Source: a virus. Taken from it: DNA of 64,000 nucleotides. The translations under genes and the position numbers were made by a program. Shown piece by piece: positions 1 to 64,000 of this stretch. Below the pieces are notes generated by a model. That model saw nothing but the letters and a program-made list of their open reading frames with translations. It ran no database searches and was not told where the DNA came from. How positions within the stretch are numbered: the stretch's first letter is position 1; every line of letters starts with the position of its first letter. The stretch is taken from positions 28,990 through 92,989 of IMG/VR virus record IMGVR_UViG_3300017917_004266; one strand, given 5' to 3'.

Positions 1-2
1 GT

Positions 3-1499
3 TTGACTGCTGGACTAGTATTATTTAATGATAGTACAATAAGTGGTTGGGGAAATACTGGAGCTTATTCAAATAGTGGAAATTATTTAACTGGAGTAAA
101 ACAAATAGGAGCAGGTGGAAACTTTTTAAATGCTTTATTGCAAAATGAAGTATTAACAGGCTGGGGGATAACTACAGGATTTTATCCAAAAATTGCTAGT
201 GGAGTCAAGCAATATAATAGTTCTCAATTTGGAACATATTATGAATATATAACTGGTCAAGAAATCAAAAATCTAGTCTCTGGTAACGCGCATTTTATAT
301 ACAACATAGAAGTAGAAAGACCAACTATAATAACAGAAATAACTACTGTTATCGTAAGCCAAATCTCTGGCTTTGAGAATCAAGTGCTATTTTCTGGAGT
401 AACTGGATATAATACTGGATGGTATAAAAATATTCCTCAATTTTGCGGGACAGGATTTCCAATGCATCTTGTATCTGGAATTATAGGAGTTATAACTGGA
501 AATGTATTAACTGGAATAGATATAACTACTTCATCATCTAGTTCTCAAAAAATAGTTTTAAATAATGAAACTTATCAAACTGGATTTTCTTCTGGAATTT
601 ATGATGCATCAAAGACTGGAAATTATATTTATGAATTTTCTTATATAAACAACGGATCTCAAGTTAATCTTTTTGATATCATTTATCTTGATTCTGGATT
701 TTATAGTTCTCAATCAAAAAATATTTTTAATCGAGCCAATGGATATATTGCAAATAAAACTACCAATTTAAATTATACAAAAAATTATACTTTGCAAAAA
801 AATCTAGATTATTTGAATTCTTTAGGAGTTGATTTGCTTTTACTTAATCAATTAATAGATAATAATGATATTTTAGAAATATATTTATTTAAAATTAATA
901 GTGGTTTAGATATTAATTTAAATAATTCATTATTATTAAGTAAAGCTTCTAAAAATTTTAGATTTGCAAATACTGGAGCAAATTACTCTGTAAATCTTAA
1001 TGGCATTGCACAAATTAGTGGTTTAGATTATTTACTTACTGGTACATTAGGGTCGCCAATAGCTTTATATGATATTTTTGATAATGTAGAAGGAGATTTC
1101 ATAAAAACTGGCGAAGCAATATTCACTTATACTGGTGAAACAGGAAGAAGTTTAAATAATAAAGATTTCTTATATTTGAATGGCCAAAAACTAATAAGTG
1201 GTTATCATTATAACTTTAATTCATCGAATATTAACTATAATACTGGAAATATACCTGTCACAGGTATAATTCATGCTTTCAATGTATTAATAGAGTATGA
1301 TAGATATACAGGTTCAATGTATACTTTTGATTTACCTAGATTTAGTAAAAATAGTGAATTAATATGGCTTAATGGAGTTAAATTAAAATCTGATAGTTAT
1401 TATGAAGTATCTGAAAATGATCAATTTTATAATCCAACTTTCTATGACAAAACAGATGTAATTATATATAATAATACGGATAATTATTTCAATGAGTAA
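3..1499 (+). CDS. RCC1-repeat structural protein, 5' partial
   Basis: The reading frame is open from the left edge, so the true start lies outside the window. The first 60 or so residues hold the end of an RCC1-type beta-propeller: two visible units of the form GWG...LTGVKQI.AG...ALL, closely like the seven units at the start of the 1164-residue protein at 14078. After a short Ser-rich linker (near residue 178) the remaining protein is beta-rich with many Thr-Gly and Ser-Gly pairs. RCC1 propellers are protein- or ligand-binding platforms; in a phage tail operon this is inferred to be an adsorption or fibre component. The last codons overlap the next start by 8 bases, indicating co-translation. 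The RCC1 call is good; the virion role is inference. Confidence 0.6.
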   Translation: MTAGLVLFNDSTISGWGNTGAYSNSGNYLTGVKQIGAGGNFLNALLQNEVLTGWGITTGFYPKIASGVKQYNSSQFGTYYEYITGQEIKNLVSGNAHFIYNIEVERPTIITEITTVIVSQISGFENQVLFSGVTGYNTGWYKNIPQFCGTGFPMHLVSGIIGVITGNVLTGIDITTSSSSSQKIVLNNETYQTGFSSGIYDASKTGNYIYEFSYINNGSQVNLFDIIYLDSGFYSSQSKNIFNRANGYIANKTTNLNYTKNYTLQKNLDYLNSLGVDLLLLNQLIDNNDILEIYLFKINSGLDINLNNSLLLSKASKNFRFANTGANYSVNLNGIAQISGLDYLLTGTLGSPIALYDIFDNVEGDFIKTGEAIFTYTGETGRSLNNKDFLYLNGQKLISGYHYNFNSSNINYNTGNIPVTGIIHAFNVLIEYDRYTGSMYTFDLPRFSKNSELIWLNGVKLKSDSYYEVSENDQFYNPTFYDKTDVIIYNNTDNYFNE

Positions 1500-4400
1500 A
1501 ATTAAAGTAGAAGCTATAACATTAAACGGCTCTAATGAATATATGGGAGGAAAAATTTATTATTGTAATTTTTCTCCTAATTTTAGTGAAAAACCAACGG
1601 AATTACAAATTAATGTAATTAATGAAAATGGTAATTATCAAACTCCTACGATAAATTATAATTCTCCAGTTAAGGTTAAAATAGGTTCACTTGATCTTGG
1701 AGATATGTATCCTTATAAATATAAAAATAGATATTCTTCTCAAGGAAATATATTAGAAATATCATTAATTGATCCAAGTTTTGTGCTAGATAAAATTTTT
1801 ATTGGGCTAAATGGAAAACATGGATGGATAAATAAATTTGCTAAAAGTATGCAAGATATGTCTAAAAAAACATTTAGTGAATATTTAGATTCTATCAATT
1901 CTTCTTCTTCTTCTTCTTCGGCTTCTTCATCTTCAAACGATAAAGGGTCAGATGTATTTGAAAAATTAACAGATAATTTTTGGCTTATAGGTAGACAATT
2001 TCATCCATGTGATGAAAACAAAGACAATATTATAGATTTTGATGAAGCTTTTAATGTAGACCCATGTGATCCATGCCCATCTTGTCCAGAGGATAAATAT
2101 GAAAATCGTTGTCAAGAACTTGCTTATACTACAATATTTGAAATTGGATATTCATTTAAAGATCTTGCTTCTGCATTTCAAGCTTTTAAGCCAAGGCAAG
2201 GCAGTACAGAAATAAATATAGAAATACCAGCTGGAATATCTGGAAATAAAGATAAATATGAAAAATTTTATAGAGATTTTTTTGGACCTTTAAGAGAAGT
2301 TTTAACATCTTGGGCTAATGAATTTGGATTAAATTGGTTTTATGATATAAAAAATAAAACAGTTAGATTTATTGATATTTCAACAAAAGAGATTCAAGTT
2401 CCAGTTAATACTATTCTAAGTTACTATAAAAATGATAAATTAATTTCTTATGAACACGAAGTCTCTTCAGAAAAAACTGTTCAAAGAGGAGCAATTTCTT
2501 GGTATGAAAGAGGTGGTGAAAGAAAAAGTTTTGATTGTTCAAAAGCCACTACTACAATTCTTTCAGCTTTATATGGAGCAGATTATTTAGGAAATAGAGG
2601 AAGAACTCTTTTAAATGGTAAAGAAGTAAATTCAAATTGTGACGTTGTTGGGTCTATTTTAAGAGGTTATAATCCATTACTTAGAGATTTATTTTGGCTT
2701 AGAACGATGTATGGTATGAGATCATCAAAAGATATGATTCAATATATTTCAGATTTTAGTGTTACAGCAAACTCTAGTTCAAGTTCTTCTAGTGGTGATG
2801 AAGAAGAATATGTTCTTGCAAATAATAAAGTAATACCTGAATATGGTGATATGCAAATATTAGCAGTTATAGATTGTAACTTATCAAAATCAGAAAAAGA
2901 AAAAACAATATTTCAAAAGATAGCAAATCTTAATTATTCAGATCTTATTCTTCAAATGAATGAATTAGATGCAATTAAATTAGTAAATAATAGTGGATTT
3001 TTTGTTGTAGCATATATTGATGAAATTGCTCTTGAAAAAAGATATGAAATGGAAGACGAGCTTTTTGACTTTTTAGGAAAATTTTATGCTAGAGAAAATT
3101 TATTCAGATTATGTGGTTTAACTGGTAATGAAGAGTTTGTTAAAAATAATACAAATATAGAATCTGCAGATGGAAGTGCTCAAATTTATTCCAAAAGAGA
3201 TGGAATAGGAAGTCATCCATTAAGTAAGTATAAATTTTATAAAAGTGGATATCTTGGTTGTATAGTAAATGATGGAAATGTTTCAAAGATTAATCCTGCA
3301 ACACCAGGTAAAAAACTTCCATCAAGTACTCAAGGATTTGGATTAACATTAAGTAGAATAAATAATCAAGATGTTGTTAGCTCGTCAGATACTCCTCAAG
3401 ATTATGTAAATGCTGCGGGTGGTGCGGGATCATTATTTTCTAATAAAAAATCAAATGAAACTATACCAAGATTTGAACAAACAGCCATCATTTTAGATCG
3501 TGAACCAAAATGGGTACCAGAACCACAAACTTTTCAAGAAAACTTTAATCAAAAAATCTCTGATAAATATGGAGAATTAGAATGGAAATTATTTGGATCA
3601 AATGGCATTCCTCCAAATTCAACTTGGATGACATCTGCTTATGGTGGTAATACTGGATTTATTAAAGATGGAACTGCTGGAAAAATTAAAGTATTTATTG
3701 TACAAACTGGAGGTTTCAAAGTAACACCTAGTTCGCCACAACAATTTGAATCAACTGTAGAACATCCAACAGATAAAACTGCAAACCAAACAAAGAAAAT
3801 GCTAAGAAGAGTTGGCGGTAAATATTCTTCAGAAACAGCCATAGGTTTATTAAATAATAAATGTCATAAAATTACAATAGAAGATGGAAAAGAACTGCCA
3901 ATAATATATACTCCGCCACATACACTTGTGCCAAAAGCAACAAAAAATTTAATAGAAAAAGATGTACTAAAACAAACTGAAAGTAGAGGTGATAAAGCTA
4001 CTTCATGTGATACTGCACTAAAATCAGAAAAATTCAGAGTCCCAGCTTATAGGGTTTATGTATCTCAATCATTTAATCAAAGTGTTACATTACCCAAAAT
4101 TCAAACTGGCGTTTATACAGATATGTCTTGCGCGCAAGGCGTAAGAAGTCTAGATGTAGTTTATACAAAATTTACAAATGATGATTTTAAATCATTTACT
4201 GGTTCTAATGGATATGGTTGTATACCAAATATGAAATATCTTAATGATTTACATGTTGCTTATACAGGAAATGTATTTTCTAATATTGATCCAGATGATA
4301 GTCTAAGTTTAGAAATTAAAGGATTACCTAGAATATCAGATTATCAAAGTGAAATTTTAAATGGACTTGAAAATATAAGTATTCAAATTACTGACCAAGG

Positions 4401-4509
4401 TGTTAATACAAATTTACAGTATGGAACTAAATTAGTAAAAGGAATTTCTCCTGATTTATTAAAATTTCAAAACTCTAGAAGATTTGACAGACAAGCTAAA
4501 GGCGTATAA
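1492..4509 (+). CDS. Large tail-hub-like structural protein with EF-hand loop
   Basis: A 1005-residue protein starting at an ATG inside the end of the previous gene. The segment around residues 220-340 (LREVLTSWANEFGLNWF followed by a short strand giving VRFID) resembles the barrel domain of gp27/late-control-D tail hubs, so a baseplate or tail-hub role is suggested but not proven. Residues 174-185 form a canonical calcium-binding EF-hand loop (Asp, Asn, Asp, Ile, Asp, Glu in the ligand positions), followed by a cluster of cysteines (CDPCPSCPEDKYENRC). Poly-serine linkers occur near residues 136-150 and 425-432. It sits in the middle of a run of virion genes. Identity as hub is tentative; virion membership is likely. 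Confidence 0.45.
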   Translation: MSKIKVEAITLNGSNEYMGGKIYYCNFSPNFSEKPTELQINVINENGNYQTPTINYNSPVKVKIGSLDLGDMYPYKYKNRYSSQGNILEISLIDPSFVLDKIFIGLNGKHGWINKFAKSMQDMSKKTFSEYLDSINSSSSSSSASSSSNDKGSDVFEKLTDNFWLIGRQFHPCDENKDNIIDFDEAFNVDPCDPCPSCPEDKYENRCQELAYTTIFEIGYSFKDLASAFQAFKPRQGSTEINIEIPAGISGNKDKYEKFYRDFFGPLREVLTSWANEFGLNWFYDIKNKTVRFIDISTKEIQVPVNTILSYYKNDKLISYEHEVSSEKTVQRGAISWYERGGERKSFDCSKATTTILSALYGADYLGNRGRTLLNGKEVNSNCDVVGSILRGYNPLLRDLFWLRTMYGMRSSKDMIQYISDFSVTANSSSSSSSGDEEEYVLANNKVIPEYGDMQILAVIDCNLSKSEKEKTIFQKIANLNYSDLILQMNELDAIKLVNNSGFFVVAYIDEIALEKRYEMEDELFDFLGKFYARENLFRLCGLTGNEEFVKNNTNIESADGSAQIYSKRDGIGSHPLSKYKFYKSGYLGCIVNDGNVSKINPATPGKKLPSSTQGFGLTLSRINNQDVVSSSDTPQDYVNAAGGAGSLFSNKKSNETIPRFEQTAIILDREPKWVPEPQTFQENFNQKISDKYGELEWKLFGSNGIPPNSTWMTSAYGGNTGFIKDGTAGKIKVFIVQTGGFKVTPSSPQQFESTVEHPTDKTANQTKKMLRRVGGKYSSETAIGLLNNKCHKITIEDGKELPIIYTPPHTLVPKATKNLIEKDVLKQTESRGDKATSCDTALKSEKFRVPAYRVYVSQSFNQSVTLPKIQTGVYTDMSCAQGVRSLDVVYTKFTNDDFKSFTGSNGYGCIPNMKYLNDLHVAYTGNVFSNIDPDDSLSLEIKGLPRISDYQSEILNGLENISIQITDQGVNTNLQYGTKLVKGISPDLLKFQNSRRFDRQAKGV

Positions 4510-4511
4510 AA

Positions 4512-6608
4512 ATGATAACAAATAATTTTTTATATAGAAATTTTCTAAATCAAACTGGAGATTTTAATACTAGTTGGTTAATTTCTATTGATAATACAAC
4601 TGGATCTGGAAAATTTGGTATAAGTGGAACAGGAAATATTTATGGTTATACAATTAAAAGCGGAGAAATATATGATCCATATAATAATTTACTAGGGTCA
4701 TATACATCAAATAAATCTTTTTCATTAAAAAATGATATAATAAATTCTAAAGATACATTATACTATAATAATAACCCAAAATATTTTTTTAAAACTGGAA
4801 ATTTTTTTAATGGACATAATTATAATTACTTCTTCGTTGATCCTACTGGATTAAATTTAGATTTTGATTTTATTATCAAAGGGGAAGCCACAACCTTACA
4901 AATATCTGGATTAAATATAAGATCTAAAAATGATAATACAAATGAAATAATAAATTATGTAACTGGAAGAATTGTCAATAATAAACCAGAATTAAATGTT
5001 AAAATTTTTGATGGATTTATAAGTAGTAATCCACAGTTTACATTATCTGGATTACCATTATCATTTTATGATACTGGATATTTTTATATAATAACAGATT
5101 CTGGAACAACACAATTTAATAATAGAAATTTTACATTACCAATTACATTTAATACAAATTATGGACAAATATCTTTTGATTTTAATCTTATAAATCAATA
5201 TATACCATTGCAATTTTCTAGCCTTATAGTAACTCCAAGCGGGAGTGTAAATATTTTTGACAATCAAGTTTTAGCATTCAGTGTCCAATATGGAACTAAT
5301 AGTGGTTCATATTTAGATATAGAATTAAATTATATAAGTGGTTCTACTGGATTTTTTAGTGGAAATATACCTTCCACAGGATATGTTACAGATACAATTT
5401 CTGGTATTATAACTGGCTCTGGCTATCTAGAAAAAATATTAAATGCTCAAGTTCTTTTAACTGGATATAGCCCTTACAAAGAAATTAATGACTCTGGTTA
5501 TGTTACTGGTTTAAAAATAAATAAATTTATATATGCTACTGGAGATGTAAATTTAAATTATTCTATTTCTGGTACTGGCTTAGGAACTGGATACGTTTAT
5601 TTAACAATACCATCTAGCGGAGAAATAACTGTAACAGTTTCTGGCGCGGTTCCATATATCGGTGGAGGACCTTTATTTTATAAAACTGGTGGATTTATTT
5701 CAACTGGATCTAGTGTTGATATAAATAATAATCCTATAGAAATTACTGGATTTTCTAGTAATGTAACTAATTTTGTTACAGCTTTTTATACTGGAATAAT
5801 AACTGGAGTATATTTAACAACTGGTCAATATTCAAATAAACTATTTACTGGTCTTCATACTGGATCATTAGCTGGAAAAGAAGTTATTGGTAAACCATAT
5901 TATCAATTAGCTACTGGATTTGGAACAGGAATAAGTAAAACTGGAATTGTAGATGCAGATTTTTTTAGATTTTTTGAAGGAGGAAATTACTTCTTTACAA
6001 AAAATATAACTGGTATATCTGGTTTTTTTGCACTTAGTGATTCAAATAGAGTTATAACTGGTTTATCTGGAATATTAACTTGTAAACAAAGTTTAGAAAA
6101 TTTTAATTATTCTGGAGTATCAAAAATTACTGGAATAAATAATTTTAATATATATATTGATGAGTGTGATGAAGAAACTATAATGTTTTATTTCTTAGCT
6201 ACTGGCCGCGCTTCAGAAGGATTTAAATTATATACTTCTTTAGATAATAAAATTATAGAAGAAAAAAATATTCCTAAATTTATTATAGTCGCAACTACTG
6301 GAAATGAAACAGAATTAGCATATCTAGAGAATTTACAAAATTTAACTGGAAATTCTTATGGTACTGGAATAAGAACTAGGATATCTCATTTAGGAAATAC
6401 TATAAGTGGTAGTGGATATTTTAGTGGATTATTTTCGGAAGGTGCTTGCGAAAATAATGGAATATGGGAACATAATTTTGTAAATTATACAATTACTACA
6501 GGAAATTTTTATACAAATAATTATATTAATAAATTTTCAAGTAAGATATTATCTTCAGAAGAAAATATAATTGAAGATTTTAATTATATTAAATTTAATA
6601 TATTATGA
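4512..6608 (+). CDS. Thr-Gly/Ser-Gly-rich beta structural protein
   Basis: A 698-residue protein beginning 2 bases after the preceding stop. It has no recognised domain. Its dominant feature is Thr-Gly, Ser-Gly and Asn-Gly pairs every 5-15 residues, separated by alternating hydrophobic/polar stretches rich in Asn, Ile, Tyr and Phe; this is the pattern of extended beta-structure with tight turns, as in fibre shafts or stacked beta-sandwiches. Only a few cysteines are present. The same composition recurs in the proteins starting at 3 and 20004, suggesting a family expanded by duplication. A tail fibre or decoration role is inferred from context alone. Confidence 0.5.
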   Translation: MITNNFLYRNFLNQTGDFNTSWLISIDNTTGSGKFGISGTGNIYGYTIKSGEIYDPYNNLLGSYTSNKSFSLKNDIINSKDTLYYNNNPKYFFKTGNFFNGHNYNYFFVDPTGLNLDFDFIIKGEATTLQISGLNIRSKNDNTNEIINYVTGRIVNNKPELNVKIFDGFISSNPQFTLSGLPLSFYDTGYFYIITDSGTTQFNNRNFTLPITFNTNYGQISFDFNLINQYIPLQFSSLIVTPSGSVNIFDNQVLAFSVQYGTNSGSYLDIELNYISGSTGFFSGNIPSTGYVTDTISGIITGSGYLEKILNAQVLLTGYSPYKEINDSGYVTGLKINKFIYATGDVNLNYSISGTGLGTGYVYLTIPSSGEITVTVSGAVPYIGGGPLFYKTGGFISTGSSVDINNNPIEITGFSSNVTNFVTAFYTGIITGVYLTTGQYSNKLFTGLHTGSLAGKEVIGKPYYQLATGFGTGISKTGIVDADFFRFFEGGNYFFTKNITGISGFFALSDSNRVITGLSGILTCKQSLENFNYSGVSKITGINNFNIYIDECDEETIMFYFLATGRASEGFKLYTSLDNKIIEEKNIPKFIIVATTGNETELAYLENLQNLTGNSYGTGIRTRISHLGNTISGSGYFSGLFSEGACENNGIWEHNFVNYTITTGNFYTNNYINKFSSKILSSEENIIEDFNYIKFNIL

Positions 6609-6613
6609 TTAGG

Positions 6614-6621
6614 TAGTGTAA
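6614..6621 (+). promoter_or_regulatory. AGTGTAA late-type motif
   Basis: TAGTGTAA lies 22 bases before the ATG at 6644, followed by the doubled purine ribosome site AAAGGAAAAAGG. The same arrangement recurs before the genes at 11459, 12698 and 20004. Confidence 0.5.
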
Positions 6622-6643
6622 AATATATAAAGGAAAAAGGAAA

Positions 6644-9403
6644 ATGGAATTACCAATATATTTTAATCAAAGGTTTTCTAGGGGCGCAGGGACAAGTGAA
6701 CAATTTGGTTATAGCACATCAATAAATGATGCTGGAAATATTATATCAGTTGGAACATATGGAGGTTCTGGAGTTTACGTATATAAAAGTGGACAAAATG
6801 GATCTTGGTATTTAGTAGATAAACTTACTGGTCAAAAAAGTTCAGATTTAGAAATAGGAAAATTTGGATATGATTTAAAATTAAATGGTTTAGGAAATAT
6901 TCTTGCTGTTAGTGCTCCTTTTCGTGATGGTGAAGATTTTTCACCTTATAATGGTAGAGTATTTATTTATACTGGTATAAATAATAGTTGGATTTTAAAT
7001 GATCAATTAAATGGTATTCCTGGATTTGCTCAATATTTTGGTCACAGTTTAGATGTAAATTATTTAGGAGATACAATTGCAGTTAGTTCGCGCGGACAAG
7101 GAGTATCTGGACAAGTATATATTTATACAAATTATGAAGATAATTGGCAATTAAGTCGTATTTTAACTGGTAAAAGTAATTCATTTAGTTATCCAAATAG
7201 CGTATCTTTAAATAAGTCTGGAAATTTAATTGCTTTTGGTTCAGCATACGAAAATCAAAATTCTGGAAAAGTTTATATATTAGATTGGAAAATACCATAT
7301 CAAATTAATTTAAATAATTTTGAATTAACTGATAATTCAGAAGATATAAATGGAATATATACATATCAAAGTATTGTGCCCTTTTCATATGCGGCTACAT
7401 CTGGATATAAACATAATTCTTTGGATAGTTGGATTTATTTTTCTCCAACTAATAATAGATGGGAATTAGAAGCTAATGATTCTCCTGAATTTTATAATGA
7501 TAGTTCAGATATAAATATTTTACCTTTTACTGGATGGAAAATTGGACTTGCACAAGGGGCACCAGATGAATTAACTACTGGAATTATAAATTATATACCA
7601 AAACAAATTACTGGAGGTAATACTGCAAGATTATTTGGTATAAACTTAGATCTCAATAATGATGGAGATAAAATCTTAATTGGATCTTGGTATTCTGATC
7701 TAGGTTCTGGAGCAGCATATTTATTTACAGGAAATAATTCAAATTGGATACTTTCTAAAAAATTTACAGGAGATAATAATGATAATAATTTATATTCAGA
7801 TCAAAGATTTGGATATAAAGTAGATTTGAATGGAGATGGAAATATAGCTTTAATTAGCGAAAGTAAAGATTTTAATGGAAATGGTCCTTCTGCTGGAGCA
7901 GTATATGTTTTTAGTAATAATGGTACTTGGGGACTTAATAAAAAAATAACTGGAGATTATGATATTGATTTTGGTGATAATTTTGGTTTTAGTTTTGCAT
8001 TAAATGATTCTGGAAATATTGCAATTATAGGATCAATTGGTGATGGAAATAATTATAAAGGTGCAGCATATTTATATTCAAATGCAAATATTCAATATTC
8101 TAATTTTGCTGGCGAAACAGAAGTAATTTATAATGCAACACCAATAGAATTAAAATGCGATATAATAACAGGAAATTTTTCAATAAATCTAGATGGTCAA
8201 GATAATTTTACTCCACTTTATAATACAAAACATAAATTTATTATTTATAAAAGTGGTATCAATTATACGACTGGATATTTACCTATATATGAGAGTGAAT
8301 ATTCAAATTACAATAATCAAAATATAATTAAATATTCGGGAAGCTTTGACAAAGGTAATTATCAAATTAAAATAAAAAGCATTTATAATGATACAAATAT
8401 TTCATTTCCTAATTTATGTAATAATGGTATACAGGTTGCAAATATTATAGATGTAAGTTATAGTAATAAATCTGGATTAGCTTTATTTAAAAATTGTTCT
8501 TCTACTTTATATAAAGATTTCTTAAACAATAATTCTAATTTAAATGAAGTTGCGAACATATATATAACTGACCGTTTAGATATAACTGGTTTTGATTTTA
8601 TTAATGATTATAAAACTTATGTTGATTATATAAAAACTTTGGAACCCGTAGAAAAAGAAAAAGAGGGTATTTCATTAAATAGTGGAATTGATCATGCGGT
8701 ATCTAGGCTTAATTGGAAAAATAAAATAAAAATAATAAATATAGTAACAAATAATATTCCATACATTGAATCTGATGCAGATGATTGCGAAGTAGCATTG
8801 AATAATGATTATTTCACAAACCCAATAGAAATAAAATATTCTGATCTTTTAAATAAAATGATAAGTTATTCAAATACTCAAAATATTTCATTTAATTTTA
8901 TATATTTAGATAAAGAATTAAATCTTAATTTAGATAAGAAAAATTGTTTATATGATGAAAAAGATATAAAAATTTTATATGAAAAAGCTGCTCAATTAGG
9001 AAAAGGTTCATTTGGAAATAATAATTTATCTCAAGTTATAAATTCACAATTAAATTTATCAAATAATTTAAAAAGAATGAGATTTTGCGAAAGTTCATCT
9101 AGTTCTAGTTCTAGTGCCATAGATCAAATATTTTTAGAATATACATATGGAATAAATTCTCCGCAAGTTATGCCATTAAATGCTTATGGAGGTAAATATA
9201 CTGGTTTAAAAAACGATATAATAATAAGTGGGGCAACTGCTCCTATTTTAGTAGATATAGTATATAGAAAAATTTCTGGTGAGAATATTGGTATATATGA
9301 TGGAGTTTATACAAATTTAACTGGTAATTGGCAGATAGAGTATTTTGTTTCTGATGCAGATCAAAAATTTGCTACAAAAGATAGAAAGGTTTATATTATA
9401 TAA
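6644..9403 (+). CDS. Integrin-like FG-GAP propeller plus VWA-like domain protein
   Basis: A 919-residue protein with a strong ribosome site. The N-terminal half has seven FG-GAP units (starting FGYSTSIN, FGYDLKLN, FGHSLDVN, a degenerate SYPNSVSLN, FGINLDLN, FGYKVDLN, FGFSFALN). Units 5 and 6 carry the calcium loop DLNNDGD/DLNGDGN seen in integrin alpha subunits. About 100 residues are inserted between blades 4 and 5. Around residues 598-740 is a von Willebrand factor A-like domain with the metal-site signature DVSYS (Asp603, Ser605, Ser607), although the later Thr and Asp ligands look altered. A short poly-Ser linker near residue 818 precedes a C-terminal beta domain. In a phage this is most simply a cell-surface binding (adsorption) protein. 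The propeller is clear; the VWA call is moderate. Confidence 0.65.
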   Translation: MELPIYFNQRFSRGAGTSEQFGYSTSINDAGNIISVGTYGGSGVYVYKSGQNGSWYLVDKLTGQKSSDLEIGKFGYDLKLNGLGNILAVSAPFRDGEDFSPYNGRVFIYTGINNSWILNDQLNGIPGFAQYFGHSLDVNYLGDTIAVSSRGQGVSGQVYIYTNYEDNWQLSRILTGKSNSFSYPNSVSLNKSGNLIAFGSAYENQNSGKVYILDWKIPYQINLNNFELTDNSEDINGIYTYQSIVPFSYAATSGYKHNSLDSWIYFSPTNNRWELEANDSPEFYNDSSDINILPFTGWKIGLAQGAPDELTTGIINYIPKQITGGNTARLFGINLDLNNDGDKILIGSWYSDLGSGAAYLFTGNNSNWILSKKFTGDNNDNNLYSDQRFGYKVDLNGDGNIALISESKDFNGNGPSAGAVYVFSNNGTWGLNKKITGDYDIDFGDNFGFSFALNDSGNIAIIGSIGDGNNYKGAAYLYSNANIQYSNFAGETEVIYNATPIELKCDIITGNFSINLDGQDNFTPLYNTKHKFIIYKSGINYTTGYLPIYESEYSNYNNQNIIKYSGSFDKGNYQIKIKSIYNDTNISFPNLCNNGIQVANIIDVSYSNKSGLALFKNCSSTLYKDFLNNNSNLNEVANIYITDRLDITGFDFINDYKTYVDYIKTLEPVEKEKEGISLNSGIDHAVSRLNWKNKIKIINIVTNNIPYIESDADDCEVALNNDYFTNPIEIKYSDLLNKMISYSNTQNISFNFIYLDKELNLNLDKKNCLYDEKDIKILYEKAAQLGKGSFGNNNLSQVINSQLNLSNNLKRMRFCESSSSSSSSAIDQIFLEYTYGINSPQVMPLNAYGGKYTGLKNDIIISGATAPILVDIVYRKISGENIGIYDGVYTNLTGNWQIEYFVSDADQKFATKDRKVYII

Positions 9404-9405
9404 TT

Positions 9406-10914
9406 ATGAAAATAAATACAATTCCATTTCCACGAGAAGAGATGTTCGGCGGTAATAATTTCGGTCAAGGAATTGCTATCAACAGTGGAGATTTGTGTTT
9501 AGTTGGAGCTCCTGGATATTATGATGGTGGTGGAGTTTTTATTTATCGTAAATACGATTCAGAATGGGGATGGAATAAAATTCAAGATATATATTCTGAT
9601 AACCCAAATTATGGTGATTTTTTTGGATATTCTGTTTCTATAAATGATAAAGGAGATGTCATAGCAATTGGTGCCCCAAATGCATCTTTAGGAGATGGCG
9701 AAGTTCATATCTATACTGGAAATAAATCTAAATGGAATAATGTTTGTAAAATAAGCGGTAATCTTTCTGGCAATGAGCATTTTGGTTTTGATTTAAAATT
9801 AAATTTAAGTGGAAATAGATTAATAGTTGGTACAATATCATCATCAAATACTGGCAAAGCTTATTTATATTCTGGTAGCGGAAATAATTGGAATTTAATA
9901 ACTGGTTTTTACGAAGTAGATGGTTATAATAATTCTGCAACCGCATATGGCAATAAAGTCTCAATTAGTAATAATGCAGTTGTTATTGGTTCAAAACTTA
10001 ACTCTAATAAAGGCGCTGTATTTATTTATACAGGAAATAATAATATTTGGAAAAAACATCAAATAATTTCTGGTTTAAATTCTGATTCTTTTTTTGGTGA
10101 TAATTTATATATTAATAATACTGGAAGTTGTATATTAATTAGTGCTCCAAATGATATATCTAATTCTGGCGTAGTATATTTGTATGAAAAAATAGGAAAT
10201 TATTGGCAGAATACATATTCTATAACAGGCGAATGGAAAGATACTGGTGAATTACCTCATCTTGGCCGATCTTTATATATAAATGAAAGCGGTAATTTTA
10301 TATTTACTTCCGATGATACAAATTATGGTACAATTTATAATTATAAAAAAGACACAAATTGGTATAAAAATTTAGTTATTAAAAATCAAAAAACATTTAA
10401 TGGAGATAAATTTGGGGGAAATTTTACTGTTACTAAAGATTCTAGCAAACTTTTGATAGGTGTTCCTAATTTTATATATACTCAAGGTCAAGCTTATATA
10501 TATTCCGAGCCTTGGAGCAATTTTAAAGAATATTATGGAGTAAATCAAATTGAAACAGAATCTAATTGTATTTGTAATCAATTATTAAATTGTGGCAATT
10601 GTTGTGGTGTTACTCCTTCATTTACTATAAATACAGGATATTTTAATAATTTAAATCAATTTGCAATAAATATAAATATTTTAATAAAAAATAATAATTG
10701 TAATTCAATTCTAGACACATATAATTTATATTCTAATGGTAATAAAATATATACAGATATATATCAAACTGGACCTTTTCAACAATATAATAAAATATTA
10801 GATTTAAAAAATATTAGTTTTCTCAACAATAATTTAATAAATTTAGAATTAAAAGTTTATAATTTAGGTAATATTTATCTATACGAAACTGGTATTAATA
10901 TTAACAATTATTAA
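9406..10914 (+). CDS. Seven-bladed FG-GAP (integrin-type) propeller protein
   Basis: A 502-residue protein starting 2 bases after the previous stop. Seven FG-GAP blades are visible, beginning FGQGIAIN, FGYSVSIN, FGFDLKLN, YGNKVSIS, FGDNLYIN, LGRSLYIN and FGGNFTVT, most ending in a G.VYIY-type strand. The calcium loops are mostly degenerate (NDKGD, NLSGN), unlike the neighbour upstream. After the propeller comes a cysteine cluster (CICNQLLNCGNCC, near residue 388) and a small beta domain. It looks like a paralogue of the N-terminal half of the preceding protein. Probably a virion attachment component; the propeller fold is well supported, the role is inferred. Confidence 0.65.
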   Translation: MKINTIPFPREEMFGGNNFGQGIAINSGDLCLVGAPGYYDGGGVFIYRKYDSEWGWNKIQDIYSDNPNYGDFFGYSVSINDKGDVIAIGAPNASLGDGEVHIYTGNKSKWNNVCKISGNLSGNEHFGFDLKLNLSGNRLIVGTISSSNTGKAYLYSGSGNNWNLITGFYEVDGYNNSATAYGNKVSISNNAVVIGSKLNSNKGAVFIYTGNNNIWKKHQIISGLNSDSFFGDNLYINNTGSCILISAPNDISNSGVVYLYEKIGNYWQNTYSITGEWKDTGELPHLGRSLYINESGNFIFTSDDTNYGTIYNYKKDTNWYKNLVIKNQKTFNGDKFGGNFTVTKDSSKLLIGVPNFIYTQGQAYIYSEPWSNFKEYYGVNQIETESNCICNQLLNCGNCCGVTPSFTINTGYFNNLNQFAININILIKNNNCNSILDTYNLYSNGNKIYTDIYQTGPFQQYNKILDLKNISFLNNNLINLELKVYNLGNIYLYETGININNY

Positions 10915-10954
10915 TAATTTAGACTTTTTTCATATATATGATATAATTTAATAT

Positions 10955-11389
10955 ATGGAAAATAATACAATCTTTCATCAATATTTTACACAAGTAGTAT
11001 TTTGGCTTATAACAAATGATATAATATTTACAAAAGCTTTCAAAGAGTTCGCTCCACAAGTAGCAGACAAAATAGAAACTTTTTCTAAAAACCCAAATTG
11101 TTCTTGTCGTGGAGCAATAGGAGATTATATTAATTCAAGTGAAAGTAATTATAGCAATACAAAAAGATTTGTATTAGATTTTCTTCAAAAAAATCCTCAA
11201 GTTAAAATAGATTTAGAAAAAATAGAAAAAGATAATAAAACTGTTGATGCAAGAGGCCAAGTTTTTAGAATAGCTAAAAATGACAAAGCATTTCAAGATT
11301 TTTATAGATATATGATTGAAAATAGATTTCAATATCGCCATTTTTCTATTGTACCAGATGGCGAAAGTTGGGTTATATTTTTCCTTTAA
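10955..11389 (+). CDS. Hypothetical protein
   Basis: A 144-residue protein I do not recognise. It looks soluble and mostly helical: an aromatic N-terminus (HQYFTQVVFWLIT), a short CSCRGAIGDYI segment, a lysine-rich middle and a C-terminus ending in WVIFFL. No Thr-Gly repeats and no poly-Ser, so it differs from its structural neighbours. It could be a chaperone or assembly factor for the adjacent fibre genes, but nothing in the sequence shows this. Confidence 0.55.
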   Translation: MENNTIFHQYFTQVVFWLITNDIIFTKAFKEFAPQVADKIETFSKNPNCSCRGAIGDYINSSESNYSNTKRFVLDFLQKNPQVKIDLEKIEKDNKTVDARGQVFRIAKNDKAFQDFYRYMIENRFQYRHFSIVPDGESWVIFFL

Positions 11390-11403
11390 AACTAATATTA
11401 ATT

Positions 11404-11411
11404 TAGTGTAA
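11404..11411 (+). promoter_or_regulatory. AGTGTAA late-type motif
   Basis: TAGTGTAA 47 bases before the ATG at 11459; the extra distance is taken up by a perfect hairpin at 11418-11438. Confidence 0.5.
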
Positions 11412-11417
11412 ATTATA

Positions 11418-11438
11418 CTGGAATTTATATAATTCCAG
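11418..11438 (+). promoter_or_regulatory. 5' leader hairpin
   Basis: CTGGAATT and AATTCCAG form a perfect 8-bp stem with a TATAT loop, lying between the AGTGTAA motif and the ribosome site AAAAAGGAAAAAGG of the gene at 11459. There is no following T-run, so it is not a standard terminator; a 5' stabilising hairpin is more likely. Confidence 0.45.
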
Positions 11439-11458
11439 AAAAAGGAAAAAGGTGAATT

Positions 11459-12670
11459 ATGTCTACAGGTTATTTTGAGTTTAATGAAACTTATTGTCAT
11501 GATTTACCAACCTTAATTACTGGAATAACATATCAAATACCAACTGGTAAAGATGACAAAATCCTGATTGATATTAATAGTATTATTAGTGGATTTTATC
11601 GTAAGCTAGATAGTACAAGAAATCCAAATATAATAAATATTTCAAATTTACCTAATAATACTTATTATAATGCTCAAACAAAATATTTCCAAGGATATTT
11701 ACAAGATGATGGAGTTTATAGCTTGCATGTACATTTACTTGAATCTGGCGTTCTTTGCGATAAAGTAATCAAATTAAATTGTTATAATCCTAATAAAAAA
11801 TACATATATAAAGTAAACTATCCTAGCAATATAGGATTTATTAAATATAACCCTTTAGAAAGACTTGGAATAATTAATTTTCATGACTCAGATGCTAGAA
11901 AATATTTTTCTAAAACAAAAATATCTAATGTGGAAATTCAAGATAAAATAAGTGATTTTATTGGAGGACTAAAGAGTTTAAATATTTGGGATAAACTTGA
12001 AAATATTTGGATATTTAGATCAGAATATAATCTTGCTAGTGGAGCCAGTGGTTTTATTGATTTAAAAAATCCTAATTTTAGTGGATATATTTCTTCACCA
12101 ACTTATCAAGTAAATCATACATCAAGTGGTTATAAATTTGTTAATAATAATTCAAAATTTAATCTTTCTAGTAATATTAAATTTACTGGAGCAAATATAA
12201 GTATGTTTAGCGTTCTTGAAAGCAATAAAACTGCCGTACCTCATTTACCATATAGTACTTTATTAGCCCCAGAAAGTTATCAACAGAGTGGATTTAGATT
12301 TGGAATATTTAATACTTTAAATTATAGGAAATGGTTTACTTTATGGAATAGTGAGAGCATTCCGTCTAATGGTTTTGAAGTTAAAACAAATGCAGCAGGT
12401 CAAAGTTCAGAATATTCTTTCTTATCTGCTGGTATACAGAATAGCGGTACAGGATTTATACAAATTAATAGTGAATCACCAGATACATCAGCTAAATCAT
12501 ACAAAGAATATGGCTATGGAATTAATACATTTCCATATGTCGCTGGTGGTACAAATGTAATACCAAATCGTATAGTATTTTTTGCTATTTCAAAACAAAA
12601 TATCCTTAATAATCATTCTGGATTGATGAATTTAGTAAAAAACACAATTTGTGCTGATCTTAATTTATAG
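11459..12670 (+). CDS. Structural protein, unknown beta-rich
   Basis: A 403-residue protein with ATG preceded by AAGGAAAAAGG. No named family recognised. The N-terminal 120 residues form an alternating beta pattern, followed by a region (residues about 180-400) with SGASGFIDL, SGYISSPTYQ and ISMFSVLES segments that suggest a lectin-like or concanavalin-like jelly roll (NIWIFRSEY, GANISMFSVLE), as found in receptor-binding fibres. This resemblance is by eye only. It has its own late-type motif, and its stop codon overlaps the motif of the next gene. Confidence 0.5.
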   Translation: MSTGYFEFNETYCHDLPTLITGITYQIPTGKDDKILIDINSIISGFYRKLDSTRNPNIINISNLPNNTYYNAQTKYFQGYLQDDGVYSLHVHLLESGVLCDKVIKLNCYNPNKKYIYKVNYPSNIGFIKYNPLERLGIINFHDSDARKYFSKTKISNVEIQDKISDFIGGLKSLNIWDKLENIWIFRSEYNLASGASGFIDLKNPNFSGYISSPTYQVNHTSSGYKFVNNNSKFNLSSNIKFTGANISMFSVLESNKTAVPHLPYSTLLAPESYQQSGFRFGIFNTLNYRKWFTLWNSESIPSNGFEVKTNAAGQSSEYSFLSAGIQNSGTGFIQINSESPDTSAKSYKEYGYGINTFPYVAGGTNVIPNRIVFFAISKQNILNNHSGLMNLVKNTICADLNL

Positions 12671-12675
12671 TGTAA
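12668..12675 (+). promoter_or_regulatory. AGTGTAA late-type motif
   Basis: TAGTGTAA beginning on the stop codon of the previous gene and lying 22 bases before the ATG at 12698, followed by ATAGGAATAAGG. Confidence 0.5.
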
Positions 12676-12697
12676 TTTATCAATAGGAATAAGGAAA

Positions 12698-14074
12698 ATG
12701 GCAGATAAAAGTTATAATGTAAGTGTTGGGTATAAAAATATATCTAATATATATAATGATCTTGGATCTAGTTTGACTGGATTAAAAACAGTTAATGGAA
12801 ATTCTACATTTTATTTATTTAAATCATCACCAATTAATAAAATTGGTTATGTATTTGATCCAAATCAATTTCCAGCTTTTAGTTATGAATCAATAACCAT
12901 ATTTTATCAAGGTACAACTGGAGGAAATTCTAGTGGAATTATGATGGATAATAATACATGGATAAAAGATGATTTCTCAACAAATGTAGATAATTATCCA
13001 ATACCAGAAAATTCTCTTATATATCCTCAAATAGGTAATCCATCTACAATTAAAGTTGGAGATGGAGTAATAATAAAAGATCATCATTGTTACTATTTAA
13101 ATGAAATAGAAGCATCTGGTCTTTATTTTGAAAAAGGAAAAACATATCAATTTGTTCAAACAGGAATTTCAAACAGCGGCAATCCATTAAATATCTATGT
13201 TGATGAATATGGTAACAAAAAATTAGAAAAATATGTATCAATTAGTGGTACAGCTGGAGTTGACAGATACGTTACTGTTTCTATACCAAAATCTTATAAA
13301 GAAACAAATACTCTTTATTATGGAAATGAAAGTGGAGATTTTTTTGGCGCGCCAATTAAATTAATATCAACAGATTATTATTTAAAACATAATATAAAAC
13401 TTTTATGTTTTGGAGCAGTACATGATGGCGTTAAATATTATCTCCCAGATAGTATCTTAGATCAGAAATTTTTATTTACACAATCTTCATTAAATTATAC
13501 ATTATTAAAATCAGGAATTTATCCTATAGTTTCTAATCATGAAAATAATCAATATTCTACTTCTACATTATATAGAAGAAAAGACACGCTAGATATAAAC
13601 TTAGTTAAGTCTACGGGATATAACGGTACTATAATGGATAGAGACTTTGTTATAAATTATTTTGGCAATAAATTAAAATATACAAGAAATCCAATTGAAG
13701 CTTATGATTGGCCAGATCTTGGATGGTTATATTTTTTATTGGAGTATTTTACATTTGGTTGTTCTGGTCAATTAGATGCTTTTGAAATTGATCCAAAAAA
13801 ATACTATCAATATGGATATCAACTTTCTGGATGTGAACAATGTATTGAAAAAATTGTTTTAACTACTGGAGAGGGTAATATTTATAGCGGTAAAATAGAT
13901 ATTTATTATAATCCATTAAAATTAATTAATAATAGTTTTAGTAATCAATTTTTAAATGTAACAAGCGGTGATATAAGAACAGAAGATTTTATCTCCTTTG
14001 ATAATGTTCCAAATGTAAAATATACAAAAACTTTTTATCAAGATACTACTTATAGCATTCCAAGGAAAATATAA
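12698..14074 (+). CDS. Structural protein, unknown
   Basis: A 458-residue protein in the tail/fibre operon with a good ribosome site (ATAAGGAAAATG). It is rich in Tyr, Asn and Gly with scattered Thr-Gly and Ser-Gly pairs. A short stretch near residues 385-397 (YQLSGCEQCIEKIVLTTG) carries a CxxC pair. No catalytic motif or known repeat is visible. It ends 3 bases before the RCC1-repeat gene, so the two are probably translated together. Virion component by context; function unknown. Confidence 0.5.
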   Translation: MADKSYNVSVGYKNISNIYNDLGSSLTGLKTVNGNSTFYLFKSSPINKIGYVFDPNQFPAFSYESITIFYQGTTGGNSSGIMMDNNTWIKDDFSTNVDNYPIPENSLIYPQIGNPSTIKVGDGVIIKDHHCYYLNEIEASGLYFEKGKTYQFVQTGISNSGNPLNIYVDEYGNKKLEKYVSISGTAGVDRYVTVSIPKSYKETNTLYYGNESGDFFGAPIKLISTDYYLKHNIKLLCFGAVHDGVKYYLPDSILDQKFLFTQSSLNYTLLKSGIYPIVSNHENNQYSTSTLYRRKDTLDINLVKSTGYNGTIMDRDFVINYFGNKLKYTRNPIEAYDWPDLGWLYFLLEYFTFGCSGQLDAFEIDPKKYYQYGYQLSGCEQCIEKIVLTTGEGNIYSGKIDIYYNPLKLINNSFSNQFLNVTSGDIRTEDFISFDNVPNVKYTKTFYQDTTYSIPRKI

Positions 14075-14077
14075 TTT

Positions 14078-17000
14078 ATGTCTTCTTCTTTTATTAATTT
14101 GAAAGTAACTGGATGGGGATGGGAAGGATACAATATAGCAACAGGAGGGAATTTATTAACTGGAGTAATTGATATTAGCGCAGGTTATTACCATAATTTA
14201 GCTATTTTAAGTGGTGGAATAGTAACTGGTTGGGGACAAAGTCAAGGAGGAGAACTTGACTGTGTAGGTTTAACTGGAGTTAGTGGAATTAGCGCTGGTC
14301 TAGGATATAGTTTAATACTTTTTAATAATAAAACAATAACTGGATGTGGTAGAAATTCTTATGGAATAGCCACTGGAGGATCTGAATTAACTGGAGTTAA
14401 AAAAGTAATTGCAGGAAAATATAATAGTTTAGCACTTTTAGAAAATGGAATAGCAACAGGATGGGGATCTTTAACATGGGGAATTACAACTGGAGGAAAT
14501 GACTTAACTGGAATTAAAGATTTATACTTAAGCAAACCAGCGCCAAATACTGGACAACATTGGGTTATAGCATTATTAAATGATAATACAATAACTGGTT
14601 GGGGATTCAATGATGGCCATCAAAATATATATGGTGGAAATAACCTAACAGGAATAACTAACATAGCAATAGGATATGCTCATACAATTGCTCTTTTAGA
14701 AAATGGTACAATAACTGGTTGGGGATATGATTCTGGTGGAGGAGAGTCTATTGGCAATAGATCTAATATTAAGCAAATAGAAGCTGGATATCAAAGTAAT
14801 TTAGCTCTTTTAAATGATGGAACAGTTACTGGATGGGGAAATTCTGGATCAAATTATATAGATTGGAATGTAACTTCAGAATTAATTAATGTTCAAAAAA
14901 TTAGTTATGGTTACATACATGGTTTAGCATTATTACCACTATCTTCATCTTCATCTTCATCTTCATCTTCATCTTCATTTAATTTAAATAATATTTTTGA
15001 ATCTAATACTGGATTATTTTTATTTGATAATATTCAAATCCAAAATAAAAAGATAAGACCATCTTTTGATACTGGAGTTTATAATTATAAAACTGGACAA
15101 ATTAATATAAATAAATATATACAAAAATATATTAATCTTCCAGTATCTGGACTAAATTATAATAAACTTGCTGGATATAGGGTTTTAAATGATATATCTT
15201 TTATACCATTAAAAAATTATGTTGGTCATATTTATACTGGTTTATATTCTGGAAAAGAACCAGCAGAATATGAGACTGGTTTATATGGAATTCCAAAAGT
15301 AACAACAAATATAATATATGACAAAATAAATAGAATTGATTACCAAGCGTCAAAATATAAATATAATGTAAATGATAAATATAATCAACAGTTTTTACCA
15401 AAAACAGGCGAACCACATATTTTACTATTAGACTTAAATCTTTATGGATTTGAAGAAGATAAAATAGAAGATTGTGATATTGAAATGAACGCCGTAATTT
15501 TAAAAACAGGTTTCTTCAAAGATATACCTAAAAATCCTAGTATTTTAAACTTAAATATTATAGATAATATAAAACCAGTAGGTATTGTAGATCATATATA
15601 TCAATATATGGCTCAAAAAAGAGTATTACAAAATTTTGAAACAAATAATTTTATTAATTACGATAGTTCTTATTATAGTAATCAATCTTTAGAATTAAAC
15701 AATGAATATAAATATATAAAGAATGAAATTACAATAAACCCACCAATACTTTCTACTCAAAAAAATATTGGATTACCATGTTTATTTCAATATAAACCCA
15801 TAAATAATAATATAAAATATAATATTGGAAAATATAAATTTTTAGTTTATGATAAATCAAATAATTATCTACAAAGTGGCAATTATATAACTGGAACACA
15901 AACTGGATTTCTATACTTTTTAAGTCCAGGAACTTATATTACAATTATTTCTGGTAATGAAAGTGATTTTGTTTATTCAAATAATTCTCTAAATGAAAAG
16001 AATGAAAATATTAATTTACTTTCCATGGATGTAAATTTTGTAACTGGAGAAAAATTAAAAGAAATCTATATTGAAAATCAAGATAAAATTTGGGCAAGTT
16101 ACTTTCTTGGGTCAACAGAACTTATATCTGGTTCTGGATTTAATAGTTTAAATAGCGATTCTCCTGTAGCTTTTGCAATTGATTTTGAAAGAAATTTAAG
16201 CGGACAAGTAAATAGTCCATTTTTATTCTATAGAGAAATAACTGGTAATTATACAAATCTTTGCGCACCAAAAATTATCGTAATAACACCAAAAGCTCAA
16301 GCTTGTACTACTGCATTTTGTACAATTTGCCAAGATGCTGCTCAAAAATATAAAAAAGGAGAAACTTATATTGATGTTCCAAAAAAATATTTACCTTTAA
16401 CTATTTATGGTCAATATTTAAATTTTTATGAATCTCTAAGTGATTCTATCTATAGAGTTGCAATAGATGAAAATTTAACAAATTTATGTTGTTATTGTAA
16501 AGAAGTTGGATGTAGAGATTTATCTACTAAAATTAATATAAATTTAAATCTTCCTAAAGATGCAGTAAGTGGTGACGCAATATATTCTGGAGTATTTTTC
16601 TTAGATGATTCAAATCCATTGACTGTCCAAACAAAATATAATTACTATTATTATTCTGGACAAATTGCATTTAATAGTTTTTATGAAGGAGATAAAATAA
16701 TATTTAAACAATATCCTTTTGATTTTGATAGGGTATATAATACGTTATACGGAGAAAGACCTTATATTCCAGAATATAAAACAGAATTCATATATTCTAA
16801 TACAAGTGTAGGAAATAATTATTTTAGTGGTAAAACAGATTTAATTAATAAAATAAATCTAAAATTCGCATCATCAGGTTTATATTCTTGGAAACCATTA
16901 AAATATAATAAAACTCCACAATTTGAATATGGACCATTATTAACTGGAATAGACGCTGGAATTGATATAAGTGGAAATGATATTATTAATATAATTTCAT

Positions 17001-17572
17001 TAAGAAGTGGTAAATTTGGGAGTCATGATATAAAATTAGATTTACAACCAAGATTACAAATTTATAATTATCTTGTACCTAAAATAATAACATTACAAGT
17101 TTCTGACGATAATATAAATTGGACAGGAATAGTAACATCTCAAAATAGACAACCAGTTAATACATATCTTAAAAATCCAAATGCTATAGTTGGAGATATT
17201 TTATATGATCAAATAGAAAATACAAAATATACCGTCACAAAGAACATACCAATTTCATCTGAAATAGAAAATAAACAAGAAGAAGAAAAAGAAGAATCTT
17301 TAGAAGATTTATTAAATAGATTAAAAAGTGGAAATTTACAAATGTCTGGTCAAATTATTTGTTTGAAAGATCCAAATGGAAGTGGACAGGTTTGTGGAAC
17401 TGGTTTTATTGATTATCAATTACTTAATTTTTCTTGTAGACTTAGTGGTAGCGGAGAACAACCAGAAGAAACTGGCAAACCAAAACTTGAAACAGAGAAA
17501 AAAGAATTGGGATCATCATTAACAGAAGATATAGATAGATTTAGAATAGGATTTTATGATTATTTATCATAA
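14078..17572 (+). CDS. RCC1 seven-bladed propeller virion protein
   Basis: A 1164-residue protein. Residues 1-287 contain seven RCC1 units, each opening with GWG or GCG and closing with a hydrophobic AxLxNGxxT segment; seven is the number in eukaryotic RCC1 and bacterial BLIP-II propellers. A 14-serine linker (residues 288-301) joins it to a long beta-rich body with Thr-Gly pairs and two cysteine clusters (ACTTAFCTICQDAA near residue 744, LCCYCKEVGC near residue 805). The C-terminal 100 residues include an acidic lysine-rich segment. Likely a receptor-binding or tail-surface protein. The propeller is very well supported; the binding partner is unknown. Confidence 0.7.
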   Translation: MSSSFINLKVTGWGWEGYNIATGGNLLTGVIDISAGYYHNLAILSGGIVTGWGQSQGGELDCVGLTGVSGISAGLGYSLILFNNKTITGCGRNSYGIATGGSELTGVKKVIAGKYNSLALLENGIATGWGSLTWGITTGGNDLTGIKDLYLSKPAPNTGQHWVIALLNDNTITGWGFNDGHQNIYGGNNLTGITNIAIGYAHTIALLENGTITGWGYDSGGGESIGNRSNIKQIEAGYQSNLALLNDGTVTGWGNSGSNYIDWNVTSELINVQKISYGYIHGLALLPLSSSSSSSSSSSSFNLNNIFESNTGLFLFDNIQIQNKKIRPSFDTGVYNYKTGQININKYIQKYINLPVSGLNYNKLAGYRVLNDISFIPLKNYVGHIYTGLYSGKEPAEYETGLYGIPKVTTNIIYDKINRIDYQASKYKYNVNDKYNQQFLPKTGEPHILLLDLNLYGFEEDKIEDCDIEMNAVILKTGFFKDIPKNPSILNLNIIDNIKPVGIVDHIYQYMAQKRVLQNFETNNFINYDSSYYSNQSLELNNEYKYIKNEITINPPILSTQKNIGLPCLFQYKPINNNIKYNIGKYKFLVYDKSNNYLQSGNYITGTQTGFLYFLSPGTYITIISGNESDFVYSNNSLNEKNENINLLSMDVNFVTGEKLKEIYIENQDKIWASYFLGSTELISGSGFNSLNSDSPVAFAIDFERNLSGQVNSPFLFYREITGNYTNLCAPKIIVITPKAQACTTAFCTICQDAAQKYKKGETYIDVPKKYLPLTIYGQYLNFYESLSDSIYRVAIDENLTNLCCYCKEVGCRDLSTKININLNLPKDAVSGDAIYSGVFFLDDSNPLTVQTKYNYYYYSGQIAFNSFYEGDKIIFKQYPFDFDRVYNTLYGERPYIPEYKTEFIYSNTSVGNNYFSGKTDLINKINLKFASSGLYSWKPLKYNKTPQFEYGPLLTGIDAGIDISGNDIINIISLRSGKFGSHDIKLDLQPRLQIYNYLVPKIITLQVSDDNINWTGIVTSQNRQPVNTYLKNPNAIVGDILYDQIENTKYTVTKNIPISSEIENKQEEEKEESLEDLLNRLKSGNLQMSGQIICLKDPNGSGQVCGTGFIDYQLLNFSCRLSGSGEQPEETGKPKLETEKKELGSSLTEDIDRFRIGFYDYLS
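14941..14976 (+). repeat. Hexanucleotide microsatellite (ATCTTC)x6
   Basis: Six perfect tandem copies of ATCTTC encode most of the poly-serine linker after the RCC1 propeller. Unlike other poly-Ser tracts here, which mix AGT/TCT/TCA/TCG codons, this one is a pure DNA repeat and so prone to slippage in in-frame 6-base steps. Confidence 0.85.
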
Positions 17573-17617
17573 TATAAAATATTTAAATTCTATATATAAA
17601 TATATATAATATATAAT

Positions 17618-19150
17618 ATGAGTGCAATAGTAGATGATATTTTATTTGTAAAAAATGACTCATTTGCTTCATATGTCAATCATTATCTTGAATATCAAGT
17701 AAAAAGTTTTGGTGATTTTATAGATTCAAATGCTTATTTAAGTCATCCTACACTTGGATTTACAAAAGATAATCGTATCACAGGATATATACCTCAAACT
17801 GGGTGGCATCCACAATATATATATTTTTATGATCGTGAAAGTAGAGCATCTGCAGCTAATATAATTATATACATATATCCTTCTCCAAGAGAAATAAAAT
17901 GCGAAGATTATTTTTTATCTAGCATACCATTAATATCTAATTGTGGAATAAATTCTCATTCAATTTCAGTTTTAATAGATAGTTTAACTTGTTATAAATG
18001 TGTATCAAATGATACAACAGATCAAACTTGTGAAATAAATGGTTATTTTAGTTTTCCTCCAGATTGTCCACCAAATTCGTTTTTATCTACGGTATATATA
18101 GGGGTTGGTAAACCATGTTATGAGTGTACTATTGGTTCTTCCTCGTCATCAGCATCATCATCGTCTTCATCTCCAGGTGTACCACCAGGAGGTGGTCCAG
18201 GAGCTGGCGCAGGTGGAGGACCAGGCCAAGATGATCCTGGATGGCCACCAGGAAGACCTCCAAGTAGTTCTTCATCTTCTTCGTCTTCATCTTCTTCCTC
18301 ATCTTCTAGTAGTTCTTCTTCCTCGTCGTCATCTTCTTCGAGTAGTTATTCTTCTTCGTCATCTTCTTGTATTGATTGTAGTAGTAGTAGTTCTTCTAGT
18401 AGCAGTGGACCTAGATATGGTGGTGGACCTGGTGGACCTAGTGGACCTGGTAAAAAAGGACCAGGATATGGTCCTAGACCTAGACCAAAGAAACCATGTG
18501 AATGTCCAGCTGGATACCAACAATCTCCTTGCCCAAATGATACTTGTGAAGATAGTGTATTTAATACAGGTAGTATAGTAGACTGTGAATCTGGAAGTAT
18601 TAGATGTGTAGTTTGTCGTCCAACTACTACACGCGCAGCAAGATGTGCAGCTTGTGATACTAGTGATCCACCTCGCTTTAATGCTTGTAAAAAACAAGAA
18701 GATCTACCAGGTTGTTCTTGGGGAAATTATTGTGAAGGAAGTTGGGCTGGCTGTACTGTATATCATGGTGGAGATCCAATTGAACCTCCATGTAAACGCT
18801 GGGTAGAAGATCCTTCTAAATGTCCAAAAGAATGTCCTCCTGCTCCAGAAGGGCCTTTACCACAATGTACAAAATGGGTATGTGAAAGTTATACATGTGA
18901 ATGTACTCGTTATGAAGGAGATAGCGCTTCAAATGTTGGAAAAAGAGTTGTAATGCGACCAGTACCTCCAGAAGAGTGTTCTTCTTCATCTTCTAGTGCG
19001 CCAAGTGCTGTAGTTAATCTATCTTTATTAAATAAATTATTAGATATTCAATTAGATGATAAAAATAATCAAAATTATTTAGATTTAAATAATTTAACTG
19101 ATGAAAAGATTCAAGAAGTAATTAATGAAATTAAAAATATTAATCAATAA
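17618..19150 (+). CDS. Cysteine-rich protein with poly-Ser and Gly/Pro linkers
   Basis: A 510-residue modular protein. The N-terminal 180 residues are an ordinary folded domain with a CYKC pair. Then come a Ser tract, a Gly/Pro-rich segment (PPGGGPGAGAGGGPG), a second Ser tract of about 35 residues (from residue 214), a third Ser tract, another Gly/Pro linker, and a C-terminal domain (about residues 290-450) with some 30 cysteines in CxxC and CxC spacings, suggesting a disulphide-rich or metal-binding knot. The last 50 residues are Asn/Asp/Leu-rich helix. The linkers separate globular modules as beads on a string. Function unknown; probably surface-exposed on the virion. Its stop overlaps the next start by one base. 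Confidence 0.55.
   Translation: MSAIVDDILFVKNDSFASYVNHYLEYQVKSFGDFIDSNAYLSHPTLGFTKDNRITGYIPQTGWHPQYIYFYDRESRASAANIIIYIYPSPREIKCEDYFLSSIPLISNCGINSHSISVLIDSLTCYKCVSNDTTDQTCEINGYFSFPPDCPPNSFLSTVYIGVGKPCYECTIGSSSSSASSSSSSPGVPPGGGPGAGAGGGPGQDDPGWPPGRPPSSSSSSSSSSSSSSSSSSSSSSSSSSSSYSSSSSSCIDCSSSSSSSSSGPRYGGGPGGPSGPGKKGPGYGPRPRPKKPCECPAGYQQSPCPNDTCEDSVFNTGSIVDCESGSIRCVVCRPTTTRAARCAACDTSDPPRFNACKKQEDLPGCSWGNYCEGSWAGCTVYHGGDPIEPPCKRWVEDPSKCPKECPPAPEGPLPQCTKWVCESYTCECTRYEGDSASNVGKRVVMRPVPPEECSSSSSSAPSAVVNLSLLNKLLDIQLDDKNNQNYLDLNNLTDEKIQEVINEIKNINQ
18258..18405 (+). repeat. Poly-serine tracts with mixed codons
   Basis: Roughly 45 serine codons in two blocks interrupted by one Tyr and CIDC. The codons alternate irregularly among TCT, TCA, TCC, TCG, AGT and AGC, so the protein repeat is kept while the DNA repeat is broken up. 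Confidence 0.75.
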
Positions 19151-19980
19151 TGGAATATTCTCATACTTTTTTACCAATATCAAATAATCAAAAATATTTA
19201 ATACCTCAAGTTTTATCTTTTCTTTGTTTAAAAAAACAAAAATTAAAAATTAATCTCTATTCTACAAATGAACATATAAATATATGTAAAAAAATAGGAT
19301 TAAATTATGATAATTTTTATGAAATAAAAAATAATGAATTTTATGATTATTATTGGAGTTATTCTAAAATGGAAGTTTTAAAAAATAAAAAGAATCAAAT
19401 AATTATAGATCTTGATACATTTCTGTTAAAAGATATATCTAAAAATACTGATCACGCAGATTTAATTTTTCAAGACATAGAAATACTAAATGATTGTCCT
19501 TGGTATTTAGATCTAATTAATATTTTTAAAGAAAGTGTCCCATCTAAAGTTATACCTGAGTGGGATTTTTTAATAAAAAAATTTTATTCAAAAAATAAAT
19601 TAAAAATTAATTTAGGAGATGAATGCGCTTATAATTGCGCGATCTTAAGTTTTAAAAATCCAATTATAGGAGAAGATTACGCAAATAAATCTATATTAAT
19701 ATATCATTTTTTAAGAAAAAAATATGATATAGAATATTTAAAAAATATAAAATCTTTCCATTGTTTACCTATAATTCCAGAACAATTATTTCTTAAATTT
19801 TATGCAGAGTATCATAATCTAAATTGTATTAATACTATTAATAATATAAAAACCAAAAATAATTTCTATTGTCATCTTGGCGTATATAAAAATGATAAAA
19901 ATACTAAAGATATAATATTAAAAAATATCAAAAATATAGATGAAAATATATATGAAAATTTAATTAAATATATAGTGTAA
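19150..19980 (+). CDS. Glycosyltransferase-like protein (GT-A type)
   Basis: A 276-residue protein whose ATG shares a base with the previous stop. It shows a GT-A-like plan: an N-terminal strand and helix, the segment IIIDLDTFLLKD around residues 88-99 with a DxD nucleotide-sugar/metal motif, and ECAYNCAILSF around residues 158-169, similar to acceptor-side segments of small bacterial GT-A enzymes (it recalls the DUF6734 group). It is the only enzyme-like gene in the structural operon, so it may modify virion proteins, for example the Ser- and Thr-rich linkers. That target is inference; no signal peptide is seen. Confidence 0.45.
   Translation: MEYSHTFLPISNNQKYLIPQVLSFLCLKKQKLKINLYSTNEHINICKKIGLNYDNFYEIKNNEFYDYYWSYSKMEVLKNKKNQIIIDLDTFLLKDISKNTDHADLIFQDIEILNDCPWYLDLINIFKESVPSKVIPEWDFLIKKFYSKNKLKINLGDECAYNCAILSFKNPIIGEDYANKSILIYHFLRKKYDIEYLKNIKSFHCLPIIPEQLFLKFYAEYHNLNCINTINNIKTKNNFYCHLGVYKNDKNTKDIILKNIKNIDENIYENLIKYIV
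19973..19980 (+). promoter_or_regulatory. AGTGTAA late-type motif
   Basis: TAGTGTAA whose last three bases are the stop codon of the preceding gene; 23 bases before the ATG at 20004, with AAAGGTATAAGG between. Confidence 0.5.
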
Positions 19981-20003
19981 TACTATTAAAGGTATAAGGC
20001 AAA

Positions 20004-21671
20004 ATGGCTAAATATGCAAGAATATTCATGACTGGATTTAGAAGTGCTCCTGTTGATCCAGAAGTATTAAAAACTTTAGCTAATAGAAATATTTCTTATA
20101 AATCTTTTCCATTGAATAAAATAAAAATTCGTAATATTAGTTTATTTTCTAAATATGATATTAATTTAAATGATCAGAATATAATTCTATCTGGTATAGG
20201 TTCAATATATGATTCTACATATTCTGGAGATTTATATGCAAAAATAACTGGTATCGGAGAATTTGTAGACACAGTAACAACAAATATTTCTGGACTTGGA
20301 ATAGCCGAAGGTTATCATACAGGAATATTTAGCGGAGATCAAACTTTTTATGATAGAAAAAATAGACAAGTTTATCCAGTTAATGAAAATATAAACATTG
20401 AATCATCTCCTAATGTAAAGTATATCATTTCTGGATCTGGTTTAATTACTGGAAATAATTTAAATCCTGCTGATTTTACGTTAGTAGATTATACTGGATT
20501 TATAAATTCTCCAATTATTTACAGATCTAAAACTTATACTGGAGTATATAGTGGAACAGTTACATTAAGAGATAATTTTTATGATCCATCAACATTTGTT
20601 GTTTCATTTTTTAAAAATTATGATTATTTATTTACAGGAAGTAGTGGATGGTTTACATATTTTAATACAGTAAATAATACATCTACATCTATTAATGAAC
20701 AGCCAGGAATATATGTATTAAATAAAATTATGAATAATGGAACTGGTTTTACAATTTCAACTCAAAAAATTATTGCTAGTGGAAATATACCTAATGTTAA
20801 GCTTGGAAGAAAAAATTTAACTGGGTATGGAATACTAACTGGAAAATTAACTGGAAAAGTGCTAGAAATAGATAGCGGAGTATATGTATTTAATCAAATC
20901 ATAACTGGTAATGTTTTATCTGCAAAACAAGGAATAGCCACAGGATTTATTAATTCATTTAATTATTTAAATTTTAATAGTCCAGAAGAGTTTGATTTTA
21001 TAAATATAAATGATCCAAATAAAGACATAATAACTAGATTTACTTATGCAACTGGATCTTTATTTAATCCTCCATTATATTTTGATTCATTGAATACTTT
21101 AAATAATATTATCAATTCTGGTACTGGATCATATGGAATAACATCTGAGATATTAGGAGGAAAATTAAAAATAACCTCATCTACTTCTGGACAAAGTGGC
21201 AATTCAATATCAGTTACATCATTTGGAAGTGCAACTGCTCCATATTTTGATGTTCCTAACTTTTTACAAAGTGGAGTTACTTATTATGAACCATTAACTC
21301 CAACTGGTATATTTAGCGGTAATGTATATTCTATAGTATTTGCAACGGGTCTTTTCACAACTGGATATTCTGATTTTGTTACTGGAAACTTAACTGGAAT
21401 TTTAGGTTTGAAAAGATTTGAGGACGTATGGAATCTTTATGTATCAGATAATAATATATCTTATCTTTTTGTAAATACATTTACTGGTTTTACTTCTTCT
21501 ACTGGAGTTAAATATACAACTAATTTTATTGATGATCCTACTATCAATTTATATAATATTAAAGTTCAATATATAAATCCAAATGATGCTTTATTTGATG
21601 ATTCTGCAGAATTAAAAATAAAATTAAATAATAGTGGATCTGTTAACATAATATTAACTGGAGCACAATAA
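20004..21671 (+). CDS. Thr-Gly/Ser-Gly-rich beta structural protein
   Basis: A 555-residue protein of the same compositional family as the ones at 3 and 4512: Thr-Gly and Ser-Gly pairs every few residues (for example ITGNVLSAKQGIATG) with alternating hydrophobic residues between. No named domain. The first 40 residues are less repetitive and may be an attachment or oligomerisation region. It starts a transcription unit with its own late-type motif and ends one base into the next gene. A fibre or tail-tube-surface role is inferred. Confidence 0.5.
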   Translation: MAKYARIFMTGFRSAPVDPEVLKTLANRNISYKSFPLNKIKIRNISLFSKYDINLNDQNIILSGIGSIYDSTYSGDLYAKITGIGEFVDTVTTNISGLGIAEGYHTGIFSGDQTFYDRKNRQVYPVNENINIESSPNVKYIISGSGLITGNNLNPADFTLVDYTGFINSPIIYRSKTYTGVYSGTVTLRDNFYDPSTFVVSFFKNYDYLFTGSSGWFTYFNTVNNTSTSINEQPGIYVLNKIMNNGTGFTISTQKIIASGNIPNVKLGRKNLTGYGILTGKLTGKVLEIDSGVYVFNQIITGNVLSAKQGIATGFINSFNYLNFNSPEEFDFININDPNKDIITRFTYATGSLFNPPLYFDSLNTLNNIINSGTGSYGITSEILGGKLKITSSTSGQSGNSISVTSFGSATAPYFDVPNFLQSGVTYYEPLTPTGIFSGNVYSIVFATGLFTTGYSDFVTGNLTGILGLKRFEDVWNLYVSDNNISYLFVNTFTGFTSSTGVKYTTNFIDDPTINLYNIKVQYINPNDALFDDSAELKIKLNNSGSVNIILTGAQ

Positions 21672-22330
21672 TGCAAGTATTTAAAGGTATAACTACTCGT
21701 CAAGCTAATAACTATATTCCATTTGAAGTAACAACTATTAGGGAAAATGATAAAACTTATGCTATAGTTGAACCAAAATCTGTTATATATAGATCTTTTA
21801 ATTTAAAAGATATGATGATCTGGAGTGGTTTTTTAGATAATAATACTAGATCTTTGATACAAAGTACAGAAGGAAATATAAATGGACATACAATAAATAA
21901 TTTAGGAGTAAAATTAGAATTACAAGCATCTAAAAATAATCATATTATTTATTTAAGAGTTGGTGTTGGTCCAAATTTATATGCAACTGGAGCAGAAATT
22001 TTAGTTTCTGATATAAGTAATCCTTGGAGTGGTTATCCAGAACCATTTGAATATGTTCCAGGTTTAGAATTTGATGGACAGGGTAATTTAAAAGGAAGTG
22101 TAGTTTATAGAAGACAAACTGCAGCAATTTTTCCAATTGCTTATTTAACTCAAGATACTAGTCAGAATGGCAAAGCTATTTTAGTTGGAAAAGATCAAAA
22201 TTATAAATTAATTCAAGTTATAGATTATAATATAATGATGACTACATTTAATTATGATGGTAATCCTGTATCTTATGGGATTCCTTTTATGAACCCATTT
22301 TTCTATTATAGTAGTAGTTCAACTAGTTAA
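21671..22330 (+). CDS. Structural protein, unknown
   Basis: A 219-residue protein translationally coupled to the previous gene (stop and start share the A). Beta-rich, no repeats until a terminal SSSSTS tail. It has the look of a small baseplate or tail-completion protein, but I recognise no family. The C-terminal Ser tail resembles the Ser linkers of its neighbours, as if a fused module had been lost or is encoded separately. Confidence 0.5.
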   Translation: MQVFKGITTRQANNYIPFEVTTIRENDKTYAIVEPKSVIYRSFNLKDMMIWSGFLDNNTRSLIQSTEGNINGHTINNLGVKLELQASKNNHIIYLRVGVGPNLYATGAEILVSDISNPWSGYPEPFEYVPGLEFDGQGNLKGSVVYRRQTAAIFPIAYLTQDTSQNGKAILVGKDQNYKLIQVIDYNIMMTTFNYDGNPVSYGIPFMNPFFYYSSSSTS

Positions 22331-22333
22331 AAT

Positions 22334-23650
22334 ATGAGCAATTTAGTTTCAGCAAATTGGAATTTAACTTATGGAATGGATAATCCAAAGAATGTTTTAA
22401 ATAAAACAAGTCATTTTGGAGTAATGCCAATAAATCAACATTATTTATTTTTTAAAAATGGCGCGACTTCTGTAATGCAAAATGATACAAATATTTCTCC
22501 AGAATTAAAACAGGCTTTAGAAAGAGAAAATATAGCAAGAGCTAAAAGATATTATGGAAATGGGACAGAAAGACCAGCAGGGTTTACAGAGCAAGCTATG
22601 GCTGATTTATATTATAATAGTTATGGTTTAAATTTTAGAGTTGGAAGTCAAGGAATGCCAATTGATCCATTAACGGTATCTTTACTTACTGGAGGTCAAA
22701 CAAGTTTACTTGGTCTTCTTGCCTCTCAAACTATAGCTGCCCAATTGCAGATTGCAGCTATAGAATTATTTTATTCTTCAACAATATTTCAAATGCCAAA
22801 AATTGGATATACAGATTATTATACCTATAAAAGTAGCGCAAATCAAAAAAATGTAATTTTATCTTCTATAGTGAATAGAAAATATCCAAATTTTAATAAA
22901 AATATAAATAAATTAGAAAAAGATCAATTAGTTAATCTTTCAAGTCAAGAAGGCTTTAAAAAAATAACTGGAGGATCTAGTTATGATACAATTTTAAGTA
23001 AATATCAATTTAACGGAGGTTGTGGATTTCTAACAAGTATATTTAGAGATATAAACAGTACAAATTTACAAAAATTTATAGAAAATATAAAAAGTAATTC
23101 AGAAATAAAATATAGTCAATTAAATAAATTAAAAAGTAAATTTCAAGGAAATTCTATAGCGTTATCACAAGCCACAGAAAATTCAATTTTAAATGAGATG
23201 AAAGGAAAAATAAATGGAATGAGAAATATTTCTATATATATAGATTTTTCTGATTATACAACTGTTAAAATTAGTTCTAGTGCAAAAAGTTATGCTAATT
23301 CTCAAAAAGAAAAATCAATTTTTGGCCCATATATTTGCAGATCAAAAAAAGCTTTTTTATATTATCCAAAAATAATTATAATTCATCCAAAATATAGTAC
23401 TTTAGCTCGTTATTCAAATAATATTGAATGGAGTGGAGGAATTAATATATTTGGAAGTTATCCAACAATTTATCCAACAGGTTCTTTAAGTGATCTTGGA
23501 TCATTTGAATTATTAGCTAGAATAGCCTCGTTTGGAATACCACCAACAATAGATGGAGTATGTACTTATATTACAAAAGATGAAGCTTTTAGTTTAGGGG
23601 CCGCATATTCAGAAAATATACAAAGTTATAATTCTAAACCTATTTGCTAA
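22334..23650 (+). CDS. Structural protein, unknown, last of the tail operon
   Basis: A 438-residue protein starting 3 bases after the previous stop. Unlike its neighbours it lacks Thr-Gly repeats; it has a Gly/Gln-rich helical segment (GQTSLLGLLASQTIAAQLQIAAIELFY, positions about 130-157) that could be membrane-interacting or coiled, followed by a Lys/Asn-rich region. Such a hydrophobic central helix occurs in tail tape-measure-like and injection proteins, but the length is too short for a tape measure. The 3' end overlaps the convergent minus-strand gene by 11 bases with no terminator between. Confidence 0.45.
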   Translation: MSNLVSANWNLTYGMDNPKNVLNKTSHFGVMPINQHYLFFKNGATSVMQNDTNISPELKQALERENIARAKRYYGNGTERPAGFTEQAMADLYYNSYGLNFRVGSQGMPIDPLTVSLLTGGQTSLLGLLASQTIAAQLQIAAIELFYSSTIFQMPKIGYTDYYTYKSSANQKNVILSSIVNRKYPNFNKNINKLEKDQLVNLSSQEGFKKITGGSSYDTILSKYQFNGGCGFLTSIFRDINSTNLQKFIENIKSNSEIKYSQLNKLKSKFQGNSIALSQATENSILNEMKGKINGMRNISIYIDFSDYTTVKISSSAKSYANSQKEKSIFGPYICRSKKAFLYYPKIIIIHPKYSTLARYSNNIEWSGGINIFGSYPTIYPTGSLSDLGSFELLARIASFGIPPTIDGVCTYITKDEAFSLGAAYSENIQSYNSKPIC

Positions 23651-24419
23651 TCTTTTTTAGCCTATCAATAAGTTCAAAAATCTTTGCTTTAGGTATGTCA
23701 TTAATATGATTTAAATTTTCTGCATTATCAAATTTTTCTTTTATTAATTTATTTTTTAGAATATCAAAAGATATATTTTTGTCCTTCATAACCTTTTCTA
23801 AAAGAATGTGTGGAGATGTTGGATTATCTTGATTTTGAATACCTTCATCTAAAAGCTTCGCATCTCCTAATTCTTCTTGAGATACAATATTAATTTTTAA
23901 AAAATTACGAACACATCTTACAAATGCTCTATTTTCAGCAATCGCAGCTAAAAAAAATCTAGCAAAAGATTTTGTATTATTAATTGTTGCGTCTGCAAGA
24001 GCTTCAAATTCAACTACTCTACCATTTGTCTCATAATTAGGAATCCATTTAATTTTACATGATGTAGCAAAATAGTTTTCAGAGGCAGCAACTACTTTAT
24101 ATTCAACGCTAGTATAGCCACGAATCTGTGCAAGCTCTTTAATACCACCAAGTAAAATTAATAAATCTTTATCTTCAAGTTTTGATACGTCTGTTTCTTG
24201 GGTTTTTTGTCTATTTGGAACAAGATATTCTGTTTTTACCATCTTGCGCCAATTAATTGTTCCATCGTCATTGAATATATATTTAACACCTTCATCTTCA
24301 ATTAAGCCATATTTATTTCTAGTTGAAACTTTTGGAGGTTTATTAAAAGGCTCAACTTCTAATACTTCTTCAAGAAATTTAATATTTGGTTGAATAACTG
24401 TAGATTCTGTATTTTCCAT
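23640..24419 (-). CDS. Putative ssDNA-annealing / recombination protein
   Basis: A 259-residue protein. The central part (residues about 85-185) includes GYTSVEYKVVAASENYF, an alpha/beta segment, and ARFFLAAIAENRAFVRCVRNFLKI, which recalls the conserved RAxxRAxRxxLGI-type helix of Rad52/ERF/Sak3-like annealing proteins. A flexible, charged N-terminus and a C-terminal helical domain flank it. It stands at the downstream end of a block containing RecA, SSB-like and nuclease genes, which fits recombination. It has its own host-type promoter. Assignment is by resemblance only; alternatives include a replisome accessory factor. Confidence 0.35.
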   Translation of the reverse strand: MENTESTVIQPNIKFLEEVLEVEPFNKPPKVSTRNKYGLIEDEGVKYIFNDDGTINWRKMVKTEYLVPNRQKTQETDVSKLEDKDLLILLGGIKELAQIRGYTSVEYKVVAASENYFATSCKIKWIPNYETNGRVVEFEALADATINNTKSFARFFLAAIAENRAFVRCVRNFLKINIVSQEELGDAKLLDEGIQNQDNPTSPHILLEKVMKDKNISFDILKNKLIKEKFDNAENLNHINDIPKAKIFELIDRLKKISK

Positions 24420-24426
24420 ATTATAT

Positions 24427-24455
24427 AGTATAATATACTTTATTTATTAAGTCAA
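24427..24455 (-). promoter_or_regulatory. Sigma-70-type promoter
   Basis: On the minus strand, TTGACT (24455-24450), a 17-base spacer, then TATACT (24432-24427), 8 bases before the ATG at 24419. The -35 box overlaps the last codons of the upstream gene. Confidence 0.6.
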
Positions 24456-25625
24456 GTCTATACTAAAAATATAAAACTTTTCTGGATTTTCATTAATAAT
24501 ATTTATATTATATAATTCTTGTATATTTTCATTAATAGAATTTATTGGTTTATTATCAAAAAAAGCCTTTTCGCTTAAATAAACGCTTCCATTACTTAAA
24601 ATATAGTTATTTGATTTATAAAATAATTTATTAACATTTTTATTTATTAAATCCTCTATTTTTTTATGTTTTAAGCTAATATTTGATATTATTCCATAAT
24701 CCATAAAATCAATTTTATATTTATTTAAATTTTCTTTAGGTAAGTATGAGTACATTTGATATTTTATATTTTCATTTTTTAATTGTTTAATAAAATCTAA
24801 AATTGAATTATCTTCAATAAAAACATTTATCCCTATAATATGAGGTTTATGTTCTCTTAATATATTAATATCAATAGCCTGATTGGTAGCAATAATACAA
24901 GGCATAATTTTTAATTGATTTCTTAGATTATTTTCATTGAATAATAAGTCCATTCTATATATACAATGATTAATTCTCTGGCTTCTTTGAACTACATGAT
25001 TTGGAACAATATGAAATAATTTATTATTAAATAACTTTCCAAGATATATAGTATTAATAAGATTTATATTATTTTTTATATTTAAAAGTTTTAAAATACT
25101 TTGTGATATTTTTTCTGGTTTTATACTATTAATACTTTTTGGATCTTCTTGGGCAGAATAACTTGGTTTAGTGTCTCGTTCTGGTTCAAGCAAAATCATA
25201 TCTTTCTCTTCTGTCCAATATGGTTTAACATTTTCTATATTATTATTACTATATAATGCTACTATTTTTTTATTAAATCCAGATGCTATATGTGCGCCAA
25301 AACTATCTGCGCCAACATGCAAAATAGAATTTTTAATAATATAAGCAGCTTGACGAATATTAGTTTGCCCAACTAAATTATAAGTATTTTCTAAAATTTT
25401 TTCTTTTTCTCCACCAATTTGAACTATTTGAATATCATTTTCTTTTAAATGTGGTAAAATTAGATTGATAACTTCTTGCCAATAATCATAATCTTTAGCT
25501 GGATATTTACTGAATGGTTGAAAAGATATATATCTTTCAAAAGGTAATGGAAAGAACGATTCTAAAATAAATGGTTTATTTATTTTAAGACCGCAGGAAG
25601 TTGCGTATGATTCTACTAGGTGCAT
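24447..25625 (-). CDS. C-terminal half of a split GT9 glycosyltransferase plus extra domain
   Basis: A 392-residue protein. Residues 1-185 match the C-terminal Rossmann half of GT9 heptosyltransferases: HLVESYATSCGL linker, ISFQPFS, IQIVQIGGEKE, and the nucleotide-sugar site HVGADSFGAHIASGF..KIVALYS. The N-terminal half expected of this family is missing and is found instead at the C-terminus of the gene at 26263-28179, two genes upstream. Residues 190-392 form a second, unrecognised Asn/Lys-rich domain. The two halves would have to associate to give an active GT-B enzyme, because the active site lies between them. The GT9 half is clear; activity is inference. Confidence 0.6.
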   Translation of the reverse strand: MHLVESYATSCGLKINKPFILESFFPLPFERYISFQPFSKYPAKDYDYWQEVINLILPHLKENDIQIVQIGGEKEKILENTYNLVGQTNIRQAAYIIKNSILHVGADSFGAHIASGFNKKIVALYSNNNIENVKPYWTEEKDMILLEPERDTKPSYSAQEDPKSINSIKPEKISQSILKLLNIKNNINLINTIYLGKLFNNKLFHIVPNHVVQRSQRINHCIYRMDLLFNENNLRNQLKIMPCIIATNQAIDINILREHKPHIIGINVFIEDNSILDFIKQLKNENIKYQMYSYLPKENLNKYKIDFMDYGIISNISLKHKKIEDLINKNVNKLFYKSNNYILSNGSVYLSEKAFFDNKPINSINENIQELYNINIINENPEKFYIFSIDLT

Positions 25626-25628
25626 ATA

Positions 25629-26270
25629 TTAATGAAAATTTTCTCCATATTTAGGTAAAAATGCATGTTTTATTTCTATATTTGGTTCTACTATTATTCT
25701 ATGTCCAAATGCACGAACTTTCTCAAAAAAAGCTACATGATCCAATCTTTTATCATTAATATCATATTTTATTTTTTTATATAAATGAGCTGGAATAATA
25801 AAACAAGTTCCTACTGAATTAACTTCTGTTCTAATATCTCCATTAGATTTATTATATGGTGGTTTAAAATCAAATTTTATTCCTTGAGAATCAATAAAAC
25901 CATCAATATCATAGAATCTTTTCCAAGGCCACCAATCATTATTTTCTATATAAACATATGGCGCAACTACTTCTGTAGTAGAAATTGATAATAATTTTTC
26001 TATAATATCAAAAGGATATTCTACTATATCTACATCCATCCAAAAAACATGAGTATATTCATCCGTTAAATTATCTTCTATAATTTTATTTCTTAATTTT
26101 ACTAATTTTGCATATCTGTGTTCATTGCCTTCAATATATCCATCATATATAGCTCTCTTTTTATTTTTAAATGTTAAGTTATTAAATATATTATCTGCAT
26201 TTTGTTTCCAAAAAAACCAAGCTCCTTTTGGAGATATTAATTGTGGTATAAGAACTTTAGCTTCATTCAT
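25629..26270 (-). CDS. Anp1/GT62-like glycosyltransferase
   Basis: A 213-residue protein with features of the Anp1/Mnn9 family: ARN/RNK-type segment KLVKLRNKIIED, the metal/donor motif FWMDVDIVEYPFDIIEKLL (DxD at DVD, near residue 78), VAPYVYIEN, and EVNSVGTCFIIPAHLYKK followed by HVAFFEKVRAFGHR, the acceptor-side helix. Its length is typical of the catalytic core alone. It overlaps the previous gene by 8 bases (ATG inside the end codons) and ends 3 bases before the GT9 C-half, so it sits exactly between the two halves of a GT9 enzyme. It probably adds a sugar to a glycan built by this cluster. Confidence 0.55.
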   Translation of the reverse strand: MNEAKVLIPQLISPKGAWFFWKQNADNIFNNLTFKNKKRAIYDGYIEGNEHRYAKLVKLRNKIIEDNLTDEYTHVFWMDVDIVEYPFDIIEKLLSISTTEVVAPYVYIENNDWWPWKRFYDIDGFIDSQGIKFDFKPPYNKSNGDIRTEVNSVGTCFIIPAHLYKKIKYDINDKRLDHVAFFEKVRAFGHRIIVEPNIEIKHAFLPKYGENFH

Positions 26271-28179
26271 CTTTTAAATCAAAAGCTATTTTATCTTTAC
26301 CATTATGTTGATAATTAAATAGTCTCTGAGTTCCTATGTGTGGAAGAAAAGCTATTTCAAAATAACCATTGTGACTTCCTGCCCCTTCTAACCATAAAAG
26401 TTGGTCCATCTGCGGTACATATTGTATTACTTTATCTACATATGGATTTCCATCTAATATAGAAAAGTATTGAGGATTCGTTGCAACAAAAAGTTTTTTA
26501 TTTGGATATTGTTTTTTAATTGATGAAAATAAACTCGTAGACATATATATGTCACCTATAGACTCTGGCATTACATATAAAATTCTATCCTTTGGATCGC
26601 CTTGCCCTATCACTTCTTCAAATGTAACTTGTTTATTTTTTTGATTTTCTTGTGCAGCAATTTGTCTGAAATATTTTTCAATATCTTGACGTTTAATACC
26701 CTTTGAAATTTCATTCATCCAATATTTGTGTCCATCATCATTATCATCTACATGATGCATTTTTAATAAATTATGATACATATAAGTTAACCATTCGGAA
26801 TCATCTTTTATTTCTGGTATTTTATGGAATGGATCTCTATCTTCTTCTTTTGTAGAAAAATCATAAGATGTGAATGGTGCAGAATCAATAAATTCTTCTA
26901 TATATTTACCTATAACTTCTACAGAAAAATTATTTATTGTCCATTCTCTGGCTATTTTACCAATCTCTTTTCTTTTTTGAGGAGACATATTATAAATTTT
27001 ATTTAATTGTTTTGCTATTGAATTTGGTTTTGTAGAAGCTTTAATAAATTCTGTTCCATGCTCTCTATACTCTGACCATTCTAATGGAAACGAACCAGAG
27101 CCTTCTTCACACATTTCTTCTCCACAACTATAATTTGTTACTAAAGTAATTAGTTCAGTAAGTTTAGCTTCTTGGATTGGTATTTCTTGTCCACCGCTTG
27201 TAAAAGGATGACAATAAACATCCATTAAATTATAAACTTCATTTAGTTGTTCTTCTGTTACTCCTAATGAAACATTAGTTGTTATTTGTGATTTTTGTGT
27301 GTTACAAAATTTGCAGTCTACATCTTGACCATGGAATGGTTTAATTTCATAATTACCACAATTTTTACATATATATGTAGTTAAAATTTCTTTAAAATCA
27401 ATATTATATTCTTTTGCTAAACGATGAATATTCCATCCTTCTGACCAGTGCGTATGAAGTAAAAGATATGTATTTTTAATTTGAGGATTACTTCTTTTCC
27501 ATAAAGCATATCCTTCTAAAAGATTAGGTACACTTTTTCTTAATTGATTTCTAAACACAAATCCAATTATAAAAGCATCAAGAGGTATATTATATTTCTT
27601 TCTAAGATTTTGTCTTTGTTCATTTTCTAATCTATAAAAACTTTTAGTTTCTATTGGTCCATGCACTGTTTTTACGTGATTATGTCCAATATCATTCAAA
27701 GCCTTTGTCGCGAAATTACTCCATATCCAATAATTTTTAATCTTAGAAGCTTTTTCAACTGCAGTTGGAAGGATTGGCAAAGAGTCTAATGTTGTCCAAA
27801 GAACCGAAGTTATTTTATTGAACCATTTTTTATCAATAGCAAAATCTATCCCCCAAATATCTTGTACTGCAATATAGACATCTGGTTTTTCTTCTTGTAT
27901 TATTTTATCCAAATAGTGTGCTCCATAACTGGCTAGTCTAGCGACATTTGGATCTTTATTTAATTCTTGAAATTCTTGTTGATTATTTGGTAATGATCCT
28001 ACACTTTTCCATGGTGTACGTTCAAATTCTGGATGAGCATATGTTAATCCACAAGAATAATGAGTTATATCATATTTGCCAGTTTTATATAAATAGCTTA
28101 ATAAGGCTTTTGCTGCCCTACCAAACCCAGTTTTAGCTAAACTAAAGTCAGATTGATATACTAACTTCTTTCTTCTCAT
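26263..28179 (-). CDS. GT4 glycosyltransferase fused to N-terminal GT9 half
   Basis: A 638-residue fusion. Residues 1-440 look like a GT-B, GT4-type enzyme: QSDFSLAKTGFGRAAKALL at the start, FVFRNQLRKSVPNLLEGY, and the donor-site region VYCHPFTSGGQEIPIQEA. A four-cysteine zinc-ribbon-like insert (ICKNCG...CKFCN) lies near residues 276-299. From about residue 527 (DRILYVMPESIGDIYMSTSL...NPYVDKVIQYV) the sequence is the N-terminal half of a GT9 heptosyltransferase, stopping where the second half should begin; that half is encoded by the gene at 24447. The protein is therefore a bifunctional or fused glycan-assembly enzyme. Domain calls are good; substrates are unknown. Confidence 0.65.
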   Translation of the reverse strand: MRRKKLVYQSDFSLAKTGFGRAAKALLSYLYKTGKYDITHYSCGLTYAHPEFERTPWKSVGSLPNNQQEFQELNKDPNVARLASYGAHYLDKIIQEEKPDVYIAVQDIWGIDFAIDKKWFNKITSVLWTTLDSLPILPTAVEKASKIKNYWIWSNFATKALNDIGHNHVKTVHGPIETKSFYRLENEQRQNLRKKYNIPLDAFIIGFVFRNQLRKSVPNLLEGYALWKRSNPQIKNTYLLLHTHWSEGWNIHRLAKEYNIDFKEILTTYICKNCGNYEIKPFHGQDVDCKFCNTQKSQITTNVSLGVTEEQLNEVYNLMDVYCHPFTSGGQEIPIQEAKLTELITLVTNYSCGEEMCEEGSGSFPLEWSEYREHGTEFIKASTKPNSIAKQLNKIYNMSPQKRKEIGKIAREWTINNFSVEVIGKYIEEFIDSAPFTSYDFSTKEEDRDPFHKIPEIKDDSEWLTYMYHNLLKMHHVDDNDDGHKYWMNEISKGIKRQDIEKYFRQIAAQENQKNKQVTFEEVIGQGDPKDRILYVMPESIGDIYMSTSLFSSIKKQYPNKKLFVATNPQYFSILDGNPYVDKVIQYVPQMDQLLWLEGAGSHNGYFEIAFLPHIGTQRLFNYQHNGKDKIAFDLKDE

Positions 28180-28183
28180 TAAG

Positions 28184-28729
28184 CTACCAAAGTTCGCTAT
28201 CTTCTTGATTTTCTGATGCTACTTTTTCTACATTTTCCTTTTTAGCATTTTTTAGTTTCTTAATCATTTCTACCCTAAGTGAATCAAATACTGAGTCTAG
28301 AGCATAAGATAAAAATTGTTTTAAAAGCCTAGCTTCATTAAAATAAAATCCAATTACATAAGATTGTTTATTTTCACTATTTTGTTTGTCTGTTTTAGAT
28401 ACCATATATGAAAAACCAACATGTTTTTCGTCTTTAATATATGGGCTGAATTTAATTTGTGTAGTCTGCTTTTCTGAAGTATGGTATGCAGAGAATTCTG
28501 TTCCTCTTTCAATAGCGTCCAAAATGCCAGCGGCTTCTGTTAACGAAAATTTAATTTTTACGCTTTTTGCTGGATTATTTTGATTTTCTGCAAAAGAGCC
28601 TATCCTTTTTACATCATTCCATGATGCCTGTTTAATTAGTGAACTCCAAATAGAAGAGTCTTTTTCATTTACGCTAAAGCTACAAGCTGTACCTGTATTT
28701 TTACTGTTTGGTTTATAAAATGATATCAT
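28184..28729 (-). CDS. Putative single-stranded DNA-binding protein
   Basis: A 181-residue protein with an unusual N-terminus (MISFYKPNSKNTGTACSFSV) and a compact alpha/beta region of the kind seen in Whirly/PUR-like single-strand binders, with KIKFSLTEAAGILDAIERG and IKFSPY..GFSYMVSK strands. The C-terminus is a charged, disordered tail ending EDSELW, similar to the acidic aromatic tail by which SSB proteins recruit replication partners. It lies directly downstream of the polymerase block and has an excellent promoter of its own, as expected for an abundant SSB. No direct family match is claimed. Confidence 0.4.
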   Translation of the reverse strand: MISFYKPNSKNTGTACSFSVNEKDSSIWSSLIKQASWNDVKRIGSFAENQNNPAKSVKIKFSLTEAAGILDAIERGTEFSAYHTSEKQTTQIKFSPYIKDEKHVGFSYMVSKTDKQNSENKQSYVIGFYFNEARLLKQFLSYALDSVFDSLRVEMIKKLKNAKKENVEKVASENQEDSELW

Positions 28730-28735
28730 ATTAAG

Positions 28736-28764
28736 ATAATATCTTATGTTTATTTAAATGTCAA
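28736..28764 (-). promoter_or_regulatory. Sigma-70-type promoter
   Basis: On the minus strand, TTGACA (28764-28759), 17-base spacer, TATTAT (28741-28736), just upstream of the ATG at 28729. This is the best -35/-10 pair in the window. Confidence 0.65.
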
Positions 28765-31325
28765 GTTTTTATATTTTTGACTTCACTTAATTTCATATAA
28801 ATATCATGATCTTGTATTGCTGCTATATCTGCAAATACACAATCATCTCTTTTTATAGCTTTAAATATAACAATATTTCCTTCTTCAAAGTTTTTATTTT
28901 TATTTAATATTTTATTATTATCAATTTTATCATTAAACATTAATACTGTTAATGTTCCAGTTTCATCTGATACTTTTAATCTTACATATTTTGTTTTCTT
29001 TTCATTTTTAGCTGTTCCAGAATATGCTTCATCTACTTGGGCTACAAAAGAAATTTTTGTATTAATAGGAATATCATTAATATCGTTAATTGATATTAAA
29101 TTATCTTTTTTATCTATAAATATATCTTTTAAAGTCTTTTCGTATGTATAGCCTAGAAGTTTCTTTTCGTAATACCAATTAGCAAAACTTTCACTTTTGC
29201 TATTTTGGTTATATATTTTTAAATAAGGTTCATATTTCGTTTTGATTGTTTCTAATCTAGAATCTTTAATAATAATTTTATTCTTTTCATCTGTAAATTT
29301 ATTAAGATGCTTAATGATTCTAATTAAATCTTCATCAAATTTTGAAGCGAAAGAAATAACGTACTTCTTTTCTTTTGTGGTTAAAATATTCCATAATTGA
29401 GCTTCTAGAACTATTTTGCTTCTACTTTGTTTAAAGCCACTTAAAGCCCCAGCTTGTATAAGCGAGCATAAAATGCCAATATTAAGATCTGCTTCTTCTG
29501 CGGCTTGAAATATTTCAAATTTATTAGAATATTTATTTCTAAAACTATTTAATTTTTCAATTGATTTATCACTAATTCCTTTTACAGAAAGTAATCCAAA
29601 TCTAATATTATCTTCTTCAATAGAAAAATCCATTTCAGATTTAATTATATGAGGTTTTAATAATTGAATATTAAAATATGCCATTTCTTTTTGAATTTTA
29701 GAAATTTCACCAATTGGATCTGGTTCGTGTCGAGTCATTTTTAATAATGATAAAAAGAATTGTTTTGGATGATTAAATTTAAGATAAATTGTACATGCTG
29801 CCAATGCAGCATAAGCTAGAGAATGAGATTTATTAAATGAATAATTTGCTGAATCTTCTAAAATTTTCCATAAAATTTCTCCAACTTCTTTTGGTAATTT
29901 ATTTTGTTTACATTTATTTTCAATTTTCTTTTTCCAATCTTTAATTTCATCTACTTTCTTTTTACCAACAATTCTTCTTAAAATTTCTGCTTCATCTAAT
30001 GTAAAACCAATTTTATGCGCCATTCTCATTAATTGTTCTTGATAAAGAGCTACTCCACCAGTTTGTTTTAAAATATCATCAAAAAATGGATGTATGCCTT
30101 CATATTCTTGAAAATTTGTATATTTAGCGTATTTATCAACAAATTGTAAAGCCCCAGGTCTAGCTAAAGCTAATACTCCACTAAGTTCTTCTAGATTTTT
30201 TGGTTTTACTTTTTGACAAACTTTAAAATTTGTATCTGCTTCAATTTGAAAAAGTCCATGCGGAGACTTTAAATCTTGTAGATTCCTATATATAGACTCA
30301 TGATTTAAATCAATATCTGTAATTTTAATTCCAATATTTTTACAAACATCATCTACTACAGATACGCTTCTTAATCCAAGAATATCTAATTTAATATTAA
30401 ATAAAGAAACCCAACTCATATCAAAACTTGAAACGGCTTCTTTATCACTAGATAATTCTGTTGGGCATGCTTCATTAAGATTATCATGAGATAAAAGAAC
30501 TCCAGATGGATGTACTCCTTTATTTTTAATTAAATTTCTTAATTTTAAGGCTATTTGATATATTTCTTTATTTTCTTCACACCATTCTTTAAATTTACTT
30601 ACTTCTTCATATGCAGTAGAAATATCTTTTACTTGACCAAAAATTTTAGGAATTAAAGATGATATTTCTGTCATTTCTTGATCTGTTTTTTCTCCAATTA
30701 TCTTTCCACATTCTTTAATAAGAAGTTTACCACTAAGAGTATTAAGAGTTAATATTTTACTAGTCTTACCTAAAAATTTATTTTCTAAATAATTTAATAC
30801 TTTACCACGATTATAATAACAAATATCAAGATCAACGTCGCACATTAAACTGCCATCTAAATATGTTATTCCATCAACAACTTGCTTTTTAGCTCGAATC
30901 TTGGATATAAATCTTTCAAAATAAAGATCATATTTAACAGGATCTATTCTTGTTACTCCAATAAGATATAATATTAGTGAACCTGCGGCAGAACCTCTTC
31001 CTAAACCTACTGGAATATTATTTTCATTACAATAATTGATAACATCCCAAACTAATAAAATATAATCAATAAATCCCAATTCTTTTAAAGTTTCAAGTTC
31101 ATATTTAGCTCTTTCAATATATTTTTTATATTCAGTAGAATCTTTATTAATATTTAAATCTTTAAAACCTTTTAATGCTAAAGCTCTTAAAAAATCATAA
31201 TTTAGTGAGTCTTCGCTAATTCCTACTTGATGTTTGTACTTATTATCTATTTTAAATTCTGGTAATCTAACGCCATGAAGTGGTAAATCTAAATTTTTAA
31301 ATTGTAATTCAAAGTCTTTAATCAT
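28761..31325 (-). CDS. dnaE: DNA polymerase III alpha, polymerase part (PHP-less)
   Basis: An 854-residue C-family DNA polymerase catalytic subunit lacking the N-terminal PHP domain. Palm: GLGRGSAAGSLILYLIG (from residue 107), the catalytic pair MCDVDLDICYYNRG (Asp163, Asp165) and FNIKLDILGLRS carrying the third Asp. Thumb/fingers segments include GGVALYQEQLMRMAHKIGF and NYSFNKSHSLAYA. Near the C-terminus is an OB-fold (FVAQVDEAYSGT...VRLKVSDETGTLTVLMF). The missing PHP domain is the separate protein at 32650-33399, with three small genes between. It synthesises phage DNA, likely in a complex with that protein and the exonuclease at 31535. Its first codons overlap the 71-residue gene upstream by 8 bases. 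Confidence 0.92.
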   Translation of the reverse strand: MIKDFELQFKNLDLPLHGVRLPEFKIDNKYKHQVGISEDSLNYDFLRALALKGFKDLNINKDSTEYKKYIERAKYELETLKELGFIDYILLVWDVINYCNENNIPVGLGRGSAAGSLILYLIGVTRIDPVKYDLYFERFISKIRAKKQVVDGITYLDGSLMCDVDLDICYYNRGKVLNYLENKFLGKTSKILTLNTLSGKLLIKECGKIIGEKTDQEMTEISSLIPKIFGQVKDISTAYEEVSKFKEWCEENKEIYQIALKLRNLIKNKGVHPSGVLLSHDNLNEACPTELSSDKEAVSSFDMSWVSLFNIKLDILGLRSVSVVDDVCKNIGIKITDIDLNHESIYRNLQDLKSPHGLFQIEADTNFKVCQKVKPKNLEELSGVLALARPGALQFVDKYAKYTNFQEYEGIHPFFDDILKQTGGVALYQEQLMRMAHKIGFTLDEAEILRRIVGKKKVDEIKDWKKKIENKCKQNKLPKEVGEILWKILEDSANYSFNKSHSLAYAALAACTIYLKFNHPKQFFLSLLKMTRHEPDPIGEISKIQKEMAYFNIQLLKPHIIKSEMDFSIEEDNIRFGLLSVKGISDKSIEKLNSFRNKYSNKFEIFQAAEEADLNIGILCSLIQAGALSGFKQSRSKIVLEAQLWNILTTKEKKYVISFASKFDEDLIRIIKHLNKFTDEKNKIIIKDSRLETIKTKYEPYLKIYNQNSKSESFANWYYEKKLLGYTYEKTLKDIFIDKKDNLISINDINDIPINTKISFVAQVDEAYSGTAKNEKKTKYVRLKVSDETGTLTVLMFNDKIDNNKILNKNKNFEEGNIVIFKAIKRDDCVFADIAAIQDHDIYMKLSEVKNIKT

Positions 31326-31533
31326 TTCCTAATTCCTCATCCAATTTATCTATTTTTTCACTAAATTGATTTAATCCACTAATTAATATTTTCATAGAAT
31401 TTTTATCTTTTAAAGAATAAAATACATCTGCTTTACCTGTTTTTTTACCTTTTTGAACAGTTATTAAAAGATATTCAATATTTGAATCATCTAATTTTTG
31501 TAACATATCATATATATCATCTAAAGATGCCAT
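31318..31533 (-). CDS. Small hypothetical protein inside split polymerase operon
   Basis: A 71-residue acidic protein (starts ASLDDIYDMLQKLDD, ends DKLDEELGND), predicted helix-strand-strand-helix. It overlaps the polymerase start by 8 bases and lies 1 base from the exonuclease stop side. Its position suggests a small subunit or clasp of the polymerase-exonuclease assembly, but this is inference; I recognise no family. Confidence 0.5.
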   Translation of the reverse strand: MASLDDIYDMLQKLDDSNIEYLLITVQKGKKTGKADVFYSLKDKNSMKILISGLNQFSEKIDKLDEELGND

Positions 31534-31534
31534 A

Positions 31535-32173
31535 TTAAATCTCCACTTGCCATTTTAATTTATTCCATACTTTTAAATTTAAGTCAAGATCATTAATAGC
31601 ATCATGCAATTTATCATAATCATGTTCAATACCATTTTCCTTGCCAAGGAAACTTAATGAACTTTTAACATCTTTTCTTTTAGTATGATATATTTTATAT
31701 TGATATTCTAATAAATTTTCAGTTGTTTTATATGGTGTTCCATATTTAATTCCTCTAGCTATACAATTTGTATCAATAATCTTATTTAAAATATGATCCC
31801 AATGGCAGCCCATGTGTTCGTATAATTCTTTAATTAAATATATATCAAAACCTAATATATTATGACCAATAATATAATCGGCATGATCTAACCAATCTTT
31901 TATCGTTGGAAATGCATCTTTTATTTTAAGTCCTTCTTTTTCTACTTTTTTATGATCGTATCTAGTAATTCTTGCTGCGTCTTGGCTTATTTTTAAATCT
32001 GTATCCCAATGTATATAATAGTTTTTACTGTCAACTTTAAAATCCCCTTTAGCTTTTATCATTCCTATTTGCCAAGGAAGATTATGGCAAAAATTTAAAC
32101 ATAAATTAAATGTCTCCATATCTATAAAGATATAGGTTTTATTCTTGTTGTATCTTAAAAGATGTTCGTCCAT
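31535..32173 (-). CDS. DnaQ-like 3'-5' proofreading exonuclease
   Basis: A 212-residue DEDD exonuclease. Exo I: YIFIDMETF (Asp18, Glu20). Exo II: YIIGHNILGFDIYLI with the central Asp near residue 109. Exo III: YDKLHDAINDLDLNLKVW with the HxxxxD pair of the DEDDh subclass near residues 187-192. Length matches stand-alone proofreading subunits. Its place between the two halves of DNA polymerase III alpha points to proofreading for that enzyme, especially because the PHP domain, which proofreads in some DnaE proteins, looks catalytically dead here. Confidence 0.85.
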   Translation of the reverse strand: MDEHLLRYNKNKTYIFIDMETFNLCLNFCHNLPWQIGMIKAKGDFKVDSKNYYIHWDTDLKISQDAARITRYDHKKVEKEGLKIKDAFPTIKDWLDHADYIIGHNILGFDIYLIKELYEHMGCHWDHILNKIIDTNCIARGIKYGTPYKTTENLLEYQYKIYHTKRKDVKSSLSFLGKENGIEHDYDKLHDAINDLDLNLKVWNKLKWQVEI

Positions 32174-32174
32174 A

Positions 32175-32648
32175 TTAATCTAAAAATGGGTCTTTAATTG
32201 GTTTTATAAAATTATTTAATCCTCTTATTTTATAATGCCAATTTAAATATTCTACTGGAGATAAATGATACCATCCACTAGGATTCGTAAGATTATACAT
32301 TGAAAATTCAGAAAGATCTTGAAGAAATGCAACAATATGTGCTTCGACTTGTAATCTGTTAGCTACTTTCCTGATTCTTCTTGCTTGAGTATCTCTAATT
32401 TCAAACCTATGAATAATTGCATCAAAATAAGATGTTGGTGGCCTATACTGTCTATCAATCCTTGTTAATTCTAATACGGCAACAGGATCTTCTTCTCCAT
32501 TTTTGTATCCCCATTCAATTTGATCAATATCTGATGCGTACAATTTAGGTTGATCATAAATCCATTTTTTATAATCTCTTAGTCTATCTTCTCGATCTGT
32601 TCTTTGAATAGCTTTTGTACCATTTATTGTTAATTTTTTAATAAGCAT
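32175..32648 (-). CDS. Hypothetical protein between polymerase halves
   Basis: A 157-residue soluble protein, rich in Arg, Tyr and Trp (DREDRLRDYKKWIYDQ, RRIRKVANRLQVEAHIVAFLQDLSEF). It shows no catalytic motif I recognise. Spacing is 1 base to each neighbour, so it belongs to the replication operon between the PHP protein and the exonuclease. A role in polymerase assembly or DNA binding is possible because of its basic helices; not demonstrated. Confidence 0.5.
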   Translation of the reverse strand: MLIKKLTINGTKAIQRTDREDRLRDYKKWIYDQPKLYASDIDQIEWGYKNGEEDPVAVLELTRIDRQYRPPTSYFDAIIHRFEIRDTQARRIRKVANRLQVEAHIVAFLQDLSEFSMYNLTNPSGWYHLSPVEYLNWHYKIRGLNNFIKPIKDPFLD

Positions 32649-32649
32649 A

Positions 32650-33399
32650 TCATCCTCCTAGTGCTTCAAAACAAAATTGATTGCTCGTCATATGATTTAA
32701 TTCTGGTTTATTTAATGTTGTTCTATTATTTATGCATCTGAATGTCAAATAAGATTTAAAATCTTTTTTTGATTTATAATAAATACTTTTTGTATTAATT
32801 ATTTTTAAATTATTCGCTTCAGTATAATTTTTTATTTTATTTTTAATTATAAAGTCAAATGGTAAATGATTATGTTCTATGAACATTATTGGTTTTGTAA
32901 AATCAAAATTAGGTACACATATAAAATTTTTTAAAGTATTATTGAATATAAAAGAATCATAAAATGGAATAGCTAGAATTAGATCTTCTTCAGACCATAA
33001 ACTATTAAGATTTTTATAATCTATTCTTGGTTCGTAATAAAATCCCTTTTTTGCTGCTAATGAAAATATATTTATAAGTTTTTTATAACCATTATTTGTT
33101 TTAAAAAATATAATAATTTTTGATGTTTTTATTCTGGATTCTTCAGTTTTATCTTCAATATTATCATTAATTGATAATCTTAATCCGTATCGTAAATTTA
33201 TATTATGATTTTTACAATTTGTATATGCCTGTAAAAATGACGACATATTATCTTCTACTAAATACAGATTTTTAATATTATTTTTAATTGCAATATCAAT
33301 AATTGAATCTGGATCATCTTCTTTGACTTCTTCATCTTCTAAAGTCAAAATTGATCTACCTATGCTAAAATGAGATTTAAATAAAGGTATAGTTTCCAT
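32650..33399 (-). CDS. DNA polymerase III alpha, separate PHP domain (degenerate)
   Basis: A 249-residue protein equivalent to the N-terminal PHP domain of DnaE: FKSHFSIGRSILTLED replaces the usual HxHSxxSxLDG start, followed by AIKNNIKNLYLVEDN, the NLRYGLRLSI strand, NNGYKKLINIFSLA and GFYYEPRIDYK, and the family-typical ending CINNRTTLNKPELNHMTSNQF. The metal-binding HxH is reduced to SHF, so phosphoesterase activity is unlikely and the domain is probably structural. The rest of the polymerase is at 28761-31325. No intein-like ends are visible, so the two parts must associate non-covalently. Confidence 0.75.
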   Translation of the reverse strand: METIPLFKSHFSIGRSILTLEDEEVKEDDPDSIIDIAIKNNIKNLYLVEDNMSSFLQAYTNCKNHNINLRYGLRLSINDNIEDKTEESRIKTSKIIIFFKTNNGYKKLINIFSLAAKKGFYYEPRIDYKNLNSLWSEEDLILAIPFYDSFIFNNTLKNFICVPNFDFTKPIMFIEHNHLPFDFIIKNKIKNYTEANNLKIINTKSIYYKSKKDFKSYLTFRCINNRTTLNKPELNHMTSNQFCFEALGG

Positions 33400-33409
33400 T
33401 TATAAATAA

Positions 33410-33438
33410 ATATTAGTATAAATATATAAGTATGTCAA
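33410..33438 (-). promoter_or_regulatory. Sigma-70-type promoter
   Basis: On the minus strand, TTGACA (33438-33433), 17-base spacer, TAATAT (33415-33410), 10 bases before the ATG at 33399. It would drive the split-polymerase operon. Confidence 0.55.
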
Positions 33439-34388
33439 CCTAGAAAATCATCTGTAGAATCATTCTTTTTTAAAGTATTAAATTTTGGGCATCCATCATA
33501 ATTTCTTTTTTCAATTTTAAATCCTTTAATATCTTTAAATTTACCATCTAAACTCGTTTCTATAATTTCATTTTTTTCATTTAATTTTACATAATATTCA
33601 TATGCATCTCTATATGGACACCTCCAATTTCCTATTCCACACATCCATTTATTTTTATCATTATCTATTGCAAAATTAGATTTTGCTGAATTTTGATCAA
33701 ATTTATTAATATAGTCATTAATATGTTCAAGATAATATTCAAATCCTTTAATTTGTTCATCTGTAAATTCAAGTTCTTGTATTGGTTGTTTTGGAAATCT
33801 TAAAAATAAAAATCTTACAATAGGTTTAAGCTTAGGCCATAATTTTTTACTTGCAAGACTATACATCATGGCTTGAATATTAGCTTCTAAATCATCTCCT
33901 CTAAATTTAGCTTTGGAGCTTTTGTAGTCAATTATAACCATTTTATTTTTTGATTTAATAGGCTTATCAATAAAACCCTTAATATGATATTTAGGCTCGT
34001 CATTCTTAATCTCAAAAGCATATTCTGGAGATATGATTTTGCCATCTTTTTCTCCAAAAAAATCATGTTTTAATCCAACCATTATCATTTGGTCTAAAAT
34101 TTCAAAATTTGATTCATCTAAACCAACCCTTACTTTTAATTTTTTAACTAATCTTGTAATAGCTTTACTTCCTTTTATTGAATTTTTTTTAATAATTTTA
34201 TTATAATGAGATTTATGTTTTGAATTCAAAAGAAGTTCAAAAATAGTATGACAAATTGTGCCTCTTAATGCTCCATCGTTTTGCGTTTGAGGCACTTTTG
34301 TATGGTAATTATTCCAATAAACCCATGAACAAGTTTCAAGAGTTTTAATTCTAGATGCAGATAATATTTTTAAAGATTTTTTTTCCAT
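33435..34388 (-). CDS. RecB/Cas4-type PD-(D/E)XK nuclease with Fe-S cysteines
   Basis: A 317-residue nuclease of the RecB-like family. The start has LSASRIKTLETCSWVYW (family LSxSRlxtyexCp). The nuclease core is IKGFIDKP..MVIIDYKSSKAK (Asp, then D-Y-K near residues 152-154) followed by the QAMMYSLA helix. One cysteine near residue 20 and three C-terminal cysteines (MCGIGNWRCPY and YDGCPKF) match the 4Fe-4S arrangement of AddB/Cas4 nucleases. It resects or processes DNA ends during phage recombination or replication. It overlaps the primase stop region by 19 bases. Confidence 0.8.
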   Translation of the reverse strand: MEKKSLKILSASRIKTLETCSWVYWNNYHTKVPQTQNDGALRGTICHTIFELLLNSKHKSHYNKIIKKNSIKGSKAITRLVKKLKVRVGLDESNFEILDQMIMVGLKHDFFGEKDGKIISPEYAFEIKNDEPKYHIKGFIDKPIKSKNKMVIIDYKSSKAKFRGDDLEANIQAMMYSLASKKLWPKLKPIVRFLFLRFPKQPIQELEFTDEQIKGFEYYLEHINDYINKFDQNSAKSNFAIDNDKNKWMCGIGNWRCPYRDAYEYYVKLNEKNEIIETSLDGKFKDIKGFKIEKRNYDGCPKFNTLKKNDSTDDFLG

Positions 34389-35275
34389 TGTAAAATTTCT
34401 TCTGAATTCATTTCTCCAAAATCTTTTTTGCTTGGCAAACTAATACAAAGTTGTTTTGGATCAAAATATCTTAATAGTTTATTATAAGCTTTTTTTGCTG
34501 CATTATTTCCTGCATTATTATTATTTTCATCGTTATTAAATGATATATGAATTTTATTTGGATCTATTTTTAATAAAATATTTAATATTGATATACTAAT
34601 TTCTAATCCAAAAGTAACTATTGTATTTTTTATTCCATTTTGATATAAAGATAAACAATCTCCTATACTTTCAATTAAAAGAATTTCTTTGCTTTTTTTA
34701 ATATCTTCAATATTTAAAAATGTTGGATAACACCAAGAATTCTTATCCCCAAGATGCTTCCATTTAATTTTACTTTTATTGGTGATATCTCTTCCAGAAA
34801 AACCAACTATTTCATTTCTGCTATCAAATATTGGGAAAACATATCTTTCTTTCATCTTACCAGCAGAAGCTATTCCGCCTTGAAATAGTTCGATTGTTTC
34901 CTTCTGCACTCCTCTATTTATCCAATAATCATGTGTTTTAGATAATTTAAGCAAAAGATCTTTATCAAAAATTTTTTTATTTTCTATTTTTGGTTTTTCT
35001 ACTTTTGGTGTAAAATATTGAAAATTTTTATTTTTTAACCAAGTTTTTGCTTGGTCTTCTGTATCTAATTTTAAACTTAATCTGACTAATGAATTAAAAT
35101 CTCCACTTATATTTTCTTTAAAATCTACCCAAAAACCAGTATCTTTATAAATTCTTAATACAGTATCATTATCGCTATCTCTATAAATAGGTTTAGCTCT
35201 ATACTCTTTGCCAAAATCTTTTAGAGTATATCCAATACTAGTTAAAATTTCATGAATACTTATTCCTGTTTCCAT
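34370..35275 (-). CDS. DnaG-type primase without zinc cysteines
   Basis: A 301-residue primase. The N-terminus corresponds to the CHC2 zinc domain (FWVDFKENISGDFNSLVRLSL matches the GGD-F-V region), but no zinc-binding Cys or His set is present. The TOPRIM domain is visible as RYVFPIFDSRNEIVGFSGR, ILLIESIGDCLSLYQNG (catalytic Glu) and IHISFNNDENNNNAG, where the second acidic motif is altered (NND-E rather than DxD). It makes RNA primers next to the DnaB-like helicase gene two genes upstream. Short length lacks the helicase-binding domain. Well supported as primase-like; activity with altered motifs is uncertain. Confidence 0.75.
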   Translation of the reverse strand: METGISIHEILTSIGYTLKDFGKEYRAKPIYRDSDNDTVLRIYKDTGFWVDFKENISGDFNSLVRLSLKLDTEDQAKTWLKNKNFQYFTPKVEKPKIENKKIFDKDLLLKLSKTHDYWINRGVQKETIELFQGGIASAGKMKERYVFPIFDSRNEIVGFSGRDITNKSKIKWKHLGDKNSWCYPTFLNIEDIKKSKEILLIESIGDCLSLYQNGIKNTIVTFGLEISISILNILLKIDPNKIHISFNNDENNNNAGNNAAKKAYNKLLRYFDPKQLCISLPSKKDFGEMNSEEILQWKKNL

Positions 35276-35919
35276 TTTAATGCCTCACTAATTATTGGAA
35301 ATTTTTTAATAAATATTTTTTTACATTTATCTGCAATTATCCTGTGTTCTTTTTGAGTGTTTTGTTCCGTCCTTAATTCTAAATAATGAATCCAACTTCT
35401 TAAGGAGCCTTTCATATACATAGTAGTTTGAGTTGTTAATGGTAAAATCATTCTGGCTATTTCTTTTGCTACTCCATTTTCTATCATTGTTTCATAACAA
35501 TGTTGAGATAGTGATAGCGATTCAACTAAAAGTTCGGTAACTTTATCGTAAGCGTCTGTATTCATTGGCATTAGATGCTCACCAACTTGTCTATTTTTAT
35601 CTCCTTGTAAACGAAGTTCAATATCTTCGAATTCATTTGCCGTACTATATCTTTGGCTAAACTCTTGAAATGAAAATGAACGATGTCTTAAAATTTGAGC
35701 TGCTATTGCTCTGCTTGTTTTAATTTCTAAAGTCATATCAACCATTTCAAATGGTGACCAATGTTTATGTTTAATTAAAAATGCTAATAACTTTGGTGCA
35801 GTTTCGGTATTCATTTGATTTGATGGATTACTAACTCTAGCGCAATAGGCTATTAAGTCTTCTGGATTTTTAATGCCTTTAATTTCTGGTTGCGTAATTG
35901 ATATTAATTCAACATTCAT
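35260..35919 (-). CDS. thyX: Flavin-dependent thymidylate synthase
   Basis: A 219-residue ThyX with the diagnostic RHR-X7-S motif at residues 78-90 (RHRSFSFQEFSQR) and the upstream HWSPFEMVDMTLEI segment. It converts dUMP to dTMP using methylene-tetrahydrofolate, FAD and NADPH, supplying dTMP for AT-rich phage DNA together with the NrdAB reductase encoded at 58973-62292. Length is normal for the family. It overlaps the helicase stop by 4 bases and the primase start by 16 bases, so all three are co-translated. Confidence 0.95.
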   Translation of the reverse strand: MNVELISITQPEIKGIKNPEDLIAYCARVSNPSNQMNTETAPKLLAFLIKHKHWSPFEMVDMTLEIKTSRAIAAQILRHRSFSFQEFSQRYSTANEFEDIELRLQGDKNRQVGEHLMPMNTDAYDKVTELLVESLSLSQHCYETMIENGVAKEIARMILPLTTQTTMYMKGSLRSWIHYLELRTEQNTQKEHRIIADKCKKIFIKKFPIISEALKWKQE

Positions 35920-37400
35920 AATAATTCTCCATCATTTTGATTTCTATCATTAAGTTCATATTGTTCTCTTTGTCTTTCCGCGACATCAGCCAAAGAACCA
36001 TGCTCTGTAATATTAAAATTTTCTACTCTATAATTTAAATAATTTTGAGCCCAAACTTCTTTTCCTGTTGAATCTAGCCTACGAACAATATCTTGATGGC
36101 CAGCTGAATCTTTTCCTTGGAACCTTGTTTTTGTTGGTATTAATTTATGCGTTCCAAATTCTTGTCCATCAAGAGAAAGTTCATCTAGTGTTTTTCTTCT
36201 AAAAATTGCTACAAATGAAGCAAACCATTGTAATCTATCAGATAATGATATAGCAGAAGCATCATCAACAATATCAGAACCTTTTCTATTAAATGATTCA
36301 CCACTTCTATTTAGTTGCATGGCTGTAATAATTGGTGCTTGGAGTTCCTCAGAAATTCTTTTTAGTTTATCAATTTTATCACCAATTGCTTGGTGCTCTG
36401 CCCAATTTTGGCCAACTTTTTCCCCAGTTAATTTAATGTAATCATAAGCAATAACAGCTTGATTGCCTCTTCCAACTTGAGATAAATGCCATCTTCTAAT
36501 AATTGAACAAATTTGGTCAATATTTTTAGAACCAACATGATAATGATCATATTGATAATTTTTAATAATAGACCAAGCATTTCTTACTTTTGTTACCATT
36601 TCTTGATTTTTTCTCCAATTTCCAGTTTCTAAATACCATACTGGCACACCAGTCAATGAAGATATCATTCTAAAACGAATATCAATTGCTTGCATTTCTG
36701 TATCTAATATTAAAGCTTTTGTTTTATTCTTTGGATTAATAGATGTTTTAAAACACATATCGTTAATCCAAGTTGATTTTCCTTGACCTGGCCTACTTAC
36801 AATTGCATAGATATTTCCATTTTTTAAACCTCCATATAAACGATTAAATTCTGGATATGGCGTTATTAGGCCTATTTCTTCTTTAGGGTTATTACCTATT
36901 TCTTCAATAATATCTTCTGCATCTTTAAAAAGATTAATTGGTATATCATTTGTAGAGTATGCTGAAATTTTTCCATTATACATCGCATCGGCATCCGCTA
37001 AAAGTTGATCTACTGTTAGTTCACTATTTTTTGTTATAAAATTTTTAATTTTATCTGCTGTTTCAATTATTTCTCTTCTTATTCTTAATTTTAGTAATTC
37101 TTGACAAGCTTCTAATGTGGCTTTTTCAGTAATTTGAGAAAAACTTAAGTTATCAATATAATCATATATATTGATATCATCTTTGAATGAAATACCTAAA
37201 TTTTTAATTTTTTCTGCAAGCAATACTTTGTCTACGTTCTCTCCTTTATGTCTCATATTTTTATATATAGCATATATAGTCGAATGGACATCGTTAAAGA
37301 AATCGTTTTCTGAGATAAAAACATCTACATCTGCGAATAAATTTTGGTATTTTAATAGCCCGCTCAGTACATGGCGTTCTATTTGAACAGAATATATCAT
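35916..37400 (-). CDS. dnaB: Replicative DNA helicase
   Basis: A 494-residue DnaB-family helicase. The N-terminal DnaB domain begins IERHVLSGLLKYQNLF; the RecA-like motor has Walker A SRPGQGKST at residues 202-210, LILDTEMQ, and the Walker B/H2 region VIAYDYIKLTGE, followed by AITAMQLNRSG-type sensor (QLNRSGESF) and DDASAISLSDR. It unwinds the fork and is paired with the primase at 34370. It begins a transcription unit with a good promoter at 37408-37436; ThyX and primase follow with overlapping ends. Confidence 0.92.
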   Translation of the reverse strand: MIYSVQIERHVLSGLLKYQNLFADVDVFISENDFFNDVHSTIYAIYKNMRHKGENVDKVLLAEKIKNLGISFKDDINIYDYIDNLSFSQITEKATLEACQELLKLRIRREIIETADKIKNFITKNSELTVDQLLADADAMYNGKISAYSTNDIPINLFKDAEDIIEEIGNNPKEEIGLITPYPEFNRLYGGLKNGNIYAIVSRPGQGKSTWINDMCFKTSINPKNKTKALILDTEMQAIDIRFRMISSLTGVPVWYLETGNWRKNQEMVTKVRNAWSIIKNYQYDHYHVGSKNIDQICSIIRRWHLSQVGRGNQAVIAYDYIKLTGEKVGQNWAEHQAIGDKIDKLKRISEELQAPIITAMQLNRSGESFNRKGSDIVDDASAISLSDRLQWFASFVAIFRRKTLDELSLDGQEFGTHKLIPTKTRFQGKDSAGHQDIVRRLDSTGKEVWAQNYLNYRVENFNITEHGSLADVAERQREQYELNDRNQNDGELL

Positions 37401-37407
37401 CTTTTAT

Positions 37408-37436
37408 ATGATACCAAAGTAAAAATTAAAAGTCAA
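37408..37436 (-). promoter_or_regulatory. Sigma-70-type promoter
   Basis: On the minus strand, TTGACT (37436-37431), 17-base spacer, TATCAT (37413-37408), 8 bases before the helicase ATG at 37400. Confidence 0.6.
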
Positions 37437-37441
37437 GTGTT

Positions 37442-37720
37442 TTAATTTTCTTCTTGTGGCTCATCAAAATTATCATCATCTTCTTGATTTTTTCTTGCTA
37501 TTAAATCGGTCGTTGCTTCTAAATTAAGTTGATCAATACTTTGGCTCCATGTATTAACGTAATATAAAAGAGCCATGGCGTTTATTTGATTATCGAATTT
37601 AGTAAATACTTGAGGTTCTCCTTTACTTGAAAAATTAAACATGATATATCCTCCGAAACTGCATTCATCAATTTGTTTTAAAAGAGATTCTGGTACTTTA
37701 AATTTTTTCTTATTGGTCAC
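37442..37720 (-). CDS. Small acidic hypothetical protein
   Basis: A 92-residue protein starting with GTG at 37720; an ATG 9 bases upstream is in another frame and stops at once. An ordered N-terminal part (MFNFSSKGEPQVFTKFDNQ) is followed by a helix and a strongly acidic tail (EDDDNFDEPQEEN). Acidic tails are common in DNA-mimic and replication accessory proteins. It has an AAGTGTAA motif close upstream, so it may be expressed late, unlike its replication neighbours. Function unknown. Confidence 0.5.
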   Translation of the reverse strand: MTNKKKFKVPESLLKQIDECSFGGYIMFNFSSKGEPQVFTKFDNQINAMALLYYVNTWSQSIDQLNLEATTDLIARKNQEDDDNFDEPQEEN

Positions 37721-37729
37721 TATCCATTT

Positions 37730-37737
37730 TTACACTT
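37730..37737 (-). promoter_or_regulatory. AGTGTAA late-type motif
   Basis: AAGTGTAA on the minus strand, 9 bases before the GTG start at 37720. This is one of the short-leader copies, with no clear ribosome site between motif and start. Confidence 0.4.
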
Positions 37738-38155
37738 AAATAATTAAAATTCCAAATTTTTCTTCTATATATTGTGGTGATAAAATTTTTAAATCAGATT
37801 CATACAATTCTAAGAATTTAAATTCATTTAATTCAAGCCACCTTTCCTTTTTTACATCTCTTTTTATACTATTCAAATATTTTAATCGAGAATCATCATG
37901 AAAAAATTTATTAAATGATTCGTGTTGATCTCCTTGTATTTCAACGGCTATTTTTTTTGTTGCATTTAATAAATCAACTTTAAGCATTGTTCCGTATACT
38001 GGAAATTCTTCATATACAATATGATTTTTCCAATATGTATAAAAAAATTGCTTGAATTTAAACTGTAATTTACTACGACTTTTACCCTCCCAATTTATTA
38101 AATTTTTTCTGACATTCTTATTAACGAGTTTACCGTTAATATTTAATAATCTCAT
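37736..38155 (-). CDS. VSR/DUF559-like small endonuclease
   Basis: A 139-residue protein with the compact PD-(D/E)XK plan of very-short-patch-repair-like nucleases: YEEFPVYGTMLKVDLLNATKKIAVEIQGDQH gives the acidic residue of the PD position and the ExQ motif, followed by HDDSRLKYL and the Lys/Glu helix ending FLELYESDL. Similar small nucleases in phages act as junction resolvases or endonucleases. It overlaps the RecA start codon region by 4 bases, supporting a recombination role. Fold call is good; exact substrate unknown. Confidence 0.6.
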   Translation of the reverse strand: MRLLNINGKLVNKNVRKNLINWEGKSRSKLQFKFKQFFYTYWKNHIVYEEFPVYGTMLKVDLLNATKKIAVEIQGDQHESFNKFFHDDSRLKYLNSIKRDVKKERWLELNEFKFLELYESDLKILSPQYIEEKFGILII

Positions 38156-39294
38156 GATGCTAGAGTACTTATAAATTTATTATAAAAATATTCTGTAATT
38201 GTTTTATTTTCTTCAAGATATAGACGTAAATTATCAACGCCTTGATGTTGTTTTTTAAGCTCTATATTTGATTTTTTAAGTTCTTCTATTATTTCATCAG
38301 AGAATGTTACCCATGCACCTTTAGCTGTAGCAAATTCCCAAGAAAGAATTTGGTCTATTACTTCGTATTCTTTCCAAACCGATGAACCTTCTTTTCTGCC
38401 ATATTTAATTGGATATTGAACTTTAGAATTCGTAGATTCATTTGTTGATTTTTTAATTGCAATTTTTACATTATGACCAATAATTTTATTTTTAATTGCA
38501 TCATATTTTTCATTTGGTTTTTCAAGAATAAGATCTTTATTATAACGAGGCTCAAATTCAAGAATCCAATTAGCGAAATGTAATAACGCATTACCGCCAG
38601 TAGCGGTTGTTTGTCTTACTTCTTTGTTTGCTGCATATGGATCAAGTTTAATATCAGAACGTACTTGGCTAATAAAAATTGCCATATGACCGCGCTTAGA
38701 TAAGGCTAGGGATATTTTCTTCATAAGCATTGAAGAAATAACTGCTCCTCCTGCTACTTTAGTTGCTTCGCTCAAAGTCTTTTCTTTATCGCCTTTTGTA
38801 ATAAGTCCATCAACTGAATCAAGAATAAAAATATATCTTTTATTTTCATCATTTGCTTGAATTAAATCTTTCATTAATTCAGAAACTGTTTCAAAAATAT
38901 TACATTCAAAAACAAAACAAGTTCCATCAACCCAATCTTTAGGATCTGTTACAAAGTTAATTCCTGATCTATCTTTTATTTCTTTACTAAGACGGCCTTC
39001 GGCTTTAAAAAGTAAAGCTCTAGAATCTTTTACTGTTTTTAAGAAATTTTTTGCTATTTCAAGTGCTTCTGATGTTTTCCCTCCTTCGTTCATGCCAATA
39101 AATCTATGTAAACCTGGAGATAATCCGCCACTCGTAGCAATATCTAAATTAAGACTTCCAGTAGAAACTTTATAATAAATTTCATCTTCAAAATTATAAT
39201 GATCTTCTTTATTTTCTTTTAAAAATGATAATAATCTATCTGACGCAGATGGACCAGTAGATTGAACGACTTCTTCTTTAGGTTTTCTTCCCAT
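38152..39294 (-). CDS. recA: RecA/UvsX-like recombinase
   Basis: A 380-residue RecA-family ATPase. After a short basic N-terminus comes TGSLNLDIATSGGLSPG, then a Walker A of the unusual form GMNEGGKTS (RecA: GPESSGKTT), FKAEGR in place of the usual IDAE segment, the Walker B-like YIFILDSVDGLI, ISQVRSDI, and the L2/DNA-binding region RQTTATGGNALLHFA. It forms filaments on single strands and performs strand exchange. The neighbours (nuclease, SSB-like and annealing candidates) make a complete recombination set. Confident for family; divergence suggests phage lineage rather than recent capture from a host. Confidence 0.85.
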   Translation of the reverse strand: MGRKPKEEVVQSTGPSASDRLLSFLKENKEDHYNFEDEIYYKVSTGSLNLDIATSGGLSPGLHRFIGMNEGGKTSEALEIAKNFLKTVKDSRALLFKAEGRLSKEIKDRSGINFVTDPKDWVDGTCFVFECNIFETVSELMKDLIQANDENKRYIFILDSVDGLITKGDKEKTLSEATKVAGGAVISSMLMKKISLALSKRGHMAIFISQVRSDIKLDPYAANKEVRQTTATGGNALLHFANWILEFEPRYNKDLILEKPNEKYDAIKNKIIGHNVKIAIKKSTNESTNSKVQYPIKYGRKEGSSVWKEYEVIDQILSWEFATAKGAWVTFSDEIIEELKKSNIELKKQHQGVDNLRLYLEENKTITEYFYNKFISTLAS

Positions 39295-39622
39295 ATCTAA
39301 TAAATTCTAGCAAACTTTTAGGTTTTTGGCAAACTTTTTTATCTTGTCCAAATTTATTTTGTTTTAATTCAATATTATTTTTATTTAATTTTAAATTAAA
39401 TAATTCGTATTCTTTTAAAAGAAAAGCTTTTCCTTCTGATTTTAAAAACCATGCTAATGAAGGAGGGGAACTTTTTAGCTCTTTTAATTTATCCCAAAAT
39501 TCAAATGAATTAAATTTCTTAATTAATCTTTTAGCTATTTTTATTTCTCTTGGCCAATTAATATTTTTTTTAATATATTTAACTACTATTAATTGACAAA
39601 GTTTATGGTTTGATTTTAACAT
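39278..39622 (-). CDS. Basic hypothetical protein upstream of recA
   Basis: A 114-residue strongly basic protein with a Cys near each end (KLCQLIV, KKVCQKPKS) and a central helix-turn pattern (NWPREIKIAKRLIKKFNSFEFWDKLKEL). It overlaps the recA start by 17 bases. The basic helices suggest DNA binding, for example a loader or mediator, but I recognise no family. Confidence 0.45.
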   Translation of the reverse strand: MLKSNHKLCQLIVVKYIKKNINWPREIKIAKRLIKKFNSFEFWDKLKELKSSPPSLAWFLKSEGKAFLLKEYELFNLKLNKNNIELKQNKFGQDKKVCQKPKSLLEFIRYGKKT

Positions 39623-39630
39623 TTAAAAAA

Positions 39631-40260
39631 TTAAAAATCTATTTTTAGCTTGATAGTATCTTCTTTCATATTAGCTACTTCGCCAGACGGAAATGAATCA
39701 AAAGCTATAGTATATCTTGTAGATTCATCATCATTAGGTTCACATCCATGAGATAATAATCCAGGAAACAATATTAATTTTCCAGCTTCTGGTCTAACAT
39801 AAAAATAATGATAGTTGTTATGTTTTAAAAAACACTTATCCCAAGATGGAGAGTCATATATATAATATGTTTCTCCACCTTTACCTTCTAGAGAAGTTGT
39901 TAGATAAAAAACTCCACTAATTATTGACATTGGATGTGAATGTACATGATGACGTTCATTTTTTTTACTTTTATTTGCCCATGAATGTATAACTTTATGT
40001 TCTCCTTTGTATCCAACATCTTTAGCTACCATAGCGAGGCACTCATTAAACCATTTATGTAGATCATTAAATTTTGGATTATATAATAAATTTAAATTTT
40101 CTTGCTTTTCTTCTTTTTGTTTTATATTAGGTATACTTATTTTATTGTGTGTATTTTGATAAAAATCTAATTTTAATACTTCTTCATAAGAACTTTTTAA
40201 AAGTTCATCTGAGGCTTTAAATTCATAAATAATGTCAATAAAAGCATTTAGCTTTTTCAT
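39631..40260 (-). CDS. 2-oxoglutarate/Fe(II) oxygenase family protein
   Basis: A 209-residue double-stranded beta-helix protein resembling the phage and marine bacterial TIGR02466-type group: HHVHSHPMSIISGVFYL holds the first iron-ligand histidines, AGKLILFPGLLSHGCEPN the distal His, and STRYTIAFD the Arg that binds 2-oxoglutarate. It hydroxylates an unknown substrate. It overlaps the gmd stop by 4 bases, so it may act on a sugar or surface protein made by the adjoining cluster, or on a virion protein. Family moderately sure, substrate unknown. Confidence 0.6.
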   Translation of the reverse strand: MKKLNAFIDIIYEFKASDELLKSSYEEVLKLDFYQNTHNKISIPNIKQKEEKQENLNLLYNPKFNDLHKWFNECLAMVAKDVGYKGEHKVIHSWANKSKKNERHHVHSHPMSIISGVFYLTTSLEGKGGETYYIYDSPSWDKCFLKHNNYHYFYVRPEAGKLILFPGLLSHGCEPNDDESTRYTIAFDSFPSGEVANMKEDTIKLKIDF

Positions 40261-41420
40261 ATCGAAGATATGTCTGATATTACCATTTTTTCAATTAAAT
40301 TGTCAAATGAAATTTTTGGTTTCCAGCCGAGTTCTTGTCTTGCTTTACTCGAATCACCTAATAATAATTCTACTTCTGCTGGACGATAAAATTTTGGATT
40401 AACTTTCATTAAAAGTTTATATTCATCTTTATTATTTTTTAAATAATAACCTTCATCTTCTGGTCTGCCATCATTTACATAAATCCAATGACCTTCTATA
40501 CCAGCAATTTTAAATGCTTTTTCTACAAACTCTCTAATAGTATGAGTTTCGTTTGATGAAAAAACATATTCTTTTGGAGTCCCATTATAATTAGGATTAT
40601 ACTTGTCTTGATTAAGCATCATCCATACTCCTTCTATAAAATCTTCTGAGTCGCTCCAATCTCTTTTTGCATCTAAATTACCTAATTCTAATGGTTTAAA
40701 ATCTTCATTATTTTTCAATGCATGATATATTCTAGCTACATTTTTAGTTATTTTTCTTGTTACAAATTCTTCTCCTCGTCTTGTGCCTTCATGATTAAAT
40801 AACCATCCCTGAATTGCATAAAGATTATAAGAGTCTCTATATACTTTTATTAATTGTCTAGAAGCAGCTTTACTTGCTCCATATGGGCTTCTTGGTCTTA
40901 ATGGATGTTTTTCATCTTGCGGAGCATAAATAACATTTCCAAATTCTTCGCTAGAGCCAGCTTGATAAAGCCTACATGTTGGTTTATATAATCTAATAGC
41001 TTCTAGGATATCTAAAATAGCAGTAGAATTAGCTGCCCAAGTTTGTCTGGCAAAATCCCAACTACTAGCCACAAAACTTTGTGCTGCAAAATTAATAAAA
41101 TAATCTGGCTGTAATTTTTCAACAATTCTTGCAATTGCATGAGAATCTGTTAAATCAAAATTAATTAAATGAAATCTATCAGAATTAATATGATTAATAT
41201 TTTTATGATTATAGACACTAAGCCTTCTTACTCCACCAAATATAGTATAATCTGTATTATTTAATAAATAATCAACCATATGACTTCCATCTTGACCAGT
41301 TACTCCAGTAACAATAACTACTTTTTTATCTTTTATTAATTTAATTGCGTCTTCAATATTTAAAATATTGGCAGTATCTATTTTTTTACCATAATATGTT
41401 TCTTTTAAAGAATTACTCAT
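40257..41420 (-). CDS. gmd: GDP-mannose 4,6-dehydratase
   Basis: A 387-residue extended SDR. The NAD(P) motif is TGVTGQDGSHM, followed by family signatures GGVRRLS, NFAAQSFVASSW, AGSSEEFG, the catalytic SPYGASKAAS (Tyr, Lys) and NHEGTRRGEEFVTRKI. It makes GDP-4-keto-6-deoxymannose, the precursor of fucose, rhamnose, perosamine and related sugars. Slightly longer than average because of a 20-residue N-terminal extension. The epimerase upstream may act on its product. No promoter seen; it probably depends on the sugar operon. Confidence 0.9.
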   Translation of the reverse strand: MSNSLKETYYGKKIDTANILNIEDAIKLIKDKKVVIVTGVTGQDGSHMVDYLLNNTDYTIFGGVRRLSVYNHKNINHINSDRFHLINFDLTDSHAIARIVEKLQPDYFINFAAQSFVASSWDFARQTWAANSTAILDILEAIRLYKPTCRLYQAGSSEEFGNVIYAPQDEKHPLRPRSPYGASKAASRQLIKVYRDSYNLYAIQGWLFNHEGTRRGEEFVTRKITKNVARIYHALKNNEDFKPLELGNLDAKRDWSDSEDFIEGVWMMLNQDKYNPNYNGTPKEYVFSSNETHTIREFVEKAFKIAGIEGHWIYVNDGRPEDEGYYLKNNKDEYKLLMKVNPKFYRPAEVELLLGDSSKARQELGWKPKISFDNLIEKMVISDISSI

Positions 41421-41487
41421 TTAAAGATTTTAAATTTTTGAATTGTATATTTCCAATAAATATTTAATAAATTTTATTTTAAAAAAT

Positions 41488-42255
41488 CTACATGCATAAT
41501 TTATTATATACTTCTTTAATCCCATTCTCTAAGCCTATAACTTCTATAGGTAAATTACTTATTCCACAATAATCTTGTAATATAACATTTCTTTCTATAT
41601 TAATATGTACTTTATAATTAGCAAGATTATTAATGAAATTGGCTATATTTAAAAGAGTTTTTTTATTTTTATAAGAACAATCAACTTCCTTTTGTAAATT
41701 CTCATTACATATATAATAATTAATAAGATTCAAAAGATCTTTCATATAAAAAAAATCCATTAATTTATTAGCATGAATTAACATTGGTTGTTTATTTATA
41801 TATCTTAAAAGATTGGCTTTTATAAATCTTGTATCTAATTCATTTTCATCAAAAACAGCAAATATTCTTATGTTATAAAAATTATCTTCTTTTTTTATTA
41901 TCTCATTAATTATTCTTTTGCTTTCAGCGTATTGACTTTCGTGATCCCAAATTTCTGCGCCAGAACCAAAAGATATTAATTTACTAAATTTATTTTTATT
42001 TAATAAAAGATTATTAAACATTTTTAAATTACTATCTAAAACTGATGTATCTTCTGTTTTTAATCTAGAACCGCCTTTAATAGCCGTATGAATTACGATA
42101 TCAAACTTTTTATTTTCAAACCATTTATTTGTAGCATCAGTATCCTCTAAATCAAAATTTACTCTAGAGATATTTGTTATATTATGCAGTTTGGATAAAT
42201 TATTGTTGATTGATTTAGCTATATATCCATTACCACCAGTAACTAAAATTTTCAT
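41488..42255 (-). CDS. NAD-dependent sugar epimerase/reductase
   Basis: A 255-residue extended SDR with the dinucleotide motif TGGNGYIAKS and the catalytic pair QYAESK (Tyr, Lys). Length and the DTDATNKWFENKKFDIVIHTA region resemble RmlD- or fucose-synthetase-like reductases. It overlaps the cyclase stop by 4 bases. It may reduce or epimerise the keto-sugar made by Gmd or by the RmlB/RfbH pair; the sequence does not say which. Confidence 0.7.
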   Translation of the reverse strand: MKILVTGGNGYIAKSINNNLSKLHNITNISRVNFDLEDTDATNKWFENKKFDIVIHTAIKGGSRLKTEDTSVLDSNLKMFNNLLLNKNKFSKLISFGSGAEIWDHESQYAESKRIINEIIKKEDNFYNIRIFAVFDENELDTRFIKANLLRYINKQPMLIHANKLMDFFYMKDLLNLINYYICNENLQKEVDCSYKNKKTLLNIANFINNLANYKVHINIERNVILQDYCGISNLPIEVIGLENGIKEVYNKLCM

Positions 42256-43262
42256 ATAACTTGTTTTAATTCTTTTACATTAATTGGTATTTTTTGAAAG
42301 CCAAAGGAGTTATCCATTAGTATCATATTAATCGTTGAGTTATCCGTGTTCTTTTTATCTTTTTTAGATTTTTCTATTAGATTATTTTTATTTATATCTT
42401 TTAAAAGATATGGACTAAAACCTGCTGACTGTATTATTTTAGTTAAAGTTTCATATATATCTTTAGTCGTATCATTTGACAATAAACCAATCTTTGAAGA
42501 AACTTTATTTGCTAATATCATTCCAAAAATAACAGCTATACCATGAGGTATTTGATAGTTTGTTTCACTTTCTATTGCATGACCAAATGTATGTCCAAAA
42601 TTTAAAACCTGTCTTTTATTTAAATCTAGTTCATCTTGCTCAATAAATTCTTTTTTGATATATAAGCATCTTTTTATAGAATCTTGTAATTCCATAAGAT
42701 CTTTATCTATTAATCTATCCATGCCTGTATTAAATTGTTCGAAAGATGATAATCCGCCTATTAAATGTAATTTTATTACTTCTCCGAGACCACTAAAATA
42801 ATCCTTTGTCTCCAATGTTTTTAAAAACTCAGAATTTATTATAATTTTAGATGGTGGATAGAATGTGCCAATTACATTTTTAAAAGAATCTAAATTTAAA
42901 GAAGTTTTACTTCCTATACAAGAATCAGCTTGAGCTAAAAGAGTAGTTGGTACGTAAGTCCAATCTACTCCTCGAAATAATATATTCATTGTAAATCCAC
43001 AAATATCTTGAGTAATTCCACCACCAATTACGATTACCTTAGTATTCTTTTTTATATTCTTTTTTAATAACTCTTGGCATACATAAATAGATGTATCAAT
43101 ATTTTTTTTGCTTTCTATTGCTTCAATAAGTATGGGTTGTTTATGGAATTTATTTGAATATAGTTGATATATATTCTTATCCGCAACTACAAAATCATTA
43201 TCTAGATTTAAATCTGTCTCAAAAGAGACTGAGTAGTTTTTATAAAAAGAGTTTACTAACAT
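42252..43262 (-). CDS. 3-dehydroquinate synthase-like sugar phosphate cyclase
   Basis: A 336-residue protein with the full AroB-type signature: GGGITQDICGF, FRGVDWTYVPTTLLAQADSCIGSKT, KNVIGTFYPP, GLGEVIK (zinc Glu), NFGHTFGHAIE and IPHGIAV (zinc His residues). AroB makes dehydroquinate from DAHP; relatives cyclise other sugar phosphates (2-deoxy-scyllo-inosose, valienol-type). In this nucleotide-sugar cluster a non-shikimate role, for example a cyclitol for a glycan, is likely, but true dehydroquinate synthase activity cannot be excluded. It lies between an SDR and an epimerase with overlapping ends. Confidence 0.8.
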   Translation of the reverse strand: MLVNSFYKNYSVSFETDLNLDNDFVVADKNIYQLYSNKFHKQPILIEAIESKKNIDTSIYVCQELLKKNIKKNTKVIVIGGGITQDICGFTMNILFRGVDWTYVPTTLLAQADSCIGSKTSLNLDSFKNVIGTFYPPSKIIINSEFLKTLETKDYFSGLGEVIKLHLIGGLSSFEQFNTGMDRLIDKDLMELQDSIKRCLYIKKEFIEQDELDLNKRQVLNFGHTFGHAIESETNYQIPHGIAVIFGMILANKVSSKIGLLSNDTTKDIYETLTKIIQSAGFSPYLLKDINKNNLIEKSKKDKKNTDNSTINMILMDNSFGFQKIPINVKELKQVI

Positions 43263-43909
43263 ATAGATAATCCTCCATCCACAGATATAATTTGACCAGT
43301 TATTTTTGTATTTAAACTTAAGTTATAAACTGCTTCCGCGATTTCTTCTGGTTTTAAAAGTCTTTTAATAGGAATCATCTTTTTGATTTCTTCTATTTGT
43401 TCCAGAGAATTATTTTTGTAAGTTAATTCTGTTTCTACATAACCTGGACATATACTATTTACTTGTATGTTATGCTCTGCTAATTCCAAAGCCGAACTTT
43501 TTGTTATTGAATCTAATGCTGCTTTAGAAGCAGAATATATAGCTCTACCCTTTTTAGCTGTATAACTTAAAATGGAACTGATGTTAATAATATGGCCTTT
43601 TTTATTCTTAATCATATTTTTTGAAAGATTTTTAATTAATAAAAGAGGTGCTATTGTATTTACTTGAAAAGTATTTGCTATATTTAGAATATCTAAATCT
43701 TTTAAATATGAGATATTATTTATTCCAGCATTGTTAATTAATATATCAATATCATCTGTAAATATTTCGCAATATTTTTGTATAGAATTAAAATCTATTA
43801 AATTTAATTCTGCTTTATTTGGGGCATAGACTTTATGATTCTGTTCTTCAAATTTATTTCTTATTGCAAGCCCTATACCTCTAGATCCTCCAGTTAAGAA
43901 TACTTTCAT
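43256..43909 (-). CDS. Short-chain dehydrogenase/reductase
   Basis: A 217-residue classical SDR with TGGSRGIGLA (cofactor), NNAGI, SSILSY (catalytic Ser) and YSASKAA (Tyr, Lys), then CPGYVETEL. Short for the class (usual about 245). It overlaps NeuB and the cyclase by 4 and 7 bases, so it forms a module with them. Substrate probably a keto-sugar or cyclitol; it is not distinguishable by sequence from fatty-acid-type reductases. Confidence 0.8.
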   Translation of the reverse strand: MKVFLTGGSRGIGLAIRNKFEEQNHKVYAPNKAELNLIDFNSIQKYCEIFTDDIDILINNAGINNISYLKDLDILNIANTFQVNTIAPLLLIKNLSKNMIKNKKGHIINISSILSYTAKKGRAIYSASKAALDSITKSSALELAEHNIQVNSICPGYVETELTYKNNSLEQIEEIKKMIPIKRLLKPEEIAEAVYNLSLNTKITGQIISVDGGLSIC

Positions 43910-44991
43910 AATCCTCTTTGGTATATGCTCTTTTTAAGATTTTCATTCTTAGAGTATTCACAATCAATATCATCAATCATCATAGCTGCATCTTTTTTGC
44001 AGTCTTTATTTAAGATAAAACCATAATCTCCTAGCATTAATTCTCGAACTGATATTTGTCCTTTTTGTATGGGGATTGCTAAATAAATATCATCCTTGTC
44101 AATAGTTTGACCAGCTTTTAAATCTTTCTTAAAGTAAACTCCTCTTATATAATTATCTAAGAAATTAGATTCTTCCTCTAATGGAAGAATTCTTTCTTGT
44201 GAGGAGTATCCGCAAATTATCTTTGCTTTATGCCAAGCCTTAAACCATTCGTCTATTTCTTGTGGTAAAGCAGAATATTTTGAGATTTCTTTACCATCAG
44301 AATTAATATCAATGTGCTTTTCAAATGTTCTAGCTCCTTTGGCATAAGATGCAAGCATTGAGTCATATGAATTTCCATGTTCGTGAGTAGATAATCCTAT
44401 TGTATTTAATGGGTATCTATTAATTAGATAGTCAATTTGATTCAATTGTAAATCTTGAATTTTTGTTGGATATGTGGCTATACAATGATTCAAGGCTAAT
44501 GGAATATTTCTATTTGCAAAAAATCTAACTAAATCATCTGTATCTTTTAAGGATAAACCTCCCAAAGAAACTATTACTGGTTTTCTAAGTTCTGCTATCT
44601 TATTTAATAAGACCCAATCATTATTATCAGCGCTAGCTACTTTAATAATTGGTAGATTTAATTTATCACAAAAATCAACAGATTTTTCATCAAATGGAGT
44701 AGACATGGGTATCATGCCATGATGTTTAATACTGTCAATTAATGTCTGGTAGTCTTTATCAGACATCTTTGTTTCTATTGTTCTTCTTATATATCTAATA
44801 TCTTTTCTATCTTTAAAATCTTTATGAATAAAATTCTCTACATCTCTAAATTGAAGTTTAATTGCTGCTTTTACATTATTAAACTTAACAATTTTTGCAA
44901 ATTCGCTTACTATCTTTAAGCCTCTTTCTAGGCTACCTAAGTGATTATTAGTCATCTCTAGCACGAATAGATCTTCAAATATATTATTCAT
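43906..44991 (-). CDS. neuB: NeuB/SpsE-family sialic-acid-type synthase
   Basis: A 361-residue protein with the NeuB TIM-barrel pattern (VLEMTNNHLGS, AAIKLQFRD, MSTPFDEKSVDF, IKVASADNNDW, PVIVSLGG, LNHCIATYPT, GLSTHEHG) and a C-terminal SAF/antifreeze domain (RGVYFKKDLKAGQTIDKDDIYLAIP). It condenses phosphoenolpyruvate with an N-acetylhexosamine to give a nonulosonic acid. Differences: CSxYP is CIATYP, and no NeuA or NeuC partner is in the window, so the final sugar is unclear. It heads a block of sugar genes with overlapping ends. Confidence 0.8.
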   Translation of the reverse strand: MNNIFEDLFVLEMTNNHLGSLERGLKIVSEFAKIVKFNNVKAAIKLQFRDVENFIHKDFKDRKDIRYIRRTIETKMSDKDYQTLIDSIKHHGMIPMSTPFDEKSVDFCDKLNLPIIKVASADNNDWVLLNKIAELRKPVIVSLGGLSLKDTDDLVRFFANRNIPLALNHCIATYPTKIQDLQLNQIDYLINRYPLNTIGLSTHEHGNSYDSMLASYAKGARTFEKHIDINSDGKEISKYSALPQEIDEWFKAWHKAKIICGYSSQERILPLEEESNFLDNYIRGVYFKKDLKAGQTIDKDDIYLAIPIQKGQISVRELMLGDYGFILNKDCKKDAAMMIDDIDCEYSKNENLKKSIYQRGL

Positions 44992-45008
44992 AATAGATTA
45001 TATTAAAT

Positions 45009-46754
45009 TTAATTGAAATTGTCTGATATAAACATATCTGTTAATTCTCCAGGAATTATCTTTCCATTTTTATCTATACCTTTTGGTACTACTTTTGGTT
45101 CAAATGTTTCATTTTCATGAGCAAATATTTCGCATAATACTGGTTTATTTATATTTAAAACTTCAACAATAGCATTATCTATTTCAGAATTATTATTTAT
45201 AGATAAATAATCAATATCGAATCCATAAGCTATTTTTTTAAAAGAAGGAGTTGAAACGCCATTATTTGGTCCAGAAGCATATTCATTTCCTTTAAAGAAT
45301 AATTTCTGAGTCTGTTTTATAGAAAAATAGCCATTATTGTTAATAATAAATAATTTTATTGGTAAATTATAATATTTTAATGTTTGTAGTTCTTGCAAAT
45401 TCATCATTATACTTCCATCACCTTCTATACAAATTATATCTTTTTTATTATTAGCAAAACAGGCTCCAATTGCGGCTGGTAATCCATACCCCATAGAAGC
45501 ACATCCAACATTAGTAAAAAGTCTTTGATTTTCTTTTAATCTTATGGATTGTTGAGTTACTACGTGAGCTGCTCCATCGCTTGTTACTATTGGGATATTT
45601 GTTGGTAAAATTTTGGCTAACTTTTCTATAAAAACATAGATGCTAGTCTTATCTTTTAAATTATGGTGTTTATCAAAAACGAATCTATCTTCAAGTCTTA
45701 AATTTTTACAATAATTTCTCCAAATATTAACATTTGGTTCTTTGACTGATCTATTAATTAATGATAAGAAATTTTTAATATCAGCTTTAATTTTTATATC
45801 AATATTAAATTTATGTTTATTTATCTCATTTTCATCAATATCTACTATAACTTTTTTTGCATTTTTCGCAAAAGCATTTACATTATAACCAGTAGTTTTT
45901 AATATTAATCTTGAACCAAAAACAAGTAAAAGATCGCATTCTTGTATAATTTTATTTGAAGATCTTTGACCTAAGATACCATGTCTACCAACATAGTATT
46001 CATAACTTTCATTAACAGTATCAATTGCGCTATGGCAATTAGTCATAACAGGAATTTTTGTTTTATTTAAGAAATCATAAAATTCTTGTATTGCTCCAGA
46101 TAGTCTAATTCCACTTCCAATTACTATAAGTGGTTTTTTGCTTTCGTTAATTAAAGATAAAACATTTTCTAAATCTATTATATTAATGAACTCTTGATTA
46201 TTAGGTGGAGTAAAACTTTCTATTGATTCTGGATCTATATCTGCTCCTTGAATATCTAAAGGAATATCTATCCAAACTGGCCCTTTTCTTCCAGAGGTAG
46301 CTTCATAGTATGCTTTTTCTAAATGATATTTAATTGTGTTTTTATCCGTAATCATAACGGCATACTTTGTCATAGGCTTTACAGATTCAATAATTGGATA
46401 TTCTTGATCTCCTATTTGTCTGCATTTAGTATTTTGAATTGTCTGATTTAAACTAACTTGTCCAGATAAAAATAAACAAGGAATAGAATCAACCCAGCAT
46501 CCAAATACTCCATTTAAAGCATTGATTCCTCCAGGCCCAGTTGTAACTAATGCAACTCCTAAATGATTATTAATCCTGCAATAGCCTTCTGCTGCAATTG
46601 CACAAGCTTGTTCGTGATGATTACATACGTAATTGATATTTTTATTTTTACCTAGTGAATCTATTAAATGAATACATCCGCCACCAGAAACAGTAAAGAC
46701 TTCTTTTATTCCTTTTTCTATTAAAAAGTTAACAATGAAATCTGAGACTTTCAT
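45009..46754 (-). CDS. TPP-dependent acetolactate-synthase-like enzyme
   Basis: About 581 residues; I take the ATG at 46754, which overlaps the upstream stop as TAATG, rather than the in-frame TTG 6 bases earlier. It shows the ThDP family pattern: VFTVSGGGCIHLID, NHHEQACAIAAEGYCR (cofactor-activating Glu), VTTGPGGINALNG, a mid domain, and the ThDP/Mg motif EGDGSIMMNLQELQTLKYYNLPIKLFIINNN. Acetolactate-synthase-like enzymes in sugar clusters (YerE is the known case) add a two-carbon unit from pyruvate to a 4-keto-3,6-dideoxysugar. With RmlB-like and RfbH-like genes beside it, that role is plausible; a pyruvate-decarboxylase role is an alternative. Confidence 0.75.
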   Translation of the reverse strand: MKVSDFIVNFLIEKGIKEVFTVSGGGCIHLIDSLGKNKNINYVCNHHEQACAIAAEGYCRINNHLGVALVTTGPGGINALNGVFGCWVDSIPCLFLSGQVSLNQTIQNTKCRQIGDQEYPIIESVKPMTKYAVMITDKNTIKYHLEKAYYEATSGRKGPVWIDIPLDIQGADIDPESIESFTPPNNQEFINIIDLENVLSLINESKKPLIVIGSGIRLSGAIQEFYDFLNKTKIPVMTNCHSAIDTVNESYEYYVGRHGILGQRSSNKIIQECDLLLVFGSRLILKTTGYNVNAFAKNAKKVIVDIDENEINKHKFNIDIKIKADIKNFLSLINRSVKEPNVNIWRNYCKNLRLEDRFVFDKHHNLKDKTSIYVFIEKLAKILPTNIPIVTSDGAAHVVTQQSIRLKENQRLFTNVGCASMGYGLPAAIGACFANNKKDIICIEGDGSIMMNLQELQTLKYYNLPIKLFIINNNGYFSIKQTQKLFFKGNEYASGPNNGVSTPSFKKIAYGFDIDYLSINNNSEIDNAIVEVLNINKPVLCEIFAHENETFEPKVVPKGIDKNGKIIPGELTDMFISDNFN

Positions 46755-47707
46755 TACCAAATAAATTTATGTTTATAATATTGAACGATGTCTGGTATCT
46801 GCTTATCAAATACTGCTTCAGCTTTCCATCCTAATGTTTTTAATTTATCATCATTTAAAGCATATCTAATATCTTGTCCTGCCCTAGAGAATGAAAAATC
46901 AACATAATCATTGATATTAAAATCAGTATGATTTAAAAATGAACTTACAATTTTTTTGACTGTATCTAAATTTGACTGTTCAAATCCACCAGATATATTA
47001 TATATATCATTTCTTACTTCTTTTTCTATAATTTTAATAATTGCTTTTGCCGTATCCTCTGCATGTAACCAATTTCTTATTGGAGTTCCATTATTATGAA
47101 GCGGAACTTTTCTTCCTAAATTTAAATATTTACATGTTTTAGGTATTAATTTTTCTATATATTGTCCTATACCATAATTATTCGTTGGCCTAACTATTAT
47201 ATAATTTATATTATATGTTCTTGCCCATGCTAAAATTAACATATCTGCTGCTGCTTTTGTTGCTGAATATGGATTAGAAGGTTTTAAAATATCTGTTTCT
47301 AAATGAATTCCATTACTTATATCTCCATATACTTCATCTGTGCTAAAATGCAAAAGTATTGGTTTTTTATCTGATTCTTGTCTATAGTTTTTAATTAGAT
47401 TTAATATATTATGAACGCCATTAATATTAGAATGTATAAAATCATCACTATTGCTTATAGAATTTCCAACATGAGTTTCTGCGGCTGTGTTTATAATATA
47501 ATCACAATCATATAAAAATTTAAGATCATTTATATCACAATGGACAAATGAAAAATTCTTATATCTATTAAATTCATCTAATAAATCTTTATTTGCTGCA
47601 TATGTAATTTTATCAACACCTTTCACAAACCATCCTTTTTGTAAACATAATCTTGTTACATAAGATCCAATAAAACCTAAGCAGCCAGTTATATATACTA
47701 TTTTCAT
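46754..47707 (-). CDS. dTDP/CDP-glucose 4,6-dehydratase-like protein
   Basis: A 317-residue extended SDR of the RmlB type: TGCLGFIGSYV (NAD), INTAAETHVGNSI, HFSTDEVYGDI with the catalytic Thr-Asp-Glu, NPYSATKAAADML (Tyr, Lys), and VRPTNNYG. It removes water across C4-C6 of a nucleotide-activated glucose. Immediately downstream of the RfbH-like dehydrase and upstream of the TPP enzyme (overlap of 4 and 1 bases), consistent with supplying the 4-keto-6-deoxy substrate for 3-deoxygenation. Nucleotide (dTDP or CDP) cannot be told from the sequence. Confidence 0.8.
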   Translation of the reverse strand: MKIVYITGCLGFIGSYVTRLCLQKGWFVKGVDKITYAANKDLLDEFNRYKNFSFVHCDINDLKFLYDCDYIINTAAETHVGNSISNSDDFIHSNINGVHNILNLIKNYRQESDKKPILLHFSTDEVYGDISNGIHLETDILKPSNPYSATKAAADMLILAWARTYNINYIIVRPTNNYGIGQYIEKLIPKTCKYLNLGRKVPLHNNGTPIRNWLHAEDTAKAIIKIIEKEVRNDIYNISGGFEQSNLDTVKKIVSSFLNHTDFNINDYVDFSFSRAGQDIRYALNDDKLKTLGWKAEAVFDKQIPDIVQYYKHKFIW

Positions 47708-49026
47708 ATTGTTTTAAAGAAATCATTTACTACTTGCTCTACATAATCTAGTTGAATTTTAGTTATAACTGGACTTGTGCCTAAAAAGAAAGTGTCTGTT
47801 GTGACTTTTCTTGCAACTGGATATTTTTTTATAACATCCTCTTTAGGCATAATATCAGAATAAGCTGGTTGTAGCATAATATTACCAGCAAAATATGGGC
47901 GAGTTTGTATTTTTCTATCCTCTAGATAATTAACAATATCTTTTCTTTTAAAGGGGGTATTATCTTTAATTGTTAGAGCAAAAGCAAACCAACTAGGGTC
48001 AGACCAATCTGTAGCTTTTGGTAATATAAAATATTCTTGAAATTTATAAAATATTTGAGAAAGTCTTGCATGATTAAGTTTTCTTAGAGTGTTTATCTCT
48101 GGAAGTTTTTTCATCTGAACTAAACCTATTGCGGCTTGTAACTCTATTGGCTTTAAATTATAACCAATTTCATCATATACATATTTATGATCAAAAATTT
48201 CGTTTGGTAAAGAAGGAAGCCAATTTGCGAATCTATTTTTGCAACTTCCGTTCTTTAATAGATTTGCTTTTTTACCAACACAATAACATCCTCTACCCCA
48301 TTCACGAAAACTTCTTGCTACAATTTCTTGCTGATGAGTATTACATGCAACAAAACCACCTTCTCCCATTGTCATATGATGAGCTGGATAAAAAGAACAG
48401 CTCGCAAATTCTCCAAAGCTACCTAAAGGTTTATTATCGAATGTTGAACCGAGAGCATCACAACAATCTTCAAGAAGAATTAAATTATAATCTTTTATTA
48501 TCTCCATTAATCTTCTCATGTTTGGTGGATTACCTAATACATGAGCAAATGTTATAATTTTAGCTCCATTTTTTGCTTGTTCTTCTACTTGATCTAAATT
48601 AAGATTAAGAGTATCTAAATCAATATCTGTAAAAACTGGTTGAAATCCAACTTGAAAAATAGGATTAATTGTAGTTGGAAATCCAGCTATTGGAGTTATT
48701 ACTTTTGTTCCTTTCGTCAAATTGTAAAGTCTTTTAGATGTCATCGCTGACATCATTATTAAATTAGAACTACTTCCACTATTTGTCAATATTCCATATT
48801 CTTTATTTAAAAGTTTTGGAAATTGATTTTCAAAAGATATCCCTTTATCGCCAAGAACTAGCCAGCCATTTAAAAGACTTTCTATTCCAGAAAGATATTC
48901 TTCATTTGAGAAGTGTGGTCCAGCATATTGTACCCAATCTTTCCCAGCTTCCCAAATTTTATTTAATCTTTTCTCTGATAAGTATTCTGAGATATCAGAT
49001 AAAATTTTTATTAGTTTAGAGTCCAT
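47704..49026 (-). CDS. rfbH: RfbH/AscC-type [2Fe-2S] 3-dehydrase
   Basis: About 440 residues starting at the ATG at 49026. It is a DegT/DnrJ-fold protein in which the PLP lysine is replaced by His: SFYPAHHMTMGEGG, the mark of CDP-6-deoxy-xylo-hexulose 3-dehydrase (E1). The iron-sulphur cysteines are present: EDCCDALGS (Cys190), then after exactly 57 residues CYC, then a Cys in GSCKNRF; the last spacing is 12 rather than the 7 reported for E1. It removes the 3-hydroxyl of a 4-keto-6-deoxysugar. It needs an E3 reductase, not found in this window, so it may rely on a host or another phage flavoprotein. Confidence 0.85.
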   Translation of the reverse strand: MDSKLIKILSDISEYLSEKRLNKIWEAGKDWVQYAGPHFSNEEYLSGIESLLNGWLVLGDKGISFENQFPKLLNKEYGILTNSGSSSNLIMMSAMTSKRLYNLTKGTKVITPIAGFPTTINPIFQVGFQPVFTDIDLDTLNLNLDQVEEQAKNGAKIITFAHVLGNPPNMRRLMEIIKDYNLILLEDCCDALGSTFDNKPLGSFGEFASCSFYPAHHMTMGEGGFVACNTHQQEIVARSFREWGRGCYCVGKKANLLKNGSCKNRFANWLPSLPNEIFDHKYVYDEIGYNLKPIELQAAIGLVQMKKLPEINTLRKLNHARLSQIFYKFQEYFILPKATDWSDPSWFAFALTIKDNTPFKRKDIVNYLEDRKIQTRPYFAGNIMLQPAYSDIMPKEDVIKKYPVARKVTTDTFFLGTSPVITKIQLDYVEQVVNDFFKTI

Positions 49027-49033
49027 CAATATA

Positions 49034-49062
49034 ATTTTATTATATATTTATAATATAATCAA
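49034..49062 (-). promoter_or_regulatory. Sigma-70-type promoter (weaker)
   Basis: On the minus strand, TTGATT (49062-49057), 17-base spacer, TAAAAT (49039-49034), 8 bases before the ATG at 49026. It would drive the RfbH-RmlB-TPP-NeuB operon. Confidence 0.4.
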
Positions 49063-49065
49063 GTT

Positions 49066-49785
49066 TTATTTAACTATATATTGACTATAATGATTGGCTA
49101 AATATATTCTTTCACCTAGAGATTTTCCTGGCCAATGTATCATAAAATCTCCTTGCTCCCATTGTCCATAATTTCCATAAAAATCTTGCTGTTTCCTAAA
49201 TCTTTCTATTGCACTGCCAAAATTATGATCTGGATACATTAAATAATTATAAGAATTAAATGTTTTTTGTGGCACAATTTTAGTTATATCTGAATATTTA
49301 GGTTTTGGACAATTATCGTTACATGGAACGAAATTTTCATCATGGTAAAGTCTTACCATTTCTATGATGGCTTGTTGTTCAGCCCAAGGATGTTTTCTAT
49401 ATTTTCCATAAAGATCTATAATTTCATTAAAAAATTCAATAGATCTTGAATTATTTTTAATTAAAAATGCATCAGAATTAATATCATTTGCATCTGTGGC
49501 TATAAAAAAATCGTGCTTATCGTCTGTCATATCTTGTAATCTTAAAGTATAATTTGTAATTAATGTATCTGTTCCACACCAAAATAATAAATCACACTCA
49601 TTATTTTTTAAAAGTTGTAAGGTTTGATATATTTTTTCAAAACCAGTATGTTCAAATTTAAAATCTGAGGTTTTTTCTACAAAACGATATTTTTGAATAT
49701 CACAATATTCTCGTTTATTCTTAGAAGTTATTTCTGCTAATGGACCATAATTTCCAGTCCATAATGTAAAAACTATAACTCTCAT
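49066..49785 (-). CDS. GT34-like glycosyltransferase
   Basis: A 239-residue protein resembling the galactosyl/mannosyl-transferase GMA12/MNN10 (GT34) group: LTNK-like SKNKREYCDIQKYRF, the donor motif LLFWCGTDTLITN, ATDANDINSDAFLIKNN, AEQQAIIEM, and GDFMIHWPGKS near the C-terminus. It transfers a hexose to a glycan or glycoprotein; the target is likely the same glycan as the rest of the cluster. It overlaps the following 5' gene by 4 bases. Confidence 0.6.
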   Translation of the reverse strand: MRVIVFTLWTGNYGPLAEITSKNKREYCDIQKYRFVEKTSDFKFEHTGFEKIYQTLQLLKNNECDLLFWCGTDTLITNYTLRLQDMTDDKHDFFIATDANDINSDAFLIKNNSRSIEFFNEIIDLYGKYRKHPWAEQQAIIEMVRLYHDENFVPCNDNCPKPKYSDITKIVPQKTFNSYNYLMYPDHNFGSAIERFRKQQDFYGNYGQWEQGDFMIHWPGKSLGERIYLANHYSQYIVK

Positions 49786-50120
49786 GTTTTTACTTCTTTA
49801 ATCTTTTCTGAGAAAAATTTATTTTGTAATTCGCATTTTCTTTTATATCTTAACATATTAGCTTCATCTACTTCTTTAGCAGTAATTGATCCATATCTTG
49901 CTTTTTCGACTGCATCAAAAGTAATTTGATTTGCTTCTATCATATTTTTGTATTCTATAGAATGAATTACATCTTGCATTAATTTACTACCTATTTGTCT
50001 TTGTATATAAAAGAAGCACTCTTTCCATATAGGGTCTAGATTTTCATTAATTGTTTTCTTGACATGCAATATACTTAAATAATCAAAAGCATAAGCTTCA
50101 TCAACTAGTAGATCTATCAT
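49782..50120 (-). CDS. Hypothetical helical protein
   Basis: A protein of 112 residues from the ATG at 50120; a TTG at 50171 would add 17 residues but overlaps the upstream gene. It is helical, with FYIQRQIGSKLMQDVIHSIEYKN and a charged C-terminal helix. No family recognised. It stands between two glycosyltransferase genes, so it may be an accessory of them, but this is only position. Confidence 0.5.
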   Translation of the reverse strand: MIDLLVDEAYAFDYLSILHVKKTINENLDPIWKECFFYIQRQIGSKLMQDVIHSIEYKNMIEANQITFDAVEKARYGSITAKEVDEANMLRYKRKCELQNKFFSEKIKEVKT

Positions 50121-50137
50121 TAATAATGATAATAAAT

Positions 50138-51055
50138 TTAAAATATTAAATCCAAATAATCTTCTTTCCAAAATGGGTAAATTTCATGATTAAAAGCTTT
50201 TTTAAGATTATCATATGAAAATTTTGGTACTAGTTTTGTTTCTTCATCTTGATGCAAATGAATATTTTGTGGATATAGCCAATTCATATCTGGTATGGCT
50301 ATGTCTTTTAAAACTGGTAAAACTACATCTGAGGCTTTTATTGGAATATTTATTATGATTATAGATTTGATATCAAAACAGGCTGCTAAATTCATAAAGC
50401 CACTATTTACTCCTATAAAATATTCACAAGTAGATAACTCTTCTATAGAATCTATTATAGGTTTACTACAAAAACTATTACAATTTTCTAATCCAACAGA
50501 TTCATTCCCAAATTCTACAAATGAGTATTCTGGGTTATTAATAATAAAATCATTAATAACTTTAATATTTTCCTTATAAATTTGTCTTGGGTTATTATGT
50601 ATATTTAATAAAAATGCACTTGATCCAGTACTAAGATGTATGCCTACTTTATTTTTAATTTTTTGTTTATTTGTAGTTAAATATGATTTTGGTTTTTGAT
50701 GAATAGGTAGATTTAAAAATCTACGCATCTTTTGTATTAGATGACCACTACCAGCATTATAGAACTCAAGCATCTCTATACGAAAAAAAGAGTTACTATT
50801 TATATGATTTGATTCTTTAAATTTATTAAAAAATAATATATCAGAAAAATGCCTTGAAGGACTAAATATATTCAAATCACTTCTTGTATTTTCGTCTTTA
50901 AATAATAAGTTATTTAAAACTACAGCATCGCCAATACCTTGATTATAATTTATAATATTCTTTTGATTACAATTATTGATTATTTCTTCTATAGGTTTTT
51001 TTTGAGAAACCTTATTAGAATAATAGGAAATAATATAATCTTTTACATTATTCAA
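50138..51055 (-). CDS. GT9/GT-B-like glycosyltransferase
   Basis: A 305-residue protein with the N-terminal GIGDAVVLNNLLF segment and the C-terminal donor-site pattern CEYFIGVNSGFMNLAACFDIKSIIII typical of heptosyltransferase-like (GT9) and related GT-B enzymes, as well as GIHLSTGSSAFLL. It is shorter than GT9 (usual 330-350). It leads the glycosyltransferase part of the sugar block and has a good promoter upstream. Substrate unknown; it is a second, unsplit GT9-like enzyme in the window. Confidence 0.55.
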   Translation of the reverse strand: MNNVKDYIISYYSNKVSQKKPIEEIINNCNQKNIINYNQGIGDAVVLNNLLFKDENTRSDLNIFSPSRHFSDILFFNKFKESNHINSNSFFRIEMLEFYNAGSGHLIQKMRRFLNLPIHQKPKSYLTTNKQKIKNKVGIHLSTGSSAFLLNIHNNPRQIYKENIKVINDFIINNPEYSFVEFGNESVGLENCNSFCSKPIIDSIEELSTCEYFIGVNSGFMNLAACFDIKSIIIINIPIKASDVVLPVLKDIAIPDMNWLYPQNIHLHQDEETKLVPKFSYDNLKKAFNHEIYPFWKEDYLDLIF

Positions 51056-51062
51056 GATAAAT

Positions 51063-51091
51063 ATTTTATATTAAATAAGTATTATAGTCAA
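51063..51091 (-). promoter_or_regulatory. Sigma-70-type promoter
   Basis: On the minus strand, TTGACT (51091-51086), 17-base spacer, TAAAAT (51068-51063), upstream of the ATG at 51055. Confidence 0.5.
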
Positions 51092-51390
51092 GAAAGATTA
51101 TGTTCTTTTTTTGTTTTTTCTGGAATAGCGGCTACAAAATCAGCACCCTTGCTTTTTGCTTTTTTATATAATTTTTTAATAAAGGCATCATAAGTCATAT
51201 TGCCTTTCATGCGTCCAAAATTACTAATTGCATCACGAACATCTTGTGGGGTAACAATTGGAAAGCTACGAGTTTCTGGAAAAAGAAAATCGCTATCTTT
51301 TAGTTCACTTCTTTTTGTGCCTTTGTAAGTTTTTTGATAGGCTTCTGTTTCTGTGATGTCAACTTCTAGATATTTAGCTTTGTATCCCAT
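51088..51390 (-). CDS. Small phage protein (DUF6582-like)
   Basis: A 100-residue protein with FLFPETRSFPIVTPQDVRDAISNFGRM and KKLYKKAKSKGADF segments, recalling a short domain (DUF6582-like) that occurs in phage head-protein genes. It follows the 213-residue gene by 4 bases. Likely a head-associated or assembly domain; function not established. Confidence 0.5.
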   Translation of the reverse strand: MGYKAKYLEVDITETEAYQKTYKGTKRSELKDSDFLFPETRSFPIVTPQDVRDAISNFGRMKGNMTYDAFIKKLYKKAKSKGADFVAAIPEKTKKEHNLS

Positions 51391-51394
51391 ATAT

Positions 51395-52036
51395 TTATAC
51401 TAATGTTAGCAAGTATTTTAATTGATTTAAACTACCAAGAATTTCATCTCTAATATTCAATAGATCTGTATCTTTTGTAGAATCTAATTGGTTACTTAAA
51501 CCAATAAGAAAATTGATATAATTATCAGTAACTGCAATAAAATCTGAACTAGAATAATTTGTAAGAGATAAATTAAATGTACTGGCAGAAATTACTCTAC
51601 CATATTTACCCATATATGTTTCAATAAATTCATCAATATTTGATATTAAACTTCCTACGATTTCATCAAAACTTTTATGTTGTGAGAATGATGTTGTTTG
51701 CCAATGAAAAATTTTATATTGATTTTGCATTTGAAGCATCATAGTTTGAATTGTTTCGCCTTTACCATCTACTTCAGCTTTGGTTTCTACTTCTGGCGCA
51801 GTAACTGCATTATTTGTTGTTTCAACTTTTGGTTCCTCAACTTTATTCATATTTTTAATATCCTCTGAAAAATCTATTTCGATCTCTGCTTTTGCTTTTT
51901 GTTTTGGATTACGATAAGTATTTAAGCAAATTGCTATTTTTTGATTTTGTGGGCGATCTTCTTTTCCGATTTTATGCATACAACGACCCATATAGTCATT
52001 TTGTGACTCATTCTTTTTTGGTTGAGGTATTGGCAT
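51395..52036 (-). CDS. Capsid-associated protein with ferritin-like domain
   Basis: A 213-residue protein in two parts. The N-terminus (PIPQPKKNESQNDYMGRCM, IAICLNTYRN) is a short basic motif common in phage capsid-maturation and portal-region proteins. After an acidic Glu/Val-rich linker (residues 50-95) comes a helical domain (MMLQMQNQYKIFHWQTTSFSQHKSFDEIVGS..IDEFIETYMGKYGR) matching the ferritin-like DUF5856 family of phages. An AGTGTAA motif 8 bases upstream supports late expression. Exact function unknown. Confidence 0.6.
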   Translation of the reverse strand: MPIPQPKKNESQNDYMGRCMHKIGKEDRPQNQKIAICLNTYRNPKQKAKAEIEIDFSEDIKNMNKVEEPKVETTNNAVTAPEVETKAEVDGKGETIQTMMLQMQNQYKIFHWQTTSFSQHKSFDEIVGSLISNIDEFIETYMGKYGRVISASTFNLSLTNYSSSDFIAVTDNYINFLIGLSNQLDSTKDTDLLNIRDEILGSLNQLKYLLTLV

Positions 52037-52044
52037 ACAATTAT

Positions 52045-52052
52045 TTACACTT
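52045..52052 (-). promoter_or_regulatory. AGTGTAA late-type motif
   Basis: AAGTGTAA on the minus strand, 8 bases before the ATG at 52036. Confidence 0.5.
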
Positions 52053-52058
52053 AATATA

Positions 52059-52952
52059 TTAAAAATTACTAAAATAATTATTAAGAAAACTAAATATGGC
52101 TAAAATCATTATTGGCCCAAATGCACCAACTCGCATAAATACTATAATACCAATATGTAAAAGTATACCTAAGATTATACCTATTGGTCTAAATTCAGAT
52201 ATAAAAAATAATGGAAAAGCCATATATTCAAAAATTATTGTTGCCCACGTTAATAATTTTAAACTAAAATCTAAATATTTATTTAAAGGCAATTTAAAAT
52301 ATATTTTTCTACCATATGTTGCATGATAAATAACTTTTTTAATAGCATATCCGCTTAACCATTCGTCATATTTTAATTTAACCATCGCAGAAAATAAATA
52401 CATCATACATATATTTATTTGGAGCAATCTAATTGTCCAACCATTTATAAAATCAAGATTTGATGCTATGCCTAAAATATTATCTATAGAATATCTTGAA
52501 CCACAATCTATAAATATAAGAGATATTAACATGAATCTTATAACTACATCTCCAGCAGTACTAATTATTGGGTGTATTCTATTTTGAATTGATATAAAAC
52601 TTATTGTAAAAATAATTAATGATATATTTGTAAACAATCCTATAATTGAAGTTATTCCAAAAATAAAAAATAAAATAAAAATTATTTTATGAAATAATTT
52701 AGAATGTGGAAATATATTAAATAATGATAGATGAGGATATGTATTTTTATCAACATATAAATAATTTTTACCATCAAAAATACCATCTGGTTTTGAAAAA
52801 TTCCAAATGTCTCTTATCATTGATAAAAACCATAAAATTGGAAAACTACAATATGTAATTCTTAAAAAAGATGCAAAAGAAGTATGTATATTATATCCAA
52901 GAAAAAAATTACATATATCCTGTATTTGCATTGTATACTCCAAACCATTCAA
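52059..52952 (-). CDS. HTTM-domain membrane protein
   Basis: A 297-residue polytopic protein with about six to seven membrane segments, resembling the HTTM (vitamin-K gamma-carboxylase-related) membrane domain: the conserved RIHPIISTAGDVVIRFMLISLIFIDCGSRYSID segment (positions about 125-157), then RLLQINICMMYLFSAMVKL and EWLSGYAI. HTTM proteins are of uncertain function in bacteria; gamma-carboxylation is not proven for most. A phage gene of this class is unusual. It overlaps its partner upstream by 44 bases; a later start at the Met near residue 8 would shorten the overlap. Confidence 0.65.
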   Translation of the reverse strand: MNGLEYTMQIQDICNFFLGYNIHTSFASFLRITYCSFPILWFLSMIRDIWNFSKPDGIFDGKNYLYVDKNTYPHLSLFNIFPHSKLFHKIIFILFFIFGITSIIGLFTNISLIIFTISFISIQNRIHPIISTAGDVVIRFMLISLIFIDCGSRYSIDNILGIASNLDFINGWTIRLLQINICMMYLFSAMVKLKYDEWLSGYAIKKVIYHATYGRKIYFKLPLNKYLDFSLKLLTWATIIFEYMAFPLFFISEFRPIGIILGILLHIGIIVFMRVGAFGPIMILAIFSFLNNYFSNF

Positions 52953-53472
52953 ATATAATATTAAAATGTAAAGGTTTTAATCTTTTTTCAACTGTTTCTT
53001 TTGCTTCAAAAGAAGAATATGTAACTTCTTCTATTTTCAAATATAAAAGTATTTCATTTTTATTTTTATAAAATTCCTTTAAAGATTTAAGGAAATAATT
53101 ATTTATAAATTTAAGATCTAAAAATAAATATTTAACTGCTAATGAATATCTTGCTCTTTTTGAATTTATTTTAATTAGACCAATTTCTTTATTTTCTTTT
53201 AAATACCATATATTTTTACTTTGGGCAGTTTGAGCTGTTATTTTTATATCAGTAAAACTATCTCCAATTATATCAAACATATTTGATGTTGTACTTAATT
53301 CTAATAAATCAATAAATTGTTCAATCTTTTTATAAATAAATTTACCTTTTTCGTTTTTATCAAATTTAATAATTTCTAATGGTCCGATTATTTCCCCATT
53401 TATACATATCCAAGAAAAAAGATTAAATAATATAAATATTATTTTAAATATAAGAAAAAAAAATTCCATCAT
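52909..53472 (-). CDS. Membrane-anchored partner of the HTTM protein
   Basis: A 187-residue protein with one N-terminal membrane segment (FFFLIFKIIFILFNLFSWI) and a soluble alpha/beta domain ending in RLKPLHFNIIFEWFGVYNA. Small single-span proteins of this build accompany HTTM genes in bacteria. It overlaps the HTTM gene by 44 bases, so the two are co-translated and may form a complex. Function unknown. Confidence 0.5.
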   Translation of the reverse strand: MMEFFFLIFKIIFILFNLFSWICINGEIIGPLEIIKFDKNEKGKFIYKKIEQFIDLLELSTTSNMFDIIGDSFTDIKITAQTAQSKNIWYLKENKEIGLIKINSKRARYSLAVKYLFLDLKFINNYFLKSLKEFYKNKNEILLYLKIEEVTYSSFEAKETVEKRLKPLHFNIIFEWFGVYNANTGYM

Positions 53473-53515
53473 AAATTATAATTATAATAAATTTTATTAT
53501 CTAATTTTTATATTG

Positions 53516-53528
53516 TGACAATTTGTCA
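53516..53528. promoter_or_regulatory. Palindrome TGACAA-T-TTGTCA
   Basis: A perfect 6-bp inverted repeat with a 1-base centre in the divergent gap between the membrane-protein pair (-) and hsp20 (+). It could be an operator; no regulator is identified. Confidence 0.35.
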
Positions 53529-53592
53529 AAAATTTAAGTTATAATAATATGTCATTTTGTCTCTATTTAATATTTTTATATCTGTAGAAAGT

Positions 53593-53608
53593 TGGCATAT
53601 ATCTTGCA
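53593..53608 (+). promoter_or_regulatory. Candidate sigma-54 promoter of hsp20
   Basis: TGGCA-6 bases-TTGCA (53593-53597 and 53604-53608), the exact GG/GC spacing of the -24/-12 sigma-54 consensus, about 30 bases upstream of the hsp20 start; the ribosome site AAAGGAGG follows. Confidence 0.4.
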
Positions 53609-53638
53609 TATAAATAATACAAAGGAGGTATAAAAACT

Positions 53639-53995
53639 ATGCTATTAACATTAAGAAATGGACATAGACCATTAGATATATTTGAAAATATATTTAATGA
53701 TTCTATATTTAATTACGATAAAGAGTATTCTGACTTTGTATTAGAAAATGATCAATATTCCCTTGAAATTCCTCTCGCAGGATTCAAAAAAGAAAATATT
53801 GATGTTACTACAAATCAAGAATATCTAACAGTTAGGGCTACAAGAAAAGAAGGCAAAGTAAAGTATGAGAAGTCTTTTTACTTGCCAAGAAAGGTAGATC
53901 TTTCAGAGGTAAAAGCAAAGCATGAAGATGGTTTGCTTTTAATTACCTTTGGTAAAGAAAATAAAAAATTACAAAATAAAATAAAAATAGACTAA
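53639..53995 (+). CDS. hsp20: Small heat-shock protein (Hsp20)
   Basis: A 118-residue alpha-crystallin-domain protein: NDQYSLEIPLAGFKKENIDV, TVRATRKEGK and the C-terminal signature AKHEDGLLLITF (family A...GVL). The N-terminal arm is short and there is no clear IxI tail beyond NKIKID, so oligomers may be small. Small heat-shock proteins prevent aggregation and are also carried by T4-like cyanophages. Strong ribosome site (AAAGGAGG). It stands alone on the plus strand between two minus-strand operons, with a hairpin 8 bases after the stop. Confidence 0.92.
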   Translation: MLLTLRNGHRPLDIFENIFNDSIFNYDKEYSDFVLENDQYSLEIPLAGFKKENIDVTTNQEYLTVRATRKEGKVKYEKSFYLPRKVDLSEVKAKHEDGLLLITFGKENKKLQNKIKID

Positions 53996-54002
53996 TAATA
54001 AT

Positions 54003-54033
54003 CTTAGCGTCAAGTTCAATCCTTGGCGCTAAG
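54003..54033 (+). terminator. Hairpin after hsp20
   Basis: CTTAGCGTCAAG and CTTGGCGCTAAG form a 12-bp stem (one G-U pair) with a 7-base loop. The following sequence is TGTAATAGTTTTATA, a weak T-run, so it is a plausible but imperfect intrinsic terminator, also containing the next AGTGTAA motif in its 3' arm. Confidence 0.6.
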
Positions 54034-54038
54034 TGTAA
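54031..54038 (+). promoter_or_regulatory. AGTGTAA late-type motif
   Basis: AAGTGTAA overlapping the 3' arm of the hsp20 hairpin and lying 9 bases before the ATG of the 24-codon membrane peptide at 54048. Confidence 0.4.
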
Positions 54039-54047
54039 TAGTTTTAT

Positions 54048-54122
54048 ATGACTATTTCTTCTGTATTAATTTGTGTTGCTGTTTTTGTTTATATATTCTA
54101 TTTAGAAGCTAGAATTAAATAA
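54048..54122 (+). CDS. Predicted 24-residue single-span membrane peptide
   Basis: A small frame, ATG to TAA, encoding a hydrophobic stretch (ISSVLICVAVFVYIFYL) then a short charged end (EARIK). It is preceded at 9 bases by AAGTGTAA, the same spacing as other short-leader genes, and ends exactly where the convergent gene begins. It might be a small membrane peptide such as a lysis or exclusion factor. No ribosome site is evident, so confidence is low. Confidence 0.4.
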   Translation: MTISSVLICVAVFVYIFYLEARIK

Positions 54123-54389
54123 TTATTTATCAAGATAATTTTTAATGTTTTCTATTAATTTTTTTCTTTTTCTACGTTCTAATACGGTTATAAATGTAGC
54201 TACTGATATTGGAAAAAATATTCTAAGAAAAAATTGCATATGATCTTCTTTTGTTAATAGATCAAAATAATTAATATAAAGATCACTCATACCCCAAAGA
54301 GTAAAGAGCATAGCTGGAATAAATATAATAAAGAAAACTTTATCGTAATATTTTAAATTATTCCACCAATTTAATATTTTATTAAACAT
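54123..54389 (-). CDS. Small membrane protein, two spans
   Basis: An 88-residue protein with two membrane segments (VFFIIFIPAMLFTLWGM, and FFPISVATFITVL) and a basic C-terminus (ERRKRKKLIENIKN). An AGTGTAA motif lies 10 bases upstream. Could be a holin-like protein by topology, but no lysin gene is near; unknown. Confidence 0.55.
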   Translation of the reverse strand: MFNKILNWWNNLKYYDKVFFIIFIPAMLFTLWGMSDLYINYFDLLTKEDHMQFFLRIFFPISVATFITVLERRKRKKLIENIKNYLDK

Positions 54390-54399
54390 AACATACTCT

Positions 54400-54407
54400 T
54401 TACACTA
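54400..54407 (-). promoter_or_regulatory. AGTGTAA late-type motif
   Basis: TAGTGTAA on the minus strand, 10 bases before the ATG at 54389; it overlaps the end of the upstream gene. Confidence 0.45.
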
Positions 54408-54722
54408 GTATGGAGTAGCTAATGGAGGATTAAAATTACTCATAACTGGAGGGATTTGATTATCTATATTAGATTGTTCTTTACCACTTGATGTATCTAA
54501 TTCGACACTTAATGCTTCATCTATATTTAATTCTTTATCTCCTACATTAAACATTGTAGTTTTTCCATCCATTTCTACTATTACTGGAGAAGTATGTCCA
54601 TCTATACTTAAAAGAATTTCACCTTTATTATTTCTTTTTAATGAAACTTTAATTTGATTTTCTGTATAACAATAAGTTGTTAAAACTATTGCAGCTAATA
54701 TTATTAATAATATTTTTTTCAT
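54405..54722 (-). CDS. Small exported protein
   Basis: A 105-residue protein with a signal peptide (MKKILLIILAAIVLTTYCYT, possible cleavage after residue 20; a Cys in the region could suit a lipoprotein but the lipobox is poor). The mature part is beta-rich (QIKVSLKRNNKGEILLSIDGH) with an acidic, Ser-rich C-terminus. It overlaps the next gene by 4 bases. Periplasmic or surface role likely; function unknown. Confidence 0.55.
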   Translation of the reverse strand: MKKILLIILAAIVLTTYCYTENQIKVSLKRNNKGEILLSIDGHTSPVIVEMDGKTTMFNVGDKELNIDEALSVELDTSSGKEQSNIDNQIPPVMSNFNPPLATPY

Positions 54723-54958
54723 TTCTTAAATTCTCCTGCGGCAGTTTGAATATCTAATTTATTTGCTGTTTCTTTTACTGCTATTGATCCTAATAAAGTA
54801 ACGATCAATAAAAATACTAATGCTAAAGAATAATATGTTTTTTCTTCTGCTTTCTTTTTGGCTCTATATTGATGAAAATTATATATAAATTTTTCTGTTT
54901 GTTCAGAAGTTGGAACATAATAAGTTTCTTTTAATAAAGTTTTCAATCTATTATCCAT
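54719..54958 (-). CDS. Single-span membrane protein
   Basis: A 79-residue protein: a cytoplasmic helical N-terminus of about 40 residues (RLKTLLKETYYVPTSEQTEKF), one membrane segment (YSLALVFLLIVTLLGSIAV) and a short outer tail. The plan resembles small anti-sigma or accessory proteins common beside surface-protein genes in PEP-CTERM bacteria. It overlaps the PEP-CTERM gene end by 8 bases. Confidence 0.5.
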   Translation of the reverse strand: MDNRLKTLLKETYYVPTSEQTEKFIYNFHQYRAKKKAEEKTYYSLALVFLLIVTLLGSIAVKETANKLDIQTAAGEFKK

Positions 54959-56885
54959 TTCTTCTCAATCTCCTAGCGAATAATAAAATAGCAGAACCAA
55001 ATACTAAAAGACCAAATGGAGAAGGCTCTGGTATTATGTTGACAGTTGATATATAGCCAAGAGTAGAGTCAGCTAATGTAGCTTGACTTGTATTTACAGA
55101 ATAAGAAACATCTTGAGAACCTGTTCTTGTTAAGAACTCATTATATGTTTCATATGTTAAGCCATTGAATGTTAATGTTCCAAAGCCGCTTTGAAAATAC
55201 ATATTATAAGTTGCATTTGCTATATCACTATTAAAATCATTAACATTAAAAAATCCAGCTTGAAATGTAGAGTTTAAACTACTAAGTAAATTATTATACA
55301 TTAAATTATAAGCGTTTGAATTTAAATATAGATTAACAATATTTGCAGATGTTAATGCTACTGTAAATGGCGGAGTATTTGTTATTTTTAATACGTCATT
55401 ATTATAAGATGTACCATTATGCAGTAAGTCGCTAGTAATCTCAAATGCGAAGCTCATTCCCCCACTTGGGTCTACTGCTCCTACGGTTAGTAATCCTGGA
55501 CTATTTCCTGGACTTACAATAGCATCTCCACCAATTGTACCAGCAATAATTCCATTTCCATTTAATGTTGTGCCTGTATTATTTGCGCTTAGAGAAGTTC
55601 CTTTGTATATAAAAACATTTCCTGTTCCAAAAGCAGATCCATTAGTATTGTTTACGCTAATATTCCAACCTGTTCCACTAGAATTAAAATATGTGTTTCC
55701 AGAATATGTACTAGCGCCATTAAATGCCATTGTCCTGCCTCCTACAGAACTTGAACTATTTGTAAATATTAAGCCTGTACTGCTATTAACAAATCCTCCA
55801 TAAATGGTAGTAGAGTTATCTACTTTGATAGATCTAGTAGCATTATTTAAATCAATACTACCACCAAGAATATTTGCCCAACTTAATCCTCCAATAGTGA
55901 CATCTCCATTTAACAAAATATTATTATTAATCATTCTAACTGCATCGCTATTGTCTCCTATGCTTTGGCTCTGGCCAAATGTTGAGCCTTGATTGAGTAC
56001 AAGTCTTGCAGTACCAAATGCGTTTTTATTAGCATATCCTAATTGTCCATATACATTAATATCTCCTGTAACAGTATTGCTTCCTCTTAATTCTACAAGG
56101 CCTGTGTTAGCGCTTTCATTGATAGATAGCGCTCCATCTGCAGATGAAGTAATGTCGCCAGTAACAATTAATGCTCTGCTAGTAGATGACCCTGTGCCGA
56201 GAATAAGTCTAGAGCCATTATTAATAGTAATATTACCATTAATTCTATTTGTTGTAGAAGAGTCTGTGATAGAAACTACTACGTAACCTGTACCTGTAGT
56301 AGCTATTGTCATAGGCACATTCACGACTGTCGAAATAGCGTTTGATGCTAATCCTATTCTAGAATTTACTCCAGTAGATGCATCTGTATTACCTACAATA
56401 GTTAGTAATGAGCCTACTCCACCATTAATAGGACCCGTAACTCCCAATGTCGCTCCCGAAGACCCCCAATTTAAATTTATTCCTGCACCTAAAGTAATGC
56501 CATTTGTGCTTCTAATATATCTATTTTGTGAAGATGTAGTTCCACTATTCCAAAAAGTATAACCAGAAGAATTTACTTGAACATTATTTGCGTATACAGT
56601 ACTACTACTTAAAGTAACTTGACCAGCTATTCCTTGAAATATAGCTACATTAGTTGGTCCCGTTCCCGCGCTTGTCCAACCTCCAGATACCGTTGTAGTT
56701 GTTCCATTAATATCTGTAGACCATGTTGTTCCTGTAGTAGTCCAATTTCCAGTACCACCAACTCCAGAAGTTGTACCATTAACATCCCAATATAATGTTG
56801 CAGCTTTTACATTTGAGCATAAAAAAACCGCAATTAAACTTGCGGCTGTATTTTTTAGTAACCTTTTAAATAGGTTTATTTTCAT
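54951..56885 (-). CDS. PEP-CTERM sorted surface protein with autotransporter-type repeats
   Basis: A 644-residue exported protein. N-terminus: basic start, then the signal peptide AASLIAVFLCSNVKA. Middle: Gly/Ser/Thr/Asn-rich autotransporter-associated beta-strand repeats (GTGNWTTTGTTW, YSGNTYFNSSGTG). C-terminus (residues 617-644): the three-part PEP-CTERM sorting signal, PEPSPFG, a hydrophobic helix (LLVFGSAILLFA) and a basic end (RRLRRNG). Such proteins are handled by a host exosortase, which cleaves and transfers them to the cell surface or a biofilm. No exosortase is seen here, so a host enzyme must be used. The 5' half is GC-richer than the rest (29 of 60 bases at 56401-56460), suggesting transfer. 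It lies in a late-type operon with a capsid-associated gene. Confidence 0.85.
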   Translation of the reverse strand: MKINLFKRLLKNTAASLIAVFLCSNVKAATLYWDVNGTTSGVGGTGNWTTTGTTWSTDINGTTTTVSGGWTSAGTGPTNVAIFQGIAGQVTLSSSTVYANNVQVNSSGYTFWNSGTTSSQNRYIRSTNGITLGAGINLNWGSSGATLGVTGPINGGVGSLLTIVGNTDASTGVNSRIGLASNAISTVVNVPMTIATTGTGYVVVSITDSSTTNRINGNITINNGSRLILGTGSSTSRALIVTGDITSSADGALSINESANTGLVELRGSNTVTGDINVYGQLGYANKNAFGTARLVLNQGSTFGQSQSIGDNSDAVRMINNNILLNGDVTIGGLSWANILGGSIDLNNATRSIKVDNSTTIYGGFVNSSTGLIFTNSSSSVGGRTMAFNGASTYSGNTYFNSSGTGWNISVNNTNGSAFGTGNVFIYKGTSLSANNTGTTLNGNGIIAGTIGGDAIVSPGNSPGLLTVGAVDPSGGMSFAFEITSDLLHNGTSYNNDVLKITNTPPFTVALTSANIVNLYLNSNAYNLMYNNLLSSLNSTFQAGFFNVNDFNSDIANATYNMYFQSGFGTLTFNGLTYETYNEFLTRTGSQDVSYSVNTSQATLADSTLGYISTVNIIPEPSPFGLLVFGSAILLFARRLRRNG

Positions 56886-56891
56886 ATTTCC

Positions 56892-57425
56892 TTACTCCTT
56901 TTTAAGTTCATCTAATTTAATAGACACCTCTGGTTTAATTTCGTTCATTTTTTTTTCTTTTAATCTTTGCACATATATCCAATCATCTGCAAAAAATCCT
57001 TCTTTAATTATTATACCATAAGTTTTAGTAACATATAATTTTATTTTTTCTTGATATTCATTTTTATTTCCAGCAGAAGCAATTGGCATTGTTCCCCAGT
57101 TTGGGTCATACATCCATAATGAATTAGCATATTCAAATATTGTTACGGCATGCCCAATTATCATATCTGGATCATCTTTATAAGAATATGTAAAACAATA
57201 TATAGTATTCCAAACTTCTGTATGTGTTTTAAGATAAAAATTACATTTAGAAGCCCAAATTAAAGAATCAACAAAACAAGAATTGGGTATATTAGTTACA
57301 GATGTATAATATTTAAAATTAAATCCCCATTTAAAGAAAAACCACCAAGATATTATTATCGCAACTCCAACTAATATTAGTTTTGATCTACCAAACCATT
57401 TTTTAATTTTCTTTTTGATTTTCAA
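56892..57425 (-). CDS. Membrane-anchored transglutaminase/papain-like protein
   Basis: A 177-residue protein with a basic start, one membrane segment (LILVGVAIIISWWFFF, residues 16-31) and an outer domain with a candidate catalytic triad: Cys50 in IPNSCFVDSLIWAS, His92 in IIGHAVTIFEY and Asp107 in LWMYDPNWGTM. The His-to-Asp spacing of 15 and the GHA..DPNWG wording are those of transglutaminase-like peptidases. It sits immediately upstream of the PEP-CTERM protein (6-base gap) and overlaps the capsid-associated gene by 23 bases. It may process or cross-link that surface protein or peptidoglycan; inference. Confidence 0.55.
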   Translation of the reverse strand: MKIKKKIKKWFGRSKLILVGVAIIISWWFFFKWGFNFKYYTSVTNIPNSCFVDSLIWASKCNFYLKTHTEVWNTIYCFTYSYKDDPDMIIGHAVTIFEYANSLWMYDPNWGTMPIASAGNKNEYQEKIKLYVTKTYGIIIKEGFFADDWIYVQRLKEKKMNEIKPEVSIKLDELKKE

Positions 57426-58479
57426 TCTTTTTAAGTTGAATTTCTGTTTTTCCTAAAAGGTCACCTTTTTTCCAAGTTGATCCATCATTTGTACATTCAT
57501 AAACTACTCCATAACCCATATCTTCTGGAAGTTCTCTAATTTCTTTTACTGTGCCTTCGCTGCCGTAATGTTTGCACATGGCATTAATGTTTTTAACTTT
57601 ATCTCCTATATCAAACATACAATGATGATCCATTGGTTGACATATCATTTCTTGAGCTTGAGCTTCTTCTTTATTAAACATTACATAATTGTGGATTGTA
57701 ATAATATAATCTTCTGCGAGCGCAGCCATTTGTTGTAAGAATGGCTCTGTTAGATTTTCTTTAACTATTGGATCTTCTAGCTTATTCAAAATATTTTGCG
57801 CATGAACTTGAATTGAAGTAATTGAACCAACAATCATTTCATAAAAATCTTCTTTATAATCTTGTAGTTCTTCCTCTGGGCTTTCAATTTCTTCTACGTT
57901 ATTTAATTCTGCAGTCATTAATTCGTTTTGATCAAATTCTGTTTCGCCATCCCATTCATATTCTTCGTTTAAATAATCATTAGCTTGTGCTTTTTTAATG
58001 GCTTCTTCTGTTGGACGATCTGGAGAACCTGGCCTTGCTGGACGATAATTCTTTCCCATTCTTTTCTTTTTTTGTTGAATGTTATACCATAAACCCTTAT
58101 TTTTAGCTTGAACATCTACTTCTAGTGTTATTTCTTCTTCTAAATTTTGAACTGATCCACAATTTGGTTTACCACATGATCCTGTGATTTTACTAACTGG
58201 TTTAGCACTCCACATTTTACAACTCCAATAATTTGCTTTCCATTTTGGACCAGGATTACTACAGCCATGTCTAGATCTATATGCTTTTCTTCTTTCTGGA
58301 TTATCTCTTTTAATTGACATATTTGGATCACCAAAAGTAACTTTTACAATATTACCTTTATCATTTTTAACATAAACACCAAATTTCTTTTTGCTTCCTT
58401 TTGGAAGTCTAAATGGTTTATTTAATGGTGCTTTACCTTTTTTGACTGCTTTTAATTGTTCAGAAAAATCTATTTCCAT
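57403..58479 (-). CDS. Capsid/maturation-associated phage protein
   Basis: A 358-residue protein. The N-terminal half includes KPFRLPKGSKKKFGVYV, FGDPNMSIKRDNPERRKAYRSRHGCSNPGP and YWSCKMW, a block repeatedly found in phage head-maturation and portal-region proteins (DUF5872-like), with paired cysteines that may bind zinc. A Pro-rich linker (KNYRPARPGSPDRP) leads to a helical acidic domain and a final small beta domain (FDIGDKVKNINAMCKHYGSEGTVKEI), which looks SH3/KOW-like. AAGTGTAA 12 bases upstream supports late expression. It heads the operon with the PEP-CTERM protein. Confidence 0.6.
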   Translation of the reverse strand: MEIDFSEQLKAVKKGKAPLNKPFRLPKGSKKKFGVYVKNDKGNIVKVTFGDPNMSIKRDNPERRKAYRSRHGCSNPGPKWKANYWSCKMWSAKPVSKITGSCGKPNCGSVQNLEEEITLEVDVQAKNKGLWYNIQQKKKRMGKNYRPARPGSPDRPTEEAIKKAQANDYLNEEYEWDGETEFDQNELMTAELNNVEEIESPEEELQDYKEDFYEMIVGSITSIQVHAQNILNKLEDPIVKENLTEPFLQQMAALAEDYIITIHNYVMFNKEEAQAQEMICQPMDHHCMFDIGDKVKNINAMCKHYGSEGTVKEIRELPEDMGYGVVYECTNDGSTWKKGDLLGKTEIQLKKIENQKEN

Positions 58480-58491
58480 AATCTCTTTATT

Positions 58492-58499
58492 TTACACTT
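58492..58499 (-). promoter_or_regulatory. AGTGTAA late-type motif
   Basis: AAGTGTAA on the minus strand, 12 bases before the ATG at 58479; start of the PEP-CTERM operon. Confidence 0.5.
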
Positions 58500-58504
58500 T
58501 TTAT

Positions 58505-58533
58505 TTGACAAAATACTAATAAAAACTTAATAT
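58505..58533 (+). promoter_or_regulatory. Sigma-70-type promoter of the structured RNA/nrdAB
   Basis: TTGACA (58505-58510), 17-base spacer, TAATAT (58528-58533). A start near 58541 would begin the structured RNA at 58541-58760. Confidence 0.55.
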
Positions 58534-58540
58534 AGTATTA

Positions 58541-58760
58541 AATAGCTTCCTAATAAAGCAGTTTTGTGGATAGTCAAATAAATCCTCTAATATCTTAGCC
58601 TTGCGATGGCAACGTCTATCAGGCTGACGACCATTAAAAATTCACTTGTTTAAAAGCTTGTGATGAAATGTAGGTGTAAGGGATGGCAAAATGTAAAGGA
58701 ATAACCTACCGCGTTCCTATAAATGCCATAGCCATCTTCAGAAGAAATGCTGAAGATAAA
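58541..58760 (+). ncRNA. Structured RNA or long leader upstream of nrdA, unknown class
   Basis: The 473-base gap 58500-58972 holds no gene. Plus-strand pairings: AGCCT/AGGCT (58597-58601/58621-58625); GTAGGT/ACCTAC (58670-58675/58704-58709); AGGAAT/GTTCCT (58697-58702/58713-58718), which interleaves with the previous helix as a pseudoknot; ATGGCA/TGCCAT (58683-58688/58724-58729); and an 8-bp hairpin ATCTTCAG/CTGAAGAT (58734-58741/58750-58757). GATGGCAA occurs twice (58605, 58682), and GCCATC at 58731 can pair with either copy. Base composition is higher in G+C than the flanks. It does not match B12, c-di-GMP, tmRNA, RNase P or T-box consensus that I know. It may regulate nrdAB or be a separate RNA. 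Confidence 0.5.
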
Positions 58761-58972
58761 GGAGTCAAAAGAAAAGTTGGCGAAGATATTAAATAAAATC
58801 TTATAAAATATATTTTTATGAGGTAAAGCCTGTTAGGATATCAAAGAAAAGTTATTATTTCATACACTTGATTAAATTTTTTTTATAAATGTTAATAAAA
58901 TTTTATTTTTTTCTTTTTTATATCTTAAATAAGATGTAACATAAGTATCTCGTAAATACGAAAGGTTTTATA
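58761..58972. other. AT-rich gap between structured RNA and nrdA
   Basis: Holds T-runs (58877-58884, 58906-58919) that may end an RNA, and a ribosome site CGAAAGG before the nrdA ATG. No open frame or further helix of note. Confidence 0.5.
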
Positions 58973-61225
58973 ATGATACATGTAAAAAAGCGTAATGGTA
59001 GTACTGAAAAATTTAATATAGAAAAAATTCATAGAATAATAAATTGGGCAGTAAAAGATTTAAGCAATGTAAGTCTAACAGATATAGAAATAAACGCAAA
59101 AATTAATATTCATGATGGAGTTACTACAAAAGAGATCCATAGATTATTAGTTGAATCTGCTGCTAATTTAATATCTGTTGAAAAACCAAATTATCAATTT
59201 GTTGCTAGTCGTTTATTAAATTATCAATTAAGAAAAGACGTTTGGAAGGGGAAACATGCACCAAGACTTTCTGAATTTATTAATCAGGGTATTAAAAATA
59301 AAATTTATGATCCTATTATTTTAGAAAAATATTCAGAAGATGAGATTAATAAAATGGGAGAATTTATTGATCACGAAAGAGATTATAATTTTACATATGC
59401 TGGAATCAAACAATTATGTGATAAATATTTAATTAAAAATAGAACTAATGGTAATATTTTTGAAACTCCACAGTTTGCATATATTTTAATTGCTGCTTAT
59501 GGATTTATATTTTATCCAAAAGAAACAAGACTAAATTATGTAAGAAAATTTTACGATGCTATTAGTAAGCATAAAATTAATTTACCAACACCAGTAATGG
59601 CTGGAGTAAGAACTCCAAGCAAAAATTATGCAAGTTGCTGTTTAATAGGAGTTGATGATACTCGCGAAAGTATTACCGCTAGTGCTACAGCAGTTAGTAT
59701 GGCTACTGCTAATAGATGTGGTATTGGAATTGATGTGTCAAAAATTAGAGCTATTGGGTCTCCAATTAAAAATGGAGAAGTTGTACATACAGGATTAATT
59801 CCATTTCTTAAAATCTATGAAAGCAGTGTCAAAGCTTGGCAACAAAATGGACTTCGTGGTGGAAGTGCTACTTGCAATATTCAATGGTGGCATTATGAAA
59901 TAGAAGATATTGTCGTATTAAAAAATAATGCTGGCACAGATGATAATAGAGTTCGTAAACTTGATTATACTGTTGGTATGAGTAAATTATTTTATGACAG
60001 AGTATTAAAAGATGAAGAGATTACTTTATTTAATACAGCAGAGATTCCAGAATTATATGAGGCTTGGGGTACGAAAGATTTTGATAAAATCTATAAAGAA
60101 TGTGAAACTAAGAAATTAAAAATTAAAAAGAAGGTTTCTGCTCGTAAATTATTTTCTTTGATCATCAAAGAGAGGGTCGAAACTGGTAGAATTTATATTC
60201 TTAACGTAGATCATGCTAATAATCATGGAGCTTGGTTAGATAAAGTCACCATGAGTAATCTTTGCACCGAAGTTATTCATCCAACGATTCCTTTAAATGA
60301 TTATCATGATAAAAATGGTGAAATTGGAATGTGCATTCTTTCAGCAGTAAATATGCTAGAAATTAAAAACTGGCAAGATCTTGAAAAGACTTGTGATCTT
60401 ATCGTAAGATTTCTTGATGAGATCATTGAAATTCAAGATTACTTTAATATTGCTGCTGAAAATTTTGCAAAGAAACGCAGAAGTCTAGGAATAGGAATTA
60501 CTAATCTCGCTGCATTTTTAGCTAAAAATGAATTAAAATATACTTCTGATAAAACACTTGTTGTATTAGATGAATGGATGGAGCATTTTCAATATTATCT
60601 TTTAAAATCTAGTCTTGAGTTAGCTAAAGAAAAAGGAAAATGTGAAAAATTTGATAGAACAAAATATTCAAAAGGAATTTTATCTATTGACACATATAAA
60701 GATAAAGTAGATGAATTATGCAAAAGAAAATTATTTCTTGATTGGGAAAACCTAAGAAAAGAAATAAAAGAATTTGGATTAAGACACTCAACATTATCCT
60801 CTTGTATGCCTTGCGAAAGTAGTTCTGTAATTCAATCTTCGACTAATGGAGTAGAACCAATTAGAAGCTTAATAACTTATAAAATGAGTAAAATGGGTAA
60901 ATTACCAGTATTAGTTCCTGGAGTTGGTAAGTATGATGATAATTATGAGTTAGCTTATGATTTTAAAGATAATTCTGGTTTATTAAAAATTAATGCAATT
61001 ATTCAAAAATATATTGATATGGCTATATCAACTAATGTGTACTATAACTATTCTCATTATGAAAATAATGTTTTACCAGATGCAAAAGTAATGAAAGAAA
61101 TTATGTATGCTTATTCTTTGGGTTTAATTAGTTTATATTACAATAATACAGATGATGGAGATAAAGAACAATTAATGAATCAAAAAGAAGATCGCGATTG
61201 TTCTTCTGGAGCATGTAAATTATAA
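58973..61225 (+). CDS. nrdA: Class Ia ribonucleotide reductase, large subunit
   Basis: A 750-residue NrdA. An ATP-cone occupies residues 1-90 (VKKRNGSTEKFNIEKIHRI). The active-site cysteine region is NYASCCLIGVDD near residues 218-229; NLCTEVIHP gives the conserved substrate loop with the radical-site cysteine and Glu; RRSLGIGITNLAAFLA and PCESSSVIQSSTNGVEPIR follow. The C-terminal redox pair is CSSGACKL. It reduces ribonucleoside diphosphates to deoxy forms, with NrdB supplying the tyrosyl radical. ThyX at 35260 uses the dUMP branch. It is preceded by a structured leader that may control it. Confidence 0.95.
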   Translation: MIHVKKRNGSTEKFNIEKIHRIINWAVKDLSNVSLTDIEINAKINIHDGVTTKEIHRLLVESAANLISVEKPNYQFVASRLLNYQLRKDVWKGKHAPRLSEFINQGIKNKIYDPIILEKYSEDEINKMGEFIDHERDYNFTYAGIKQLCDKYLIKNRTNGNIFETPQFAYILIAAYGFIFYPKETRLNYVRKFYDAISKHKINLPTPVMAGVRTPSKNYASCCLIGVDDTRESITASATAVSMATANRCGIGIDVSKIRAIGSPIKNGEVVHTGLIPFLKIYESSVKAWQQNGLRGGSATCNIQWWHYEIEDIVVLKNNAGTDDNRVRKLDYTVGMSKLFYDRVLKDEEITLFNTAEIPELYEAWGTKDFDKIYKECETKKLKIKKKVSARKLFSLIIKERVETGRIYILNVDHANNHGAWLDKVTMSNLCTEVIHPTIPLNDYHDKNGEIGMCILSAVNMLEIKNWQDLEKTCDLIVRFLDEIIEIQDYFNIAAENFAKKRRSLGIGITNLAAFLAKNELKYTSDKTLVVLDEWMEHFQYYLLKSSLELAKEKGKCEKFDRTKYSKGILSIDTYKDKVDELCKRKLFLDWENLRKEIKEFGLRHSTLSSCMPCESSSVIQSSTNGVEPIRSLITYKMSKMGKLPVLVPGVGKYDDNYELAYDFKDNSGLLKINAIIQKYIDMAISTNVYYNYSHYENNVLPDAKVMKEIMYAYSLGLISLYYNNTDDGDKEQLMNQKEDRDCSSGACKL

Positions 61226-61227
61226 TT

Positions 61228-62292
61228 ATGAAAAGTGTTTTAAATTTAAAAAATATAGATCATACCAAACAACCATTATTTTTTGGTGAAGATCTTAATT
61301 TACAAAGATATGATCGTTTTAAATATCCTATTTTTTTTGAATTATTTAAAAAACAAGAAGAATTTTTCTGGTGGCCTCATGAAATAGCCTTAAATAAAGA
61401 TCGTAGCGATTATAAGGAATTAGCTGGTCAAGAAAGATTTGTTTTTGACACTAATTTAAAATTTCAAACTCTTGGTGATAGTATGCTATCAAGAAGTATT
61501 CATTCATTAAAAGATTACGTAAGCAATCCAGAACTTGAGATTTGCATGAATACTTGGCAAAGATTTGAGGGAATCCATAGTTATTCTTATTCATATTTAC
61601 TTAATAATGTTCATCCAGACGCTAGTAAATTCTTTGATAGTATAATGGAAGATAAAGAAATAGTATCTCGCGCAGAATTAATTAGGAATAATTTTGATAA
61701 AATCCTTGGTGATGACGATAAGAAGGATTTGAAACAGAAAATATTTGATTGTATACTTTCTGTAAATGTTATGGAAGGTCTTGTATTTTATGTTTCATTT
61801 GCCTGTTCTTTCTATTTTGGATATCGTGGAAAAATGGAAGGTAATGCTAAAATTATTAAGTTTATTCAAAGAGATGAAGCTTTGCATTTTGCCACAACTC
61901 AAAATTTACTTAAAATTCTAAAAGAAGAAGAAAAGGAAGGCTTTACATCTATAGCTAAAAAAAGCGAAGATAAAGTATATGCATTCTACGAACAAGCCGC
62001 TAAAAATGAAATTGAATGGGCTGAGTATCTATTTAGTAAAGGATCTTTACTAGGCTTAAATGCTGAAGTTTTAGGTGGTTATTCAAAATGGCTCTGCGAC
62101 GCTCGTCTACGATCATTAGGGTATAAGAAAATATTTAACCAAAAGGATAACCCTATTGCTGGATGGTTAGATAGCTACCTTGACAGTAGCAAAGTTCAAG
62201 TCGCCCCGCAAGAAACTGAGATTTCTACATATAAAATTGGAGCAAGAAAAACTGATATATCTGATGATGATTTTGGTGATTTTAAACTATAA
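61228..62292 (+). CDS. nrdB: Class Ia ribonucleotide reductase, small subunit
   Basis: A 354-residue diiron protein starting 2 bases after nrdA. The iron ligands are visible in DTNLKFQTLGDSM (Asp), WQRFEGIHSYSYSYLL (Glu, His; the Tyr after IHS is in the radical position), MEGLVFYVSF and IQRDEALHFATTQ (Glu, His). The C-terminus ends in DDDFGDFKL, the peptide that docks on NrdA. It generates and stores the tyrosyl radical for NrdA. Residue order and length agree with class Ia; subtype Ia against Ic cannot be settled by eye. Confidence 0.93.
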   Translation: MKSVLNLKNIDHTKQPLFFGEDLNLQRYDRFKYPIFFELFKKQEEFFWWPHEIALNKDRSDYKELAGQERFVFDTNLKFQTLGDSMLSRSIHSLKDYVSNPELEICMNTWQRFEGIHSYSYSYLLNNVHPDASKFFDSIMEDKEIVSRAELIRNNFDKILGDDDKKDLKQKIFDCILSVNVMEGLVFYVSFACSFYFGYRGKMEGNAKIIKFIQRDEALHFATTQNLLKILKEEEKEGFTSIAKKSEDKVYAFYEQAAKNEIEWAEYLFSKGSLLGLNAEVLGGYSKWLCDARLRSLGYKKIFNQKDNPIAGWLDSYLDSSKVQVAPQETEISTYKIGARKTDISDDDFGDFKL

Positions 62293-62305
62293 TATCTAAT
62301 ATTTA

Positions 62306-62313
62306 AAGTGTAA
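62306..62313 (+). promoter_or_regulatory. AGTGTAA late-type motif
   Basis: AAGTGTAA 8 bases before the ATG at 62322, after the nrdB stop. Confidence 0.45.
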
Positions 62314-62321
62314 ATATCTAT

Positions 62322-62654
62322 ATGAATTTAGATATAACTTTATTATTTAATATAGTTTTAGGGGCATTATCTTTTCTAGGTGGATGGCTTTTTACTAGAG
62401 TATTTTCTATATCTGATCGTCAAGAAAAACTTATTAAAGATTTAAATGATAAAACATTCAGCGATTTCATATCTTTAAGAAAAGAAGTAGAATTAGAAAG
62501 CCGCAAACACCAACAAGAAATAGCTGATTTAGCTTTAAAGGTTAGTACAACTTATGTAACAAAAGAGTCTTTTGAAGCATATTTTGATAGAATAGAAGCT
62601 AAACTTGATCGTAATTTTGAAATTATACAAAATTATTTAATGAATAAAAAATAA
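62322..62654 (+). CDS. Single-span coiled-coil membrane protein
   Basis: A 110-residue protein with one N-terminal membrane helix (LLFNIVLGALSFLGGWLF) and a long charged coiled coil (SDRQEKLIKDLNDKTF to LDRNFEIIQNYLMN). Topology resembles spanin/holin or tail-chaperone accessory proteins of phages, but no lysis neighbour is visible. Preceded by a late-type motif. Confidence 0.5.
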   Translation: MNLDITLLFNIVLGALSFLGGWLFTRVFSISDRQEKLIKDLNDKTFSDFISLRKEVELESRKHQQEIADLALKVSTTYVTKESFEAYFDRIEAKLDRNFEIIQNYLMNKK

Positions 62655-62675
62655 AAATTAACTGTAATAGTTAAT

Positions 62676-63191
62676 GTGATACTTTCAGATAGAGATATAG
62701 ATTTTTTTGCTAAAAAATTAAATTTATCACCAGAAAAAACATTTATCTTATTAGAAGATCCAGATTGTTTACCAGAAATTTTAAATAAAATTTGTGAAGA
62801 TGAAATAAATGGTATAGTTGATATTAGCTTTCCAGTATTTGCTGAATTAACTATTATAAAATATAGTAAAGATTTAAAATATTCTTTTGAAGAAAAAGAA
62901 TATATTTCAGAAATTGTAGGATCAAAATTCTATGATTTAATAGAAACTCCGTTACAAAATAAATATTTTTTTACATTAAATCAAGATGAGGACACAGCAA
63001 AATCTATACTTGTTTTTTTAGGATTTTTTTATAAAAGTTTAGAAAAACTTAGAAGATCTTATCCGTCAGAAAATATATACTATAATATAGCTAAAAATGG
63101 TTTTGAAAATTCAAACAAAGAAGAAATATCTTATCATTTAAAAGATTGGATTAAATTATTAAGAAGAATACAAAACGAAGTCTGGTTTTAA
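62676..63191 (+). CDS. Hypothetical protein
   Basis: A 171-residue soluble protein starting at GTG (the nearby ATG is out of frame and stops immediately). Mostly helical, acidic N-terminal half (DPDCLPEILNKICEDEING) and a basic C-terminus (WIKLLRRIQNEVWF). No family recognised. It is convergent with the virion-type gene at 63199; only 7 bases separate the stops. Confidence 0.5.
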   Translation: MILSDRDIDFFAKKLNLSPEKTFILLEDPDCLPEILNKICEDEINGIVDISFPVFAELTIIKYSKDLKYSFEEKEYISEIVGSKFYDLIETPLQNKYFFTLNQDEDTAKSILVFLGFFYKSLEKLRRSYPSENIYYNIAKNGFENSNKEEISYHLKDWIKLLRRIQNEVWF

Positions 63192-63198
63192 ATTTTAA

Positions 63199-63765
63199 TT
63201 ACATGTTTAGTTTAACTAAACAATAACCATTTTCATCTACTTTTGATAAAAATTTACCTATTATTACATATCCATTTGTTGCAATTTTTCCATCTGATCC
63301 AGCATAAGCAGAAGCTCCAATAGATGGAGATATGCTACTAACAATTTGTATATCATTAATATAAATTAATCCTTTAGTTAAAATTGGAACAGCATGAATT
63401 TTTGGTAGAACTACATTCATTTCTGCCATTTTTCTAGGATTAAATATTAACTTATTTCCATTTTCGTCTTTTTCTCTTACATCATAAAGTAAAATTCCAA
63501 TTGGTCCAGGAGTATCATTAGAATTTACTGTTGGAGTTACAGAACCAACGATATTAAATAAATTATTTATTGTATTAGTATATTTTTCTCCTGGAGCATC
63601 ACTAGATAAACTAATTGGTCCTTCGCTAGAAATATCTGATCCATTTTTATCTTTCCAAGACGTTACTGGCTTTACAAGTGTTCCTTTTGTTGCCTCCATA
63701 TCGCATGCAAATAAATTAATTACATCATGTTCATTATAATCACGAAATGGTTTTAAATTAGGCAT
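63199..63765 (-). CDS. Head decoration-like virion protein
   Basis: A 188-residue protein whose start (KPFRDYNEHDVINLFACDMEATKGTLVKPV) is the conserved opening of a phage structural protein group of decoration or major minor-capsid type (EHDVINL..., KGTxVKV). The middle is Gly/Ser/Pro-rich (SSDAPGEKYTN, DTPGPIGILLYD), and the end returns to strands (GYVIIGKFLSKVDENG). It has an upstream AAGTGTAT, a near match to the late-type motif. Virion membership is likely; exact position in the capsid is not shown. Confidence 0.6.
   Translation of the reverse strand: MPNLKPFRDYNEHDVINLFACDMEATKGTLVKPVTSWKDKNGSDISSEGPISLSSDAPGEKYTNTINNLFNIVGSVTPTVNSNDTPGPIGILLYDVREKDENGNKLIFNPRKMAEMNVVLPKIHAVPILTKGLIYINDIQIVSSISPSIGASAYAGSDGKIATNGYVIIGKFLSKVDENGYCLVKLNM
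63205..63221. terminator. Palindrome between convergent genes
   Basis: GTTTAGTT-T-AACTAAAC, a perfect 8-bp inverted repeat inside the last codons of the minus-strand gene, next to the plus-strand stop. It could act as a bidirectional end signal, but the loop of one base is too tight and there is no long T-run. Confidence 0.25.
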
Positions 63766-63776
63766 ATATAATATGA

Positions 63777-63784
63777 TACACTTA
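63777..63784 (-). promoter_or_regulatory. AGTGTAA-like late-type motif
   Basis: AAGTGTAT on the minus strand, 11 bases before the ATG at 63765. Confidence 0.35.
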
Positions 63785-63869
63785 AAAAAATATTTTATCG
63801 ATTTTTTTTAAAAATTTCACATATTTAATTTATCTATGTAATTAAAATTAGTTCTTTATAAAATAAAAA

Positions 63870-64000
63870 AGTCCATTTTGGGTGAATTCGGTGGAAGTCT
63901 TAAAGAGATTATACCGAGCCAAGACAACTGGGAAAGATAGGTTGTAAGGTGTAACGACTAGGCGATTGAGTCCCAACAATAATATTGCCCACGAGCGCCC
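63870..64000 (+). ncRNA. Group I intron core, 3' partial
   Basis: Plus-strand RNA with an ordered group I core: P3 TTGGG/CCCAA (63878-63882/63972-63976), P4 TCGGT/ACCGA (63888-63892/63913-63917), P5 GTCTT/GAGAT (63897-63901/63905-63909), P6 ACAAC/GTTGT (63924-63928/63941-63945), then the J6/7-P7 wording AACGACTAGGCG (from 63953) and ACGAGCGCC (63991-63999), with GGCG/CGCC as the likely P7 pair and a small P8 around 63977-63987. The words AACGACTA and CACGAGCGCC are typical of the IB group. The 3' part and any homing endonuclease lie beyond the edge; the 5' splice site is not placed. Confidence 0.75.

Follow-up and report, generated by a model that had tools for sequence, protein, structure and literature searches.

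Pilus-tip adhesins of the PilC/PilY1 and PilB type are filament-tip proteins that combine a VWA domain with a β-propeller (PilY1) or act as carriers of exchangeable effectors (PilB, PilC/PilY1) (PMC8179133, PMC8806160, PMC6322766). In PilC/PilY1 the PilC-type propeller is the constant part and the N-terminal VWA domain varies. Integrin alpha subunits have a seven-bladed FG-GAP propeller fold followed by an Ig-like domain, with calcium loops of the DxDxDGxxD type in blades 5-7; half of the human alpha subunits carry a VWA domain on the same chain (PMC3192720), placed between blades 2 and 3. The receptor-binding tail fibres of contractile injection systems, which derive from phage tails, contain VWA, Ig-like and propeller modules and show much domain swapping, but there the fibres that combine VWA with Ig-like domains belong to a separate group, the propellers are β-propeller lectin domains, and FG-GAP, RCC1 and integrin are not mentioned (PMC12923769). 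Archaeal tailed viruses also encode VWA/MIDAS proteins, in their case AAA ATPase partners or cobaltochelatase subunits in other gene neighbourhoods (PMC7911831, PMC8651126). FG-GAP_2 (PF14312) proteins are encoded by cyanophages S-TIM5 and S-MbCM6, where they are annotated as virion structural proteins, by Vibrio phage nt-1 and by Sinorhizobium phage Phosso, and no VWA domain was found in those that were checked. In the open-access literature we found no paper joining FG-GAP with VWA in a phage tail.

We analysed a window of 64,000 nucleotides (positions 28,990 to 92,989 of the 92,989-base virus record IMGVR_UViG_3300017917_004266) with an ORF at 6644-9403 that starts with ATG and encodes a 919-aa protein consisting of an FG-GAP propeller, an Ig-like domain, a VWA domain, a Ser linker and an Ig-like tail. 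The ORF, its features and the neighbouring genes from 1492 to 11389 all lie on the plus strand. Upstream, the order is a putative major capsid protein, a tail-tube-like protein with a PHROG minor tail protein match (E 7.5e-5), a putative tape measure and putative tail-tip proteins, most of these upstream names being given by position and look and not by family match; nearer to the ORF follow a 1226-aa protein with an RCC1 propeller, a 1005-aa hub-like tail protein (1492-4509) and a conserved 698-aa protein (4512-6608). Directly 5' of the start codon lies an intergenic element (GTGTAAAATATA..AAAGGAAAAAGGA, 6609-6643). Downstream we found a second FG-GAP propeller protein with its own C-terminal domain (9406-10914), which is co-inherited with the VWA gene, then a 144-aa protein (10955-11389) and a 403-aa protein. 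After them come a gene product that matches a tail-fibre PHROG (E 1.4e-6) and a 1164-aa protein that begins with an RCC1 propeller. The same phage encodes a DNA polymerase (III alpha-like), a DnaB-like helicase, a UvsX-like recombinase and a ribonucleotide reductase.

The gene order from the capsid and tail-tube-like genes to the tail-fibre-like gene is conserved in seven contigs, namely the window and six others (L001, L005, L007, L008, L009 and L010), which make up the family studied here and all come from uncultured phages. This order and the PHROG tail matches, which give modest family support, uphold the earlier placement of the gene in a tail module, and it is mainly the gene order that points to a tail location of the VWA protein. 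A role of the VWA protein as an AAA-ATPase partner, as in archaeal viruses, was considered and set aside, as the gene instead sits among tail genes. The hub protein had no relative among the isolated phages of the collection searched, a search of the bacterial genome collection gave no relative of the Ig-VWA core or of the window-type propeller, and a scan with the neighbouring FG-GAP protein brought up no further phage.

Two further features of the region were observed. An element of the form GTGTAA(A/T) occurs at 6616 and 12670 of the window and at 1095, 3806, 8337, 12636 and 18342 of L003, recurring by the stop codons or just before the start codons of capsid and tail genes; it may be a late promoter or have some other regulatory role. 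A short way past the tail module, on the opposite strand, positions 26263-28179 encode a 638-aa protein with a glycosyltransferase PHROG match (E 7.2e-14).

A Pfam scan of the window protein (E up to 1) returned FG-GAP_2 in three stretches (52.1 bits against a cut-off of 23, E 7.5e-14) and one weak Ig-like match; neither VWA nor the PilC-type β-propeller was among the hits. A search with PF13517 gave no matches, because the propeller repeats belong to PF14312. We therefore read the architecture from two AlphaFold models built on shallow alignments, one of the core (residues 499-818; seven orthologues, mean pLDDT 67.7) and one of the propeller (residues 1-498; three orthologues, mean pLDDT 69.6). 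In the latter, the strands fall into seven four-stranded groups by our reading of the strand list, with FG-type repeats starting near residues 21, 74, 132, 183 (degenerate), 331, 389 and 447, and an N-terminal strand (residues 6-13) is available to complete blade 7 and close the ring. Together with the Pfam match above its cut-off, these groups bear out the seven blades that the sequence-only reading had proposed for this part of the protein (FG-GAP_2 propeller, residues 1-480, positions 6644-8083), the variable head. The top structural matches of the model were integrin alpha chains over model residues 3-486 (for alphaM, Z 35.7, rmsd 3.2, 352 residues aligned), and WD40 propellers came almost equal with Z about 33. 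We rejected a recent origin of the window propeller by copying from the neighbouring gene, as the two propellers share about 30% protein identity and almost no DNA similarity, which leaves at most an old relation.

Blade 4 carries an inserted module of about 100 residues (residues 217-318, positions 7292-7597, delimited by model and alignment) that had gone unmentioned in the sequence-only reading. It is present in the window and L008, absent from L010, and weakly similar (E 0.002) to part of the window phage's own 1226-aa tail protein, the one with an RCC1 propeller. Unlike the alpha-I insert of integrin, it is β-rich and not a VWA domain. The propeller repeats also differ from those of integrin in family, the integrin motif being defined on PF01839. 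Of two supposedly intact DxNxDGD calcium loops, the first was found as described (DLNNDGD, residues 336-342, positions 7649-7669), while the second reads DLNGDGN. Both DLNNDGDKI and DLNGDGNIA are without the Asp at the ninth and last position of the integrin calcium loop, and neither loop is conserved: the first becomes DLNNSGD in L008 and DLNGSGD in L010, and the second TLNGEGN and VLNGNGD, respectively.

The core model shows an Ig-like sandwich (residues 511-581, positions 8174-8386) followed by a Rossmann-type VWA fold (residues 596-811, positions 8429-9076), both kept in all seven family members by alignment and model. The VWA-like domain suspected behind the propeller is therefore recovered, and structure prediction returned both things on which the sequence-only reading had been made to depend, a VWA fold across residues 598-740 and no fewer than seven blades. 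The resemblance to solved structures came from fold comparison only, with Foldseek E-values down to 9.9e-8 and VIA Z-scores up to 18.3 over about 180 residues (BatB 18.3, CMG2 17.5, the pilus tip protein Mfa5 17.5, the integrin alpha2 I domain 17.4). Sequence searches of the PDB with the protein, with two-sequence and seven-sequence core profiles and with the L009 core gave nothing useful. A VWA_2 sequence match was obtained in three of the seven family members (best E 7.9e-4, 20.4 bits), none of them above the curated Pfam cut-off of 27, and the window copy gave no VWA match by sequence. According to the models, the gene encodes a tail protein whose two main domains are predicted to fold like parts of integrin.

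The alignment of the seven cores was then inspected for the MIDAS signature DxSxS...T...D, which no family member carries in full. The DxSxS residues named earlier (Asp603, Ser605 and Ser607, within DVSYS at 8450-8464) are exact, and D-x-S-x-S-N-x-S-G is invariant in all seven. As had been suspected, the rest of the site is altered. The Thr position is Ile676 in the window (8669-8671), Ile or Val in five of the seven, Ser in L007 and Thr in L009; the third residue, Asp, is Asn703 in the window (8750-8752) and Asn throughout the family, as TNN or TNS. In PilB, an Asp to Ala change at the equivalent position abolishes metal binding (PMC8179133). Because the MIDAS is altered and the calcium loops are not kept in the two closest propeller orthologues, metal dependence is unlikely as a shared property of the family, and to judge by the alignments the propeller loops and the MIDAS are both unlikely to have been conserved as working parts. 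DxSxS may be so strictly conserved for structural reasons, although a metal or ligand site could still be in use there. With its fold and DxSxS kept and its MIDAS altered, the VWA domain would more likely dock to other proteins than mediate metal-dependent adhesion.

We next compared what precedes the core in the seven phages. The N-terminal slot holds an FG-GAP propeller of one type (type A) in the window, L008 and L010, a type B FG-GAP propeller in L007 and an RCC1 propeller in L005, and it is empty in L001 and L009. The L007 propeller is 26.5% identical to that of the window, closest (46.5%) to an extra propeller in its own next gene, and 27-37% identical to the FG-GAP_2 proteins of S-TIM5, S-MbCM6, nt-1 and Phosso; the RCC1 propeller of L005 is likewise nearest to an RCC1 propeller inserted in its own next gene. 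In all seven phages, with or without a propeller, the gene starts right behind one conserved intergenic element, so these changes are clean replacements between the start codon and the Ig-like domain. Truncation or assembly error as the origin of the two propeller-less genes was discarded, since both are open from a start codon beside that element and lie on two separate contigs. With two of the seven phages having no propeller at this site, the head is not essential for the family.

These findings bear on the proposal that propeller and VWA domain form one ligand-binding head, a true integrin-like, metal-dependent device. The fold comparisons, with integrin alpha propellers on top and integrin I domains among the VWA matches, and the invariant DxSxS speak for it. 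However, the propeller is missing in two phages and replaced by RCC1 in one, the MIDAS Thr and Asp are altered, the calcium loops are incomplete and not conserved, and the VWA domain lies downstream of the propeller and Ig-like domain and is not inserted, so that we regard such a device as highly improbable. Only the Ig-VWA core is constant across the seven phages, and an integrin-like architecture is not what evolution kept: the likeness to integrin holds for the folds of both domains and fails for their combination as a unit, in which the propeller is optional and interchangeable. With the altered sites, the metal dependence once proposed becomes unlikely as a feature of the whole family, while a protein-binding adsorption device remains a plausible description. 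By analogy, the nearest working parallel would be the PilC/PilY1 and PilB pilus-tip adhesins and not integrin, with the differences that here the VWA domain is constant and the propeller varied, the propeller belongs to another family, the domain order is reversed, the MIDAS is altered and the gene belongs to a phage tail.

The C-terminal end varies as well, with four kinds among the seven phages. In the window, the core is followed by a poly-Ser linker and a short Ig-like tail (9092-9400) unlike the C-termini of the six relatives; L008 and L010 have a Pro/Ser linker, a Cys-rich part and a charged end, L001 and L005 another Cys-rich form, and L007 and L009 nothing after the core. Elsewhere in the window, positions 17618-19150 encode a 510-aa protein rich in Ser, Pro, Gly and Cys, with a run of 28 serines, whose last 46 residues match the C-terminus of the L008 VWA protein (52%; the form shared by L008 and L010); by this similarity it appears to be a tail module moved to a separate gene.

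Propellers were also observed in other genes of the tail module. In L005, the downstream FG-GAP protein (11551-14046, 831 aa) has an RCC1 propeller at about residues 358-630 within its FG-GAP propeller, whose repeat resumes at residue 652, making a propeller within a propeller. The same downstream gene is enlarged to 1331 aa in L007 (17392-21387) and 1503 aa in L009 (16121-20632) by an RCC1 region, a second FG-GAP propeller and long poly-Ser runs, followed by the conserved C-terminal domain. The N-terminal RCC1 propeller of the 1164-aa window protein (14078-17572) is absent from its 881-aa orthologue in L005, apparently the same kind of propeller gain or loss in another tail gene. In the cultured phage Phosso, a very large unannotated protein (L002, 5613-16489) contains at least 13 FG-GAP_2 stretches together with Laminin_G domains.

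RCC1 and FG-GAP cassettes in several genes of one tail module, and the tolerated absence of a propeller in L001 and L009, are what one would expect if the propellers had no specific receptor and were decoration or structural filler at the tail tip, loosely selected and coming and going by recombination. Against this, reading frame and blades are intact in every case. The C-terminal modules also vary alongside the propellers, and this at the distal end of the tail module, as is usual for host-recognition genes. We consider filler improbable.

To place these changes in the history of the family, we compared gene trees, with the hub protein (62-90% identity among the seven) as backbone. On the hub tree the window clusters with L001 and L005, apart from L007, L010 and L008, which form another group; on the core tree, L007 pairs with L009, and the window goes with L008 and L010. 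The tree of the 144-aa protein also joins L007 and L009, against the hub tree. Between L007 and L010, identity is 90% for the hub and 80% for the 698-aa protein, against only 39% for the core and 37% for the 140-aa protein (144 aa in the window); between L007 and L009 it is 64%, 63% and 61% for hub, 698-aa protein and core, and 83% for the end of the FG-GAP gene. Forcing L007 with L010 on the core tree cost 163 log units (p-AU 5.7e-82), and forcing L007 with L009 on the hub tree cost 187 (p-AU 2.2e-128); both were rejected. The VWA gene thus moves between lineages as a block with its next two neighbours, and the exchange junction lies behind the 698-aa gene. It is L007 that chiefly supports this recombination, which is less certain for the window itself: the window with L001 alone was rejected on the core (p-AU 1.6e-6), but the window with L001 and L005 was not (p-AU 0.061). 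The pairing of FG-GAP with VWA occurs in two separate places of the core tree, with dissimilar propellers (window, L008 and L010; L007).

The same data could be read as pointing to the VWA core itself as the receptor-binding domain, with the propellers as spacers or accessory binders and the two deep core alleles (L007 and L009 against the other five) as two exchanged receptor specificities. The core is exchanged between lineages and diverges faster than its neighbours, with 39-63% identity to the window against 62-79% for the hub and 698-aa proteins; its DxSxS is invariant, and bacterial VWA tip adhesins bind ligands via the VWA domain (PilB, PMC8179133). On the other hand, the core is the only constant part of a protein that varies at both ends, and all seven have Asn in place of the MIDAS Asp that PilB requires to bind metal (PMC8179133). 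On balance we think it unlikely that the core binds the receptor.

Based on these findings, we propose that the gene probably encodes a modular tail-tip adhesin, in which a conserved Ig-VWA carrier bears an exchangeable propeller head, in a family of uncultured tailed phages, and that it is better read as a modular adhesion protein with an evolutionarily swapped head than as a phage integrin. As a rule of thumb, variable adhesins are anchored to the particle by their constant part and meet the host with the variable one, from which we infer that Ig-VWA is the tail-tip dock and the propeller the head. The Ig-like and VWA unit would hold the protein in the tail-tip complex, its partners probably being the products of the next two genes (FG-GAP and 140-aa), because these are inherited with the VWA gene. 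The N-terminal slot would present an FG-GAP or RCC1 propeller to the host surface, most likely to a glycan or an outer-surface protein, and the head would be changed by gain, loss or replacement of the propeller as well as by exchange of the whole block of VWA, FG-GAP and 140-aa genes. More tentatively, host recognition may evolve here by exchange of whole propellers, with the VWA carrier accepting unrelated superfamilies (FG-GAP, RCC1) in one slot and propellers also being inserted inside the propeller of the next tail gene, a mode unlike the common exchange of tail-fibre tips.

For the RCC1 proteins of other phages, a possible role in ordering DNA has been discussed (phAPEC6, PMC7247149), and the RCC1 propellers found here in tail genes offer an alternative view of them. 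With Phosso, phage FG-GAP propellers could be studied in a cultured phage. As the core tree shows, domain shuffling can give rise to an "integrin-like" set of domains. If the VWA core is a standard tail-tip socket for interchangeable propellers, the family would amount to a set of naturally occurring head swaps, with propellers of two unrelated superfamilies at one and the same site of orthologous proteins.

Follow-up and report, generated by a model that had tools for sequence, protein, structure and literature searches.

Known phage proteins that act at the cell surface in superinfection exclusion or lysogenic conversion are mostly small lipoproteins, membrane proteins or sugar-modifying enzymes. 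Phage SM1 of Streptococcus mitis provides a different, Gram-positive example: its PblA and PblB are phage-encoded adhesins displayed on the bacterial surface. In cells, a separate route is PEP-CTERM/EpsH (exosortase) sorting, whose operons mostly consist of a single gene (Haft et al. 2006, PMC1569441). Searching the open-access literature for papers that join PEP-CTERM or exosortase to phages or viruses, we came across no description of a phage system, although absence there is not proof.

The window analysed here, a stretch of 64,000 nucleotides, belongs to a 92,989-base IMG/VR record. The original prediction placed in it a PEP-CTERM surface protein carried by a phage, and a 644-amino-acid open reading frame lies exactly where it was said to be. 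That this frame encodes a PEP-CTERM-tagged surface protein, and that it is an exchangeable cassette found in many phages, is well supported. The features of the window are as follows.

40257-47707, minus strand: surface-sugar genes (NeuB, two GDP-mannose-dehydratase-like proteins, a 3-dehydroquinate-synthase-like protein and a TPP enzyme)
54123..54389, minus strand: 88-aa protein with two hydrophobic stretches, the conserved border of the exchangeable block
54405..54722, minus strand: 105-aa exported protein with a signal peptide and a PPV..ATP end
54719..54958, minus strand: 79-aa single-helix protein, its ATG overlapping the stop of the PEP gene
54951..56885, minus strand: PEP-CTERM surface protein (cassette gene), 644 aa, from the translation, PEP-CTERM model matches and homologues
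54954..55031, minus strand: PEP-CTERM tail, aa 619-644, from model matches, with positions computed from the reading frame
55023-55031, 54975-55016 and 54960-54974, minus strand: PEP motif, hydrophobic helix and basic RRLRR of the tail, likewise computed
56799..56885, minus strand: signal peptide, about aa 1-29, MKINLFKRLLKNTAASLIAVFLCSNVKAA, kept in first cassette genes
56820..56847, minus strand: intrinsic-terminator-like hairpin in the first cassette gene, within the codons of its signal peptide (stem of 8 bp, loop of 6 nt, then a T run)
56892..57425, minus strand: 177-aa membrane-anchored cysteine-protease-like protein, the anchor gene of the locus
54396..57429, no strand: block replaced in a close relative (empty site), from alignment of the flanks

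How does this locus compare with the described systems? Like the proteins of superinfection exclusion and lysogenic conversion, the cassette proteins would be a phage-encoded alteration of the infected cell's surface; unlike them, their bodies are exosortase-tagged and swappable. With PblA and PblB they would share the display of phage proteins on bacteria, but those two are Gram-positive and attach by another route. Several cassette proteins contain autotransporter-type beta-strand repeats above cut-off (TIGR02601 / PF12951), yet they end in a PEP tail and no outer-membrane barrel domain is reported for any of them. The closest likeness is to PEP-CTERM/EpsH substrates (PMC1569441): a signal peptide, no other membrane helix, a C-terminal PEP motif with hydrophobic helix and basic cluster, and diverse Ser/Thr/Asn-rich bodies with little homology. 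The cassette differs from that system in being phage-carried and arranged in tandem at one conserved locus, in its shared signal peptides, and in having no exosortase in the same genome.

In the focal protein, 15-residue windows of strong hydrophobicity occur at amino acids 9-31 and 621-640 only. The first peak agrees with the predicted signal peptide, and no further transmembrane segment is seen ahead of the tail. The tail itself, NIIPEPSPFGLLVFGSAILLFARRLRRNG, can be read directly as PEP motif, hydrophobic helix and basic cluster. PEP-CTERM models match exactly there, at amino acids 618-642, but under their curated cut-offs: PF07589 gives 15.0 bits (cut-off 20.7) and TIGR02595 gives 10.5 bits (cut-off 16). 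Taken alone, these scores make a weak case. The relatives settle the identity, with PF07589 at 24.8 and 21.0 bits in homologues and sister cassette proteins, TIGR02595 at 17.0-25.2 bits in five related cassette proteins, and the classic tail retained in the homologues L003, L004 and L005. The repeats attributed to the focal protein fared less well: neither TIGR02601 nor PF12951 matches it at E<=1, whereas TIGR02601 exceeds its cut-off in related cassette proteins, with up to 40.9 bits. Ser, Thr and Asn make up 39% of the focal body, where the larger open reading frames of the contig average 22.5%.

Two further parts of the original prediction found no support. The gene at the head of the operon, described as capsid-associated, encodes 358 amino acids and matches families of unknown function only. 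The supposed late-type motif, TATAAATA, occurs 42 times against 34.4 +/- 5.8 expected, with none at the head of the focal operon; it is not enriched, and late expression of the focal gene is not supported.

The contig is a phage. Three metagenomes contribute five further viral contigs that encode proteins 88-94% identical to the focal protein, and the replication, lysozyme-like, capsid-candidate and tape-measure-like proteins of the record are also related to those of contigs G002, G004 and G005. The contig is not chimeric, because about 30 IMG/VR loci from related phages have the focal gene in conserved synteny. The carriers form a family of uncultured water phages; comparison of the focal protein, the 177-aa neighbour, the capsid candidate and a protein of another body type with annotated phages gave no match.

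Querying with the 177-aa protein encoded just upstream recovered 58 viral loci. In the main group, 30 loci with the window and a few near-duplicates counted in, the anchor gene is followed by one to four exported PEP-tailed proteins wherever enough downstream sequence is available. All 46 non-redundant cassette proteins have PEP near the C-terminus; their bodies fall into at least eight families. The tail, whose absence from homologues would have spoken against the original prediction, is retained in relatives either in its classic form of PEP, helix and basic cluster (37/46) or as a PEP variant with a different, amphipathic end (9/46). The signal peptide of the first cassette gene is conserved even though the bodies behind it are unrelated. 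Eleven more distant loci have the anchor gene without a PEP gene. Contigs end within 600 bases of the anchor on the downstream side in 17 of the 58 loci, against 3 upstream, a pattern that fits assemblies breaking where the sequence is variable.

Some cassettes include a prepilin-like protein above the TIGR02532 cut-off; such proteins adjoin PEP genes at L062:10256-10924, L067:10994-11662, L052:11733-12401 and L103:8391-9059. The place of the 105-aa protein is taken in related cassettes by a FecR-domain protein of about 300 amino acids with a similar end, and an exported protein of this type lies in the cassette region at L054:11741-12652 (PF04773, 32.6 bits).

A close relative, L072/G017, supplies a natural empty site. 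Its DnaE is 91% and its capsid-candidate protein 96% identical to those of the window phage, and both flanks align at 76-88% nucleotide identity around a replacement of about 725 bp that contains no PEP gene. Such near-identical phages with and without the cassette are natural pairs for testing. The module moves independently, as two further comparisons indicate: the PEP protein of G005 shares 92% identity with the focal one and its adjacent 177-aa protein only 54%, while in L036 the neighbour is 92% identical and the body is different. The same proteins as in the cassette also occur in the 217-kb phage G022 and in the related context L115. G022 has a T4-type terminase, and neither the DnaE nor the capsid candidate of the window phage has a homologue in it, so that the cassette is present in at least two lineages, the second unrelated to the first. 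The focal body is under purifying selection (dN/dS 0.06-0.16), and across cassettes 10 different codon combinations encode PEP; the proteins are kept for function. Variation takes the form of body swapping, not of fast point change inside the focal family.

The anchor gene encodes a protein with a single N-terminal membrane helix, in which Cys50, His92, Asp107 and Asn109 are invariant across 28 sequences. It matches no Pfam family. A structure model built from 5 sequences was poor (pLDDT 55); with 28 sequences the pLDDT rose to 77. The best PDB matches of this model are vasohibins, with probability 1.0 but with E 0.03 and a TM of 0.40 at best, and a BFVD search gave no convincing match. With moderate confidence, then, the modelled fold resembles vasohibins, transglutaminase-like cysteine proteases. 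The protein is not simply a processing enzyme of the PEP proteins, because it is found without PEP genes. We also considered whether the 79-aa gene is restricted to PEP-gene loci and rejected the idea: a homologue of 61-62 amino acids overlaps the 177-aa gene in PEP-less phages.

The hairpin in the signal-peptide codons has no equal in strength elsewhere in the 93-kb contig. It uses the Ala codons GCC (8% usage) and GCG (5%), and its RNA folding has z = -2.6. It is present in 33 of 33 loci examined, although L069 lacks one stem pair and L070 two. GCG and GCA are retained in all 31 distinct sequences, and stem bases persist through amino-acid changes (GCC/ACC/TCC; ATT/CTT/GTT/TTT). When the viral collection was scanned for the exact pattern, 29 contigs came up. 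In 24 the hairpin lies in the signal peptide of a cassette-type gene; a further contig, L168, is a truncated part of L049, whose own hairpin likewise lies in a signal peptide; the other four, identical to one another, have it as an ordinary intergenic terminator. Neither the second phage lineage nor the later array genes have the hairpin. Pair covariation is uninformative and gives no support either way, most of the stem being invariant; the case is made by conservation at synonymous and amino-acid-changing positions. Transcription probably goes on only when ribosomes translate the start of the gene, and the hairpin may be a translation-coupled attenuator.

A search of 22 phage records turned up no exosortase; processing, if any, must therefore rely on a host enzyme. 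What is that host? We scanned 84,980 genomes twice by short exact peptide patterns, once from the focal alignment and once from the FLWNNTG body family, and neither scan revealed a bacterial relative; a tblastn search against plasmids returned nothing. The PEP tails, the beta-strand repeats and the TIGR02532-type prepilin presumably point to a host of the Planctomycetes-Verrucomicrobia type; a Verrucomicrobia-type host is our guess.

What do these proteins do? The reading that we place first, and towards which we lean slightly, is that exchangeable, host-exosortase-sorted proteins borne by the phage give the infected cell a new coat, most likely as a defence against competing phages. The host exosortase would sort the cassette proteins onto the surface of the infected cell; the new coat would hide or alter phage receptors and exclude competitors; and the bodies would be swapped between phages by recombination within a conserved frame, with the signal peptide ahead and the PEP tail behind. 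Exclusion of competing phages as the function of the coats is a tentative proposal. The tag and export signal, the PEP ends shared by many body families, the purifying selection, the independent movement of the module, the empty site, the second lineage and the surface-sugar genes of the contig (NeuB, GDP-mannose dehydratases, the 3-dehydroquinate-synthase-like protein, the TPP enzyme and glycosyltransferases) count in favour of recoating. The focal tail's scores under the curated cut-offs, the 22 phage records free of exosortase and the two genome scans without a bacterial relative count against it. Exosortase should not process the nine tails that lack a hydrophobic helix, which also counts against this sorting route. 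A more ambitious version, in which unrelated phages share a mobile surface-display system with swappable exosortase-tagged coats, signal-peptide codons that double as a terminator, translation-tied readthrough and a role in phage-against-phage competition, seems doubtful. Ranked second is an adhesive function, itself unlikely: as adhesins or matrix proteins, on infected cells or freed at lysis, the products would make cells clump or stick and let virions reach new hosts. The repeat-rich Ser/Thr/Asn bodies and the prepilin-like gene that joins the cassette in some phages would suit it, as would the need for PEP-CTERM proteins in Zoogloea floc formation, a finding that PMC12642866 cites (its reference 37), but clumping alone leaves the frequent swapping of bodies unexplained.

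The other readings rank lower. That the tail is only an inner-membrane anchor for periplasmic action, such as lysis or breach of the envelope together with the cysteine-protease-like and two-helix neighbours, is suggested by the position of the locus between those two genes; we consider it improbable, since both occur without the PEP gene in relatives, a lysozyme-like gene (recognised by eye) lies elsewhere at L006:3185-3811, and the PEP motif would be superfluous in a pure anchor. Decoys, saturating the host exosortase and so keeping host surface proteins such as receptors from being displayed, would need just the shared features, a tail and a signal peptide, and multiple copies per phage would fit; large bodies under purifying selection would be needless, which leaves this idea rather implausible. 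Virion components such as fibres or decorations are very improbable: the large repeat-rich bodies do resemble phage fibre proteins in composition, but the products have a signal peptide and a C-terminal membrane tail, and the gene lies outside the candidate structural block (G000:1-52 kb) and is missing from L072/G017. As for an assembly chimera or a passing host gene functionless in the phage, a host-type tag on a phage contig might suggest it, but the shared synteny, strong purifying selection and conserved hairpin make it scarcely credible.

If the recoating reading is true, phages exploit a host sorting system and redecorate infected cells with interchangeable proteins. Conflict between phages, and between phages and hosts, would then have an arm at the level of the cell surface in Gram-negative water bacteria, and the system would give a handle on the diversity of exosortase substrates.

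Several smaller observations concern the arrays and the contig. The second conserved tail type lacks a hydrophobic helix: behind PEP come ..[DE]LI..P.. and an amphipathic segment. It occurs behind different body types, mostly in genes that are not the last of the array (L001:10001-11962, L041:1384-3159, L041:3163-5208, L042:4057-4782, L062:7145-10102 and L115:4603-5349), and is possibly an unrecognised sorting signal. Mini reading frames of 52 amino acids at L041:5212-5370 and L042:9011-9169 encode a bare PEP tail and are apparently remnants of recombination in the array. Large proteins adjoining the cassette at L001:13622-15892 and L083:8968-10998 mark a further variable spot; by eye, their ends (EIDWVKVYQK) resemble family-16 glycoside hydrolases. 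Elsewhere in the window, a protein among the candidate tail genes (17618-19150, plus strand) has long serine runs and proline/glycine-rich stretches, and the phage also encodes an HTTM-domain membrane protein (52059-52952, minus strand) and an Hsp20 chaperone (53639-53995, plus strand).

Follow-up and report, generated by a model that had tools for sequence, protein, structure and literature searches.

A probable stand-alone structured RNA gene in a lineage of uncultured phages

The nrdAB locus and the extent of the RNA

The DNA analyzed here, referred to as the window, is a stretch of 64,000 nucleotides from a 92,989-base virus record (IMGVR_UViG_3300017917_004266). Between a 358-aa open reading frame (ORF) on the minus strand (57403-58479) and the ribonucleotide reductase genes nrdA (58973-61225) and nrdB (61228-62292), whose product is 43% identical to its best named relatives, lies a segment for which a preliminary description, made from the sequence alone, had proposed a strong promoter followed by a structured RNA of 220 bases (58541-58760). 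The promoter, which is the top match in the interval 57300-59300, is corroborated by its homologues: the pattern TTGACA-17-TANNNT, i.e., both hexamers and the 17-nt spacing, is exact in 55 of the 63 copies with enough upstream DNA, while four further copies carry a variant hexamer or spacing, and in four group C copies outside the pattern (the groups are defined below) a promoter is visible by eye. The number of promoter-like matches in the same interval carries no weight by itself, as 12 were found where 11.3 are expected. We infer that the RNA is transcribed from this promoter, which is of the sigma70 (host) type. Sites resembling TTGACA-17-TANNNT also occur at 28764-28736 (-) and 33438-33410 (-), in the replication-gene region, and this likeness suggests that the RNA may be a member of an early class. 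No intrinsic terminator for the RNA was found in this region of the window.

The 220-base segment is indeed structured, although its limits were misplaced, as it represents the 5' two thirds of an RNA of approximately 315 nt that occupies about 58540-58856. Folding of 58541-58760 gives a z-score of -1.06, with 29 of 200 shuffled sequences folding equally well, because the 3' third of the RNA is absent from that segment; the corresponding values for 58540-58856 are -3.32 and 0 of 100. The 5' end of the RNA was placed from the promoter spacing and a conserved A(A/C)ATA start, and the 3' end at the point where conservation ends. The features of the promoter and the RNA are listed in Table 1.

Table 1. 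Promoter, helices and putative docking motifs of the structured RNA (window coordinates)
Feature	Position	Strand	Comment
Promoter	58505..58533	+	TTGACA 58505-58510, 17-nt spacer, TAATAT 58528-58533
Structured RNA	58540..58856	+	Based on homologues, folding z-score and covariation
P1 hairpin GCTT/AAGC	58545..58559	+	GCC/GGC in group C, CCGC/GCGG in group D
P2 hairpin GGAT/ATCC	58568..58585	+	Double changes: A 1, B 1, C 1, D 3
P3, 5' strand	58589..58600	+	Pairs with 58779-58790; long-range, closes the core
H1/H2 hairpin	58606..58634	+	ATGG 58606-58609/CCAT 58631-58634; CGTC 58613-58616/GACG 58626-58629; loop holds the LR strand
LR, 5' strand CAGGCT	58620..58625	+	Pairs with AGCCTG 58827-58832, about 200 nt away
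P4 variable hairpin TCAC/GTGA	58642..58663	+	Double changes: A 3/4 pairs, C 4/5, D 4/5, B 1/5
Pseudoknot strand GTAGG	58670..58674	+	Pairs with CCTAC 58705-58709; 96.4% of cells paired, 2 double-changed pairs
H5 ATGGC/GCCAT	58683-58687/58725-58729	+	Encloses H6
H6 GGAAT/GTTCC	58698-58702/58713-58717	+	Double changes in 4/5 pairs
P7 hairpin TCTTCAG/CTGAAGA	58735..58756	+	Double changes: 3/7 pairs in A, 2/7 in C
Putative docking motif, site 1, TCAAAAGAAAAGT	58765..58777	+	Directly after P7
P3, 3' strand	58779..58790	+	Duplex energy, double changes
P8 hairpin	58799..58822	+	A+T-rich in the window copy; double changes: 3/8 pairs in B, none in C
LR, 3' strand AGCCTG	58827..58832	+	Paired columns, duplex energy
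Putative docking motif, site 2, TCAAAGAAAAGT	58841..58852	+	3' end of the RNA

Homologues and distribution

Homologues were sought in viral loci anchored on NrdA, of which the best 80 of 181 were combined with the window's own locus; nhmmer detected a homologous element of approximately 350 bp in 48 of these 81 loci. Two degenerate patterns built on the element retrieved 95 and 18 viral contig stretches, respectively, and the element was present in 79 of the 112 new loci fetched in this manner (L082-L193), while the other 33, which returned no nhmmer match, were dropped as chance; among L194-L197 only L197 represents a real copy. Thirteen of the 128 matches were left out of the alignment, as one end could not be placed. 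The distinct full copies number 65, or 68 after the addition of L002, L009 and L068, and fall into five sequence groups, designated A (five copies, including that of the window), B (35), C (nine), D (18) and E (one).

Of 48 phage records, 37 carry the RNA, each in single copy, 36 of them at E <= 4e-19 and one (G006) at E 0.005; the latter carries a group E copy, for which an nhmmer match (1.6e-24) and the helices of the copy itself gave confirmation, while G030 (E 0.006) was unconfirmed and is excluded from this count. In the searched records of a more distant NrdA clade (78-79% identical), including the 157-kb L070/G029, no strong match to the RNA was obtained, and a DNA search of named phages returned short chance matches only. 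Bacterial and archaeal genomes yielded no stretch with a strict pattern and 17 with a looser one, none of them credible: L223, L233, L234 and L236 scored E 0.77-5.2 with the covariance model, and only L231 fell under E 0.01 (E 0.0038). L231 sits within an ORF of 972 aa, which we take to encode a SusC/TonB-like protein, an Rfam search on it returned nothing relevant, and it was treated as a chance match. The RNA was thus found neither in named phages nor, credibly, in cellular genomes, and within the collections searched it appears to be confined to one lineage of uncultured phages.

Fold and covariation

At least five helices, including one interleaved pair, had been described for the 220-base segment, and these are upheld, the pseudoknot strand GTAGG and its partner CCTAC crossing helix H5. 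The covariation across related phages for which the preliminary description had called was found in the core, in the long-range helices and as double changes within groups. Because the sequences are related (effective number only about 18) and the shuffle controls ignore relatedness, the following shuffle figures are not to be read as probabilities: across 28 diverse sequences 94.6% of the core cells are paired and the covariation score is 0.579, as against 74.0% and 0.224, respectively, after shuffling, and none of 500 shuffles reaches either the pairing or the score, while two of the five measures, i.e., pairs with both sides changed and further pair types, are not above the shuffles. When the partners of the core helices were slid as a control, pairing fell to 29-54%. 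All cells of H1/H2 (100%) are paired and five of its seven pairs have changed on both sides; P1 differs between groups and exhibits no double change inside any of them. Four rows of the per-group table of double changes were not used, A-P3b and C-H1 having been placed on a wrong occurrence and B-H1 and D-P8 not having been located.

Two helices connect distant parts of the RNA. The first, LR, emerged first in an unbiased search for paired columns, with six pairs that are paired in all sequences, four of them with a double change; it reads CAGGCT/AGCCTG in group A, AGGGCT/AGCCCT in group B, AAGACT/AGTCTT in group C and GGAGCT/AGCTCC in group D, and its duplex energy is -17.1 kcal/mol with its own partner as compared to -12.1 kcal/mol across groups. 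The second, P3, was noticed in folds of individual groups, its coordinates being read straight off the window sequence; half of its duplex energy is lost when its own partner (-14.5 kcal/mol) is replaced by those of other groups (-7.4 kcal/mol), and double changes occur within groups A, B, C and D. In the group E copy (L009) most positions differ, and the helices are restored, by eye in general and by energy for P3 and LR. Comparison of the groups thus shows a predicted fold that is compact, with the long-range P3 closing the core, an H-type pseudoknot inside it, and the H1 loop paired with the 3' tail through LR.

The duplicated word GATGGCAA, for which competing partners and hence two alternative conformations had been envisaged, fared differently. 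Both occurrences are present (58605-58612 and 58682-58689), and the word is found three times in the window where 1.45 are expected, a number that 18 of 100 shuffles reach. Only one of the 68 copies has the word twice, however, so that conservation does not extend to the competing partners. The homologous positions of the two words lie in separate helices that covary with separate partners. A conserved switch between them, on which the two-conformation proposal would depend, is therefore not supported, although the window copy by itself might switch in a manner that the other copies do not share.

Neighbouring genes and coding capacity

The place of the RNA in the window had suggested a cis-acting leader of nrdAB, i.e., a riboswitch or attenuator sensing nucleotides. 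A same-strand nrdA does begin 83-135 nt past the end of the RNA in groups A, D and E (1232 nt in L022), and read-through into nrdAB is therefore possible there. In groups B and C, however, the RNA and the same promoter lie opposite the nrdAB strand in every locus showing NrdA; the RNA is located downstream of nrdAB, or nrdA is outside the view. Furthermore, the next ORF is convergent in 10 of the 11 B and C loci examined, ending within 20 nt of the aligned RNA end, the exception being L092 of group B, where a same-strand ORF begins 38 nt past the RNA. The DNA directly upstream of nrdA is also similar where the RNA lies elsewhere (for example, in L004, L007 and L011), as is expected of a separate nrdA promoter. 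The position in the nrdAB 5' leader is thus not retained in groups B and C, and mutually exclusive pairings, which would depend on the doubled word, are not conserved. A leader function is consequently highly improbable, and the riboswitch reading is rejected for the RNA family as a whole on these comparisons, tracing of the RNA to genomes without the same neighbour having settled the question. A structured RNA ahead of a metabolic gene is not necessarily a riboswitch.

The segment also contains an open frame for a 37-aa peptide (MAKCKGITYRV..., 58683-58796) with a purine-rich stretch ahead of its ATG, and the transcript might be considered an mRNA for it. The chance of this appears negligible, since an ATG at that column followed by at least 30 codons occurs in two of 65 copies, the other copies having ATC, GCT, ACG or ACA at the start column, and the peptide has no relatives in named phages (best E 8). 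As a conserved gene the frame is refuted.

What comparison shows instead is an element that, judged from its copies, has no coding capacity and no fixed downstream gene, and that occurs once per phage record. An independent phage RNA had been named as the other option in the preliminary description, and it is this option that the data favor: the covariation-supported fold and the RNA's own promoter are both kept while the neighbours change and nrdAB, in groups B and C, changes strand. We consider it likely that the element is a stand-alone gene of this phage lineage for a trans-acting structured RNA, representing a new RNA family and probably serving as a scaffold or decoy.

A motif present twice in each RNA

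All 68 RNAs contain a motif of approximately 13 nt twice, after P7 and at the 3' end. Its two forms are TCAAAAGAAAAGT and TCAAAGAAAAGT in most A and B copies, TTAAAAG... and TTAAAG... in most C copies, TCAATTGGGAAGT and TCATTGGGAAGT in most D copies, and TCAAGGGAAAAAGT and TCAGGGAAAAAGT in group E; variants such as ...GGGAAAT, ...GGGAAGA, ...TGGAAAGT and ...ACTGGG are in each case present at both sites. Concordance between the two motifs is complete among the 67 parsed copies, whereas shuffling yields an average of 26.5 concordant copies and no more than 37, and all seven joint motif states are concordant; in L068, the sole unparsed copy, concordance was established by eye. A single discordant position was noted, an A to G change at site 1 in L025 and L117 (TCGATTGGG compared to TCATTGGG). 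The motif core AAAGAAAAGT does not occur outside the two sites on either strand of the window.

Internal base-pairing was dismissed as the cause of the duplication, there being no consistent complement to the motif inside the RNA. The phage tmRNA was likewise dismissed as a base-pairing partner, with duplex energies of -9.2 kcal/mol for a group's own motif and -10.0 kcal/mol for the motifs of other groups. An identical, rather than complementary, change at both motifs is the pattern expected if one variable partner from outside the RNA binds at each of them, and we infer that the motif pair provides two docking sites for such a partner. As the motifs change together and differ between phage groups, this partner is probably phage-encoded or phage-specific.

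Relationship to known RNA families

A search of the whole window against 4227 Rfam families at gathering thresholds returned no match, and a search of the window copy and two homologues up to E 10 returned only chance-level, sub-threshold matches to snoRNA, HOTAIR and csRNA families, in agreement with the earlier statement that the RNA lies outside known riboswitch classes. In the homologous loci Rfam returned two matches, both to neighbouring tmRNA genes. The nrdJ RNA (RF03034) and the Rfam riboswitches invite comparison, as ribonucleotide reductase genes adjoin the RNA in the window; they differ from it in having no Rfam match in the window, and the position before nrdA is not retained in groups B and C. 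The phi29 pRNA and 6S RNA are small, structured and trans-acting, with roles in phage biology or at RNA polymerase; they also had no match in the window, the comparison having been made through Rfam alone. No description of this RNA was found in the literature covered, in which subscription papers are mostly not included.

To our knowledge, few structured phage RNAs of this complexity have independent evolutionary support, and the best known, GOLLD and ROOL, have no assigned function. These are structured non-coding RNAs of phages and prophages with complex folds, that of ROOL including multiple pseudoknots, and they are often located near tRNA islands (PMC12286853). The RNA described here is likewise phage-borne, without an assigned function and complex, with a pseudoknot and two long-range contacts, and groups B and C have a tmRNA gene close to it, all of which would be compatible with an ‘ornate’ RNA that self-assembles into an RNA-only multimer. 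At about 315 nt, however, it is much smaller than ROOL env-120 (659 nt) or GOLLD (often over 800), and the available part of the description mentions no duplicated docking motif for either (PMC12286853). It also has no match to their Rfam models, and such an assembly seems rather improbable.

The tmRNA and replication-origin readings

Phage tmRNAs are approximately 390-420 nt long and contain pseudoknots. A complete tmRNA gene over the cut-off was detected in 34 of the 48 phage records (for example, L011 9625-10012 and L013 8853-9269), an example of the encoded tag being AKTAKYKGHISARVSLVEETASVA. No SmpB gene was found in any of the 48 records, and the phage tmRNAs therefore presumably use the SmpB of the host.

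The tmRNA (RF00023) occurs in the same genomes as the RNA and often adjoins it: in groups B and C its gene, where seen, lies divergently upstream of the RNA, mostly at about 234 nt (range 60-843). Furthermore, of the 37 records with the RNA 33 carry a tmRNA above the cut-off, as opposed to one of the 11 without it (Fisher p 1.5e-6). This association is a lead only, since it is confounded by relatedness and fragmentary records, and one of the records scored as lacking the RNA, G019 (to which L040 belongs), contains part of the element where its contig ends. These observations could indicate that the RNA is a partner or relative of the phage tmRNA that acts on ribosomes. The phage tmRNA is a separate gene, however, whereas in the RNA no tRNA-like domain (ARAGORN, Rfam) or conserved tag frame was found, and neither the window copy nor its homologues match the tmRNA family in Rfam. 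Kilobases separate the two genes in groups A and D, the motif does not pair with the tmRNA, and four RNA-bearing records, which like G019 are fragments, have no tmRNA. A direct relationship of this kind is therefore unlikely, albeit the least unlikely of the alternatives weighed here.

A replication-origin RNA, i.e., a primer or R-loop transcript, would be in keeping with the cumulative GC-skew minimum of the window, which lies at about 58 kb and adjoins the RNA, and with a local skew minimum at 46 kb in G001, which adjoins the RNA at 45.5 kb. In the group B record G007, on the other hand, the RNA lies at 96.7 kb, away from the minimum at 88 kb; moreover, the skew tracks the gene-strand switch near nrdA, which in the window coincides with the minimum at about 58000, and the comparison comprises three records only. 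An origin function is accordingly very unlikely.

Proposed role of the RNA

In the reading that we prefer, that of a trans-acting RNA encoded by its own gene, host RNA polymerase would produce the RNA early in infection. The 3' half of the RNA would then present its motif twice to a single outside partner, probably encoded by or specific to the phage, and the RNA would act as the scaffold or decoy of a ribonucleoprotein. A role in translation or RNA metabolism is a guess prompted by the recurrent tmRNA neighbourhood. More tentatively, and with somewhat less than even confidence, the RNA may represent a new class of phage RNA machine, i.e., a scaffold with two sites for a fast-evolving phage-encoded partner that forms an early ribonucleoprotein or decoy and possibly, together with tmRNA, controls ribosomes. 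At about 315 nt the RNA is compact enough for transcription, probing and structure solution, and from the form that the motif takes in each lineage one can predict which RNA the partner of a given phage should bind.

Other features of the window

The first ~90 residues of the 358-aa protein are matched by short proteins from phages of Roseobacter, Pelagibacter and Flavobacterium, some of these proteins being annotated as HVA1 family, and its gene is often near the RNA across loci. A sugar pathway is encoded at 40257-47707 (-), comprising NeuB, a 3-dehydroquinate-synthase-like protein and two GDP-mannose-dehydratase/epimerase proteins, and is adjoined by an aminotransferase gene (47704-49029). 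Finally, a Gly/Ser/Thr-rich protein of 644 aa without a Pfam match is encoded at 54951-56885 (-); its end, IPEPSPFGLLVFGSAILLFARRLRRNG, resembles by eye a PEP-CTERM surface-sorting tail, which is odd for a phage and possibly a hint as to the host.
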